NCBI GenBank assembly: GCA_030280995.1
Contig: JASXTE010000005.1
Location: forward strand, 16,160,501 to 16,224,500
Direction of reading: 5' to 3'
Length of the DNA stretch: 64,000 bases
From: Hemileia vastatrix
Lineage: Eukaryota > Basidiomycota > Pucciniomycetes > Pucciniales > Zaghouaniaceae
The position numbers and the translations under genes are program-made. The notes below the pieces were generated by a model, which saw only the letters and a list, made by a program, of their open reading frames with translations, made no database searches and was not told where the DNA came from. Positions 1-64,000 of this stretch are shown here, in pieces; position 1 is the stretch's first letter; each line of letters begins with the position of its first letter.

Positions 1-87
1 GCGAACTCCGTTGAGCTTGAGCCATCTTCCCACACTAGTTTTCCTTCTTCTATAATTTTGTCTTACTTATTAATTTCTCTTTTTATA

Positions 88-1014
88 ATGAACTGTCCTA
101 CTCCCACACCTACGCCTCCACACCCTAAAGCGGATGGGGGAATGATTACGCAACAATTTTCACAAACTTGCACGGCTTGTGAAAGCATGGAATATTTCTG
201 TGTCGAAAGTACGGTGACTCAAGGCCCTTGCCAGAAATGCGAGTTTTGCCGTTGGCGACGAGTGGCGTGCAATGCGTTGACTAAGAACGCAGAGATCGAA
301 AAACGATTCACCAAGACCAAGTTTTGGGTAATCCCTAAAACCAAAGAGGTGGTCGAAGACATTTGGGATGTCTTGATTGAAGATGAACAATCGGTGGGGG
401 AAAATGATAAGGAATTAAATAACGAGATCTCAACCTGGGTAACCCAGGCCACGAGTTCAAAGCGAGGTGTTGAGGAAGAGGTCGACGAGTTGGTGGAGGA
501 AGATGAAGATGAAGTCCCTGTTCCAGGGTGGGCACCCAAGAAACGATGGGTGGTCATCAAAGACAACGAGGAGGAGAGAGAGGCAGAGGTTGAGGTGGCG
601 CCAAGGTTATTTTTAGAGCCTGACCCCATTTTCGAGGTAAGTTTTTAATTGTTATTTTTAAGGATGAAGTTACTGATGAGTTTTGTTTAGACATCGAATA
701 CCCCTGAAGACCCGATTGGGGAGCCTGCGCCGGTTATACCAACTGAGGCAAACCCTCCGGCCACGGATGTAGTTGAAGAACCTGAAGACACCCTGGACCA
801 GGTGTGGTCGAAGAAACCTCGTCAAGGTCGACGAGTAAGGTTCGCCGAAGAGTTAAGTGGGGAGGTCGACACAATTATTGACGCTGCTTCCTTCGACGTG
901 GCAGAGGAGCTCTTGGAGATTGGAGAGGTGGTTCCGGTAGGAGAGGAAGAGGTATTTGAGAAATGCAGGAAGGAGATAAGGGTAGTTTTGGAGAAAATAA
1001 AAAGACTGGTTTGA
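88..1014 (+). CDS. Zn2Cys6 zinc-cluster protein carried antisense in Alpha
   Basis: Two exons, 88-636 and 691-1014, are joined by a 54-bp intron (GTAAGT...TTTAG); both are in the same phase and give about 290 residues. The N-terminal part has cysteines spaced C-X2-C-X6-C-X12-C-X2-C-X6-C (roughly residues 26-60), the spacing of Gal4-type binuclear zinc clusters, with a basic stretch RWRR inside the last loop. The rest is acidic and low in complexity, as in many activator tails. I start at the first ATG in the frame (88). It lies between pol and the expected 3' LTR of Alpha but on the opposite strand, so its intron would survive retrotransposition. Beta has an ORF of the same kind in the same place (14772-15340). 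A role as transcription factor is inferred from the family only. Confidence 0.72.
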
Positions 1015-1957
1015 GAAAAATTAAAAGAAAAAATTTGAAATGAAAAGGAGATGTTAAGAAGTAGAAAAATTTGTATTTTAGTTTTAGTTTATTTTATTTT
1101 ATTTTTTTATTGTAGGTGAATATTATTAATTTTATAAGATTTGGGAGAGAGAGAAAAAGAAAAAAGAAGTTTTAAATAAAAAATTTTAGAATTTGAAAGA
1201 AGAAATTTAAAGAAAGAAAAAAGTTGTTTAATTGAAGGAAATTTTAAGGTTTTAAAAGGAAAATTTTATGTAAGAAAAGAGAGAGAAAAAGAAACGGTTT
1301 GTGATTGAGATGAGTTTGTTAAATTGAGAATTTAATGAATTTTTTTTTTTTTTTTTTTTTTTTTTTAGGAAATTTTAGTTGAAAAGAGAGGAAGAAGAAA
1401 GAAAAGAAAAAACAGAATTTAAAATTTAAAGAGAATTTGAAATGAAGAATTATTTGTTTGAAGAATTATTATAGGGAGATTCAGAGGTTGAAGTTAAGTT
1501 CGAGGTAATGGTTGTGCCGTACAAGATTTGATGGTTCGAAGAAAAGAAAATTTTAAAGAGAGAATAAATTTTTAGAGGAGAAAATTTTAACGAGAATTTT
1601 TAAATTTAAGAAGAATGTATTTTTAGAGAATTGAAAAAGAGAAAAGAAAGAAAATATTTAGAGAGATTTAAGAGTTTTTTTTATTATTTATGTTTATTCT
1701 ATTTATTTTATTTTATTTTATTTTTATTTTGATTGTTTATGTTTATTCTATTTATTTTATTTTATTTTTTATTTTATTTTATTTAATTTTACTTTTGATT
1801 TTACTTTTAGTTGGTTTTTTGAGAAAAAATTATATAGAAGTAGAAGAAAGAAAAAAAGAAAAGAGAGAAAGGAGAAAACAAGGCTAAGAAATTTAAGAGG
1901 TGTTTAGATTTTAAAGAAAGAAAGAAAAAGAAAAGAAAATTTTAAATAAAAGAAATT
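1015..1957. other. Non-coding spacer of Alpha between zinc-cluster ORF and chromodomain
   Basis: No gene is visible. The plus strand is very rich in A and G in the first half, with a run of 27 T at 1340-1366 and repeated TTTTA/TTTAT tracts at 1681-1810. A short hydrophobic frame at 1690-1887 is a by-product of the TTTTA tracts. Confidence 0.6.
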
Positions 1958-4900
1958 TTAAGGTTTTGGTTTTAAAGGATATTTCAAATGAAAAGATTTT
2001 AGGAGTTCAGGGGCCTTAGAAACATTGATGGCTGGTTCCCAGGATGTTTTGTCTGAGTCATTGAGGAAGCCTTCCCATTCCACGAGGTATTGAAGTTTCC
2101 CCTTGCGTATTCTTGAATCAAGGATACGACTTACTTCCCACTCTAGATGATCTTCTACTTCAACCGGTTCCGGAGGGGTTGGTTCTTGCCCGGGTATATT
2201 TCTTGAGCCAGTTCCAGGAGAGATACATGGAAAACAGGGTGAATCGCCTGCCATTTAGGAGGTAACTTGAGTCAAAATGCAGTTTTAGAGACTTCAGAGT
2301 CGATTTCGAATGGTCCCAAGCGCTTTTCAGCCAGTTTCTTTGATGGTCCTGTTGTTCGAATGTTTCGTGCGTCGAGCCATACTTTGTCGCCTGGTTTAAA
2401 GGAAGGAGCAGATTGTCGATGTTTGTCGGCCTGTTCCTTGTATCTTCAAATCGCTGATTCCAAATTTGTTTTAAGTTCTTCTTGAAGTTGTGATATAGTT
2501 CGAAGATAATGTTCCGCAGGATGATTAGTTCCTACATGGATTGAGTTGAATTGAGGATGTCGTTCATAAATGGTTTCAAAGGGAGATTGTTGTGTTGAAG
2601 AATGAGTCAAGTTATTATAAGCAAATTCGGCCAATGGTAACCATGTGGTCCAATCGTCTTGTTGGTAACTGACATACATTCAAAGATATTGTTCGAGGAT
2701 TTGGTTAACTCTTTCTGTTTGACCATCGGTTTCAGGGTGATAAGCCGTGGAGAGGTTCCTCGTGATATTGAGTTGTCAACACAGTTGGGTCCAGAATGTG
2801 GATACAAACAATGAGCCTCTATCTGAAATAATATCATTTGGTAAGCCGTTTTTAGAAAATACATATTCTAGAAACAATTTTGACAAATCTTCTGCTGTAG
2901 CAGTAGTAGTGGTTTTAATAAAAATAGACATTTTTGAAAATCTATCTACTATTACTAATATAGCATCAAAATCATTAGAAATAGGGAGTTGAGAAATGAA
3001 ATCCATCGATAAAGATTCCCAAGGTTTAGAGGGAATATGAAGTTGTTGAAGCAACCCATGCTTCCGGTGATGGGGAGCCTTATTCCTATTACATTCGTAA
3101 CAAGCTTTTATATAGGCCTTGATTTCCCTGGTCATACCTGGCCAGAAGTAATCCCTCGCTATTAACTGGTAGGTTTTATCAACCCCAAAATGACCAGCTA
3201 ATGGAGAATCATGTCGACTGTTGAAAATCCATAATTTTATCTCATTGTTGTTGGGTATGACTACTCTACCTTCGAAGACTAATAGACCTGATTCAATACT
3301 AAATCTTTTGGCCCCTTGCTTCGAGAGTATTTTGTCTTTTAACCCTAAACAATATTCGTCCTTTGACTGAGCTTCGAGGATGTTGGATAGTGGATTTTGA
3401 AAAGATTGAATTGTCATCGAATTAAGTTGATGAGTCGTTAACATTGATTCGTTGAAGATTGATTGCACATTTTCTGGGTTCTTGTCAGCAAATGCGTCCC
3501 CCCGCTGTGGGTAAACGTCGTCCCGACGTGACAAGATATCTGGGACAATGCAGTTTTTTCCTGGGCAATAGGAAATAGAGAGAGAAAATTCAGACAAAAA
3601 TTCAGCCCACCTGGCTTGACGCCTGGTTAATACTTTAGAAGACATGAAGTATTTCAAAGCATTATGATCTGTTAAGATTTGAAAAGGACTATCTAGGCTG
3701 AGAAGGAAAGAACGCCATTTTTTAAGACAATGGATAATAGCTAAAAGCTCTTTGTCATAAATTTCATAATTTAATTCTGCGGCTATGAGTTTGCGTGACT
3801 CAAAAGCAACAGGATGAAACAAATTTGTTATAGGATTTAATTGGGAGATGACCCCTGCAATAGCATAATTGCTCGCATCTGTCTCAACTATTGTTGAGGC
3901 AGAAGGATCAAAATGTCAAAGAATTGGGGCTGTGGTGAAAGCCATTTTTAGTGCTTTGAATTCTTTTCGTGCTGTAGAAGTAAAAACAAAAGGAATGTCT
4001 TTTCTAAGAAGAGAAGTAAGATTGGAAATAGTTTTAGAGTAATCTTTAATAAATCTCCTATAGAAGTTTGCAAAACCTAAAAATCCTTGGAGCGATTTAA
4101 TGTTTTTGGGCTCAGGCCATTCCAGGATTTTCTGGACTTTTTTGTCATCCATGACTAAACCGTAAGTGGACAAGGTAAAACCCAAAAAATTAATTGATTT
4201 GAGGTGGAATTTGCATTTATTATGCTTGGTGTAGAGACCATGATCTCGAAGACGATTTAGGACCTGTCGAACATGATGAATATGTTCATCTAGTGTTTTT
4301 GAGAATATTAAAATATCATCTAAATAGACGACTACAAATTGTTCAACAACATCTTGAAAGATATCATTAACAAAAGTTTGAAAAGTTGAAGGTGCGTTAC
4401 ATAATCCAAAAGGCATAACTAAATATTCAAAACTACCAAATCTAGTGCGCATTGCAGTCAGTGGTTCATGACCTTCTGCAATGCGAATCAGATTGTAAGC
4501 GCCTCTAAGATCAATTTTAGAAAAGAAATTAGCACCATTGAAAAGGGTAAGAAGTAATGACATAGGAGGAACAGGATATGCATTCTTCTTCGTGACTGTG
4601 TTGAGCTTTCTATAGTCAACACACAACCTAAGACTACCGTCTTTCTTTTTTACAAAGAGGACAGAGGAGCCGGTTGGAGATTTACTGGCTCTGATGAAAC
4701 CTTTGGCTACATTCTCTGCAATGTAGTCTTGAAGAACTTGAGATTTGTCCTTCGATAAAGAATAGACAGGACCTGCCGGAGGTACTGGGCCTATTAACTC
4801 TATTTGATGATCGTAGGGTCGATGAGGTGGTAACTTATCGGCTTTACGGATTGAGAAAACATCGAGGAAATAGTGGTAGATTTCCGGTAGAGTTGATTTA

Positions 4901-5613
4901 ATGGCTTCAACGTTGATTTGGTTGTTCTCTTCATCTTCGGGAGAATCTGTCGAGGGGATACCTGTATTGAGAGAGCAGAATTCGATTACTTTGAGGCAAT
5001 TTAAATCCTCTTTGAGTGAAGTCATTGAGCTAGAAGGGTTAGCCAATTGCTCATTTAGAGAAGGATCAGATGCTTGCAAGTCATCTGGCAGAGACTTATC
5101 CTCTAGCAGGACGTTGTCAGGCGGGTTGTTTAACTCCCTATTGACCTGCATTGAAGAATCAGAAATATACTTAGATCGTGGGGTGATCAAACCCTTAGTC
5201 CAATCAATTTTGGGGTTCCAATGCATTAAAAAGTCATGGCCAAGAATGGTATCGTCCATCCTTGGGGCGTCCAAGACTGATAATTCCCACTCGAAGGGGG
5301 GAAAGTTCAGAAAGTTGAAAACCCATAAAACTTTCTTACTTACTCAATATTTGGGTTCCTCTGATTCGACCAAATAGATTGGAGTTCGATCGATATCTGT
5401 AAATGTTAGTTGAAGCTTCTTGGAAAAAGATAAACTAACAAAAGAAATTGAAGCTCCAGAGTCTATAAGACAACTGAAGGGGATATCCTCCTTAAAAAGA
5501 ATGAATCTCAAGCAGTTTAAGGCAACTCCAGTCCTTAAGACATGGAGGTTCTGTGCACTGGGAGAGATAAGATAGTTTTCTTTGCACACAAGTAAACTAT
5601 CTACTAGTTTTTT
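1958..5613 (-). pseudogene. pol: Alpha pol: protease, RT, RNase H, integrase, chromodomain (broken)
   Basis: The frame is entered by -1 frameshift at 5607-5613. In order on the minus strand: aspartic protease with LIDSGA near 5470; a linker; reverse transcriptase with VVYLDDILIF near 4325 (YLDD catalytic motif) and FGLCNAPSTF; RNase H; integrase zinc finger, then core motifs (FPGMTREI, MDFISQL, ISDRGS); integrase C-terminal region; and a chromodomain at about 2170-1980 (EVSRILDSRI...YLVEWEGF). Stops at 5344, 3916, 2776, 2680, 2446 and 2272 are all TGA at places where the family would have Arg (CGA). A 1-nt loss near 2180 puts the chromodomain in another frame. A chromodomain tail of this kind directs integration to marked chromatin in other chromoviruses. 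Confidence 0.9.
5571..5613 (-). promoter_or_regulatory. -1 ribosomal frameshift signal at the Alpha gag-pol junction
   Basis: On the minus strand the last codons of gag read TCA AAA AAC TAG. A AAA AAC (5613-5607) is a classical X XXY YYZ slippery heptamer directly before the gag stop. A -1 shift there enters exactly the pol frame. Five nucleotides later starts a perfect 8-bp inverted repeat, GATAGTTT (5601-5594) and AAACTATC (5578-5571), with a 15-nt loop. The spacer length and the stem are what known frameshift sites need. Confidence 0.8.
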
Positions 5614-6764
5614 GACTTCGAACTAGTACCTTCTCTTTCCTTCAACTTTACACAGTCTTCCAACTTGTGCTTACCCCCACAATACATACATAACCCATTA
5701 TCTGCTAGTCTCTTCCTCTCAGATTCTTTAAGTTCCCCTTTAGGATCCAGTACTTTGCTGATATCGCCTGGGGTCGAGCCTTTTGGTCGAGGTTTATCCT
5801 TTCCCTTATTGGGTTTGGATTGAGTTGAGGAGGATTGATTTGGCCATGGGTGTGAAGAAGGTCCCGATTTAAAATTTAGGCCTTGAGATTTGTTGGCATA
5901 TCGACGATGTTGAAGTCGTCCTTGATAAACGCCGTCAAGTTCGAGGGTTTGATCCATTAAATCCGTTAAAGTAGTCATTATCTGACCGTGAAGATTTAAT
6001 TGATCCAGAATCCTCGAAGGAAGTCCTTTCTTGAAATGAAACTTAAGGGCAGCATCATTCCAACCTACTCAATTTTGAAGTGCTCTGAAGTTCGAGATAT
6101 ATTCAGAGGCTTTACCATTATCACTCATGCGAAGAAAATCAAGTTCAATTTCTGCGTTGTCCGTTTCATTAGGGTCCCCAAACAACGTAAAAAGTTGGTC
6201 TTCGAACTTTTCCCAATTATTGATAAGTAAGTGGGTTTCTGTCAAAGAAAGCATGAGTAGATAAGGTTCGAACCATCTTGCTTCTTTCCCGGCTAGGAAT
6301 GAAGAAGCGTAAACAACCTTTGATCGGTTGCTGTTAAAGGTTCGAGGGTCATTATGGAACAGTAGCTTGCAGGTTTGCAAGAAGGGTCGCAATCTGTTGG
6401 GGTGATCTCTGTCGAATTTGTCAGGAGATTTCATAGAAGGAGTTTTGAACTTAGATCCCTCTGAAGACGTTGGATTTGAAAGGGTTTTCATGAAAAGTCT
6501 CATGAAATCTTCCAGAGAGTTAGATGGTCCAGGTTCTGAGGATTGGCCAGAAGGGTGATTGGCAGGGGCGGATGGTGCCTCGCGCATTGTATCCTCTCCT
6601 TCTTCTTCATCACTAGAATCCTCAAAATCTTGTGGGATGTCTTCTACAGATTGAACTGAATGTTGCAGTTCCCTAAGGTCGAGTGGTTCCAAAGAGTGAG
6701 TGCAGGAAACAGACCTTGTGGCTGTTGGCCTGCCTCTAGCGCGAGCTCTAGTAGTAGCGCCCGT
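5604..6764 (-). pseudogene. gag: Alpha gag, main part (capsid and nucleocapsid)
   Basis: This is the body of gag; the first nine codons are at 16601-16575 beyond Beta. Together they give 396 codons including the stop. The middle holds a Ty3-type capsid region (LFHNDPRTFNSNRSKV then ARWFEPYL). Near the C-terminus is a zinc knuckle CMYCGGKHKLEDC, with one residue fewer than usual before the His (C-X2-C-X3-H-X4-C). An in-frame TGA at 6071-6069 interrupts it where the neighbouring reading suggests Arg. The TAG stop at 5606-5604 directly follows the slippery heptamer. Confidence 0.85.
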
Positions 6765-6846
6765 TGTGGTAGCCTAAAGTTTAGTATGGCACCTAAGTAC
6801 GTAAATGGAGTTATTACGGCGTGCAAGATTGGCGTTATTATTTTTT

Positions 6847-6860
6847 TATATATAAAAGGG
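6847..6860 (+). promoter_or_regulatory. TATA-like core promoter element in Beta LTR
   Basis: TATATAAAAGGG is the best TATA box in the LTR and is kept in the 3' LTR and, on the other strand with changes, in the solo LTR. Transcription start was not determined. Confidence 0.45.
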
Positions 6861-7231
6861 TTTTATTTAATTTATTTGAGTTTTAAATATGAAGAAATTA
6901 GTCAAGAGCGAATGCCTACACAAAATTAATTTATTTTACGGAGAAAACTTATTTTTTCGGTCTGAAAAGTTTATAAGTATCAAGTCGAGTCACTAAAGAA
7001 CCTTGGGAAATTTTTTCCAGAATTTTTACTATTTTTCTTATATTTTTAAATGAATTTTAAAGATTTATAGAAATATTTACGTATTCAGAAATTACTTATT
7101 GTTGATGAATTTTCACGGGGTAATTAGAGCTGCGCAGACTACGAAAATTAGTTTGGAATGTAAAGGGGAATCGGCTCTATCATGTGTAATTTTTCTAGAT
7201 TTTTTATTATAGTTTTAAAGGTTCTAATTAA

Positions 7232-7300
7232 GTCCGGAAGTCCGGACGGACTCCGTTTGGACTCCGTACGGGCTCCGGATTGACTCTGGGAGAGCTCTGG
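7232..7300 (+). repeat. 11-bp phased CTCCG (CGGAG) array in Beta 5' LTR
   Basis: Units start at 7240, 7251, 7262, 7273, 7284 and 7295, exactly 11 bp apart, with consensus GGACTCCGTAC degrading to CTCTG at the right; one further GTCCG at 7232 is out of register. There are about ten CGG or CCG triplets between 7232 and 7280. The same array is at 15932-16000. The solo LTR has an expanded version (37899-38003). Confidence 0.85.
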
Positions 7301-7872
7301 AGGGGAAAACTTAGGCACGTGACTAGGAATACTTAAGCGCCTCTCAAACTCGAAATTGAAGGGGGGGATACATCATACAGCTTAATCTTTAACCACCACG
7401 GACTCATTTTTTATTACTCAACAAATTAAATAAATTTGTAATACCCTTATAACTTTATATTTTATATATAACATTTTAGAAATACTACTCAAAAATTTAA
7501 ATCACACTTCATACAGGGTATCTTTAGAAAGGTCTTCACCACTGGGACTTGATTATTGCTGTCTCATAAAAATTCAAATTATTATAAAAACATAAAAGTC
7601 AATCTTTTCAGATCTTTCACTGGTACACCTTAATTGTTGTTATCAGTATTTCTTTCTCAACAGCCACAATCATTGAATCTCAATAAGCGTTAAATATTTT
7701 AGAGTTTCATTATTTTTTTATCAATCAGATCCAAGTAGACTGGTTAGCTTAGTGATTTAAAATTCCCATTTTGTTATTTTTATTGGAAGGACGGGGTTTT
7801 CAGCTAAATCCACACATCTCCTCCGTATTCTGCTTACAGCAAGGCGACTGTAAGAGTTTACCTTACCATAGT

Positions 7873-7889
7873 TGGCGCCTAACGTGGGG
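7873..7889 (+). other. Beta primer-binding site
   Basis: TGGCGCCTAACGTGGGG starts two bases (GT) after the LTR end. The leading TGG pairs with the CCA end of a tRNA. I cannot say which tRNA. Confidence 0.75.
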
Positions 7890-8047
7890 TTCGATTTCTC
7901 TAGCTTTCTTTAAAAGACTTACTTGGATCAAGAACGTTCTTAGTTTGCAAGAGGCTTATTTTCTGGAACTCTAATTGGATTTTTGTTATTGGCCTGCAAG
8001 AGGCTTGTTATTTTATCGATTGTTAACACTTTTCATTACTTATTGGG

Positions 8048-8371
8048 ATGTCTTCTTCTGCTGTTGCTTCTGGATCTTCTAACCCTCTTACTCCCTCAGT
8101 TAGAATTGTTTCTTGGGATGGCCCAAAGTTTGATGGGGAGGAGGTTAAATGGTTCATTAGCAGGTATGAAGCTGCTGCTGCTGTTGATGGTGCTTCTCAT
8201 GTGGATATGGTGAAGCAAGTTAGGTTTTTTATTGCTGATAGGGAGGTGGAAAAAGAGGTTATTGCTATGCAGGCATTTAAGGACAAGGATTGGGTTAAGC
8301 TTTCTAAAGCTATGGTTGATAGATGGGGTGTTAGGTTTACTATGATGGACCTCAATAAAATTGTTGGATAA
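8048..8371 (+). pseudogene. gag: Beta gag fragment
   Basis: An ATG frame of 107 residues opens 160 bp after the primer site. It begins Ser/Ala-rich and contains WFISRYEAAAAVDG and WVKLSKAMVDRWG, as in the N-terminal capsid part of basidiomycete Gypsy Gag proteins. It stops at 8369-8371, far too early: no zinc knuckle and no protease follow, and the next frame resumes at once with a pol linker. An internal deletion near 8360-8380 is the simplest reading. Confidence 0.7.
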
Positions 8372-11300
8372 GGGAAGCAAAGGTGTTGGAAAATCTGTTT
8401 ATAAATTAGACGAGGGAAAGGAGAAAAAAGTAAAATTTAAAAATGAAATAAAATATTTTTCTAATTTTTCTTATTCCGATTCTGACGATGAAGAAGATTT
8501 ATTTGATGAAATTTTTAATGGCAAATCAAAAGTAAATGTTTTACCTCAAGCTTATTTAGATGTGGACGCAGCCAAATATAAGAAAGTAGCAAATAAAGTT
8601 CGACCTATTAATGAACCGCTACCTGCCGAATTAAATCCACCCTTGAGAAGACCAAGGTTATCAAGAGATCCTTATGAAAGTCCCTTGGTAAAGAATCCGC
8701 CTGAATTATCTGAGACATCAAGAATCACTTTTGAGAGACTGGGTGTTGTTAATTTTGGACCTGATGGTTGGTTGTCTGGAGAAGAGAAGAAGTTGTTGTT
8801 GGATGTGATGGTCAAGTGAGAGAAGGCCATTGCTTTTGTAGAAGAGGAGAGGGGTGTGTTGAAGCATTCCTATGGGGAGCCTTACAAGATTCCTGTGGTA
8901 TGTCATGAACTGTGGCAGCAGAAACCGATTCCTATTCCGGCTGCATTAAAAGAAGCCTATATTGAAGTTGTCAGAGAACGGATACGCACTGGACTGTATG
9001 AGCAATCAACATCAAGTTATTCTAGTCCGGTATTTTGTATCAAGAAACCGAATGGCAAGCTTAGAGTTGTTCATGATCAAAGGGAATTAAATAGGGTTAC
9101 AATAAAGGATGCTGGGATACCACCTAGTGCTGAGCAGTTTGTTGAAGCATTTGCAGGGAGAGTGTGTTATGGTTTGGGAGATATTATGGGTGGATATGAT
9201 GAAAGAGAGTTACATCCAGACTCAAGGCCTCTCACTACATTTGATACGCCACTTGGACGTTTACAGTTAAAAAGATTACCTCAAGGAGCAACAAATTCAG
9301 TTGCAGTTTATCAAGCTCAGATGGCTTGGATCCTTCAAGACGAAATTCCACAATATGCTGGAATCTTTATAGATGATGGAGGAATTAAGGGACCAACAAC
9401 CGACTATGATAACCAGGTGTTGGAAGAGAATCCCGGGATACGCAAATTCATTTGGGAGTTTGCAATTACATTAGAAAGAATCTTGTTTTGAATTGAAGAG
9501 GCTGGATTAACTATTTCAGATTCAAAATTTTCATGTTGTGTGCCAGCCTTAGAAATATTAGGCCATGTGGTATGTAGAGAGGGTAGGATTATGTCCAAAA
9601 ATAAAGTTAACAAAATTCAGTCCTGGCCAAGACCCAAGAATACTACCGAAGTTAGAGGGTTTTTAGGCGTTTGAGTATATGTTAGAATGTTTATCAAGGA
9701 CTTTTCTTCATTGGCAGCTCCATTGAGACGGTTAACGAGAAAGGATGCAGACTGGGAGTGGGATGAAGAGTGTGAGAAGGCGTTTGTGAAGTTGAAGGAG
9801 GTTGTAGGGAAGGATTTAGTCCTGCACAAGTTGGATTATGGAAAATATGCTGGTAGAATTTATTTAGCAGTTGATTCAAGTCAGGTTGCAGCTAGGGTGG
9901 TTTTGTCTCAGATGGATAAAGCTGGTTACATCAGGCCAGTTAGGTATGAATCTGTAGTATTTACTGAGGTCAAATCAAGATATTCACAACCAAAATTGGA
10001 ATTATGTGGTGTGGCAAAAATACTGAAGAAACTTCAGCATATTTTGTGGGGCAACATTTTGAGTTGCAAGTGGATGCGAAATCGTTAATACAGATGATTA
10101 ATTCCCCAAGTTTACCAAACGCACCCATGACAAGATGGGTAGCTTTTATTCAACATTTTTCGTTTGATTTAGTTCATAAGCCTGGCAAAACTTTTACTAT
10201 GCCAGATGGTTTGTCAAGGAGACCACCCACTGAAGAAGATTCAGACTTAGAAGAGTTCGATGAAGATATACCTATTATCAAAGCCAGCACTAAAGGAGCT
10301 GAAGACTTTCCATACCTCCCCCATGAGGTTAAACTGGCAGGACTATTGTGTTTAGATTATGGTGATGATGACCTCCACCAAGAGGATAAACTGGAAAATA
10401 GTTTTTATGTTAATAAAGGTGTTGGAAAAGGTGTAGATAAATTTGGTAGAAAGGAGGTAGAAGAAGATGTGGTGTATGTAGAGGAAGATGGATTGGTAGT
10501 GTGGGATAGTAGTAAGTTAAGGAATGGTGTATATGTTGGAGAATTAGAGAATTTAAATAAAAAGGTGGACAAAGAGAAAGAGGTATTTTTGAATACGGTT
10601 TACGAAGGATCCAAAGGTTCAGAAGAAAAACGACGACATAGCTCAATTAAAGATTTATTTAGGGGTCAACAATTATTGGCTCATTCATGTGCAGGTGATA
10701 TTGGTGATAGAGAAGTCCCTATTGATGTTATATTAATCGATTTTTAAGATGAAGTCTGGGGTCAGACTGGTTTTTATTTTTTGTTAGTCAAATATTTGTT
10801 GACTTTAGAGAGGCCAGAAGATTGTGAAGACGATGAATGGGTGGCTATCAAGAGGAAGTCATCTACGTTTTACCTATCTGGTCAACGTTTAATGAGGAGA
10901 AGGTATCCAAATCCTCAAGTAGTTATAACTCAAGAGAAGGGGCAAGAATTAGTTTTGAAATCACTGCATGAAGATCTCGGGCATAGAGGCGTTGGAGAAA
11001 CGTTTAGAAGAATTTCTGATTGATTTTGGTGGCCTGGCATGCAGATGGCTGTTAAACAGTGGGTTCAGTCATGTGAAGAATGTCAAAGACGAAGTTATTA
11101 AAGGCCAAAAGAACCTGGACACGCGACCGGTGAATATACGCTCTTTGGGAGAGTTAGTTTTGATGCCGTTCATATAAAAGAGGGACGGTATAAATATTTA
11201 ATTGTGGCCAGAGATGATTTATCTGGTTGGGTAGAGGTAGCGCCTCTTATTAATTTAACTTCCAAAAATGTGTCAGAATTTTTTTTGAATAATTGGGTAT

Positions 11301-12052
11301 ATAGGTATGGGGTGATGAAGTTGGTAACGGTAGATGGAGGTCCTGAATTTGGGACAGAGTTTAAAGAGGCCGTATTAAAAGTTGGATCAAAGGTTAGGGT
11401 AGCAGCCCCATATTATCCTGAAGCTGAAGGCATGGTGGAAAGAGGGCATCAAGTTATTAAGGATGCTTTAGTTAAAATGTGTGGGACAAGTGCCGAAAAG
11501 TGGAGGCACTATTTACCTTTAGTTTTATTTGCTGATCGAATCACTGCCAAAAGGACGACCGGATTTTCACCTTATGAACTTGTTTTTGGACAGAAAGCAA
11601 TTTTACTGGTTGATTTAGAAGCTGAATCATATCTTGGAGTTGACTGGGACACTGTCAAAACTACTGATGAATTATTGTGTGCAAGAATGATGCAGCTAGA
11701 AAAGAAAGAAGAATATTTAGAAAAGGCATATTCGCGGATGATGAAGATCCGAAATCAATCAGTCAGATATTGGGATGAGCGGTTGGCACATTGATTAAGG
11801 AAACCTTTGAACCCAGGTGATATGGTCCTGGTTTATAATAGAAGTCTAGAGAGTCAATGGGGAAAGATGTTTGCAGATAGGTGGAATGGACCATATAAAA
11901 TCAAGGAGCAAGTTTCTGGTGGTTCATATGTGCTAGAAGAGTTGGATGGAGTAGTATTAAAGAAGAGGGTAGCGGCCGATCAAGTGAAACGGTTCTATCC
12001 TAGAGGCACAAGGAGTGCCGAAGTGAACCTCTGCAATGAGGATAAACTATGA
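8361..12052 (+). pseudogene. pol: Beta pol: RT, RNase H, integrase (broken, no protease)
   Basis: In order: an acidic linker (8361-8819); reverse transcriptase (8856-9600) with SPVFCIKKPNGKLRVVHD and a catalytic box FIDD near 9365 instead of the common YxDD; RNase H (9690-10230) with LAVDSSQ, ELCGVAK and LQVDAK; a long acidic tether; the integrase zinc finger (HEDLGHRG near 10965, CEECQRR near 11080); and the integrase core with VDGGPEF near 11335 and EAEGMVERGHQ near 11425, then the GPY-type tail (WNGPYKI near 11885). There is no chromodomain. Breaks: TGA at 8817, 9489, 9672, 11021 and 11792, TAA at 10745 and 11096, a frameshift near 10060. Four of the TGAs (8817, 9489, 11021, 11792) fit CGA changed to TGA. 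Stretches between breaks are well preserved, which fits recent decay. Confidence 0.88.
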
Positions 12053-12284
12053 CATTTATGAAATTATATGGATACCTCCGCAATGAGGATAAACTATGAA
12101 ATTTCTTAAATTTTATGGAACCTCCGCAATGAGGATAAACTATGACAATTATCAAATTTTATTAACCTCTGCAATGAGGATAAACTATGATATCTACAAA
12201 ATTTTATGGATACCTCCGCAATGAGGATAAACTATGATATCAACGAAAATTTATGATGACCTCCGCAACGAGGATAAACTATCT
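12027..12284 (+). repeat. Six tandem 45-47-bp repeats at the end of Beta pol
   Basis: Units start at 12027, 12074, 12120, 12165, 12212 and 12259. Each begins with a conserved 26-bp block, ACCTCYGCAATGAGGATAAA and six more bases, followed by an AT-rich spacer that varies. The first unit contains the pol stop codon, so the last residues of pol (LCNEDKL) are encoded by the repeat. Function unknown. Confidence 0.85.
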
Positions 12285-12602
12285 TTTTTTATCAAAAATA
12301 CTTTACTGTCGTTACACTGCATATGGGCGACGAAGTTGTGATGAAACTTAACAAAATGCAAGAAAACCTTCTTTGAAATTTTCAAAATTTAAAATTCTTA
12401 AAATATGGGTGAAGATAGTGTTGGAAAATTTTAAAAATTTATTGGAAGAAGTGTTCACAGGGGAACCTTCTTAATTTAATATTGGCAAGTGTGGGGGTAA
12501 TTGATGGGCTGGCTGCTCTATACACAATTACCCCATAAGGTTCGTTTCCAAAATTTTCCCTGTTTCTAGTTGAATCCTGGCTTTGTCTTTTAATTATAGG
12601 AA

Positions 12603-14067
12603 GTCCACTAAGACTATAAACTGGAACAAATCAAGAGACACCGCTCTCAACGCCGGATTCAAGATTTATTTTATTTTATTTTGTTTTTGATTTTTTTATG
12701 TTAGATTTTGATTTCTTTTCTTTAATATATATTATGAATTATTGTAAAGGTGATGCTCACTGGTGGTCTCTAATCATTTTTATAAATTGGAGGGAGCCCA
12801 CCCAGTGATCATCATTATAAAATTATCTTCTAAAAACTTTCATTTATTTTCTTTTCTTTTAAATTTCTCAAATTGTGTAACCACATCAAGTTGCACTTGG
12901 ATGTGGGTATTATGTCGAGGGTACGGCTCATCAAATGGCCGGGGGGCATCTTTTAAAATTTTTATTTTGAAATTTTTTATTATTATTACTTTTTTTATTT
13001 TTCTTTTCACATTCGTTTATATTTCTTTAAAAATTAAATTTTAACTTTTATTTCAAAACTATCTTTTTTAAAATCTTTTATTTTAAATTTAAAAAAAAAA
13101 TTAAAATTAAAAATAATAAAAAAAAAAAATATTATTAAAGAAAAAAAAAAAAATTAAATTAAAAAATAAATAAAAATAAAATAAAAATAAAAAAATAAAA
13201 TAAAAATAAAATAAAATAATAAAAAAATAAAAAAATAAATTAATTAATTCAAAATTATTATTATATTTCTTAGTTTATTTTTCAGTCTTCATTCTTTTTA
13301 GTTTATTCATTTAGTTTAGACAGGAAACAGGGTCTAGGGGAACTCAATACCTATGGGATTTTACTTCAAGATAGCTGTTAGTCCTCCAAGACTTTAAACT
13401 GGCTACTGTTCAAGACGCTCTTTAAGGTTTTTTATACATATTTTGGATCTGTTAGTCCTCTAAGACTTTAAACTGGCTACTGTTCAAGATGTTCTTTAAG
13501 GTTTTTTTATATACAAATTTTGGAGCTGTTAGTCCTCCAAGACTTTAAACTGGCTAATTTTCAAGACTATCGTTAAAATTTTTTTTATTGGATTTGTTAG
13601 GTCCACCAAGACCTTAAACTGGGCTGTTATCAAGCTGTTGGGTCCACCATGACCTTATACTGGATTTCTTATCAATCAAATGTTTGGTCCACCATGACTT
13701 TAAACTGGTAGTTCATTCATTGTTTAGTCCACTATGACTTTAAACTGGAAAATTAATATCTGCAGGATAATTCAACATTCATTGGTCCACTATGACCTTA
13801 TACTGGATTACTTGTCGATCAAATGTTTGGTGCACTATGACATTAAACTGGATTATCAAATTTATTGAATCTTTGGTCAAGCCTAGGCCTTATTTAGGAA
13901 TTTATCAAGTTATTTATGCACCTAAACGATCTTTGGTCCACCAAGACCAAAAACTGGCAATCAATTATATGTTTGGTCCACAAAGACTTTAAATTGGAAT
14001 GTCAATCTTGTTTGGATAACTCAATTTAATCTTTTAATTTATCACTGTCCACTAAGACTCTAAACTG
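12603..14067 (+). repeat. Thirteen dispersed copies of a 22-bp motif in the Beta 3' region
   Basis: Copies start at 12603, 13381, 13455, 13532, 13601, 13642, 13687, 13727, 13785, 13830, 13936, 13976 and 14047. The core reads GTCCACYAWGACYTTAAACT plus GG. Spacing is 40-110 bp except for the isolated first copy. The first three in the cluster lie in longer near-identical blocks of about 75 bp. The region has no coding frame. It sits between pol and the antisense zinc-cluster gene. Confidence 0.8.
13041..13255. repeat. A/T low-complexity tract in Beta
   Basis: Almost only A and T, mainly AAAATAAAATAAAA on the plus strand. No gene. It separates the two parts of the repeat-rich 3' region. Confidence 0.8.
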
Positions 14068-14771
14068 CTTATTCAATCGTTTCTGGAATTGGGTGCTGAT
14101 AAGCTTTAGGAGGTTAAAATTTTAGGTGGTGATGATGCTAAGGAAAGCATAATGGTTAATTAGGTGAAATTTGGGGCGCTTTAACATGGTCTAAAGTTAA
14201 TATTATTATTGGAAGCCTGGCAAAAGTATTTTATGGGTTTGCTGTATAGCAAAGTTTGAAAATTGTGATGAAGTAATCAGAAGTTAGGATGGTAGTTGGA
14301 TTTTAGGGAATGATTTTTTTAGTGCCTCCGTGTTAGGCCATTTTTGGTGTGAAGCTTGGAGAACCTTATGGCGAGATTGGAATCATAGAATTCGGCTCAG
14401 TGGGGGGCCCTATGAGGTTGGAATCAGGAGTATTCGGCTCATAGGAAGATCCACTCTCTCAATGCTGTGACAAGAAGGAAGACTGGTATATGGGAGTCTG
14501 AAGGGAGTCAAACCTTGCTCTCAGTAGTGGAATCATCACAAGATTTATTATTTATTATTTTATGTTAAGCCAGAGAAGAAAGAAAACAACATTTATGTTG
14601 AAAGTTAAAGAAGACCAAGAAGAAACAAAATTTTATCAAGTTATACTGTTAGAAAAGATAATTTCTTTGAAATTGCTCAACATCATTATCAAAGCTTTGC
14701 ATTAAAATTCTTCTTTTAATGAGGTCTTCATGGTTATTAGCTGGAGTTTCTTTAAAATAGGCCAGCATTTT
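14068..14771. other. Non-coding part of Beta 3' region
   Basis: No intact gene. A short direct repeat, GGAATCA followed by ATTCGGCTCA, occurs at 14379-14399 and 14421-14441. On the minus strand from 14771 to 14649 the frame of the zinc-cluster gene continues past its TGA to a TAA, so the original protein may have been about 40 residues longer. Confidence 0.5.
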
Positions 14772-15340
14772 TCATTTCAACTCATTAGTAAAGTCAAGAA
14801 AAAGATAGTGATGAAAATTTGGATAATGATTGATATAGTCCGTCTTCACTCTACCAACATCATCAGTGTTGTTTATTTCGACAGCTAGAAGTTCAAATAT
14901 GTTATTAAGTCATAGGTTTAGTCAATTTTGATTAAAAGTTTTTTTAGTAAGATAAATAGGGTCTTACATTTAGAGCCAGGAAACATAGTCTCAGCAAAGT
15001 TGGTTGGGGGCACTGGTGTTATAGGATTAGGATCTTGTGAAGGAAAAATTAGGCCAGGTTCCGCTGATGAAGATTGAAATTTTGAAGCTGTTTTTGATCT
15101 TATTCGTTTTAAGAAGACAGGAATTTTTGATTGCTTTTTAGAAGTTGAGGGATCAGGGAGAGCTGCTGGCCCTAAATATACGTTTGTTTTAGAAGGAACT
15201 ATTGGCCGGTTACATTTGACTTTTTTCACATGGCATAAGTCGCAAGCTGTCCTGCCAGGAAGATTAGGGTTGGACATTAAACAAGTTACCTGGTATCGAG
15301 CGCAGAGTTCACATGGAGCAACAAGCTCTTTGAAAGACAT
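14772..15340 (-). CDS. Zn2Cys6 zinc-cluster protein carried antisense in Beta
   Basis: ATG at 15340-15338. Exon 1 runs to 14968; an 83-bp intron follows (14967-14885, GTAAG...TTCTAG); exon 2 ends at TGA 14774-14772, giving about 161 residues. The N-terminus has a perfect C-X2-C-X6-C-X12-C-X2-C-X6-C cluster (residues about 10-44), with basic KKVKCN at its end as in Gal4-type DNA-binding domains. Without the intron the frame would end after a Lys/Ile-rich tail encoded by intron sequence. The terminal TGA may be a mutated CGA, since the same frame stays open to 14649. It is convergent with pol and starts 123 bp inside the 3' LTR, so that LTR or the short gap could hold its promoter. Spacing of the cluster is identical to the Alpha ORF at 88-1014. 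Confidence 0.75.
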
Positions 15341-15453
15341 ATTGATGAAAATGAATTTTATAGTTAATTAAAGAAGATGGTGGTTGAAGGTTAAAGATGA
15401 ATATTGTGTTCGACCACTTATGCAAAGTTTTAAGAATGGGGACATTCTCAATT

Positions 15454-15463
15454 GGAGGGAGGA
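15454..15463 (+). other. Beta polypurine tract
   Basis: GGAGGGAGGA lies directly before the 3' LTR, where plus-strand DNA synthesis of LTR elements is primed. Confidence 0.85.
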
Positions 15464-16570
15464 TGTGGTAGCCTAAAGTTTAGTATGGCACCTAAGTACG
15501 TAAATGGAGTTATTACGGCGTGCAAGATTGGCGTTATTATTTTTTTATATATAAAAGGGATTTATTTAATTTATTTGAGTTTTAAATATGAAGAAATCAG
15601 TCAAGAGCGAACGCCTACACGAAATTAATTTATTTTACGGAGAAAACTTATTTTTACGGTCTGAAAAGTTTTTAAGTATCAAGTCAAGTCACTCAAGAAC
15701 CTTGGGAAATTTTTTCCAGAATTTTTACTATTTTTCTTAAATTTTTAAATGAATTTTAAAGATTTTATAGAAATATTTACGTATTCAGAAATTACTTATC
15801 TTTGATGAATTTTCACGGGGTAATTAGAGCTGCGCAGACTACGAAAATTAGTTTGGAATGTAAAGGGGAATCGGCTCTATCATGTGTAATTTTTCTAGAT
15901 TTTTTATTATAGTTTTAAAGGTTCTAATTAAGTCCGGAAGTCCGGACGGACTCCGTTTGGACTCCGTACGGGCTCCAGATTGACTCTGGGAGAGCTCTGG
16001 AGGGGAAAACTTAGGCACGTGACTAGGAATACTTAAGCGCCTCTCAAACTCGAAATTGAAGGGGGGGATACATCATACAGCTTAATCTTTAACCACCACG
16101 GTCTCATTTTTTATTACTCAACAAATTAAATAAATTTGTAATACCCTTATAACTTTATATTTTATATATAACATTTTAGAAATACTACTCAACAATTTAA
16201 ATCACACTTCATACAGGGTATCTTTAGAAAGGTCTTCACCACTGGGACTTGATTATTGCTGTCTCATAAAAATTCAAATTATTATAAAAACATAAAAGTC
16301 AATCTTTTCAGATCTTTCACTGGTACACCTTAATTGTTGTTATCAGTATTTCTTTCTCAACAGCCACAATCATTGAATCTCAATAAGCGTTAAATATTTT
16401 AGAGTTTCATTATTTTTTTATCAATCAGATCCAAGTAGACTGGTTAGCTTAGTGATTTAAAATTCCCATTTTGTTATTTTTATTGGAAGGACGGGGGTTT
16501 CAGCTAAATCCACACATCTCCTCCGGATTCTGCTTACAGCAAGGCGACTGTAAGAGTTTACCTTACCATA
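15464..16570 (+). repeat. Beta 3' LTR
   Basis: 1107 bp, same ends as the 5' LTR and about 98% identical by eye. It carries the TATA-like box and the 11-bp phased CTCCG array (15932-16000). CCGT follows at 16571. Confidence 0.95.
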
Positions 16571-16574
16571 CCGT

Positions 16575-16601
16575 AGGAGGAGTGCGTTGAACAGGTGCCA
16601 T
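16575..16601 (-). pseudogene. gag: First codons of Alpha gag, cut off by Beta
   Basis: ATG at 16601-16599 starts a frame of nine codons that runs to the Beta target site and continues in the same frame at 6764 after Beta and one copy of CCGT are removed. The next residues are basic and Thr/Arg-rich (GATTRARARGRP). This is the true start of the gag protein. Confidence 0.82.
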
Positions 16602-16657
16602 TTAAAATTTTAAAAACACCTAAAAGGACGTAGTAGTGCAAAGAATGAGAACTACGG

Positions 16658-16671
16658 AGAATTAAATTATA
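16658..16671 (-). other. Alpha primer-binding site, self-complementary to the LTR
   Basis: On the minus strand TATAATTTAATTCT starts one base after the LTR end. It is the exact reverse complement of AGAATTAAATTATA inside the LTR (17011-16998), which lies about 30 bases after a TATA box, where the RNA should start. No TGG is present, so a tRNA 3' end is not the likely primer. This is the arrangement of self-priming elements such as Tf1 and sushi. Confidence 0.7.
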
Positions 16672-16672
16672 C

Positions 16673-17445
16673 TGTCACCGGATGACCTACGCACAAGGTT
16701 GAGGATGTTCCTGAAAGTGAGATGAGGGATTTAGAAACTTCTTCGAAGCACAGAGGAATGATTCGAGGAAATGGTTCTAAGATCACTCGAAGTAAGAGCT
16801 ACAGGTTTGAGGTTTGTTTGAGAAGAATTATAAACTAGTTTCAAAGGTAATTGGAATTCTTAAGATCTCACGAAGGGTTGGAAACTCAATAATCAAAGAT
16901 TTAGGATTTAGAAATGAATATTGAGAAAATAAAAGAAAGATACAATAACAATGATTTTGACTTTAAAGATTTACCACTATTAATGTAAATACAATTTTAT
17001 AATTTAATTCTAAGGAATATCGAACCAAATACCCAACCCCTTTTATATCCTTTGTTCCTCCTCGCATTGACTTCCCTTCCATTGCACCATTCCGATTCCA
17101 TTGACCATTACTAACATACACTTAGACCCCCCTGGCTAAATACCCGTCCATGCTCAATTTACCCCTTTTTAATTAATTAACATAACTTTAATGAAAAACT
17201 ACTACTGTACTATTTCGTTGAACCTAGTGCTGTGCGTCGCTTATTTAAAAGGAATAAGGCACCCTATTGGGAAGTTGACTAATTTAGATTTAGATTTTAG
17301 GCTAGTGCAGTTGAATAGTAAGTACACAAAGGGGAATCGCAGTTGCTATGGAGAATTGCTTTCTGTGCTTCGAGTATAGATTTAGGACTCGATATTATTG
17401 ATTTAATGAGCTGCTTTTGCCTCGAGTGTCACGTGGCGCGTGACA
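16673..17445 (-). repeat. Alpha 5' LTR
   Basis: 773 bp. On the minus strand it starts TGTCACGCGCC and ends CCGGTGACA, with TG...CA ends and TGTCAC/GTGACA as terminal inverted repeat. It is followed by the primer site and, 72 bases on, by the gag ATG. Its partner is left of the window, so the ends rest on terminal repeats, primer site and the resumption of gamma-1 at 17446. Confidence 0.75.
17037..17050 (-). promoter_or_regulatory. TATA box of Alpha LTR
   Basis: The minus strand reads GGATATAAAAGGGG. A start 30-35 bases on would fall at about 17011, the first base of the sequence that matches the primer site. Confidence 0.6.
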
Positions 17446-17847
17446 AACACTCAGTGGGACTCCCTTCAGGCCCAACAACAGCAACAAGCACCTCAGGCAG
17501 GTCCTTCCAGGCCCCATCAATTCAACCCAACCCCTCCTCATCCCTACCAAGAAGGAAGAAAAGGAAAAGCAATCAACTCCAAATTTGGCCAAAGCCATGT
17601 TGAAGTCCTCCATTGAATCTCAAGCTCCTTTTCTTGTTACTTATTCAGTTCCTTCAGGTAAATCTAGATGGGGAGATGATACCTTGAGACCAGTAGATGC
17701 TGGCTCTAGTAGGAATATTACTCAATATTCTAATGTAACTACTCCTTTGGTATTAATTTCTACTTCAATGATTAAACCTGATATGGCCATTATAGATGAA
17801 ACAGTTGATCCTGAAGTTTATGAGAGTCTGGAAAATTACTATGTTTC

Positions 17848-18659
17848 TGTCAAGCGGTCCTTTTGTCTAGAAGATTTATTCGAAGGTCCTACAAGGATTC
17901 CAAGTGGTTTAATGGTCTTTCAAAAAGCAAGTACATATTTTCTTAATCTTTTTCTGATTATTTTACTCAAATTTTAAGAGGTTTCTTTAAATATTATTAT
18001 AATTTATATTGTTAGAATCACAGTATTGTAATCACTAATATTATAAAGAATAGTAATAGATTTGTTTTAACTAATGTGTTATAAAAATTGGTAAAGTAAA
18101 TAAGGAATGAATCAAAAGGACAAAAAGGAAAGGCATTTTATAGGCAAAATGTGAGAAAATAACACACGGAATTAACATCCCCTAGTACAAGAGTTTGAGA
18201 AGAAAAAACTTAAATAAAGAGAGTATGTGAAATAATAAGAGTAAGACTAAATAGTGCCTAAATAAAATTATTTATTTTATTTGAAATAAAACTCTGAACC
18301 CTTTGGTCTGTCACATTTTAGTGCAAGAACATTTGATTTAAAATATTGAATCAATAAAATCTAAATAAAGGAATTTGAAAAAGTATTTTTCTTTTTATAA
18401 TTTTATATTTTTTAATACTAATTTTTTTCCCATCTCATCTGTATTATTGAGCACGGTGTTTGGGAGTAAAAATATATATGGGACAGGTACTTATTTTTAT
18501 TAATTATCTACATTACTTAGTGTACTTAGCTAGTTAGTTGTAAGTAATAAATAAGTAGTTAATAAATAATTAATTATTAATAAGGATTTAAAAGGCGTGG
18601 CTTCAACTCAGTAAGATAATTAATTATTTTACTGGGTAAGTCTAGTAGCCTGGCTGACA
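17848..18659 (-). repeat. Solo gamma LTR in Gamma-1 gag
   Basis: 812 bp. On the minus strand it starts TGTCAGCCAGGC and ends GACCGCTTGACA. The 5-bp duplication GTTTC lies at 17843-17847 and 18660-18664. Removing the insert restores the gag reading seen in gamma-3 (codons for YVSL..RNT). Canonical TG...CA ends. It formed by recombination between two LTRs of a full insertion. Confidence 0.92.
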
Positions 18660-21600
18660 GTTTCCCTATTGAGAAATACTCCAGATGTAGCTACTATTAA
18701 AGATGAATATTTGAGAGATATTATTACAAAAAAAATCATATAATGAATAACCTTCAATTGAATCAAAAATATAATAGTTTGTTAGCTGAACAAGGTTACC
18801 AATCAGTGAGATTTGAATTTCAGAGGGTTTCTAATGATTTATATAATTACAAAGTAACTCATGAGAAGAAAGTTGCTTTGTGGCAAAATATGAAGAATGA
18901 TTTGTATGAGATACAAGACACTGTGTCTATCTGCTTACAGGAACTAGAGGGACATAAGCTAAACTTGAAAAGATTAACTGACCATTACTCAACTCTTAAA
19001 ATCAAGAATCAATTATCTTTTGCAACTATCAATGAGGCATTATCCAGTATTCCAAGAGTGAAAAAAAAACTAAAAAACATTGAAGAACAGATGAACTCAT
19101 TGTTAAATGATTAAAAGTATTATTCCACTTGTTTGAAAGAACCTGTTGCACAAGATACTCCAATTGTACCTGAGCCTTGTTCATCAAAAGTAAAATTAAT
19201 AATAGAAATGCCTGTAGATATTCCTAAGTTTCCATCAAAAATTGATGATGCACCTTTTTCATCTACAGAAGGGTTAAAAAATGATATTACCGCTCATTTA
19301 GAGAAATTACATCTTTTTCTTACACAGAAACAAGTTTGTAACAAGGAAATTACCTCATATCAAAAGAATTAGCCAAAAATTGACCAATACCCTACATTTG
19401 ATGGAGCTCTTCCTCTGATTGGCAGCAGTTTATTTGAATAATTGATAACCTTAAGAATTCTTAAAAACTTCCAGATGAAAGAATTGTGTCTAATTTGACT
19501 TCTTTATTTTCCAATTTTGCCTTGATGTGGTATGAATCTTTCATTTTAGATAAAAATGACTACTCCTGGGAGGATTGGAAAAAATTGATTAAAGCACAGT
19601 TTGGTGGTTCCAAGTTTAGGTTAGCCCAACAAAGGAAGTATGGGAAGCTAGATATAGCTCTTCTTCTACAGAAAAACCTATTTAGTTCCTGATAAAACTT
19701 GTAAAGATCTTGAGAGAAATGGACCCAAATATGGATTTTGAATTATGGAAGTACAGGATCCTCTATAAATTGCCTATGTCTTTGAGAGACTTAATATTTT
19801 CTAGGACTGAGTTCTCAAGAGAAGCTTTTTATTTTATCAATACTTGAATTGAGATCCTTTTAAATAAAAAGTATGATTCTAGAATGTTCATTCCTAGATC
19901 TTCATTGGAGAAAAAATCTAATTACCAGCAGAAACCTCCTGAAAAAGTTGGTAAAACTTCTGCCCCTGTTGCACCAAAAAAGTATGTAACAAAAACTTGC
20001 TTTAAACTCAGAAAGCCTTGGCATAAAGGCCATTTTTGTGACAAAAAATGAATCTTGTTGAAAAAACAGAGGAATATGCTGATGACACAATTGAAATGGA
20101 TGATACTTCAAGTGATTGTGCCAGCAATATTTCTTATAAATTTCACCATGAAATATTAATGCTGGAAGAAGATATTCATTATTTCATAACTATAGACATT
20201 TTGAATGATGATTTATCCACAGTAGAGGATTCTGAGATCATAATAAATCTTGAAGAAAGCTCAATAATTATTGCTTCTCTCAAGGCACAAGCCTTGATTA
20301 ATAGAAAAAAAATTGAGGTTGTTTTGGATTCTGGAGCTGGAGGAAGTGTAGTATCCAAAAAAGAACTTGCTCTAGTGGATCAGGATTATAAATCCATACT
20401 TATGCCTATAATTTCTGAAAATTGGAGAGGTTATGGCTCTGTTTTGTCCCCCATTGGTAAATACAAAGGGAAAGTATTTTTCAAATATAACCATGGATTT
20501 GTAAGAGCTATGTGTGACTTTGCAGTTATGAAAAATGATAACTTAAGTAGTTGGTTCTTTGTGGGAGATGACATTTTAACCAAATATGGAATTAAATTGA
20601 ATCTCTCAAACCAATGCTTCACCATGGGGTTGAATGGGAAGAGAAAATTTAAAATTTCTTACTCCAAAAAATTATTAACACCAGGATTGAACAAATGTCA
20701 TTCTGTGGGTCAATATAAAGGAAGATCTACAAAAGAAATGCCTGCACTTCTGTCTGAAATTGACACAGCTTCTTTTGGAGAACAACTTTCTGGTGAGGAA
20801 AAGGATTCCATCATTCAGTTGATAAAGTCTTTTCCTATGGCCTTTCCTCATGGTTCACATGAATTATGATTGGCAAAAGAAGAAATGAAGCTCTCATTAT
20901 CTTTCCCATTGACTGAAATACCACCTATTTTAATGAAGAAGCCTTATGCTGCTTCTAACACAAAGAGAAAAGATATTGAAGAAAATATATCAACCCTTTT
21001 AAAAATGAATATTTTTGAAAAGGTAGTTGAAACACCTAGAAATTGTGTTATCTCACCTGTGTTAGTTTCTAATGAGAAAGCCAAAGACATGTTATGTGTT
21101 GATTAAAGAGCATTTAATAATTATACTGTAGATGATATCTATCCTCTACCCAGAATTAGCTCTATACATGCTTCCTTACAAGGTGATATATATATCAGCT
21201 GTTTAGATGGTAATATAGGATATCACCAGGTACCTGTTAAGAAGAATTCCCAGAATTTTCTAATGATTTTTACTCATAAGGGTATTTATAAGTATGTTAG
21301 GATGCCATTTGTCCCTGAAAATGCCACTTCAGTTTTTCAAAAGGTTATGGATAACACATTCAATCAAGAAATATTTGAAGGATGGCTGATGGTTTACATT
21401 GATCATATCATCATATTCTTTAAAAAATTTGAGGACCATCTTAATCACCTGTGTAAAGTGTTACATACAATGGATGAGAGAAATATGACACTTGCTTTGA
21501 AAAAATGAAAATTTGATTTTTATTCATTGAAAGTGCTTGGTCATGTTGTCTCAGGTTTACAGATATGTGTTGAACAGAACAAAGTGGTAGACATACAACA

Positions 21601-21772
21601 GGTAAACGCTCCTACTACAGTGAGAGAGCTGCAAAGTTTTTTGGTAATGTGTGAATACTATAGACAATATATTAATAACTATCAGGTCATAGAACTACCA
21701 TTAACCCAGTTAACTAGGAAAGATGTTGCTTATTTCTGTAATAGTGAAAGAAAAAGTGCTTTTGACATTATC

Positions 21773-22008
21773 ACTACGCAATATAGGGGGTGGACTTGCT
21801 AGAAAGTCCCCAAACTGAACACAGAATGAACTCATACTGAACCCATACTGAACTCTACTTGAAAACCCACCTGAAAATTTTCTGTTGAGTAGTGTTCATC
21901 CCTGGTTGTATTGTTCCTTTGTCCATGGCTTCATGTGTGTTCAATCTATGGTGAATTTGAGTCCAAGGTTGCGGACTTGCTAACAAATCCAACCCCATAT
22001 TGTGCGGT
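21773..22008. mobile_element. 236-bp MITE with imperfect terminal inverted repeats
   Basis: It begins ACTACGCAATATAGGGGGTG and ends as the reverse complement of ACCGCACAATATGGGGTTGG; similarity runs about 36 bp inward, to AAGTCC. ATC flanks both sides (21770-21772 and 22009-22011). Gamma-3 and gamma-2 have continuous RNase H coding sequence here, so the empty site is known. No coding capacity. Class not certain; the 3-bp duplication fits PIF/Harbinger-like transposases. Confidence 0.8.
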
Positions 22009-23778
22009 ATCTGAAGCATTGTTTGATGTCAGCACCAATTCTTGCTTTTCCTGAATTTTAATAACCATTTGTCTAATAAACTGATACCAGCTTTACTGGT
22101 CTTGGTGCTGCTTTCCATCAAAAACAAGTTATGAACGATAAAGTATAAAAAGTAGTAATTTGTTATATTTCAAGAACCTTAAGAAATAGTGAATTAAAAT
22201 ATGGTGCCACTAACCTGGAGTGTTTACCAGTAGTGTGGGCTCTAGAGAAGCTACATTATTATCTGGATGACCAGAAATCTGAACTTGTCACTGACTGCAG
22301 TGCAGTGAAGTCCCTCTTGAACTAAAAGACACCTAACAGACACATGTTCAGATAGCAGTTGTCTGTTCAGGAATACAGAGGGAGGATTAAAATAATTCAT
22401 AGGGCTGGTATTTTTCACTAAAATGTGGATATGTTATCAAGTTTAAATTTTCCAAATGATGACTCAAATCCTGCATATGATCCTGAGGATGAAATTGTTC
22501 ATATTCATGGGATTTATATGGTTGATATGGAGGAAGAGCTATTACAGATTATTCTGGATTAATATGAAAAATACAATAACTTAAAAATGTTAAGTACTAT
22601 ATTAAATGATCCAAAGAATGCTTCAATACAAGCATTAATTAAAATACTCCCACTAAAAATACCAGACAGTCTTGGAAAAAGGTAAATTTTCAATTGATGA
22701 AGGCTACCTCTATTATAGAAGAAATTTGAGAAATGATAATGTTATTCATCATTCTATGAAAGAAATCATCTTTAAAATTTGTCATGATGACATATTGGCT
22801 GGACATTTTGATCTTGAAAAAACAATGATCAGAAATTAGAACACTGCTTGGTGGGTTATTATTTCTAAAGACACCAAAATATATGTTGAAACCTGTAATT
22901 CTTTCCAGAAATCAAAAAAATTAACTTTAAAAAGAGTTGGATTAATGCAAAAAATTGAAGCTCCTGATGCACCATGGTAGATAATATACATGGACTTTAT
23001 AACAGGATTGCTTACTGCTGTTAAAGACAGTTATAACTCTTGTTGGGTTATTGTGGACAGATTCAAAGAAATGTGTAAATTTATCCCTACCCACAAGGAT
23101 GTTTCCACTAAAGAATTAGCCTTCTTGTGGTTTTTTCATATTTTTAATACTTCTGGGTTCTAAAAAGACCATAATCTCTGATAGAAACCCTAAATTTACT
23201 TCTGAATTTTATATGTCTCTGATGGCTGTTTGTGGTTGTGATCTGAAGCTTTCTACTTCCCATAACCCCCAAACTGATGGATTAGCTGAAAGAATGATTC
23301 AGACTTTAGAGGACATGATAAGAAGGTATTGTGCCCTTGGCCTTGAGTACAAAGACAATGACAGGTTCACTCATGATTGGGTCATCTTTCTTCCTGTTTT
23401 GGAATTTGCTTATAATAGCACTGTTCATTCTGTTACTCAGAGAAAGCCTTTTGAGCTCTGGCTTGGATATGTTCCCAATACACCTGCTCAAATTCTCAAT
23501 AATAAAATACATAAATTGAATTTACATCCTGGTGTAAAATCTTTTCTTCAAATGCAACAACTTTGCAGAACTCATGCTCAAAAATTTATTGAAAAGTCAT
23601 TTGAATATGAGAAGAAGAGGTGGGACAAATCCCAAGAAGAATACACTTTTAAAAAGGGTAATGAAGTACTGATTTATACAGTCCACGTCAATTTACAAGG
23701 TAATAACAAATTAAAAGACCCATTTCTAGGTCCATTTGTTGTCAGAAGAATTGTTGGTGATAATTCAGTTGAAGTTTT

Positions 23779-24953
23779 TGTCAGCCAGGCTATCTCAGGA
23801 GTCCAGTAATTTATACAATAAATTACTGTAATAATATAGAGGAATAACTTTATGTAATTACAAAAAAATATTTAAATAAAATTATAAATATTTTGTGAAT
23901 AAATAAAATAAATATTATACTTAATTTTATTATTAAATAAATTGTATTACATAAACAAATATAATATTCTATAATATCATGGCGTAATTTAAATGTATAA
24001 ATAAATTATTCAAAATTATATTATAAGTGGAAATTTAGTTTACACTGTAATTACAATTTTAATAATAACATTTATATAAACTAAATACAAATTATCATAT
24101 AATAATATCCATCAATATTTGGCGCTTCCTTGACCCTTAATTGTGTCACTAATATTACTAAATTAATTTAATATGATTAAATTTAATTGCTCATGTTAAA
24201 AAAATTCTTGTATTAATTTAATTATATGTCCAATTAATTTAATAGTTAATTTACTTGAAATAGTTAACCTATCATTGCTTATACTGAGTGAAGATTATTT
24301 AAAAGTGTAAAAATAATTCCTTTTATTTTAATTATACTTTTTTTAGCTATTTGTATTCCCTCTTTAGAATTATTTCTCATAGTTCTTATTTTCCATACTC
24401 ACGTAGTTATTTGTTATATTAATTTTATTCTTTTTTAGAAATATCTGATTGAAACAAATATTTGCTTAATCATGGATTTATTTTAATTGTTTTTTAATTA
24501 AATTTTTAATTATTTCTTTCACTTCATTTTACTTTTTGTAATTATATTTGGAGCGCTCTAGAGGGTCCTCTTGCCTATAAAAAGGCTTTAGAAGTCTCTC
24601 TGGTAGATCATCACTTACTATACACTCACTTATCATATTTTAAATATATTTCTCATCTTTATTATTTTTATTAGTTCAATACATCTAATTTAAATACTAC
24701 ATAAATAATTATAGGTTTCCTTAAGATTTATAATACTATTATTGAACTGTCGCGCTTTGAACATTTATTATCAATTATAATATTTTACAATTTAAATAAA
24801 CACTTACAACTTTGTCAAATTCAAGTATCTCATTGTCTTACTCCCCTAAACTACAAATATTTTATTTCATATTACTTTACTATTTTATAATTCCCCTTCC
24901 TCCTTTCTATTATCCTTCTTATTTTCTTCATTCTTCTAGACTTCCGGCTGATA
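23779..24953 (+). repeat. Gamma-2 5' LTR
   Basis: 1175 bp, TGTCAGCC to GGCTGATA. The 3' copy also ends in ATA, so the TA end was present when it inserted or arose in the parent. A perfect 11-bp palindrome CAGTAATTTAT/ATAAATTACTG lies at 23804-23828. The TATA box is at 24576. This LTR is about 370 bp longer than those of gamma-1, -3 and -4, so it marks a separate subfamily. Confidence 0.93.
24576..24584 (+). promoter_or_regulatory. TATA box in Gamma-2 LTR
   Basis: TTGCCTATAAAAAGGC at 24571-24586. The same TTGCCTATA..AGGCC core recurs in the LTRs near 38830, 44058, 50005, 51538 and 59234, which argues for a conserved core promoter. Confidence 0.65.
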
Positions 24954-25636
24954 ATTGAGGGCCTCTCCAAATGACAACAACGATACCTTGCGACGAACGA
25001 CAAAGCGCACAGACCACCCAAGCCAAAAAGTAAACTTTTTGCCGCGACTGTGTTTCAAACTTTGGTTCGATAGTTTAGGTTTACATTACATTAAATTATA
25101 TATTATTCTGAATTGATTTTACGATCACTATAGTAAGTTCACTTTTGCACCTCTCACTCATAGTACTATATTTTTACTGCAATAACAGTGTTTGTGGCTT
25201 AATTGCTGACTCACTGAGTGTAAGTTTTCATTATATTAATTTTTTTTTCCTAGTTGACCATAATAGAGTAAAACTCTTAGTCCTATAAGACAATAAATAT
25301 TTAATAAATTATTAAATTAACTTTATTATTATTTTTTGAATATTGGTTGACCATAATAGTACTCAGTACTTAGTCCCAATTTTACCAATGAATTAATTTT
25401 GGTATAAATTATTTTGGTTGACTTCTTATATCTTATTTGTTAGTCCCATTTTAAGTGTTGTTAATTCTTAATAATTGTAATTTCATTTATTTGTATTACA
25501 TTTTATTTTATAATTATTTGATTTTTAATAAAATTTTTTTTTTAAATCCAATTGATTATATTTTATTTTGAATTAACAATTTAAATCTTAATTAATTTTG
25601 ATTCTTCTTTTCACAGTTTTAAATGTCCAGTAGTTT
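24954..25636 (+). other. Gamma-2 primer site and leader, before Copia-1
   Basis: Two bases after the LTR comes TGAGGGCCTCTCC, corresponding to TGGGGGCCTTTC in gamma-4 and TGGGAACCTTTCC in gamma-3, the probable primer site. A block TTTTTGCCGCGACTGTGTTTCAAAC (25036-25060, shared with the other copies) looks like the antisense of a tRNA T-arm. Then come three degenerate units of a TTGACC...AGTCC repeat at about 25254, 25346 and 25418. A splice-acceptor-like TTTTCACAG ends at 25617. No gene. Confidence 0.6.
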
Positions 25637-25805
25637 TGTTATGTACCTAAATCATATGTACTTAGCGAGTTAGTATTTAAACCTGTAGAGACGCGTACAC
25701 TTAACTCCGGTTCCTCTCGGAGTAGTGTATCTGATCTTGTCTCTATAGGTAAGTAATGCATCATATGGTTCCTCTCGGAGTAGTGTATCTGATCTTGTCT
25801 CTATA
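25637..25805 (+). repeat. Copia-1 5' LTR
   Basis: 169 bp, TGTTATG to TCTCTATA. The last 39 bp (25767-25805) are an exact copy of 25709-25747 within the LTR. After the inner copy comes G|GTAAGT (donor at 25749), a perfect fungal 5' splice site; after the terminal copy comes the primer site instead. Confidence 0.95.
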
Positions 25806-25820
25806 GGTTATGGGCTATCC
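25806..25820 (+). other. Copia-1 primer-binding site, half initiator tRNA-Met
   Basis: GGTTATGGGCTATCC follows the LTR directly. GGTTATGGGC is complementary to the anticodon arm of initiator tRNA-Met (CAT anticodon within GCCCATAACC), not to its 3' CCA end. Drosophila copia is primed by such a 5' half of tRNA-iMet. Confidence 0.75.
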
Positions 25821-25965
25821 TGCTTATTGACGCAGATCCCTTGCCGTACTGTGCTAGTCACACACGAAAGCATTGTAATCTTTCTTGTCCGAGCCATCTC
25901 TCTGAACCCCGCTCTGATAGCGTTATCATCCAACCCTACGACTCTCTCGCAATCATCCTAATCGG

Positions 25966-28900
25966 ATGACCCCTCCTCCTCGTACCAACACTCCTGATCC
26001 TTTCAAACCAAAACCAAAACTTCAACGCGACCGTCCTTTCCTTCAACGGGAGACAAAACCACCTGTTCCTTCTGACTCGAATCCTCCGACACCATCTTCC
26101 TCCTCTCTACCACTAGATTCTGAACAAGAAGCTAACCCGATCTTTACCCCCGACCCCACCCCTGAACCTTCTACTGCAAACACTTCCTCACCAGAATCTT
26201 CTCACACCGCTCGAGCGCTCTCACCTGACTCTCCTTCTGACTCCGAATCTTCAATTTCGTCGACAGGCAATCCAATGTCTTCTGCCGAACTTCCCCCACC
26301 CAATAACTATCGAGGTGAATTGAGCCACATCTACATGGGTAGAGTGTTCAACGTAGCCACGAAGTTAGAAAAGCTGGACGCTGAGGGTTCTAACTGGCAA
26401 GATTGGCGGAAACTTGCTCTGGTCACCATGCGCCAATGGGTAGGGTCTACCAGGTATGCCACTACTACCGTTCCGTTGAATACGGTTATTGCCAAATTTG
26501 AAGATCAACTTGCCTGGACTATCATCTTCAATTCGATACCTGGAAGGCTTCAGGCGGAAATCGATGAGGACTCATCCTGCCGCACAGCTTTCCAAACTCT
26601 AGCTGACAAGTTCGAGGCATCGACACACACCTCTCGTGCTTCTTTATTTCGGGAACTAATTGCCATTCGCACGAGTAACTTCACCGATATGTCTTCTCAT
26701 CTCTCGAAAGTCGACTCCCTTCTTCAGAAAATCAAACGATCAAACTTTTCCTTCTCGGACGAGACAGCCAAATCAGTTTGGGCACATGTCCTTTTGCCCA
26801 ATAATGCGAATGAAATCTTTCATGCGGTGAATCGTCATTTCGAGACGCAGTCGGTTATATCTCAACCTTCAAATGAGTCTATGGTAAAAGCTCTCAACAA
26901 TGCTGCTTCGGCGATTACTGTTTCAAACGATGTCCCCATGTCCACTGCTTTGCACACCGACATCCAAGCACTCGCTTTCCGAAAAGGAAAGATGGATTCT
27001 TATCGCCCTCCATATGCGAGACCTAAGGAAAACGCCTGTTTTACTTGTTCTTGTACGGAACATTTCTCTTCATCTTGCCCATACAATCCGGATTGTCCTG
27101 CTTTTAACGCCGAAGTGTGGGCGCTCAGAGAGGCTAAATTGAAACTAGCCAGGCCCATAATGGAAAAATTAATTCGTCAAAGTAAAAGATCAAGAAACAA
27201 GATGCCGTCTTCTTCCTCTGCACGTTTTACCGAACTTGATTCAGCTACTATAGAAGCTTTGGCGACTACATTAGATGGCATCGACCTGGGCAAAGATGAA
27301 TGGTTGGCGGATCATTTGCTGGAATTAGATGTTGGTGTGCTTGACTCAGGGGCCACGCATCATGTTACAGGAAATGTAGGTCTCTTGATTAACTTTAGAG
27401 AGATATCACCCATAAAAGTTAATGTGGCAACTGACGGTTCCCCGGCTTTCATTACTGGTTATGGCGATATGCTGATATCTGGCGTCAAAGGAGAAGTAAT
27501 CGTCTTGCACGATGTATTTTATTGTGACAAAGCTCGACATACATTAATTTCCTTATATGATCTTTTTAGCAAAGGTTATGAGATGTTTTTTGATTCAAAT
27601 AATAATGCCGTTTTCTCTAAAGATTCTATTCCTCTATTCATAGCAGTCATTTTTCATGAAAAACGAAAATGGTCTATTAAAATTAAAAAAATTGTAAATA
27701 AAAATGATAAAAATACAGATAATTCGTCAAAGAATAAAAATGTTTCTTCTTCTATAAAAAGCAATGTAGACTGTTTTGTTTCTTCTTCGTCTCATGTTTC
27801 ATTGGCACCTTTCGTTCCCCTACCAGAACATTCGAAGATACCTTATCCTCCAGCTGAACCAAATTCCCTTTTATTTTGGCATCGGCGTCTAGGTCACGCG
27901 AGCATACGAACTCTTAAACGCATACTAAAGGTGCAGTGTTGTGATGACATTCCAGATGAAATTCCTAACGGAAAGTTCTTCTGTGATGTGTGTGCAGTGG
28001 CAAAGGGGACTCGTCATCAGACGGCGGTTTTGTCAAACCGAGAATTTAAATTCATGGAACTTGTAGTATCTGACGTGGTAGGTCCCTTTCCAGATATTAC
28101 ATCCTCTGGTGAGGTGTTTGCCGTACTTTTCCGGGAACAGTTCTCAACTTACGGAGAAGTTCACATCATCAAGTCAAAAACAGAAGTCCTAGACGCGTTC
28201 ATCACTTTCAAGAACAGAATGGAAAATCTGACTGGATTAAAAATCAAGTTCCTCCGAACTGATAATGGAAATGAATATTACAATAAACGTTTCAGCAATT
28301 TTTTAAATTCAGCTGGCATCATCCATGAACACTCTATGCCCTATCATCACGAGCAAAATGGTATGGCTGAGAGATTCAATAGGACTATAGGTGACATGGC
28401 CCGTGCCGTTTTAATTGGTAGTAGCTTGGAAGCGAACATGTGGGGTTTTGCTTATCTATGGGCATCGTATATCCACAATCGACTTCCGAACACCAACACT
28501 AACGACAAGACTCCCTATGAATTAATATTTGACAAGAAACCATCATTAGGTAATTTCAAAATTTTTGGAGAATGGGCTTATGTGCATATTCCAAAAGAAA
28601 AAAGAAACAAATTAAATCATAGGAGCTTGCGCTGTCGGGTGGTTGGTTATGCCAATGGGGGTAATGGTTGGATTTTTTGGCACCCTGACACTGGAAAAGT
28701 AGTTGCTTCTGCTATGGCGGAATTTCCTGGGGAAATTTCATCAGGTATGACCTCCTCCTCTACTATGAATGCACAAAAAGGTTCTCTTTCGTATATTCTA
28801 AATCGACTAGTCCTTGGTGATTTCTCTGCTGAAGAGACTATTGAAGCGCAAGATGCATTAGTAGATCATATTGAAGCAAATGCCCAATCATTGTCCGAAC

Positions 28901-30423
28901 GATTGCCAAAGACGTACGCACAAGCGTGTAAGTGTCCAGAAGCTGAGAAGTGGAACTTAGCTTGTCAAGAGGAGCTAAACAACTTGACAACAATGAAAGT
29001 GTGGGACATTGTTGATTTGCCAAAAGGTGCAAATGTTCTAGGTGCACGGTGGGTATTTGCTAAGAAAAGAAATCAAGATGGAAGTGTTTCCAAGTACAAA
29101 GCACGCTATGTTGCACAGGGTTTCAAACAACTGGAGGGTACTGATTTTACTGACACTTTTGCCCCAACTGCCACTTTTGTTTCCTTAAGGGTAATGTTGG
29201 TTTTGGCTGCCAAGAACAATTGGCCTGTAAAATCGTTTGACATCACCGCCGCTTATCTACACAGCAATTTGGAAGAAACTATTTATGTCAAACAGCCAGA
29301 AGGTTTCTCTAATGGCAACCCATCTCAGGTGTGTAGACTTCGCAAGGCTTTATACGGGACCAAGCAAGCGGCCAGGTGCTGGTGGAAACATCTTGCTTCA
29401 ATTTTCCGCAACCTAGGGTATGTAAGTAGTAAGCACGATGCGAGTTTCTACGTCCTCAAACATCGGAACTATATAGGAATCATTTGGGTTCATGTAGACG
29501 ACGGTGTGGTCACTGGTAGTAGTGTGGATATGTTAAAAAAGTTGGAAAGTGATTTGAATGGTAAAATGAAAATAAAGTGGAACGACGGTCTAGAATCTGT
29601 TGTTGGACTCAAGGTCGAACGATGTGATGAAGGATTCTCATTATCTCAGCCTGCACTCACAAATCGTATTCTAAGGGATTTCAACTATGGAGGTTTAAAA
29701 GCAACGTCCCCTCTCCCCAACAACATGTCTATCTCCTCTTTAAAGACAAAAAATAGTTATGACTCAACCAAATTTCTCTCGATCATAGGTGCTTTCAGTT
29801 ATTTGGTTGCAGGATCCAGACCTGACCTAGCTTTTCCAGTTAATTTTTTGGCCCGCTACGCATCTGCACCTGGTACCGAGGAATGGCGTGCAATCAACCA
29901 TCTAATCCGCTATCTCGAATTCACCAAAGAGTTGAAACTGAATCTTTTCCCATCTAAGGACTCACTTTTTACTGAGGCATACTCCGACGCAACATGGGGT
30001 GGCGAATTACAGCGTTCAACCAATGGGCACGTTCTATTTTTGAATGGATGTCCCGTCCTCTGGCAATCCAAACGTCAATCCATGGTTGCTTTGGCGTCCC
30101 TTGATTCTGAATACATCGCTTTGGCAAATGCAACACGACAAGTTTTGTGGTTGAGAAATTTACTACTAGATTTATTCGACAACATCGAACCTACACAAAT
30201 GTATTGCGACAACAAAGGAGCTATAGTAACAGCTACCGACAATCCCAGTGACAAACGTGCCAGACACATTGAGCGGGCATTTTACTTTGTTAATGAGCAA
30301 CTGAGAGCTAATAAAATTAAAATAAGTTGGGTATCATCAGCCTTACAAATAGCTGACTTGCTTACTAAATCTCTGGGTGCTAACATATGGCTTGAAAAGA
30401 GGAAGACTTTATGTGTTTATTGA
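25966..30423 (+). CDS. Copia Gag-Pol polyprotein, intact (1485 aa)
   Basis: Makes all proteins for copying Copia-1. Residues 1-110 are Pro/Ser-rich and disordered; about 115-330 are the capsid-like Gag domain; a zinc knuckle CFTCSCTEHFSSSC (C-X2-C-X4-H-X4-C) lies near residue 355. The protease has LDSGATHHVTG near 462. Integrase follows with FWHRRLGH and CDVCAVAKG (HHCC) near 640-690, then core residues in SDVVGPF, RTDNGNEYYN and QNGMAERFN (DD35E) up to about 810. Reverse transcriptase has FDITAAYLHSNLEET and the catalytic WVHVDDGVVTG near 1180. RNase H has AYSDATWGG, SLDSEYIAL, CDNKGAI and RARHIERAF. Order (integrase before RT) and length are typical of Copia. ATG at 25966 is the first in frame, 160 bp after the LTR. 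No break is seen. Confidence 0.97.
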   Translation: MTPPPRTNTPDPFKPKPKLQRDRPFLQRETKPPVPSDSNPPTPSSSSLPLDSEQEANPIFTPDPTPEPSTANTSSPESSHTARALSPDSPSDSESSISSTGNPMSSAELPPPNNYRGELSHIYMGRVFNVATKLEKLDAEGSNWQDWRKLALVTMRQWVGSTRYATTTVPLNTVIAKFEDQLAWTIIFNSIPGRLQAEIDEDSSCRTAFQTLADKFEASTHTSRASLFRELIAIRTSNFTDMSSHLSKVDSLLQKIKRSNFSFSDETAKSVWAHVLLPNNANEIFHAVNRHFETQSVISQPSNESMVKALNNAASAITVSNDVPMSTALHTDIQALAFRKGKMDSYRPPYARPKENACFTCSCTEHFSSSCPYNPDCPAFNAEVWALREAKLKLARPIMEKLIRQSKRSRNKMPSSSSARFTELDSATIEALATTLDGIDLGKDEWLADHLLELDVGVLDSGATHHVTGNVGLLINFREISPIKVNVATDGSPAFITGYGDMLISGVKGEVIVLHDVFYCDKARHTLISLYDLFSKGYEMFFDSNNNAVFSKDSIPLFIAVIFHEKRKWSIKIKKIVNKNDKNTDNSSKNKNVSSSIKSNVDCFVSSSSHVSLAPFVPLPEHSKIPYPPAEPNSLLFWHRRLGHASIRTLKRILKVQCCDDIPDEIPNGKFFCDVCAVAKGTRHQTAVLSNREFKFMELVVSDVVGPFPDITSSGEVFAVLFREQFSTYGEVHIIKSKTEVLDAFITFKNRMENLTGLKIKFLRTDNGNEYYNKRFSNFLNSAGIIHEHSMPYHHEQNGMAERFNRTIGDMARAVLIGSSLEANMWGFAYLWASYIHNRLPNTNTNDKTPYELIFDKKPSLGNFKIFGEWAYVHIPKEKRNKLNHRSLRCRVVGYANGGNGWIFWHPDTGKVVASAMAEFPGEISSGMTSSSTMNAQKGSLSYILNRLVLGDFSAEETIEAQDALVDHIEANAQSLSERLPKTYAQACKCPEAEKWNLACQEELNNLTTMKVWDIVDLPKGANVLGARWVFAKKRNQDGSVSKYKARYVAQGFKQLEGTDFTDTFAPTATFVSLRVMLVLAAKNNWPVKSFDITAAYLHSNLEETIYVKQPEGFSNGNPSQVCRLRKALYGTKQAARCWWKHLASIFRNLGYVSSKHDASFYVLKHRNYIGIIWVHVDDGVVTGSSVDMLKKLESDLNGKMKIKWNDGLESVVGLKVERCDEGFSLSQPALTNRILRDFNYGGLKATSPLPNNMSISSLKTKNSYDSTKFLSIIGAFSYLVAGSRPDLAFPVNFLARYASAPGTEEWRAINHLIRYLEFTKELKLNLFPSKDSLFTEAYSDATWGGELQRSTNGHVLFLNGCPVLWQSKRQSMVALASLDSEYIALANATRQVLWLRNLLLDLFDNIEPTQMYCDNKGAIVTATDNPSDKRARHIERAFYFVNEQLRANKIKISWVSSALQIADLLTKSLGANIWLEKRKTLCVY

Positions 30424-30537
30424 TCTATTATGCTCCCATTCTGTTTTAATTTTTCTTTTTCTTTTCTTCTTCTCTGTTCTATTTCTTTCTTTCTTTTCTA
30501 TTCTGATGTCACCGGTATATTTGTCTTTTTAACTCGC

Positions 30538-30549
30538 AAAGGAGGGGGG
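30538..30549 (+). other. Copia-1 polypurine tract
   Basis: AAAGGAGGGGGG lies directly before the 3' LTR. Confidence 0.9.
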
Positions 30550-30718
30550 TGTTATGTACCTAAATCATATGTACTTAGCGAGTTAGTATTTAAACCTGTA
30601 GAGACGCGTACACTTAACTCCGGTTCCTCTCGGAGTAGTGTATCTGATCTTGTCTCTATAGGTAAGTAATGCATCATATGGTTCCTCTCGGAGTAGTGTA
30701 TCTGATCTTGTCTCTATA
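30550..30718 (+). repeat. Copia-1 3' LTR
   Basis: 169 bp, identical to the 5' LTR, followed by AGTTT. The sequence after it (GGCTAAAAGC ATG) is the start of gamma-2 gag. Confidence 0.97.
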
Positions 30719-30733
30719 AGTTTGGCTAAAAGC

Positions 30734-31301
30734 ATGGATAACTTACATGTGGATGAGACTGAAGTGGATGTTGACACTGAATCTGTAGGTTCTCCCAAAG
30801 TATCTTACAAAAATAATTCAGCTGACAAAAAACCTTCAGGACGTAGAAATGTCAGGAGAAGTGACAAACCCCTCTCACCTAACAACTCTGAAGGAAGTAA
30901 AACCTCAGGTACATCAGGACAATCCACTCAGAGGTATAAAAATAAAAAAGATTCCTCTAGCACAGCAGGTAAAAAATCTGTCAAGCCATCTAAAGGAACT
31001 GAGAGCAGAAAGCATGAAGTACAAGGCAAAGGTAGACACACTCTGGCAGCAGATGCAGGAGCTTTTAAATCCCAATCAGGGTCAACCTCCTCATTTCCCA
31101 GCTTCCCAACCTCCGCCTCAACCTCAGGCCAGTCAGGTATCCAGCTCCTTCAACCAAAATCAAGGCATTCTGCAAGTGGAACAATGGAAATGGGATTACT
31201 TAATGACCCACTACCAACATAATTTACAACAACCAGCTCAACACCCTGGCCCATCCAGGACACCAAATTACAATCCATCTCTTCAGCACCATCCTTATTA
31301 G
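30734..31301 (+). CDS. Gamma-2 first gag ORFs (acidic N-terminal frame and coiled-coil frame)
   Basis: ATG at 30734 opens a frame (to 31222) with an acidic start (MDNLHVDETEVDVDTESVG) that becomes Ser/Lys-rich. In the +1 frame, 30849-31301, lies a coiled-coil region (KIKKIPLAQQVKNLSSHLK...) followed by a Gln/Pro-rich tail. Gamma-3 and gamma-4 show the same two frames in the same +1 relation, so this is a family feature. The coiled-coil frame is conserved in sequence among copies. Its reading ends, after a TAG at 31299, at a TAA overlapping the ATG of the next ORF (ATGGTAA at 31346). How both parts are joined is not known. Probably a Gag oligomerisation region. Confidence 0.55.
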
Positions 31302-31345
31302 GGGGGCAGAAGAAAGAAGGTACAGGGGAAGCTTCCTCCCTTGCC

Positions 31346-34005
31346 ATGGTAAGTAATTTGTTTGATAAGCACGTTGGTATATATAATAACAAACCTTCTT
31401 CAGGTAATAACGTGGACCATGAAAGAACAGTTAAACCTTTGAAGAGACAACTTCCTTTAATAAGTAGCCCCATTGATGTAATTAGCAAATTATCATTTGA
31501 TGAACCTTTACATTTGACTTCTACTTCTTTAATTAACCCTTCTCTTGCAATCAAGAATGATTCTGTTTCCCCTGAAGTTTACACTTTACTTGAGAAAACT
31601 TCTGAAGAAATATTGAAAGATACCCTTGATTTTAATGTTGTGAATGATAAAAATTTAAGAGATGTTTTAATACATGAGAGTGATAGATTAAATAATTTGC
31701 ATTTACATTGTAAAGTGAGTTCATCTGTTCAAGACACTGCTTATTTCAAATTTAAAGACACACTAAAGAATATCCTGGCTCAACAAAAGTCTATTAAAGC
31801 TGACCACAAATCACTTTCAGATAAATATAGTCACCTACGCAAAACTGTTGATAATCTAAAAGATGAAAATACTACTTTAAAGAATGAAAATATGCTTTTG
31901 CACAGTGAATTAAAAAAATTGAAAATTGATTCTCAGAATTTGAGTAATAAATGCTCTGTAGATGAGGACAGAAATGTTTTATCTATTTCTAGGATTAATG
32001 ATCAGCTATCTTACATTCATGATTTGAGAAATAAATTATCTGACCTGGAGAAACTATTTTCTGCATTACAAACTGTCCAGGCTACTCATTATCATGAATT
32101 AAAAAATAGTGCTAAAACTCCTGTTAATCTTAATAATAAACAGCCTGAACAGAGTAGTTCTTCTCTACCTTGTAATGTAACAATTTTACCAGCTGAAATT
32201 CATTCTGAAAAAACTATTGCATCAAACAGAAAGAAATTTAATGCTCACCATGAGCCAGCTGCCTCTGTGAGTAATGAAATATCTGAGCACCTTTCAAGAC
32301 TTCAGGAACTGATAACCTTGAATAATTCAAACCATAGGATGGAACATTCCAGTAGCCAGAAAAATTGGCCTAAGTTGGATCAATATCCTACTTTGATGGT
32401 GATTCTTCATCTGATTAGCAACACTTTATACAAATGATTGATAATTTAAAGAGATCTTATAAACTACCTGATGAGGAAATTGTTTCTAAGCAGATTTCTT
32501 TATTTTCCAATGTAGCCTTGTTGTGGTATGAATCTGTTCTATTGGATAATAACCATTATACATGGAATGAGTGGAAATCCTTGATTGAGAATCAATTTGG
32601 TGGTTCAAAATTTAGGTTGGCTCAGCAAAGACTGTATGAGAATACTAGATATATATCCTCCTCAGTTGAAAAACCCATTGTTTTTCTTATGAAAGTAACA
32701 AAGATCCTGAGAGCAATTGATCCAAAGATGGACTATGATATTTGGAGAGATAAAATCTTGTATAAATTGCCAAATTCTCTTAGAGATTTAATTGTAGCTA
32801 GAACTGAGCATGTAAGAGAAAATTCTTCTTTCATTAACATTTGTAATGAGGTTCTACTCAACCATAGATATGAACCTAAGAATTACCTTAGTAAACCTCA
32901 TAATGATCAGAATAAACCCTCTACCAAGCCCCCAGAAAAATCTGGTAGACCCTTTGCACCAGTTTCACCTAAAAAATATGCAACAAATACTTGTTATAAG
33001 TGTAAAAAACCATGGCAAAAGGGTCGTGTTTGTGACAAGAAAATTAATCTTGTTGAACACAATGAGGACACTGATGAGGTTGAAATGAATGTCAATGATT
33101 CTTCTAGTGACTGTGAAAGTAATATCTCCTATGAAAATGAATCCAGAAAAGATGTTTTCATGTTGGAACAGGATGTCCATTATTTAGATAATATATCTGA
33201 AGAATGTTTATTGGATTTATCTTCAGTAGAAAATGCTGAAATAATTAAAGATATTACTAACAATCCTATAGCCATATCCCCTTTGAAGGCACCTGTTATC
33301 ATTAATGGTAAAAATGTTGATGTAGTTCTTGATTCTGGTGCTAGAGGAAGTTTAGTGTCTGAAAAAGCTTTAGATTCAGTAGACAAGGATTATCTGAATA
33401 AATTATTACCTATAACTTCTGAAAAATGGAGAGGGTATGGCTCTACCTTAATTTCTATTGGAAAATACAAAACCTATGTATTCTTCAAATATAAGGGTGG
33501 TTTTGTCAGAGCTATATGTGAGTTTATGGTTATGAAAAATGATAATTTGAGCAATTGGTTTATTATAGGAAATAATATTTTGACCATGTTTGGTGTGAAA
33601 TTGGACCCAGAAAATAATTGCTTCACCTTGGGATTGAATGGCAAAAGAAAATTCAAAATTTCCTCCCCTGGAAAACCTTCTGGGCATCTGTTAAAGTCTT
33701 GTAACTCACTAATCCAGTGTAAAGGCAGACCAACAATTGAGATGGATGATTTATTAAATGAAATAAATACTGCTTCTTTTGGTTATCATTTAACTAGTGA
33801 AGAAAAGGATTCTATTATTGCCTCAATTACTTCTTTCCCTGTGGCTTTTGCTAATGGTTCTCATGTCTTAGGAAGTGTCCAGGAAGAAATGAAAATTACC
33901 TTATCCTGTAACTTGAATGATATTCCTCATACTCTTAGGAAAAAACCATATCCTGCTTCTCCAACAAAAAGAAAGATATTGAAGATAATATTACCACATT
34001 ATTAA
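31346..34005 (+). pseudogene. gag: Gamma-2 Gag-protease ORF (one frameshift and one stop)
   Basis: Starts with ATG at 31346. Residues 1-330 (to about 32390) are a long, Lys/Leu/Asn-rich coiled coil. A lost T near 32396 and a TAG at 32414 break it; the frame resumes at 32434 with a capsid region (FGGSKFRLAQQRLYENTRY near 32590), a knuckle-like CYKCKKPWQKGRVC near 32994, and an aspartic protease with VVLDSGARGS near 33324. In gamma-3 the knuckle reads C-X2-C-X7-H-X-C; here the His is Arg. Another lost base near 33975 breaks the frame just before reverse transcriptase. Confidence 0.85.
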
Positions 34006-34007
34006 AA

Positions 34008-36840
34008 ATGAACATCATTGAAAAAGTAGATGTCACCCCCCAATATTGTGTCATCTCCCCAGTCTTGATTTCTTATGAAAAAGATAAAGCTAGATTATAT
34101 GGTGATTACAGGGCATTAAACACGTCTACTGTTGATGATATTTATCTGTTACCCAGAATTACTTCAATTCATGCTACCTTGCAAGGTGCTAAATTTATTA
34201 GTTGTCTGGATGGTAACAAAGGGCATCATCAAGTTCCAGTTGAGAAAAATTCGCAGAATTTTTTGCTTATTGCTACTCATATGGGAATATATAAGTATAT
34301 TAGAATGCCATTTGTCCCCAAAAATGCCCCTTAAGTTTTCCAAAAAGTCATGGATAACACTTTTCATCAGGAAATCATTGAAGGATGGCTCATGGTGTAT
34401 ATTGATGATATCATAGTTTTTTCTAAAACTTTTGATGAACATATGGCTCACTTGAATAGAGTTTTTCAAAAAATGGATGAAATCAATATGACCTTGTCCT
34501 TGAAAAAGTGTAAATTTGGTTTTCAATCTTTGAAAGTCCTTGGCCATGTTGTGTCAGGCCTACAAATTTGTGTAGACCAAAAAAAAGTTGCTGCAATTCA
34601 AAATGTGCAAGCACCAACTTCTGTAAGAGAAATCCAAAGTTTTTTTGGGTATGTGTGGCTATTACAGGCAATATATTAAAAATTATCAGGTTATAGCCTT
34701 ACCTCTTACCAAACTCACTAGGAAAGATGATTCATTCATCTGGAATAGTGACTTTCAAAAAGTTTTTGATACTCTAAAAAGTTGCTTAATGACAACCCCT
34801 ATCTTAGCTCTTCCAGACTTTAACAAACCATTTGTCCTGTATACAGATGCTAGTTTTGTTGGTCTGGGTGCTGCCTTACACCAGAAACAAATTATTAATG
34901 ATAAAACCTCAGAAGTTGTAATTTGTTATATTTTAAGAACCTTGAGAAATAGTGAATTGAAATATGGTGACACTCAATTAGAGTGCTTAGCAGTTGTTTG
35001 GGCTCTTGAGAAACTTCATTACTATCTAGATGACCAAAAGTTTGAATTGGTAACTGACTGTAGTGCTATAAAGTCCCTCTTAAACCTGAAAACACCTAAC
35101 AGACATATGTTCAGGTGGCAACTTGCTGTTTAAGAGTACAGAGGACGGATGAAAATTATCCATAGAGCTGGAAATTTTCACTCCAATATTGACATGTTGT
35201 CCAGACTGCCTCTGCCAAATAATGACTCCAATCCTGCTTATGTGCCTGAAGATGATACTGTTCATATCCATGGTATATTTATAGTTGATATGGAAGAAGA
35301 TTTATTACAATTAATACTGGATTCATATGATAAGTATTCTGATTTAAATAAATTAGTTACTATCTTAAATGATCCTAAGAATTCTTCAATTCAAGAATTG
35401 ATTAAAACTCTTCCTGCAAAATATCAAAGTGCTTTGATGAAGGGAAAGTTTTCTATGGAAGATGGTTATCTTTATTATAGAAGAAAGCTGACTAATGTAA
35501 TTGTAATTTCCCCTTCTATGAAAGAAACTATCCTCAAACTTTGTCATGATGACATATTAGCTGGTCATTTTGATCTAGCAAGAACATTGATTAGAATCAA
35601 AAACACTGCTTGGTGGGCTAATATGTCTGAAGATACAAAATTATATGTTGAATCTTGTGATTATTGCCAAAAATCTAAAAGGTTGACAGGTAAGAGAGCA
35701 GGTTTACTACAACATATTGAAGCACCTAATGCTCCTTGGCAAATAATTAACATAGATTTTGTTACTGGCCTTCCTGTAGCAGGTAAAGACAGTTATAACT
35801 CTTGTTGGGTGATAGTAGATAGATTCACAAAAATGTGTAAATTTATTCCAACCCACAAAGATGTATCCACAAAAGAATTAGCATTCTTATGATGGTCTTC
35901 CATGTTTAATATTATTAGATTCCCAAAAGCCATTATCTCTGATAGAGATCCAAAATTTACTTCTGAGTTTTGGACCTCTTTAATGGATATTTGTGGCTGT
36001 GAGTTAAAGTTATCTACAAGTCATCATCCTCAGACGGATGGTCTAGCTGAAAGGATGATTCAAACTCTGGAAGATATGATTAGAAGGTATTGTGCCTTTG
36101 GTTTAGAATATAAAGACAATGACAGATTTACTCATGACTGGGTCACTCTTTTTCCTGGTCTTGAATTTGCATATAATAGCACTGTTCATTCTGTCACTGA
36201 GAAAAAGCTTTTTGAGCTTTGGTTAGGTTATATCCCAAATACTCCTGCACAAATTCTCTATAATAAATTACCTAATTTGGAACTACATCCTGGTGTAAAA
36301 TCTTTTATGCAAATGCAACAGCTATGCAGAAAACATGCTCAAAGCTGTATTGATAAAGAATTTGAATATGAAAAGAAAAGATGGGATAAGTCCTATAAAG
36401 AATACACATTTAACAAGGGTGATGAAGTGTTGATATCTACTGTCCATTTCAATTTACAAAGTAACAACAAATTAAAAGATCCTTTTGTAGGACTATTTGT
36501 TGTTAAAAGAATGGTTGGAGATAATGCAGTAGAAGTTGTATTGTATTCTCCATATTATAGGAAACATCCTGTTTTTCCAATTTCTTTGCTTAAGCCTTAT
36601 ACTTCCAACAGTGACTTATTTCCCAAAAGAAGGGGAAGACCTAAGAAAAACCCTCAGGCAGTCACAGAGACAGCAGAAATTGATAAAATTCTCAATGATA
36701 GAATTATCACTTCTGAAAGAGGTATTGAGTATTTATTGAGATATAAAAACAAGTCATCTGAAAATGATGCATGGATACCTGGAAATGAAATTTCAAATCT
36801 CTCTACTCTGTTAAAAAAGTATAAAAAGAAAAAATCTTAG
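34008..36840 (+). pseudogene. pol: Gamma-2 pol: RT, RNase H, integrase, chromodomain
   Basis: Reverse transcriptase 34008-34640 with MVYIDDIIVFSKTF near 34396 (YIDD intact); RNase H 34650-35130 with LYTDASFVGLG, ELKYGDTQLECLAVV and VTDCSAI; integrase zinc finger near 35540-35670 (CHDDILAGHF, CDYCQKSK), core with IDFVTGLP, SDRDPKF and QTDGLAERMIQTLEDM; SH3-like tail; then a chromodomain at about 36676-36838 (EIDKILNDRI...YLLRYKNK...DAWIP) and a Lys-rich end. Breaks: TAA 34332, a frameshift near 34655, TAA 35131, TGA 35890. It is the best preserved Gamma copy and the family reference here. Confidence 0.92.
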
Positions 36841-36863
36841 CATTTTTTTTATTGTTTTTTTTA

Positions 36864-36874
36864 GAGTGAGGGAG
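36864..36874 (+). other. Gamma-2 polypurine tract
   Basis: GAGTGAGGGAG lies directly before TGTCAGCC. The same tract precedes the 3' LTRs of gamma-1 (43537-43547) and gamma-3 (58711-58721). Confidence 0.9.
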
Positions 36875-37306
36875 TGTCAGCCAGGCTATCTCAGGAGTCC
36901 AGTAATTTATACAATAAATTACTGTAATAATATAGAGGAATAACTGTATGTAATTACAAAAAAATATTTAAATAAAATTATAAATATTTTGTGAATAAAT
37001 AAAATAAATATTATACTTAATTTTATTATTAAATAAATTGTATTACATAAACAAATATAATATTCTATAATATCATGGCGTAATTTGTATGTATAAATAG
37101 ATTATTCAAAATTATATTATAAGTGGAAATTTAGTTTACGCCCTAATTACAATTTTAATCATAACATTTATATAAAATAAATACAACTTATCATATAATA
37201 ATATCCATCAATATTTGGCGCTTCCTTGACCCTTAATTGTGTCACTAATATTACTAAATTAATTTACTATTATTAAATTTAATTGCTCATGTTAAAAAAT
37301 TCCTGT

Positions 37307-38464
37307 TATGGTAAGGTAAACTTTTACAGTCGCCTTGCTGTAAGCAGAATCCGGAGGAGATATGTGGATTTAGCTGAAAACCCCGTCCTTCCAATAAAAA
37401 TAACAAAATGGGAATTCTAAATCACTAAGCTAACCAGTCTACTTGGATCTGATTGATAAAAATAATGAAACTCTAAAATAATTAACGCTTATTGAGATTT
37501 AAATAAAAGTGGCTGTTGAGAAAAGAAATACTGATAACAACAATTAAGGTGTACCAGTGAAAGATCTGTAAAGATTGACTTTTATGTTTTTATTATAATT
37601 TGAATTTTTATGAGACAGCAATAATCAAGTCCCAGCGATGAAGACCTTTCTAAAGATACCCTGTATGAAGTGTGATTTAAATTGTTGAGTAGTATTTCTA
37701 AAATGTTATATATAAAATATAAAGTTATAAGGGTATTACAATTTATTTAATTTGTTGAGTAATAAAAAATGAGACCGTGGTGGTTAATGATTAAGCTGTA
37801 TGATGTGTCCCCCCCCTCAATCTCGAGTTTGAGAGGCGCTTAAGTATTCCTAGTCACGTGCCTAAGTTTTCCCCTCCAGAGCTCTCCCAGAGTCAATCCG
37901 GAGCCCATACGGAGTCCGTACGGAGCCGAAGCGGAGTCCGTACGGAGTCGAAACGGAGTCCGAATGGAGTCCAAGCGGAGTCTAAACGGAGTCCAAGCAG
38001 ACTCAATTAGAACCTTTAAAACTATAATAAAAAATCTAGAAAAATTACACATGATAGAGCCACTTTTTCTTTACATTCCAATTTAATTTTCGTAGTCTGC
38101 GCAGCTCTAATCACCCCGTGAAAACTCATCAAAGTTAAGTAATTTCTAAAAATGTAAATATTTCTATAAAACTTTAAAATTCATTTAAAAATAAAATAAA
38201 AATAGTAAAAAATTCTGGGAAAATTTCCCAAGGTTCTTGAGTGACTCGACTTGATACTTATAAACTCTTCAGATCGCAAAAATAAGTTTTCTCCGTAAAA
38301 TAAATTGTTTTTGCATAGGAATTTTCTCTTGACCAATTTCTTCATATTTAAAACTCAAATAAATTAAATAAAACCCTTTTATAAAAAATAATAACGCCAA
38401 TCTTGCACGCCGTAATAACTCCATTTAAGTACTTAGGTGCCATACTAAACTTTAGGCTACCACA
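37307..38464 (-). repeat. Solo Beta LTR in Gamma-2 3' LTR
   Basis: 1158 bp, minus orientation, TGTGGTAGCC to CCTTACCATA, with CTGT on both sides (37303-37306, 38465-38468). The empty site in the gamma-2 5' LTR reads TTGT. It is more diverged than the two LTRs of Beta are from each other and carries a longer CGGAG array, so it comes from another copy or subfamily. Confidence 0.93.
37899..38003 (+). repeat. Ten-unit 11-bp CGGAGTC array in the solo Beta LTR
   Basis: CGGAG-type units start at 37899, 37910, 37921, 37932, 37943, 37954, 37965, 37976, 37987 and 37998; the period is exactly 11 bp throughout. The seventh reads TGGAG and the last CAGAC. A frame on the minus strand through it gives an 11-residue Arg/Ser/Asp repeat peptide, which I take as accidental. 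Confidence 0.9.
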
Positions 38465-39298
38465 CTGTATTAATTTAATTAGTTGTCCAATTAATTTAAT
38501 AGTTAATTTTCTTGAAATAGTTAACTTACCATTGCTTATACTGAGTGAAGATTATTTAAAAGTGTAAAAATAATTCCTTTTATTTTAATTATACTTTTTT
38601 TAGCTATTTGTATCATCTCTTTAGAATTCTTTCTCATAGTTCTTTTTTTCCATACTCATGTAGTTATTTGTTATATAAGTTTTATTCTTTTTTAGAAATA
38701 TCTGATGGAAACAAATATTTGCTTAATCATGGATTTATTTTAATTGTTTTTTAATTAAATTTTAAATTATTTCTTTCACTTCATTTTATATTTTGTAATT
38801 ATATTTGGAGCGCTCTAAAGGGTCCTCTTGCCTATAAAAGGGCTTTAGAAGTCTCTCTGGTAGATCATCACTTACTATACACTCACTTATCAATATTTTA
38901 AATATATTTCTCATATTTATTATTTTTATTAGTTCAATACATCTAATAGGGGGTATCAATGTTGACCGATCCGCAATTAAATTAATTGCGGAAAATAATC
39001 TGCATACCCCAATTATCTTCCGCAATTATTTTTGATAATAATTGGGTTATTAGACACTTTACGTGTCAATGTTCACCTCTTATCTGACATTTATTTACTC
39101 AATTTTCCATAACCACATCTTGGACAACTTTCTGGATATCCCAGCCTTCTACCTTGCTGCGCACTTCCATTCTCATCCCATCCTGTTCATTCTATCCGCT
39201 CAGAATTTCTCCCCATTTCATCTATTTGATTCTTCTCCTTTTCATCTCGCTATCTCATCTGCTTGTTTCTGCTCCTTTTCATCTTCATTTATAATAAC

Positions 39299-40696
39299 AT
39301 GCCTTGTCATCCTAGATCTTCTCAAAGGAAGCTATCACCCAGTTGTTCTTCAATTCCCACTACTTCCTCTTTTCCCCGCTCAGCCAAGAAATCAAAGACT
39401 GTTCAATTAAAAAAAGATGATCATCTCATTCTTATCAACTGGCTGAAATCCAAATCTAACTATGATTCTTGTTTTGGTACTGAGTATGCCACTAAAGTAG
39501 GACGGCCCCCCACATCAAAAGTTAATGGCTATCTTCTAATGGCAAATGAATTACGCAATAAGACCAAGGGAAGGATTGATCTTTTGCCTAAACAGATGTC
39601 TGAACGCTTCAAGCATTATCGAGCAAAATACAAGAAGGCAAAGGCTCTTTCATCTTCCACTGGTTTTGGGGTTACTGACATTGATATAACTAAGGGTATA
39701 AAATTCATAGACAATAAACTTGATTCTTTATGTCCTTACTTTAAAGAGATGGATGCAATTTTTGGAGAGCAAGCTGATGTTAATCCTGTAAACATGTTGG
39801 ATGGAGAAGATCCTATCTCCGAACATGATGTCGAAGCAAATCTTTTCCCATCCTCTTCCTCCACTCAAGCCTCCCCTCTTCTAAATTCTACGAATCTAGA
39901 TAGCTTTGCTATTGATCCTATTGGCGATTTAACCCAACCCAATCTAACTCAGGTCTGTTTCTTTTATCTTATCAATTCTATTTATTTATTTACTTATATT
40001 TTTCTTATTTCTTAAAAGGCTGATGAACAAACCCAGGATCCTCAATCAACTGAGTCTGAAGCTAGTGACAATGATGAGGAGGAAAATGCTACGTTAAACA
40101 AAAAGAGAAGGGCTTCAACTAGTCTAAATTTCCTCTCCCAAAGAAGACAAAAAAGTGATACTTCATCACAAACACCTTTTTCTTCGATGGAACAGTTTTT
40201 AGAGAAACGTGATGCTGGTAAGTGATATCATACCTCTTATTACTTTACTCTGCTTTTCTTCTACTTTATGTTAATTTTTATTCTCACTCTAGAACAAGTG
40301 GAAATCTCTAAAGAGACACTGAGCTTTGAAAAGAAGAAATACGAGCTCTCTTTAAGGAGGGATGACAGAGTACAAGATTTGGAAGAGAGGAAGTATGAGC
40401 TCTCCTTACGGAAGGATGATCGGATCCAAGATTTGGAGGAGAAGAAGTTTGAGCTCTCTTTACAGAAGGATGGTAGGGCCCAAGATTTGGAGGAGAAGAA
40501 GTTTGAGTTAACTCTAAGTATTGAAAAATCAAAAAAAGAGGAGAAAACACTCGAACATCAAAACCTATTAGAGCAGATGAAATATAAGTTTGATCATGAA
40601 GAAAATTCCAAAAAGAAAGATTTCTTGATAGAATGTGTTAAAGCTAATAAATCTGTTGAGGAAATTGAACGTTTAAAGAAATTTTTGGAAGACTAG
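39299..40696 (+). CDS. Harbinger-1 Myb/SANT-like DNA-binding protein with coiled-coil repeats
   Basis: Three exons, 39299-39952, 40019-40217 and 40293-40696, with introns of 66 and 75 bp (GTCTGT...AAAAG; GTAAGT...CTCTAG), give about 418 residues. The N-terminal third is a basic trihelix-like domain: DDHLILINWLKSKSNYDSCF, then a loop GRPPTSKVNGYLLMANEL, then MSERFKHYRAKYKKAK. The middle is acidic. Exon 3 holds four tandem 17-residue units (YELSLRKDDRIQDLEEK type, 51-bp DNA period at about 40334-40520) in a long coiled coil. In PIF/Harbinger elements the partner protein binds DNA and helps the transposase into the nucleus. Start is the first ATG in frame. Confidence 0.82.
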
Positions 40697-41299
40697 TTTG
40701 TTTTATTTCTCTCACACTTCAACTGTTCATATTTATTTGTACATAAAATTTCCAATAATTTCCTTTATTTCATTACTCTCCAAAAAACAAAAAAATAAAA
40801 AGATAAAAAAGAGAAAAAAGCAAAACAAAAATTAGTTTACCATAGAACAAAAATAATAGAAGCACTTACAAAAAAAACAAAAAAACCAAAAAAAAAGCAA
40901 AAAAAAAGCAAAAAAAAAGCAAAAAAAAAGCAAAAAAAAGCAAAAAAAAAAATCATGATTAGCAAATAAAAAACCATGAAAAAAGAAAAAAAATGACCTA
41001 CCTGGTGAGTTGAGTTGAGAAAATAAATGCAACCAAAATATTTGAGGGATGTTTGAGGAGAATAGGAAAAGGATATGAGTGATGAATGAAAAAAAAAATC
41101 ACTGACAAAATATGCGATATAAGAAAATATGTGATTTCATGTTGAGGAAGTGAAAGAAAACCAATGAGCCATCCAAAAAAAAGATATTCACCATAAATTC
41201 AAAAAAAAAATGAATATGCAACAAACCAAAATACAAAACCAAGTGATTAAAGTACACAAAGAGGACATTTGGAAAGTATGAAAACATAAAAATAAAAAA
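40697..41299. other. Spacer between the two Harbinger-1 genes
   Basis: A-rich and without genes; 3' ends of both transcripts meet here. A microsatellite of A8-9 with GC (about 40888-40955) stands out. Confidence 0.7.
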
Positions 41300-42559
41300 T
41301 TAAAAGGGTGAAGAGAAATGTTGAAGAGTAATTGGCATTATAATGGGGCATATGCCGGTTGATTGAATGATTTGTGAATCAAGGGAGGGGAGTGCCAGTG
41401 GTGGTTCAGGATCCTCTTCTTCATAAAGATCATTCCACTCATCCTTTAAATCAGCTAGAATATTGTGGAGTATTACGCAAGTCAAGATCCAATGATTTGC
41501 AGTTTTGATCTCCAATTTTTTTTGAAATTGGATTCTGAGCTCCCGAAGACTAGAAAATCGTCCCTTTAAAATACCTATAGCATGTTCAATTTGTACTCTT
41601 GATTGTGCAAGGTGATAATTAAATTTAGTTTTGGGGTCATTTTCTGAAGTTGCACCACGGAAAGCAGGTATAATGTACTTTCCACTTGCATATGCTGAGT
41701 CTGCAAGGAGGTACTGAGATTTGTCAAAGTATGATTCAGGGGATTGAGAAATCCTCATTCTTTGGAAGAAGGAAGAGTCATGACATGATCCAGGGCAGCC
41801 ACTGTGAAAAGCAATAAATTTTTTATTGACATCGCATAAAAGTTGAACGGCAATAGAGTATCTAGAAAGAAGATTAAAAGTTAGATTGTGAAAGATGAGA
41901 ACTTGGAGAAGATTTTGAAGAAACCTTTTTTTGTGATCAAAATAATGGTTGCCATCATGAGCAGGCTTTTGACTCAAAGGGATGGTTGTGCCATCAACAA
42001 AACCTATACAGCCAGGGAAACCTTCAGCTTGCATTACTTGAGAGGATTCAAGTTGCTGTTCTGGAGTTGGCCAAGCAAGAGTTTGAGACTTGAGGGAAAG
42101 GATAGCAATCATACAGCGCTTGGTGTATAATATCACGGTACCATATCCTATGTTAAAGAGATTATCCAAACGTCTTACGGCAGCACCATTTCCATTTGAG
42201 CCAAAGCAACATAGAGCAACAGCAAGTTGGATGGCAGGATTACACTGTTTGTTATGAGAATTGTTATGGAAGATAGGATGATCGGAGATGAGTTGATAAA
42301 TTTTGAAGAAAGAATCGGGAGAAGTTCTAAAAATTTGTGTGAAGTTTAAATGAGGAATGTTGAGAATGGAGGCCAGATCATATCGGGGATCATGATAAAG
42401 ATTTGGCCCCCTGGTGATGATGTAACGCTTTTTGGAAAGAAAACACATATAAGCTAAAGCATCTTCCAAATCAGAGTTAGATTTATAGTAAAGAACTAAA
42501 AGAAAAGTGATAGCATTCATTGTTGAGTGAAGTAGCTTCCTAGTAGAGAGGTGTTTCAT
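41300..42559 (-). CDS. PIF/Harbinger DDE transposase
   Basis: Cuts and joins Harbinger-1 DNA. ATG at 42559-42557 is the first in the frame. A 63-bp segment (41924-41862) with GT...AG ends fits an in-frame intron; without it the text reads FDHKKRYSIAVQLLCDVNKK, as in the family, and the protein has about 398 residues. An N-terminal helix-turn-helix region (PAIQLAVALCCFG...NIGYGTVILYTKR) comes before the DDE_Tnp_4 core: first Asp in GFVDGTTI (codon near 41994), second in LLADSAYA (near 41702), Glu in VQIEHAIGILKGRF (near 41586). The Asp-Glu gap is about 38 residues. No break is seen. Confidence 0.92.
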   Translation of the reverse strand: MKHLSTRKLLHSTMNAITFLLVLYYKSNSDLEDALAYMCFLSKKRYIITRGPNLYHDPRYDLASILNIPHLNFTQIFRTSPDSFFKIYQLISDHPIFHNNSHNKQCNPAIQLAVALCCFGSNGNGAAVRRLDNLFNIGYGTVILYTKRCMIAILSLKSQTLAWPTPEQQLESSQVMQAEGFPGCIGFVDGTTIPLSQKPAHDGNHYFDHKKRFLQNLLQVLIFHNLTFNLLSRYSIAVQLLCDVNKKFIAFHSGCPGSCHDSSFFQRMRISQSPESYFDKSQYLLADSAYASGKYIIPAFRGATSENDPKTKFNYHLAQSRVQIEHAIGILKGRFSSLRELRIQFQKKLEIKTANHWILTCVILHNILADLKDEWNDLYEEEDPEPPLALPSLDSQIIQSTGICPIIMPITLQHFSSPF

Positions 42560-43206
42560 TGTTGCCGGTGGAAGGGTTAAGTGATGAGGGAAGTGGGAAT
42601 TCACTGCCAAATGTGCAGTTGGGGTGTGTAGATAGAAAAAAAACTTAAGTGTTCACCACCAAAATTAAGTAGCATAGAGTGAGGAAATACTTAAGGATGG
42701 CATCAGCAATTATAAGTCATGTAACTTTCTTAAAAATCCATCATGGATGAGATGAGTTTGGGATCAGGAATTAGGAATGGAAATTGGGGTATAAGAGGCG
42801 GGATAATGCATTATCGTGGATTTCTTATCCACTAGCCCTGGGGCTAGTAGATAAGAATCTTCTGCAATTAATAATGTCTGATCCCGGGAAAAAAAATTCC
42901 TGATCCCTAATTGGGGATCCCTGAACATTGATACCCCCTAATTTAAATACTACATAAATAATTATAGGTTGCCTTAAGATTTATAATACTATTATTGAAC
43001 TGTCGCGCTTTGAACATTTATTATCAATTATAATATTTTAAAATTTAAATAAACACTTACAACTTTGTCAAATTCAACCATCTAGTTGTCTTACTCCCCT
43101 AAACTACAAATATTTTATTTCATATTACTTTACTATTTTATAATTCCCCTTCCTCCTTTCTGTTATCCCTCTTTTCTTCTTCATTCTTCTAGACATCCGG
43201 CTGATA

Positions 43207-43511
43207 GTTATCCTGTACTCTCCATATGACAGAAAATATCCTGTTTTTCCAATATCTCTTTAGAAACCTTAACCATTCAATAGTGATTTATTTCTCAAAA
43301 GGAGGGGAAGACCAAAGAAGACCCCTATTGAAATCACTGAAACAGCAGAATTGATACGATTTTAAATGACAGAATAATCACTTCTGAAAAAGGTACTGAA
43401 TACTTATTGATATTCAAGAATAAATCTTCTGTATATGGTTCTTGTATACATGGGAAAGAGGTATCTAACCTTCCTGCTCTACTAAAGAAATATAAAAAGA
43501 AAAAATCATAG
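43207..43511 (+). pseudogene. Gamma-1 integrase tail and chromodomain
   Basis: Continues the frame cut at 23778. YSPYDRKYPVFPISL-type and LFLKRRGRPKKTP-like readings, then a chromodomain (ILNDRIITSEKGTEYLL) and the Lys-rich end KKYKKKKS, stop at 43509-43511. It has one stop early and one lost base near 43350. Confidence 0.85.
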
Positions 43512-43547
43512 CAGTTTTTTTTATTGTTTTTTTTTAGAGTGAGGGAG

Positions 43548-44349
43548 TGTCAGGCAGGCTACTAGACTTACCCAGTAAAATAATTAATTATTTACTGGGA
43601 TGAAGCCACACCTTTTAAATTCTTAATTTATTATTAGTTATATTATATTTAATTTATTATTACTTGTAATAAAATAACTAATTACAATAAGTAAATTTAG
43701 TGAATATTTTAAATTAATAATAATGTCCTTCATATTTTTATTCCCTAACACTGTGCTCAATGACAGGTTGGAAGAAAAATAAATATATTAATACTAACTT
43801 TAAGAGGTTAAAATTCTTTTATTTAAAGAGTTAAAATTCTATTAATACAAAAATTTAATTCAAATTATTTTATACTAAGTGTGAAATTGAAAGTAATGTT
43901 AAAATATATCAAATAATTTGATTTATACAGTAAATATATTTTGTTGATGCATCTTTATAGAACACTTTTGTTATTTGCGATTTTTAATTTTGGAAAATGT
44001 TTCCTCTCACACTCCTGTATGTAGGCTTGTTAACTCTGTGTGCTCTCTCTCCTTTTTTGCCTATACAAGGCCTTCCATTTTGTGCTGTTTTTTCATTACT
44101 TACTACTTAAAATTTTATTATTGAACAATAAAATATAATTTTTTATTACTATCTCTTTTGCTCCAGTATTTAAAATTGTGTAATTCTGAAATCACAAAGT
44201 AATAATAATAAATCCTTCATACCTTTTTATTGAGTAATAACTAATATAAGATAAAAATCTAAATAACTTGATTGAAATCATTGAGTTATCCACATTCACT
44301 GCTGTTTGGACCGCCATAAAACCTTCTAGACCATTAGGACCACTTGAAA
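43548..44349 (+). repeat. Gamma-1 3' LTR
   Basis: About 802 bp, TGTCAGGCAGGC to CCACTTGAAA. It follows the polypurine tract GAGTGAGGGAG. The palindrome at 43571-43599 and the TATA core near 44058 match other gamma LTRs. The right end is judged by alignment with gamma-3 and the solo LTR (both TTGACA); the last bases have changed. Confidence 0.75.
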
Positions 44350-46168
44350 GTGGTGGTGAATTAAAGGCACCAATCTTGAGGTTGTTAATGAAATTAGTGC
44401 ATATAATGAGGTCAATGAATAAAAAATTAAAATAGGACACTAAATAAGTGCCTTTCACTTATTTTAGCATGTTTCCCTATAGTGGGCATACAATGTGGGG
44501 TAATTATAGTGTAAAAAAGCTAACTTTGCTAAAAGTGAAACTATTTAACTGGGATAAATGCAGGTGGTATGTGGCCAGTACACAGAAGCCATTTCTTGCA
44601 TAAAAACACCAAATTTGAAGAGTGTTATTTTTATGCATTTGAGTAGCTGAATCAATAGCCCTAATTAAGATAAATTGATCTTTCAAGGAAAATTTTTAAT
44701 ATTATTAAATTTAAAGCACATATATTCAAATTTTAAGTGGTTTAAAGCACAATTCTTGATTTTTCCATAAAACAATGAAAACAACAGCTTTAAGTCCAGT
44801 TAAAAATTATTTAGTCTTATGTTTAGGGTTCTTAAGATTAATGTGACATATTCAAACTTTATATTAAGTACATAAGACTTATAAAAGGTGGATATATGTG
44901 TGGATATAAGGTATTATAATGGCATATAGTGTATTTAATCATTGATTTCACTTATGTATACTTTTATTTATTTTTCCATGTGTACTACATGTGCTTAACA
45001 TAAATTATAAGCAGTTTTTACTCAGTCCTGAGAATATCAAGGCTGAAAAATTTGGGTCACAATCTGAACTTGACATCTAGTTCACCATTTTTCCCCCTGT
45101 GATTAAATATACAAAAAATCTTAAGATATATAAAAACTCAAAAATTATCAAGATAGCCAGAAAAAGGTGGCTTTTTTCATTATTTGTAACAGAGATTTCA
45201 TTCAACTTGTAAATTTCTATCAAAGAATGGACTTTTTGGCCATGAATTTTTTTTTTGGGAATTATGTGTGGCCATTTTTGTGTCTATGTGTGTCCAATGA
45301 TGGGTAAATTAGAAATATAGTGGCAGAGAACTTTTTGTGGTAAGGTAAATATTTTTTATTAAACCTGTTTTGATGCATCATTCTTTTACATGAAAAAATA
45401 TAAGAATACAAAATGAATTTATTTCAAAAATTTAGTGTAATACTAAATTCTGGAAGAAATGACATTCAGTAAATGAGTGCCTTTTAATGGTGGCTTTACA
45501 TGTAATTTGTGTCAGAAAAATGTGAGATATGGTGAGGAAGTTTGACTCATGGTGCAGATGGGCAAGGAATTTGTCAGGCTGCCATAATGAGTAAGGAAAT
45601 TATAAAGATAAAATATTTTTTTGCTTACTTATGTTAAAATACTATTATTATACTATGATAAGAGGAAAAGATGACACGTACAAAAATGTCATATATTTCC
45701 TAAAGGATAAAAAGGTAGTATATACTTGAAAAGGGAAGGATGTTTAAGAAAGAAATAGAAAAAACACAAAATTGAGATATATTTTCAAATAAAGATGTGC
45801 CATTTTTTATTATTTAGTTATATATATATATGTGTATCCTGTATTAGACAGCTATTTGAAAAAAACTACTTATTTTTTCTACACATTTATTCATACCTAT
45901 TAAAGATATTCTATGTATTTATCTTAGTTTTGTCTATATAAGGAATGGTGGTTGGAGAAGAAAGGACAATCTATCAAAAATCTTTACATTTGACAGTATT
46001 AAAAATTGTAATTTCATTTTTATTAAGAAAAACATTTCTATAACGTTTTAAACTGCTGCTACAGTGATCTATAACTATTATTACTTCAATATCTATAAAT
46101 CATACCATTAGACCAGCATTTGACAGAGTGAGTGATACTAAACATGATAATGAGAAGTAATATATAAT
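44350..46168. other. AT-rich stretch without genes
   Basis: No coding frame, LTR or inverted-repeat element recognised. A diverged copy of about 44375-44470 lies at 48735-48860 in the same orientation, so part of this is an old repeat. Confidence 0.5.
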
Positions 46169-47644
46169 AGGGGGTTTCAGTTGTGGAAAATCCGCACTTA
46201 TTTAAGTGTGGATATTCCAAAACATACTAGCCCCAACACTGGTGGATTTCAAAATGAAATAAGTCACTTATTTCACTCAAATCCCCACTTTCTCAACCAA
46301 AAAAATCTGATCTCACAATTCTAACTACTCTTCCTCTCTCTCACTTCCCACTATCTCTCCTTTCCTTTTGTAACATTCTCCACTTGCAGCTCCTATCACC
46401 CCTCCCCTTTAAATTCCCCTCTTCCTCTCACTCATCTCTGCTCATTAATTCAGTCCCATCTTTCACTCAAATCCATCTCTTCATTACACCCATTTCCACT
46501 CACTCATGATTGATTTAAGAGCAACCAAAAATCCAAAACACCCAAAACTAACTGCATAAAAAAGGAAGGAGTGAAATTTCTTGCTCCTTATGTACAAAAC
46601 ACTAATGAGCAAGTCACCAAAGTTTCTTGCTCATGTCTCAAATATTTTAGTATATTTCAAATTTCAAAAAAGAGAATTTTAGAGGTATCTCAAACTTATG
46701 AAGCTCATTTTCTCTCAACTAGCTATAGTTTTAGAGCATGTACAGCCACTTTTTTAACTATAAGAACTTTATTATTTTTTTTATCCTTAATTAGTCTAGT
46801 GCACTTTTTTCCACAGTTGTATAATGAAATTGTCATTTCTCTTTTTGTTAATGCTCTATCTGGTGGTGAGCAAGCTGGTTGTGGTGGTGGTTGAGGTGGT
46901 TGAGGGGGTAAGCTAGGTGTTGATGGTTGTGTGAGTGGTGGTGGTAGTAGTAGTGGTAGTGAGCAAGGAGGTGGTGGTGGTGGTAGTGAGAAAGGAGGTG
47001 GTGGTGGTAGTGAGAAAGGAGGAGGAGGAGGTGGTAGTGGTAGTGAGCAAGAAGATGGCGGTGGTAGTTAGCGAGGAGGAGGTAGTAGTAGTGGTGGTGG
47101 TGGTAATGAGTGAACTGGTGGTGGTGGTAGTGAGCAAGGAGCTGGAGGTGGTGGTAGTGGTAGTGAGCAAGAAGGGGGTGGTGGTAGTGAGTGAGGAGGA
47201 GGAGGTGGTGGTAGTGGTGATGGTGGTGGTGGTAATGATCAAGATGGTGGAAGTGGCAGTTAGCAAGGATGTGGAGGTGATGGTGTTGGTGGTGGTGGTG
47301 GTGTGAGTGGTTGCGTGAGAGGTAGAGGGAAAGGGGGGAGAGGCGGAAAAATATACCAAAATTAAAAAAAAATACATAAATGATCAAGAAGAAAAAGAGA
47401 AAAAGAAAAATTATTGAAAAAAAAGAAGTAAAAAAAACTTACCATTGGTCAGAAAAAAATGTCTCAATTGGAAAACAAATAGTGAGAACAGGATATATGA
47501 AGCACAAACTAACAAGGGAAATGTGTGGTGAGAAGTAGGTGAGCAAGAAAAGGTCTGATTTGAGGTAAGAACTGACACCCATTTTTGAAATAAGTGACTT
47601 CTTTGCAAAATTTAAGTGCTGATTTTCCAGAACTGACACCCCCT
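46169..47644. mobile_element. Harbinger-2NA: non-autonomous Harbinger-like element
   Basis: 1476 bp with imperfect inverted repeats of about 35 bp: left AGGGGGTTTCAGTTGTGGAA, right (reverse complement) AGGGGGTGTCAGTTCTGGAA, both continuing AATC.GCACTTA. AAT flanks both ends (46166-46168, 47645-47647). The first bases resemble Harbinger-1 (AGGGGGT.TCA), but the rest differs, so a related transposase is likely. No transposase frame. Inside is a 470-bp GGT-rich minisatellite. The first 350 bp are CT-rich, like the region before the Harbinger-1 Myb gene. Confidence 0.85.
46861..47330 (+). repeat. GGT/AGT minisatellite inside Harbinger-2NA
   Basis: About sixteen irregular units of GTGGTGGTGGTAGTGAGCAA type, 18-36 bp long. 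Long frames across it (poly-Val on plus, His- or Thr-rich on minus) come from the repeat and have no domain. The plus strand is G-rich with many GG pairs. Confidence 0.88.
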
Positions 47645-49598
47645 AATGTATATATATTGAATGTGACAACATTTTCTACTACAATAGTTTTTCTAAAGTT
47701 TGTTAGAGAGTTTCTTTCAGCCAGTGACTTATCTAAAATATGTAAACTGGACTGATTAAGTTTTTTACTCAATAGTTATTAAAGTAATTATTTATAATAT
47801 TAAAAAATTAAAAAATTAGTATTTTAATTTCACTAAGTAATATAAATTATTTAAAATTTTTAGATATTTTATATTTATTTAATATACTTCTTTAAGTAAT
47901 TGATTTTATCATGTTCATTAGTTTTATTTTCATCAAATTAAAATCCTTTTATTTTTATCATATTAATTGAGTTAAAATGGGATATAATTATGGCAAAGTT
48001 TTAGATCTAAGCTCATTGTATTTATTGGAACTCAGACCTTGCTTGAAGTTGACTAGAGGGAGCTCCAGGGAGATCATGAGATATTTTTACTTTTTCTCCA
48101 AGACTTTAAGGGTTATATTAAATTTAATAAATAATTTCTTTATTATAACTTTGATTATAGCTCTTGGTTTAATAAAGATTTACTTTTGATTGTTTTTATT
48201 AAATCTTATTTATACTCATTTAACTCTAATATTATTTTCAAGGTTTAATTTAAATATCTCAATTATTATACTAAACATTGTTGTATGTTCATTTAATTAT
48301 TCTTATGGAACTTTAATTTTATTATTAGTTTTATCAATGAACTATGTTAACTTCAACAAATTCACATTATACATAACATTTATTATAAACGTCTTCATTG
48401 TTGATTTTTGGAATCATCCTTTTCTTAACTTTTATTTTATAATTCATTTTATATCAAATTCATTTCATAAAACCAATAAATTATTTTATTTATATACTAA
48501 GTAGCCTTATATTTAAAATGAATATATATTTATAAATATATTTACAGCTTTTAAATGGGAGATCTATAAATTTATTAATAAAAATTACTAAATCTTCTAT
48601 AATTACTTCTATTTCCAATCTATTAACTATTAAAAATCATTAAATTATATTAAGTCTTACCTTATCCAGCATACAAGCTGATAGTTTCTGTATATAGTAG
48701 AAAAAATAGATATTTAATAGCAAAGGAAAGATTATGAGTTCTTTGAATTTATCTTGAGGTTAATCTATTAATTAGAGAATATAATGAGGTCAATACATGC
48801 ATTATACAAACAAGACAATAAATAAGCACCTCACACTTATTTTAAAATGATTAAACATTAAGCACATATACTTTGGTAAGTAATTAAGAAGCTAATTACT
48901 AAATATTTAATTTGGTAACTTGGGTTGATACCACCCAATTTTTGGAAGTGCACCACCTTTTAACTAATTGTTTACTTGATTGAATTATTTAATTTAGAAT
49001 AACCAAATACGTATGTTAGAGCCTGTACAATTGTACATCCATCTTGGTAAAAATTTTATAAAAAATTCAATGTTTTTAATCTAACTCACTTAAACCAACA
49101 GACACTTTTTCAAGCTCAAAAATTAGGTTTGTTAACTCATCAAAAAAGTTGTGATTTCACAGTGCCTTCATTAATTCTCTATGCTTTAAAAAAAGTTTCA
49201 TCCATTTTATGCCTTGTTTCAGTCTTTATTGTGCTGAGTTTTTAACATTAAATCAAGTTCAGCATTATAATTTCTTCAAATAAGTTCTCTTTGAAAAGAA
49301 CTTTTAAATGTACACAAACTCACACAATCATTGAGTTAGAAAGTGTAAAGTGTCTTTTTTAAAAATCAATGTTGCAAATTTTGTAGAGTTATACAATTCA
49401 AGAAAAGAAGAACATTATTAGCCATGGCTTTAATTAATTTTGGAATTTATATGTGAAACAAGTTGTCTCTATGTGTAAATGATGATCCAGGACAAGAAAT
49501 AGGGAAAAAAAAAGCAAATTAATAAAAATAACAAGTTTCTGTAATTTTATTTTACCAATAATTTTCTAATTTATTGTTTCATTGAAACTCAGTTCTCC
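47645..49598. other. AT-rich stretch without genes
   Basis: Two frames at 47977-48189 and 48190-48504 give hydrophobic Ile/Leu/Phe/Asn strings expected of random AT-rich DNA. No promoter, RNA gene or element end recognised. The 48735-48860 part repeats 44375-44470. Confidence 0.5.
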
Positions 49599-50291
49599 TG
49601 TCAGCCAGGATAATAGACCTACCCAGTAAATAGTTATAATTATTTACTAGAGTAGAACTACACCTTTCCCTGTCACTTTATTATTTATATTTACTTTATC
49701 AATTGCTTATAGTTTTTTAACTAGATAATAAGTAAAATTAATTTAAATATATAATTATAAAAGTTCCCTCACTTCTTATTACTTGAAAGCATCCTCATGA
49801 CAGCTGAGAATATAATTATAATATAAAAATACTGAATATTAAAGAAAAATTCAAATATTTTTAATTACCTTGACATATACAGAAAATACTGATTATGGAA
49901 CATTCCTTCTAGAAAAAATTTTAATTTGAAATCTTTTATTAAGGGATCTTCTCCCTGGGATACTCTTGTATGTAGGAGGTGGCACCATATTTTCTCTCTC
50001 TTCTTGCCTATATATGGCCCCTCAATTTGACTTTTTTTGATTCATTCCATTCTTAACAATTATTATAATCTTATATCCAAAACTCTAGTAAATCTATCTC
50101 CTATTTCCAAATATTTAAAATTACATATTTCAAGTTTTAGAGTAATAATAATACTTAAAATCTTACCTTTTAATTGAGGTAAACATTAGAAAATTTACTA
50201 CATACACAAATATTATAATCTTGAGTTTTCCTACCCTTCATTTCTGTTGGACCGCTGGAAATATCTTCTAGAAAATGAAGCCCCATCGGCA
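49599..50291 (+). repeat. Gamma-4 5' LTR
   Basis: TGTCAGCCAGGA to CCCATCGGCA, about 693 bp. It has the palindrome (49630-49656) and TATA core TTGCCTATATA near 50005. It is followed by AC and TGGGGGCCTTTC, the primer site. Confidence 0.72.
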
Positions 50292-51025
50292 ACTGGGGGC
50301 CTTTCTGAATTGTTGTTGACCCATGAATGTCTTGACACCAATGACTCCAGAACCTATAGTGATTTCTGGACAAATGACAAATGATGAATGTCAAAAAAAT
50401 GTGACTTTATTTTTTGCCACAACTGGGATTCAAACCTTTCTCCAAATTCAAAGTTTAATATAGATGTTGTAGACAATCTTATAGTACTAGCTATAGGCCT
50501 TTACCAAGTGAGTTGGAGTAAAACTGGAGAGAAAAACCCATGTCCCTTCGAGAAAATACCAGGTGAGATTTATTTGCTACAGCAAATTAGATACTGTTAC
50601 TATACCCCTTACAACACACTTCTTGACTGCTTAAATAGTCAAGAAAGTAGCCAATAGCAGACCACTGTGAACCAAAGAACCAGAAACTTGAAATGAAGAA
50701 ATATCCACTCCAGAAAAACAAAACACTGTGCACTTGTTGCACAGAAAACAGCAGTAATACTTGATGCAGGTTGCAAAGCTACACCAGAGAAACCAGTTTC
50801 CAAAGTTGAGTTAAATGAAGAACTAAACTTTTAACAAACACAGCCTATTGTGGCCAAAAAACATTGAAAACTGAGTGATAAACAATGATATCACCTCCAG
50901 ATGTTTGTATGATAATTAAAGTTTCCCCAAACTGTCTTATTCAGTATGTACACACAGACCACAATCTAAAAAATCCATCAACAGCAACAAATTTGGCGCT
51001 TTTAGCAGCCAAATTGAATAAAAAC
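50292..51025 (+). other. Gamma-4 leader, first part, with tRNA-like block
   Basis: Primer site at 50294. On the minus strand GGTTTGAATCCCAGTTGTGGC (50436-50416) reads like T-arm and 3' acceptor strand of a tRNA with a good B box, and ACTCACTTGGTAAAGGCC about 95 bases upstream is similar to a D-arm. The first block also occurs in gamma-2 and gamma-3. A frame at 50388-50657 has no similarity I recognise. Confidence 0.45.
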
Positions 51026-51833
51026 TGTCAGCCGGGCTACTAGACTTACCCAGTAAAATAATTAATTATTTACTGGATGAAGCCACACCTTATTATTTTA
51101 ATTATTTAATTATAGATTAGTTACATTAAAATTTCCTATAATAAATAAACTAATTACAGAATGGTAAAATTAAATGAATAATTAAAATTAAATATAAAAG
51201 TGTCCCTTATATTTTTATTCTCTAACTCCGTGCTCATTGACAGGTTGGAAGAAATAAAAATTTATATTAAAAAACAGATTTTAAATTAAAAAAAAATTTT
51301 AATATTCAAATAAAAATAAATATATAAAAAAAATTCAAATTCCTTATTTAGAATTGACTTGGGAAGTATATATTAGATAAATTAATGTGTTTCTGACATA
51401 CTCTGTAAATTCATCTTTTTGATGCCTTCTTTTTAGAGCAACTTTATTATTTGAAAATACTCCTTCTGAAATATTCTTTTTTTCTCTCTCTCATACTACT
51501 GTTTTTAGAATTTCATTGCTGTGCTTTGTCCCTCCTTTGCCTATATAAGGCCTCTCTTTTGGTTGTTTTTCATTCATTCCATTACTTACTTATTTTACCA
51601 ATTCACAATATATAAATTAGAACTTTTATTACTATATTTTATAATATTAGTATTTACATCAACGAAATTCTAAAATATAAATTATACTAGTATCTGAAGC
51701 CACCTCTTATTATTTGAGTAATTAAATCAAAAGATTAAGAAAATACGTACATTATTTTTGAGCCCATAAATCCTATTGTTACCATCATTGGACCTCCTTG
51801 AAAAACCTTCTAGACTTGAAAGAACCCTTGACA
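51026..51833 (+). repeat. Gamma-3 5' LTR
   Basis: 808 bp, TGTCAGCCGGGC to ACCCTTGACA. Palindrome at 51049-51076; TATA core CCTATATAAGGCC near 51539. GT and TGGGAACCTTTCC follow as primer site. Confidence 0.9.
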
Positions 51834-52740
51834 GTTGGGAACCTTTCCAAAATGTTGACGGGGCATTGTTATCTTGAGGACCGGAGACTGTGGGACCATT
51901 GCCATTGAGGTACCTATAAGGACAAGTGGACGATGAAAACAACAAACGTCATATATCACGTGACCTATTTTTTTGCTGCGAATGGGAATCGAACGGCGCT
52001 CCAAAACTTAGGCTTATATATTAACTATAGTTATATATTTCGTGGTAATTATTGATTACTATTCATGGGTCACTTTGTACTCTTCATACTCTACGTATTT
52101 CCTTTTCCTCAGCACTCTGTAAGTGGCATTAATTTGTTCATTATACAGGGGGAGGTGCCTAGTAAATTGAAATTTATTTATTTTTATTTATTTTCCTAGT
52201 TGACAAAGATAGAGAAACTGTGCTCTTATTCCTAGAAGTAATAAATTTTTTTTATTTAATTATAATTTTCAGTTGACCTTGTCCTGATAAATTAAAAAAT
52301 TTCTTTTTTGTTCCAGTTGACAAATTGTCCTGACAATAAAATTTTAATAATTAATAAAAATAAGCTATATTAAATTATTTCAGTTGATATTGAGTCCTGG
52401 TAATTAAATATCATTCAGTTGATTTAAATCCTGATAAATATCATAAATTAATTTGTTAAATTAAAATTTATTTTTATTTCTTCAGTTGATTTCTTTCAAA
52501 TCCTGATTTTAACATTATTTTGAATTAAGAAATAATGATTATTATTTTCATTTGATTTTTTTCTTGAAGAATTTTATATTCTTTTATTGTTATTTTTCTT
52601 TTAAAAAGAAAAAATAAAACTAATTCATCTTATTGTTTCCTTCCCTCACTTCAGGTTAGATATAAAAAAATTACTGACCAAGGTTTTTCTGCTGCATGTG
52701 AAGATGATCTGGATCTGATTAATTATGATTAGGCTACGTC
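51834..52740 (+). other. Gamma-3 primer site and leader
   Basis: Primer site at 51836. The tRNA-like antisense block is at 51968-51994 (minus strand GTTCGATTCCCATTCGCAGC). Six degenerate repeats of CAGTTGAC..TCCTGATAA type lie at about 52195-52520. A pyrimidine tract with CTTCAG at 52650-52655 resembles a splice acceptor, as in gamma-2 and gamma-4. The first gag frame starts after this and has a TAG near 52730. Confidence 0.55.
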
Positions 52741-52802
52741 TGTGAGTTCTCCTTCAACTACAAAATTAGCTCAAAGCAATAAATCATTGAATCAATCAGA
52801 AT

Positions 52803-53153
52803 GTGGAAATGGAGGAAGTGGAGATTCTGGTAGAGACGAATGCCCAGGAACAAAAGCCTTCTATAAACACCCCAGAAGAGCTTCCCAAAGGCTTCAAGAT
52901 AAAAAAGATGCCCTTAAACCAGCAGGTAGAAAATCTCTCCACTCACATCAAGGAGTTGAGGACAGAAAACCTCAAGCTGAGGTCAAGAATAAACTGTCTA
53001 GAAGACAAGGCAAGAAACATAGAGTCTTTTCTTCAAGAGAAGAAGAAACCTCCTCCTCAAAAAGCCCTTCAAAAAATGGCCCCCCAGCAACAAGAAAAGG
53101 TGGAAATCTCAAAGTGGCAGTGGGATTGGATGAAAACCCAGTGGGATTATTAG
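52803..53153 (+). pseudogene. Gamma-3 coiled-coil Gag ORF
   Basis: KGFKIKKMPLNQQVENLS and following heptads (ENLKLRSRINCLEDK) form a coiled coil, then a Gln/Trp-rich segment (KWQWDWMKTQWDY). A TAG at 53151 stops it; beyond that the frame continues with a Pro-rich, Arg-rich tail to TAA at 53289, overlapping the ATG of the next ORF (ATGGTAA). The alternative +1-related frame, 52742-53305, is also open and basic/Ser-rich. The same layout occurs in gamma-2 and gamma-4. Confidence 0.6.
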
Positions 53154-53284
53154 TCCAAACAGCAACAGCACCAAGTACCTCAGGCAGGTCCTTCAAGAAC
53201 AAATCAGTTCAATCCAACACCTCCTCATCCCTATCAAGGGGGAAGAAGGAGAAAGAACAACCACATCCAAGTCTTCCCCAAGCC

Positions 53285-55835
53285 ATGGTAAGCCCCTCTA
53301 TTTAATCTCAACTACCATTTCTTGTAACTGATTCAGTTCCTTCAGGTAATTCTGGGAGAGGAGATGAGACTGTGAGACCAGTAGAGGCTGGGAACAGTAG
53401 ACAAATTGCTCAATATTCTAATGTATCTAATACTTTAGTTTTAATTGCTACTTCAACGATAAATCCTGATATGGCTATTATTGATGAAAAACATGAGCCT
53501 GAGTTTTATGAGAATCTAGAAAGTTACTCTGTTTCTTTATTGAGAAACACTCAAGATGTAGCAAACATTAATGATGAATATTTGAGAGACATTATTGCTA
53601 AAAAAAATCATATCATCATCAACATGGAATTAACTCAGAAATATAATAGTTTGTTAACTGAACAGGGTTATCAAGAATTAAGGAGTGAGTTACAGAGAGT
53701 TTCTGATGAATTGTTTCATTATAAAGCAAATCATGAAAAGAAAGTTGCTTTATGGAAAAATATCAAAAATGATTTGTCTAAACTACAAGATACTGTGTCT
53801 ACCTGTTTCCAGGAGCTAGAGGTAGATAAGATTAACCTGAAAAGATTAAGTGATAATTATTCATCTTTTCAAAATAAAACACACTTATCTTTTGCAAAAA
53901 TCAATAAAAGTTTAAATAGTTTTCCAAGAGTGAAAACCAGAATAACAACTATTGAAGAAAAATTGAATTCATTGTTTAATGATAAAAAATATTGTGAAAC
54001 GTCTTTGAAGTAAAATATGGTACAGGATGCTCCAAGTTTACCTGTTGCTAGTTCATCTAAAGTTAAATTAGATTCAGAAACGCCTGTTCATACCACTGAG
54101 TTTCCATCAAAAATTGATGATGCACCAGGATCTTCAACAGAAGGATTAAACAATGAGATTACTGCGCAATTGGAGAAGTTACAGCCGCTTCTTACTCAGA
54201 AACAAGCTAATACTAAGGAGGCTACCTCAAATCAAAAGAATTGGCCAAAAATTGACCAGTACCCAACATTTGATGGTGACTCTTCTTCTGATCGGCAGAA
54301 ATTCATTTGCAGAATTGATAACTTATAAAATTCTTACAAACTCCCAGATGAGGAAATTGTGTCTAAGTTAATTTCTTTGTTTACCAATGTAGCCCTAATT
54401 TGGTATGAATCTGTTCTCCTGGATAGTAATGACTACACATGGGAATATTGGAAAAAATTGATTTAAGCACAATTTGGTGGCTCCAAGTTTAGGATGGCTC
54501 AACAAAGGCAGTATTAGGAAACTAGATATAGCTCTTCTACTGATAAAACTATTGACTTCTTAATGAAACTTGTAAAAATCTTAAGGGCAATGGACCCAAA
54601 TATGGAGTTTGAGTTATGAAAGGATAGGATCCTTTATAAATTACCAATGTCTTTGAGAGACTTGATAGTGGCTAGGACTGAGTTCTCCAGAGAGCCTTCT
54701 TCTTTCAATAATACTTGTAATGAGATCCTTCTAAAAAACAAGTATGATGCCTGAAGATTCATTCCTAGGACCCCTTTGGAGAAATCCTCCACTTACCAAC
54801 AGAAACCTCTGGAAAAGGTTGGTAAACCTTCTGCCCCTGTTGCACCAAAAAATTATGCAACAAAAACTTGCTTTAAGTGCAAAAATCTTTGGCAGAAAGG
54901 CCATTTTTGTGACAAGATCATAAATCTTGTTGAACAAACTGGGGAGCATGCTGATGACACAATAGCACTGGATGATACTTCAAGTGATTGTGCCAGCAGT
55001 ATTTCTAATGAATCTCAACAAGATATCTTGATTCTGGAAGAAGATATTCATTATTTATACTATTGCTATTGATAATAATAATTTATCTACAGTTGAGGAT
55101 GCTGAGATTATAAGGAACATTGAGAATAGCTCAATTGTTATTGCCCCTCTCAAAGCACCAGTCTTGATCAATGGAACCAGCATTGAAGTTGTTCTGGATT
55201 TTGGAGCTGGAGGAAGTGTAGTATCTGAAAAAGCACTTGCTTCAGTGGATCAAGAGTATAAATCAAAACTGATGCCTATCATTTCTGAAAATTGGAGAGG
55301 TTATGCCTTTGTTTTGTCCCCCATTGGTAAATACAAAGCCACAGTGTTTTTAAAATAAAACCATGATTTTGTAAGAGATATTTGTGACTTTGTTGTCATG
55401 AAAAATGATAACTTAAGCAGTTGGTTTATTATAGGAAATGACATTTTAACCAAATATGGCGTAAAATTAGATCCTTCAAACCAATGCTTCACAATGTGGA
55501 TAAATGGGAAGAGAAAATTTAAGATCTCCTCCCCCAAAAAATTTTTAAAACCAGAATTGAACACATGCAATTCTGTAATTCAATATAAAGGAAGGTCTAC
55601 AAAGGAAATGCATGCTCTTATGTCTGAAATTGACAATTCTTCTTTTGGAGAACAACTTTCTGGTGAGGATAAAGATTCCATCATTAAATTGATAAAATCT
55701 TTTCCTATGGCCTTTGCTCATGGGTCACATGAACTAGGATTAGTTAAAGAAGAAATGAAACTTTCATTATCTTGTCCATTAACTGACATACCACCTAGTT
55801 TGAAGAAGAAGCCTTACCCTGCTTCTCCCACATAG
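53285..55835 (+). pseudogene. gag: Gamma-3 Gag-protease ORF, broken
   Basis: ATG at 53285. A stop at 53303 follows at once, then an open coiled-coil segment (53372-54013) and, after TAA, 54017-54328. Capsid-like text near 54470-54540 is crossed by stops. A knuckle CFKCKNLWQKGHFC (C-X2-C-X7-H-X-C) lies near 54870. The protease active site near 55190 reads LDFGAGGS, Phe for the Ser of DSG. The frame opens again at 55398-55835. Confidence 0.82.
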
Positions 55836-55868
55836 AGAAAAGATATTGAGAATAATATCTCTACCCTT

Positions 55869-58686
55869 TTGAAAATGAATATTATTGAAAAGGTAGTTGA
55901 AACACCTAAATATTGTGTTATCTCGCCTGTCCTAATTTCTTACGAGAAAGATAAAGACAGGTTATGTGGTGATTACAGAGCATTAAATACTTATACTGTT
56001 GATGACATCTACCCTTTACCTATAATTAGCTCAATACATGCTACCTTACAAGGTGCTAAATATATAAGCTGCTTAGATGGTAACAAGGGATATCACCAGG
56101 TACCTGTTGAGGAGAATTCCCAGAATTTTCTGATTATTGCTACTCATATGGGTATTTATAAGTATTTTAGGATGCCATTTGGCCCTAAAAATGCCCCTTC
56201 AGTTTTTCAAAAAGTTATGGATAACATATTTTATCAGGAGATACTTAAAGGATGGCTGATGGTTTATATTGATGATATCATTAAATTTTCAAAAACATTT
56301 GAGGACCATCTCAACCACCTGTGGAAAGTGTTCCACAAAATGGATGAAATAAATATGACACTTACTTTGAAGAAATGTAAATTTGGTTTTCATTCCTTAA
56401 AAGTGCTGGGTCACGTTGTTTCAGGGTTACAGATATGTGTTGACCAGAATAAAGTGGCAGCCATACAGCAGGTGAAGGCTCCTACCACGGTTAGAGAGCT
56501 CCAGAGTTTTTTAGGAATGTGTGGATACTATAGACAGTATATTAAAAATTACCAAGTCATAGCTTTACCCCTTACCCAACTGACTAGAAAGGATGTTGCT
56601 TTTGTCTGGAATAGTGAAAGACAGAGAGATTTTGACATTATGAAACACTGTTTGATGTCAGCACCAATTCTTGCTTTACCTGACTTTGATCAACCATTGG
56701 TTTTGTACACTGATGCCAGTTTTATTGGTCTTGGTTCTGCCCTCCATCAAAAACAAGTGATGAATGATAAAGTATCAGAAGTGGTAATTTGTTATTTTTC
56801 AAGAACCTTGAGAAATAGTGAATTGAAATATGGTGCCACTCAACTAGAGTGTTTAGAAGTAGTGTGGGCTCTGGAGAAGCTACATTACTACCTGTATGAC
56901 CAGAAATTTAAAAATGTCATGGACTGCAGTGCAGTTAAAAACCTACTAAATTTGAAAACACCTAAAAGACATATGTTCAGATGGAAATTGGCTGTTCAAG
57001 AATATAGATACAGAATGACAATAATTCATAAGGCTGGTAATGTTCACTCAAATGTGGATATGCTATCAAGGTTACCTTTACCAAATTATGACTCTAATAT
57101 TGCTTATGATCCTGAGGATGAAATTATTCATATTCATGTGATATATGTGGTTGATATGGAGGAAGAGCTATTACAGCTTATTCTGGATTCATATGATAAG
57201 AACACTGACTTAAAAAAGTTATGCACCATATTAAATGATCCAAAGAATGCTTCAATACAAGCATTAATTAAAACCCTTCGAACAAAGTACCAAAAGGCTT
57301 TGGAGAAAGGTAAATTTTCAATTGATGAAGGATATCTGAGTAATGTCATTGTTATTCCTCCTTCTATGAAAGAAATCATCATGAAAATTTTTCATGATGA
57401 CATATTAGCTTGACATTTTGATCTTGAAAAAACAATGATCAGAATTAAAAACACTTCTTGGTGGATTAATATGTCTGAAGACACCAAATTATATGTTGAA
57501 TCTTGTGATTCTTACCAAAAATCATAAAGATTGACTAGTAAGAGAGCTGGATTAATGCAACATATTGAACATCCTGATGCACCATGGCAGATAATAAACA
57601 TGGATTTTGTAACAGGATTACCTATTGCTGGAAAAGACAGTTATACTCTTGTTGGGTTATTGTGGACAGATTTACCAAAATGTGTAAATTTATCCCTACT
57701 TACAAGGATGTTTCCACTAAGGAATTATCCTTCTTATGGTGGTTTCATATTTTTAATACTGCTGGTTTTCTTAAAGCTATAATCTCTTACAGAGACCCTA
57801 AATTTATTCTGAATTTTAAATGTCTCTGATGGATGTTTGTGGTTGTGATCTGAAACTATCTACTGTGCATCACCCTCAGACTGATGGATTATCTGAAAGA
57901 ATGATTCAGACTCTAGAGGACATGATAAGAAGGTACTGTGCCTTTGGCCTTAAGTATAAAGAAAATGACAGATTCACTCATGATTGGGTTAACTTACTGC
58001 CTGGGTTGGAATTCGCTTATAAAAGCACTGTTAATTCTGTTACTCAAAAAAAGCCTTTTGAGCTCTGGCTTGGATATTTTCCAAATACTCCTGCCCAAAT
58101 TCTCAATAATAAAATACCTAAATTGGATTTACATCCTGGTGTAAAATATTTTCCTCAAATGCAACAAATTTGAAGAATTCATGCTCAAAAATGAATTGAA
58201 AAATCATTTGAATATGAGAAGAAGAGATGGGACAAATCCCATAAAGAATACACTTTTAAAAAGGGTGATGAGGTGTTGATTTATACAGTCCACTTCAATT
58301 TTCAAGGTAAAAACAAATTGAAAGACCCATTTGTTGGTCAATTTGTTGTAAGAAGAATGGTTGGTGATAATGCAGTTGAAGTTATTTTGTATTCTCCATA
58401 TGACAGAAAACATCCTGTTTTTCCAATATCTCTTTTTAAACCTTACACATCCAATAGTGATTTATTTCCCAAAAGGAGGAGAAGACCAAAAAAGACCCCT
58501 AATGAAATCACTGAGACAACAGAAATTTATAAGATTCTAAATGACAGAATAGTTACTGCTGAAAAAGGTACAGAATACTTATTAAGTTTCAAGAATAAAT
58601 CTTCTGAATATGATTCTTGGATACCTGTGAAGGAGATATCTAATCTTCCTACTCTACTAAAGAAATATAAAAAGAAAAAATCATAG
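55869..58686 (+). pseudogene. pol: Gamma-3 pol: intact RT/RNase H, broken integrase, chromodomain
   Basis: 55869-57413 is one open frame: reverse transcriptase with MVYIDDIIKFSKTF near 56257, RNase H with LYTDASFIGLG, TQLECLEVV and a changed third site (MDCSAV for TDCSAV). Then the integrase zinc finger, broken at 57413 (TGA), 57526 (TAA) and a frameshift near 57625, core with VTGLPIAG and QTDGLSERMIQTLEDM near 57880, stops at 58171 and 58192; tail and chromodomain open at 58273-58686 (ILNDRIVTAEKGTEYLL). Reverse transcriptase is less damaged than the rest, which may be chance. Confidence 0.9.
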
Positions 58687-58721
58687 CATTTTTTTTATAT
58701 TGTTTTTTTAGAGTGAGGGAG

Positions 58722-59510
58722 TGTCAGCTGGGATACTAGACTTACCCAGTAAAATAATTAATTATTTACTGGATGAAGCCACACCTTATTATTTTAATTA
58801 TTTAATTATAAATTTGTTACATTAAAATTACCTATAATAAATTAACTAATTACATAATGGTAGAGTTATATGAATAATTAAAATTAAATATAAAAATGTC
58901 TCTTATATTTTTATTCTCTAACACCATGCTCATTGACAGGTTGGAAGAAATAAAAATTTATATTAAAAAATAGATTTTAAATTAAAATAAAATTTTAATA
59001 TTCAAATAAAAATAAATATATACAAAAAATTCAAATTTCTAATTTAAAATTGACTTCTGCAGTAAATATTAATTAAATTAATGTATTTCTGACATACTCT
59101 GTAAATACATCTTTTTGAAGCCTTCTTTTTAGAACAACTTTATTATTTGAAAATACTCTTTCTGAAATATTCTTTTTCCCTCTCTCTCATACTACTGTTT
59201 TTATAATTTCATTGCCTTGCTTTCTCACTCCTTTGCCTTTATAAGGCCTCTCTTTTGATTGTTTTTCATTCATTCCATTACTTACTTATTTTACCAATTC
59301 ACAATATATAAATTAGAAATTTTATTACTATATTTTATTACATTAGTATTTACATCTATGTAATTCTAAATTTAAATTATACTAGTATCTGAAACCATCT
59401 CTTATTATTTGAGTAATTAAATCAAAAGATTAAGAAAATACATACATTCTTTTTGAGCCCATAAATCCTGTTGTTACCATCATTGGACCTCCTTGAAAGA
59501 CCTTTTGACA
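58722..59510 (+). repeat. Gamma-3 3' LTR
   Basis: 789 bp, TGTCAGCTGGGA to CCTTTTGACA, after the polypurine tract. It is followed by AAATC and not by a primer site, so it is a 3' LTR and not shared with gamma-4. Confidence 0.9.
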
Positions 59511-60740
59511 AAATCTCTCTAGAAGTGCTCCCCAGCCTTCTAAAACCGAGGTGGGCAGGCTGCCCGCCTAGAAGCGACCAGACCTCCCTGAAGCCAGAAA
59601 ACCACCAAAAACCTCCAATAAAGCCTAAAATACTCAGAAAAATCCACCACAACTACTAAAACCCTTAAAACACAAAATTAAGCTATGAAAACATTGTGAC
59701 ATCAAATATAGCGCCAAATTAGCTCTACTTAATATTACTTAGCACTTAAACCTAAGAATTAAGGTTAGCCTGTAAAAAACAAAAAACAAAATTAAACAGC
59801 TATCTTTTAGAAATGAAAAGTGAGGAAATGACTCCTTAAAACGTAGAATATGAAAAATGTCATCAACACAAAAAATATAGAGAGAAACCCGGGCTATCCA
59901 ATGGTAGTACCCACATACCTATCGTACCAATAATCACTGAATAAAACCAGAAAAATACCTAATTATTCAACCAATTTCAGTTAAGACATACCAAAACAGC
60001 GCCAAACAGACCAACACAGGCCTCTGCCAATGTTGGAAGACCACAACATAAACATCCTATATTTTGTATGAATATAGCAATTATTATCTGTAGGTATCAT
60101 TCTGCACATTTCATATTACATGTACAATTTTTTTTTACTCTACACTCTGTAATTGGCATTGACTTGCTCAAAATACAGGGGGAGGTGTCTGGTATATAAA
60201 AAAAATAATTTTGTTCCTAGTAGACAAAGATAGAGCGCAAATTGTTCTTAGTCCTAGAAGTAATATAATTTTTAATTATATGATTAAAAAATTTATATTA
60301 ATTAATTATTTCAGTTGACAATTTTTCCTGATAATTAATATATTATTTTATTATTTCATATGAATTTTAGTCGTGGTAATGAAAAATAACAATATATTAA
60401 TTAATTATTTGATTAATCAAATTATATTAATTATTTCAGTAGACTATTTGCCCCGATGATTTCTATATTATTTCATTATTTTAGTTGACTTTTACTTCTG
60501 GTAAAATAACAATTTATTAATTAATTAGTTGATTAAAAACTATATTATTTAATTATTTCAGTTGAATATTTTTCCTGATAATTAGTATATTATTTCATTA
60601 TTTAAGTTTAATATTAGTTCTAGTAATTGATAATAAATTTTAATATTTTTAATATTTTTATTTTTATTATTTTTAACAAAGAAAAATAATCACTGAAAAA
60701 ATATTAATATATTTGTCTTTCAGCTCATGTTATACAAATA
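59511..60740 (+). other. Gamma-4 leader, second part
   Basis: No gene. The part to about 60120 is not matched in gamma-3 and may hold another old insertion. ATACAGGGGGAGGTGTCTGG near 60172 matches gamma-3 near 52145. Six or seven degenerate CAGTTGAC..TCCTGATAA repeats lie at 60215-60625, then TGTCTTTCAG at 60714-60723 before the first gag ATG. Confidence 0.55.
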
Positions 60741-62222
60741 ATGCATGATTTAAATGTTTCTACCACCCCTGAAGAGGAGTTGTATCTAATTGAATATGAT
60801 GAAAATTCTGTAAGCTCTCCTTTGACCACAAAATTTTCTCCAATTAATCAATTATTAAGGCAAAAAAGATGTGGAAATTTAGGAGGTGGAGATCAAAAAA
60901 GAGAAAACTTCCCATGACTCGAAGCACCAGGTGCTCCCCCCTGAAGAACTTCCAAAAGGCTTAAAAATAAAAAAAATTCTTCTACAGAAGCAGGTGAAAA
61001 AACTTTCAACTCACATCAAGGAGTTGAAAACAGAGAACCTCAAAATAAGAGCAAAGGTGGAGTTCTTAGAAGAAAAAATAAGAAGCATGGAAACTTTTCT
61101 TCAAGAAAAGAAGAAACATCCACAGGGAGAAAAATTCCTTCCACAGTTGGCTCCTCAACAACAAGAAAAAGTGGAAGTGTAAAAATGGCAATGTGACTGG
61201 CTGTGCACTCAATGGGACTTGCTTCAAGCCCAGAAAATGCAACAGGCTCCTCAAGCAGGTCCCTCCCGGCCCCAAAAATTAAATCCAACCCCTCCTCATC
61301 CTTACCACGGAGGAAGAAGAAGAAAAAACAACCTCATCCAAGTTTTTCCAAAAACATGTTAAAGTCCTCCATTAAATCTCAAGTTCCTTTTCTTGTTACT
61401 TATTCAGTTCCTTCAGGTAAATCTGTGACGGCAGATGACACTTTGAGACCAGTAGAATCTAGTTATAGAAGACAAATTAATCAATTTTCTACACATGAAA
61501 ATACTCCTGTAGTTTTAATTTCTACCTCAATGATAAATCCAGATATTGCTATTATAGATAAATCAATTGATCCTTAAGTATATGAGACTCTTGAAAAATA
61601 CTCTGTCTCTATCCTGAGAAATGCCCCTGATGTAGCAACTATTGATGACCAATATTTGAGAGACATTATAACCAAACAAAATTAAATAATAAACAACCTA
61701 CAATTGAAACAAAAATTAAATAGCTTTTTAACTGAGAAAGATTACCAGACATTTAAAAGTGAGCTGAATAAGGTTTCTGATGAATTGTTTAGGTACAAGA
61801 TAAATTATGATTAGAAATTTGAGATGTGGAAAAATATTAAAAATGATCTATCCAAATTTCTATAGACTATGTCTATCTTTTTCCAAGAACTATAAGGTTA
61901 TAAATCAAACTTGAAAAAACTAAATGACCATTATTCATATCTACATCATAAGAACCAAATATTATTTTCAACCATCAATGAGACATTAACTATTATTCCT
62001 AGGGTGAAAAATAGGTTAACCAAAATTGAAGATAAATTGAACTCATTATTATTTAACCAAAAATACTTTGTCACTCCTATGAAAAAAACTATTTCACAGG
62101 ATACTCCAAATTTACCTGAGCTAAGTTTCTCTAAAGAAGAATCAGTACAAGAGAAACCTGCAGATATTTCTGAGCTTCAATCAAAAATTGATGATGCACC
62201 CTGTTTATCTACAAATGGTTAA
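60741..62222 (+). pseudogene. Gamma-4 first Gag ORFs
   Basis: ATG at 60741 starts the acidic frame (STTPEEELYLIEYDENSVSS) that stops near 60918; the +1 frame 60886-61182 holds the coiled coil (KGLKIKKILLQKQVKKLS). The second ORF starts at ATG 61356, overlapping the coiled-coil stop as ATGTTAA; here the preceding frame 61203-61355, Ser/Lys-rich, is in phase with it. Coiled-coil text continues with several stops to 62222. Confidence 0.7.
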
Positions 62223-64000
62223 ATAATGGGATTACTGCTCAATTAAAAAACTTGCAGCTACTTCTAGGACAGAAGCAAGTAAACCACAAGGAAATTACTC
62301 AAAATAAGAAAAATTGTAGTAAACTTGACTGATATCCAACATTTGATAATGACTCTTCCTCTGATTGGCAGCAATTCATATGCATAATTGATAATCTTAA
62401 GAATTTGTATAAGCTACCAGATGAAGAAATTGTGTTTAAATTAATTTCTTTATTTTACAATGTTGCCCTGATGTGGTATGAATCTTTCCTTTTGGATAAT
62501 AATGACTACTCTTGGGAGGATTAGAAAAAATTAATTAAATAACAATTAGGTAGTTTCAATTTTGGGTCAGCCCAACAAAGGCAGTATGAGAAATCTGGAT
62601 ATAGGTCATCCTCTACAGAAAAACATATTGAGCTCCTGATAAAACTAGTGAAAATATTGAGAGCAATGGATCCAAACATGGATTATGAACTATGGAAGGA
62701 CAGGATCCTTTATAAATTTTCAATGTCTTTGAGAGACTTAATTGTTTCTAAAACTGAATTATCAAGGGAGCCTTATTCTTTTATTAATACTTGTAATAAA
62801 GTCTTTTTGAATAAAAGGTATGAATATAGGAAGTTCTTCCTTAGAACTTCAGTGGAGAAACCCTCTAACTACAAAAAAAAACTTCCTGAAAAATTTGTTA
62901 AACCTTCTGCCCCTGTTAAACCTAAAAAATATGCAACAAAAACTTGCTTGAAATGCAGAAAGCCTTTGAAGAAAGACCATCATTGTGAAAAGAAAATAGA
63001 CCTTGTTAAACAAACAGAGGAGCCTGAAGATGACACAGTTGAACTGGATGAACTTCAAGTGATTTTACCAGCAACATTTCTTATGAATATTACCAGGAAA
63101 TCTTGATGCTTGAGGATGATATTCAATATTTAAAAAATATTGACATTGATAAAAATTATTTATCCACAGGTGAAGATGCTTAAATTATAAGAAATCTTGA
63201 GTACACCTCAGTAATTATTACCCCTCTCAAGGCACCAGTCTTTATTAATGGAAGAAACTTTGAGGTTGTTTTAGATTCTGCAGCTGGTGGAAGTTTTGTA
63301 TCAGAAAAAGAACTTTCTTCAGTCTAGCAGAATTATAAGTCAAAACTTAAGTCTGTAATTTATTAAAATTGGAGAGATTATGGCTCTGTTTTGTCCCCCA
63401 TTGGTAAATACAAAGCTACAGTATTTTTCAAATATAGCCATGGCTTTGCAGGAGCTAGGTGTGACTTTGTAGTTATAAAAAATGATAACTTAAGCGATTG
63501 GTTCATTGTGAGATATGATATACAAACAAAATTTGGGATCAAAATTTATCCTTCAAACCAATGCTTCACAATGAAATTAAATGGGAAGAGAAAATTTAAA
63601 CTTTCTTCCCCCAAAAAATTAATAACGCCAGTATTGAACACATGTAATTCTGTGATTCAATATAGAGGAATATCTACAAAAGAAATGCCTTCCCTCCTGT
63701 CTAAAATTGAGACAGTTTCTTTTCGAGAAAAACTTTCTGTTGAGAAAAATGATTCCATCATTCAGTTGATAAAACCTTTTCTTAGGGCCTTTGCTCATGT
63801 GTCAAATGAATAAGGATTGGTCAACAAAGAAATGAAGCTTTCATTATCTTTCCCATTAACTGAAATTCCACCTAGTTTAAAGAAGAAGCCTGATCCAGAT
63901 TCCTTTAAAAAGAGAAAAGATATTGAAGACAATATCTCTACCCTTTTAAAAATGGGTAAAATTGAAAGGTGGTTGAAATACCCAAACATTGTGTTATCTC
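62223..64000 (+). pseudogene. Gamma-4 capsid, knuckle, protease and start of RT
   Basis: Capsid region about 62430-62830 with stops; open piece 62648-63106 includes the knuckle CLKCRKPLKKDHHC near 62946. The protease near 63268 reads LDSAAGGS in place of LDSGAGGS. The linker follows (63391-63813), and RT starts near 63940 when the window ends. Confidence 0.8.

Follow-up and report, generated by a model that had tools for sequence, protein, structure and literature searches.

Antisense, intron-bearing zinc-cluster genes in two nested Gypsy retrotransposons of Hemileia vastatrix

Why should two Gypsy retrotransposons with different types of pol, one inserted in the other, each carry an additional gene on the strand opposite to pol, and what might such a gene do for its element? 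This question is raised by a 64-kb stretch (hereafter the window) on the 39.4-Mb contig C260 of the 747.6-Mb Hemileia vastatrix assembly. The first 17.4 kb of the window hold a nested Gypsy pair: Alpha on the minus strand and, inserted inside it, Beta on the plus strand. Because Beta inserted within Alpha, the Alpha 5' LTR (16672–17445, minus strand) is cut off from the rest of its element; it is 96.4% identical to the other Alpha LTR, the 3' LTR, which lies just beyond the window edge (coordinates -794 to -20, equivalent to L069 5206–5980). Comparison of the Beta LTRs placed the 5' LTR at 6765–7870 and the 3' LTR at 15464–16570 (both plus strand, 98.5% identical), and the insertion is flanked on either side by the 4-bp repeat CCGT. 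The ends of the Beta LTRs appear to be TG..TA, and a solo Beta LTR at 37307–38464 has ACAG flanking both ends.

The pol regions set the two elements apart. On the minus strand, a domain scan of Alpha identified a reverse transcriptase piece (3919–5343; RVT_1, 126.6 bits), a piece with RNase H and integrase (2779–3915) and a chromodomain piece (1961–2254; Chromo, 50.8 bits), that is, a Gypsy pol with a chromodomain, as in chromoviruses. The Beta pol region (8820–11791, plus strand), which has broken frames, contains reverse transcriptase (RVT_1), RNase H and integrase, the rve match being a little below the cut-off (31.2 vs 32.6 bits); no chromodomain was found in the six Beta pieces scanned, the final ~200 bases of pol having been read by eye only. 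Scans of three copies (window Alpha, L070 and window Beta) did not find a gag knuckle of the form C-X2-C-X4-H-X4-C. Between Beta pol and the Beta antisense gene lie two repeat arrays (12027–12282 and 12602–14070), with a 47-bp unit in 5.5 copies and a 25-mer in 13 dispersed copies. Plant Retand elements likewise have tandem repeats between pol and the antisense gene, according to the accessible text of PMC11963269.

The first-pass annotation of the window had placed an antisense gene at 88–1014 in Alpha and another at 14772–15340 in Beta, and we found both at these places, on the strand opposite to pol, between pol and the 3' LTR and oriented toward pol. The Alpha gene (plus strand) consists of exon 1 (88–636, 183 codons), a predicted intron (637–690) and, from reading of the frame and a search with the exon alone, exon 2 including the stop (691–1014). 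The Beta gene (minus strand) has the same layout, with exon 1 at 14968–15340 (124 codons plus one base), a predicted intron at 14885–14967 and exon 2 including the stop at 14772–14884, its frame read by eye. The distance from gene start to 3' LTR is 107 bp in Alpha and 123 bp in Beta. Zn2Cys6 proteins have cysteine spacings in the range C-X2-C-X6-C-X5..12-C-X2-C-X6..8-C, and close to the start of both antisense genes a motif scan of six frames recovered the spacing claimed at first, C-X2-C-X6-C-X12-C-X2-C-X6-C, in Alpha (169–270, plus strand) and Beta (15212–15313, minus strand) alike. These two were the sole matches to a loosened form of the motif in all six frames of the 64 kb, and 20 sequences simulated from the window with a first-order Markov model contained none.

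Both genes recur throughout the assembly. When exon 1 was used as a protein query, all 150 scored matches were full length for Alpha (of 6834 first-look candidates; 126 of the 150 without a stop by hand count) and for Beta (of 8554 candidates; 146 of 150 without a stop, again by hand count), and all 150 scored matches to a query with Alpha exon 2 alone (5549 candidates) spanned no fewer than 106 of its 107 residues, although match sets obtained with protein queries are biased toward intact copies. Other copies were picked by the non-coding leader, of which 11 for Alpha and 9 for Beta were fetched among the 40 matches listed for each. The antisense gene was present in all 20 (11/11 and 9/9), with exon 1 free of stops and frameshifts in 5/11 Alpha and 6/9 Beta copies. 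All six cysteines were kept in 10/11 leader-chosen and 29/29 protein-chosen Alpha copies, and in 7/9 leader-chosen and 28/29 protein-chosen Beta copies. Five further Alpha copies, chosen by chromodomain and fetched among 40 matches listed, all had the gene at the expected place; exon 1 lacked a stop in two of them, one of which was unaligned over the first ten codons, and four kept the six cysteines. With very many copies genome-wide and 25 of 25 copies selected by flanking DNA rather than protein carrying the gene, the earlier view that the genes belong to the elements holds: they are standing parts of both elements, present in most family copies. A recent capture of cargo was rejected, since the gene is shared between copies and between subfamilies.

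The alignments also support the one short intron that had been proposed for each gene. The predicted intron begins with GT in 41/41 Alpha and 39/39 Beta rows and ends with AG in 41/41 Alpha and 36/39 Beta rows, one of the remaining Beta rows reading TAT and two being gapped there. If unspliced, the Alpha frame hits a stop within the intron. Among 38 Beta copies, 51 of the 53 indels in the gene are intronic, with 2 in exon 1 and 0 in exon 2; for Alpha, 40 copies show 34 indels within the 54-nt intron vs 2 and 9 in the exons (549 and 321 bp), row-end effects being excluded from the exon 2 counts. No intron indels were seen among the 11 leader-chosen Alpha copies.

Is the encoded protein maintained? 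The rows compared were chosen by protein similarity in 29/40 Alpha and 29/38 Beta cases and by leader in the other 20, and the five chromodomain-chosen rows stayed outside the selection tests; choice by protein similarity lowers dN, while near-fixed differences between groups are less affected. Synonymous distances divide the Alpha exon 1 sequences into four groups, between which dS is 0.17–0.33, dN 0.027–0.036 and dN/dS 0.10–0.17; within the three larger groups dN/dS is 0.22–0.41. The near-fixed differences among these three groups (counted without L015 and L034, the two rows of a fourth group) are 7:0, 30:4 and 24:3 (synonymous:replacement), against an expectation by opportunity of 21% synonymous; the 30:4 refers to the two best-separated large groups, and none of the near-fixed replacements among the three lies in the zinc domain. 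Among exon 1 variants that at least four of the 41 rows share, synonymous and other changes stand at 56:25, vs 36:77 among singletons (p = 3e-7), and the corresponding counts for exon 2 are 18:13 vs 25:56 (p = 0.0099); the Alpha leader group on its own gave no significant difference in the variant test (p = 0.48). For Beta, the variant tests were not significant with all 39 rows (p = 0.15–0.2) and gave p = 0.0085 with the 10 leader-group rows. Judged from these substitution patterns, the Alpha antisense protein is under purifying selection. The original observation on the antisense genes is right, and for Alpha the case is firmer than was claimed at first. A chance open frame in Alpha was rejected, as the motif is absent from the simulations and both dN/dS and the near-fixed differences show constraint.

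Four Alpha copies, of which three were protein-chosen, give ratios of 0.25–0.54 for pol at dS 0.05–0.09, 0.09–0.18 for exon 1 at dS 0.13–0.35, and 0.21–0.67 for exon 2. The higher dS of exon 1 than of pol implies that the 3' part of Alpha has been diverging for longer, or faster, than pol. The stretch from -794 to 1950, comprising LTR, antisense gene and spacer, diverges more than most of pol at 1950–6764 when the window copy is compared with L070 and L071, and this 3' part looks as if it had been swapped between lineages.

Which strand is read? Within Alpha exon 1, the antisense frame is overlapped by a sense frame that has the same third positions, scores almost equally (28:6 vs 30:4) and is open in 27/41 rows; together with the lack of significance in the all-row Beta tests, this would suit an antisense frame that is never translated, the conserved product being an antisense RNA or the overlapping sense frame. 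We regard this as very improbable: the sense frame is open in 1/41 rows of Alpha exon 2 and 0/39 rows of Beta exon 1, whereas the antisense frame is open in 32/41 and 35/39, respectively. These differences in openness, and the location of the cysteine motif and the splice signals on the antisense strand, favour the antisense strand as coding.

What kind of protein would be made? Both genes encode a probable DNA-binding zinc protein, and the profile search that had been suggested succeeded for one of the two. Against Pfam Zn_clus (PF00172), Beta scores 24.7 bits, above the gathering score of 21, with a best stretch that covers only profile positions 1–15 of 39 and aligns with Beta C4 to C6; Alpha does not reach the gathering score and gave no match up to E 10. 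Zn_clus is matched, at E up to 1, by all 16 members of an alignment, A1. The second half of Beta aligns with the first half of PPR1 (E 3.3e-4) and, less well, with those of GAL4 and LAC9 (weak, E 1.5–5.8). Beta exon 1 has no cysteine beyond C6, so that in a cluster with two zincs the N-terminal half would have to act as the second half of GAL4. In net charge, the halves are -2 then +2 in Alpha and 0 then +2 in Beta, placing the basic half second, the reverse of GAL4 and PPR1. Seven ordinary clusters from the assembly were compared, and in 7/7 the basic half comes first; eight loci were fetched, these seven motifs being the ones that could be read in a single frame, and all seven sit on 22–59 kb contigs that may be contamination. 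Alpha and Beta resemble the GAL4/PPR1-type Zn2Cys6 domain in having six cysteines in two C-X2-C-X6-C halves, and differ from it in the reversed halves, the 12-residue linker, the small size of the protein and its location in a retrotransposon. The position of the basic half suggests a permuted zinc cluster, with its halves in swapped order relative to GAL4, and shared ancestry of the two genes. Given the pseudo-symmetry of the GAL4 cluster, a permuted protein could still hold two zincs.

As to the ordinary genes, seven of the eight fetched Zn_clus matches lie on C472, C511, C313, C446, C632, C698 and C520 (22–59 kb, GC 36–53%), which may be contamination from other fungi. A gene with Zn_clus and Fungal_trans is located on a 33-Mb contig of the assembly.

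The two elements had been called unrelated, and their pol types do differ; the antisense proteins nevertheless look related, albeit through a weak alignment. It spans 42 ungapped columns (E 8e-4; profile probability 24%), with cysteines making up most of the identities. Independent acquisition, the likeness being due to convergence, would account for so low a profile probability and for the introns, which lie at different distances from the last cysteine and in different phases. It would leave to coincidence the ungapped match and the shared place, strand, 12-residue linker, second-placed basic half and single intron; we consider convergence a real but lesser possibility, and a common origin of the Alpha and Beta genes likely. 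Protein searches with Beta exon 1, Alpha exon 1 and alignment A1 gave no homologues elsewhere at E <= 0.001, in a collection that may hold few fungi, so that rarity does not follow, and viral contigs gave no match.

Place, strand, the six cysteines, the intron-like structure and presence in copies are read directly from the DNA, as is, for Alpha, purifying selection. The reading that we prefer, with moderate confidence, is that an accessory gene, antisense and spliced once, is a standing part of either element and would make a small DNA-binding zinc-cluster protein regulating the element itself. Antisense transcription would begin within U3 of the 3' LTR, or close to it, and proceed inward. 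The intron would never be spliced from the genomic RNA, which is the opposite strand, and the gene would for that reason survive every round of copying with its intron retained. The zinc-cluster protein would then enter the nucleus, bind sites within the element (for Beta, possibly the CCG arrays in its LTRs) and tune sense transcription, akin to the antisense gene HBZ in HTLV-1, which has spliced forms. HBZ is driven from the 3' LTR and encodes a regulatory, DNA-binding-type protein, according to the accessible text of PMC10186651; it differs in belonging to a retrovirus, in being a bZIP rather than a zinc cluster, and in that its function has been tested whereas that of Alpha and Beta is inferred.

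Candidate sites for such a protein are present in one of the elements. Zinc-cluster proteins bind CCG/CGG-type triplets, and a repeat and triplet scan revealed 11-bp CCG/CGG arrays in the Beta 5' LTR (7241–7286) and 3' LTR (15941–15986). In three Beta LTRs, everted and inverted CCG/CGG pairs reach the observed number in 0 to 3 of 300 shuffles, and CTCCG, a word picked after the arrays had been noticed, occurs 14 times in Beta vs a mean of 4.5. No paired CCG/CGG was found in five Alpha LTRs, so candidate sites, and the support they lend to self-regulation, are confined to Beta. The length of the array varies among Beta LTRs and is greatest in the solo LTR (near 37880–38010).

The same protein might instead serve retrotransposition after transcription, by binding element DNA or chromatin, in nuclear entry or in the choice of integration site. 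The Beta arrays better fit binding to a promoter, and Alpha already has a chromodomain, which is usually regarded as a targeting module. Place and conservation would fit any function for the element, and roles of this kind have been proposed for plant antisense genes (PMC7264820, accessible text); we judge this alternative rather unlikely. We find it improbable that the protein is a tool or cargo acting mainly on host genes. A fungal-type zinc cluster may bind host promoters, but selection along the Alpha subfamilies and the very large size of the family are most simply explained if the protein serves the element, and limited searches did not find a close host homologue.

How far is this arrangement known? 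Antisense extra genes had been noted at first as known from plant Gypsy elements, with no fungal zinc-cluster cargo described. A fungal Gypsy example is already on record, brtn (Zhao et al. 2011), which lies antisense between pol and the 3' LTR in Boty-like chromoviruses of Botrytis cinerea, so that only the zinc-cluster content looks new. We know brtn from parts of papers that cite it (PMC7264820, PMC8365987, PMC4227169, PMC5987419); its place corresponds to that in Alpha and Beta, and, like Alpha, Boty is reported to have a CHROMO domain, in its gag-pol. In the accessible text of PMC7264820 and PMC11963269, the plant genes (gene23 of maize Grande, those of rice RIRE2 and PvRetro13, and TRP28 of Retand) share place and strand with those of Alpha and Beta and occur in most copies of a family. 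Transcription of the Grande gene is driven by an upstream promoter of its own, and the protein localizes to the nucleus; TRP28 is predicted to bind DNA. They differ in belonging to other protein families, and the word 'intron' was not found in either source, as far as its text was accessible. A zinc-cluster gene in an LTR retrotransposon was not found in the literature searched, which covered few subscription papers and others in part; 'antisense' has no occurrence in two surveys of fungal LTR elements (PMC2864245, PMC3248453), and both 'antisense' and 'zinc' are absent from a paper on rust transposable elements (PMC12210899). The antisense accessory gene is thus a known kind, of which an intron-bearing zinc-cluster version with reversed halves, in two Gypsy elements, looks new.

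More tentatively, the zinc cluster with swapped halves may be a gene family of retrotransposons, passed by descent or exchange between the chromovirus and other Gypsy lineages, spliced in antisense and controlling its own LTRs, a fungal counterpart of HBZ. LTR retrotransposons are usually viewed as dependent on host factors for their regulation; these elements may bring along their own regulator. If a conserved DNA-binding protein is encoded by very many copies in a fungal genome of this large size, the element would possess a control circuit acting in trans, with scattered binding sites through which host genes could be rewired. Antisense placement would show how a retrotransposon can keep an intron, and the fungal zinc cluster would be seen to tolerate swapped halves.

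Lastly, some minor features of the window and its relatives may be mentioned. Rfam gave no match at gathering score in 1–17500. A separate repeat family is represented by up to four related copies (17561–24000, 32403–37200, 53249–58709 and 61320–64000), from which the six-cysteine motif is absent. The window also contains a G-rich array with 24/33-bp spacing (46890–47339), and a tandem array with a 7-bp period (L071 1–985) adjoins an Alpha copy on C121.
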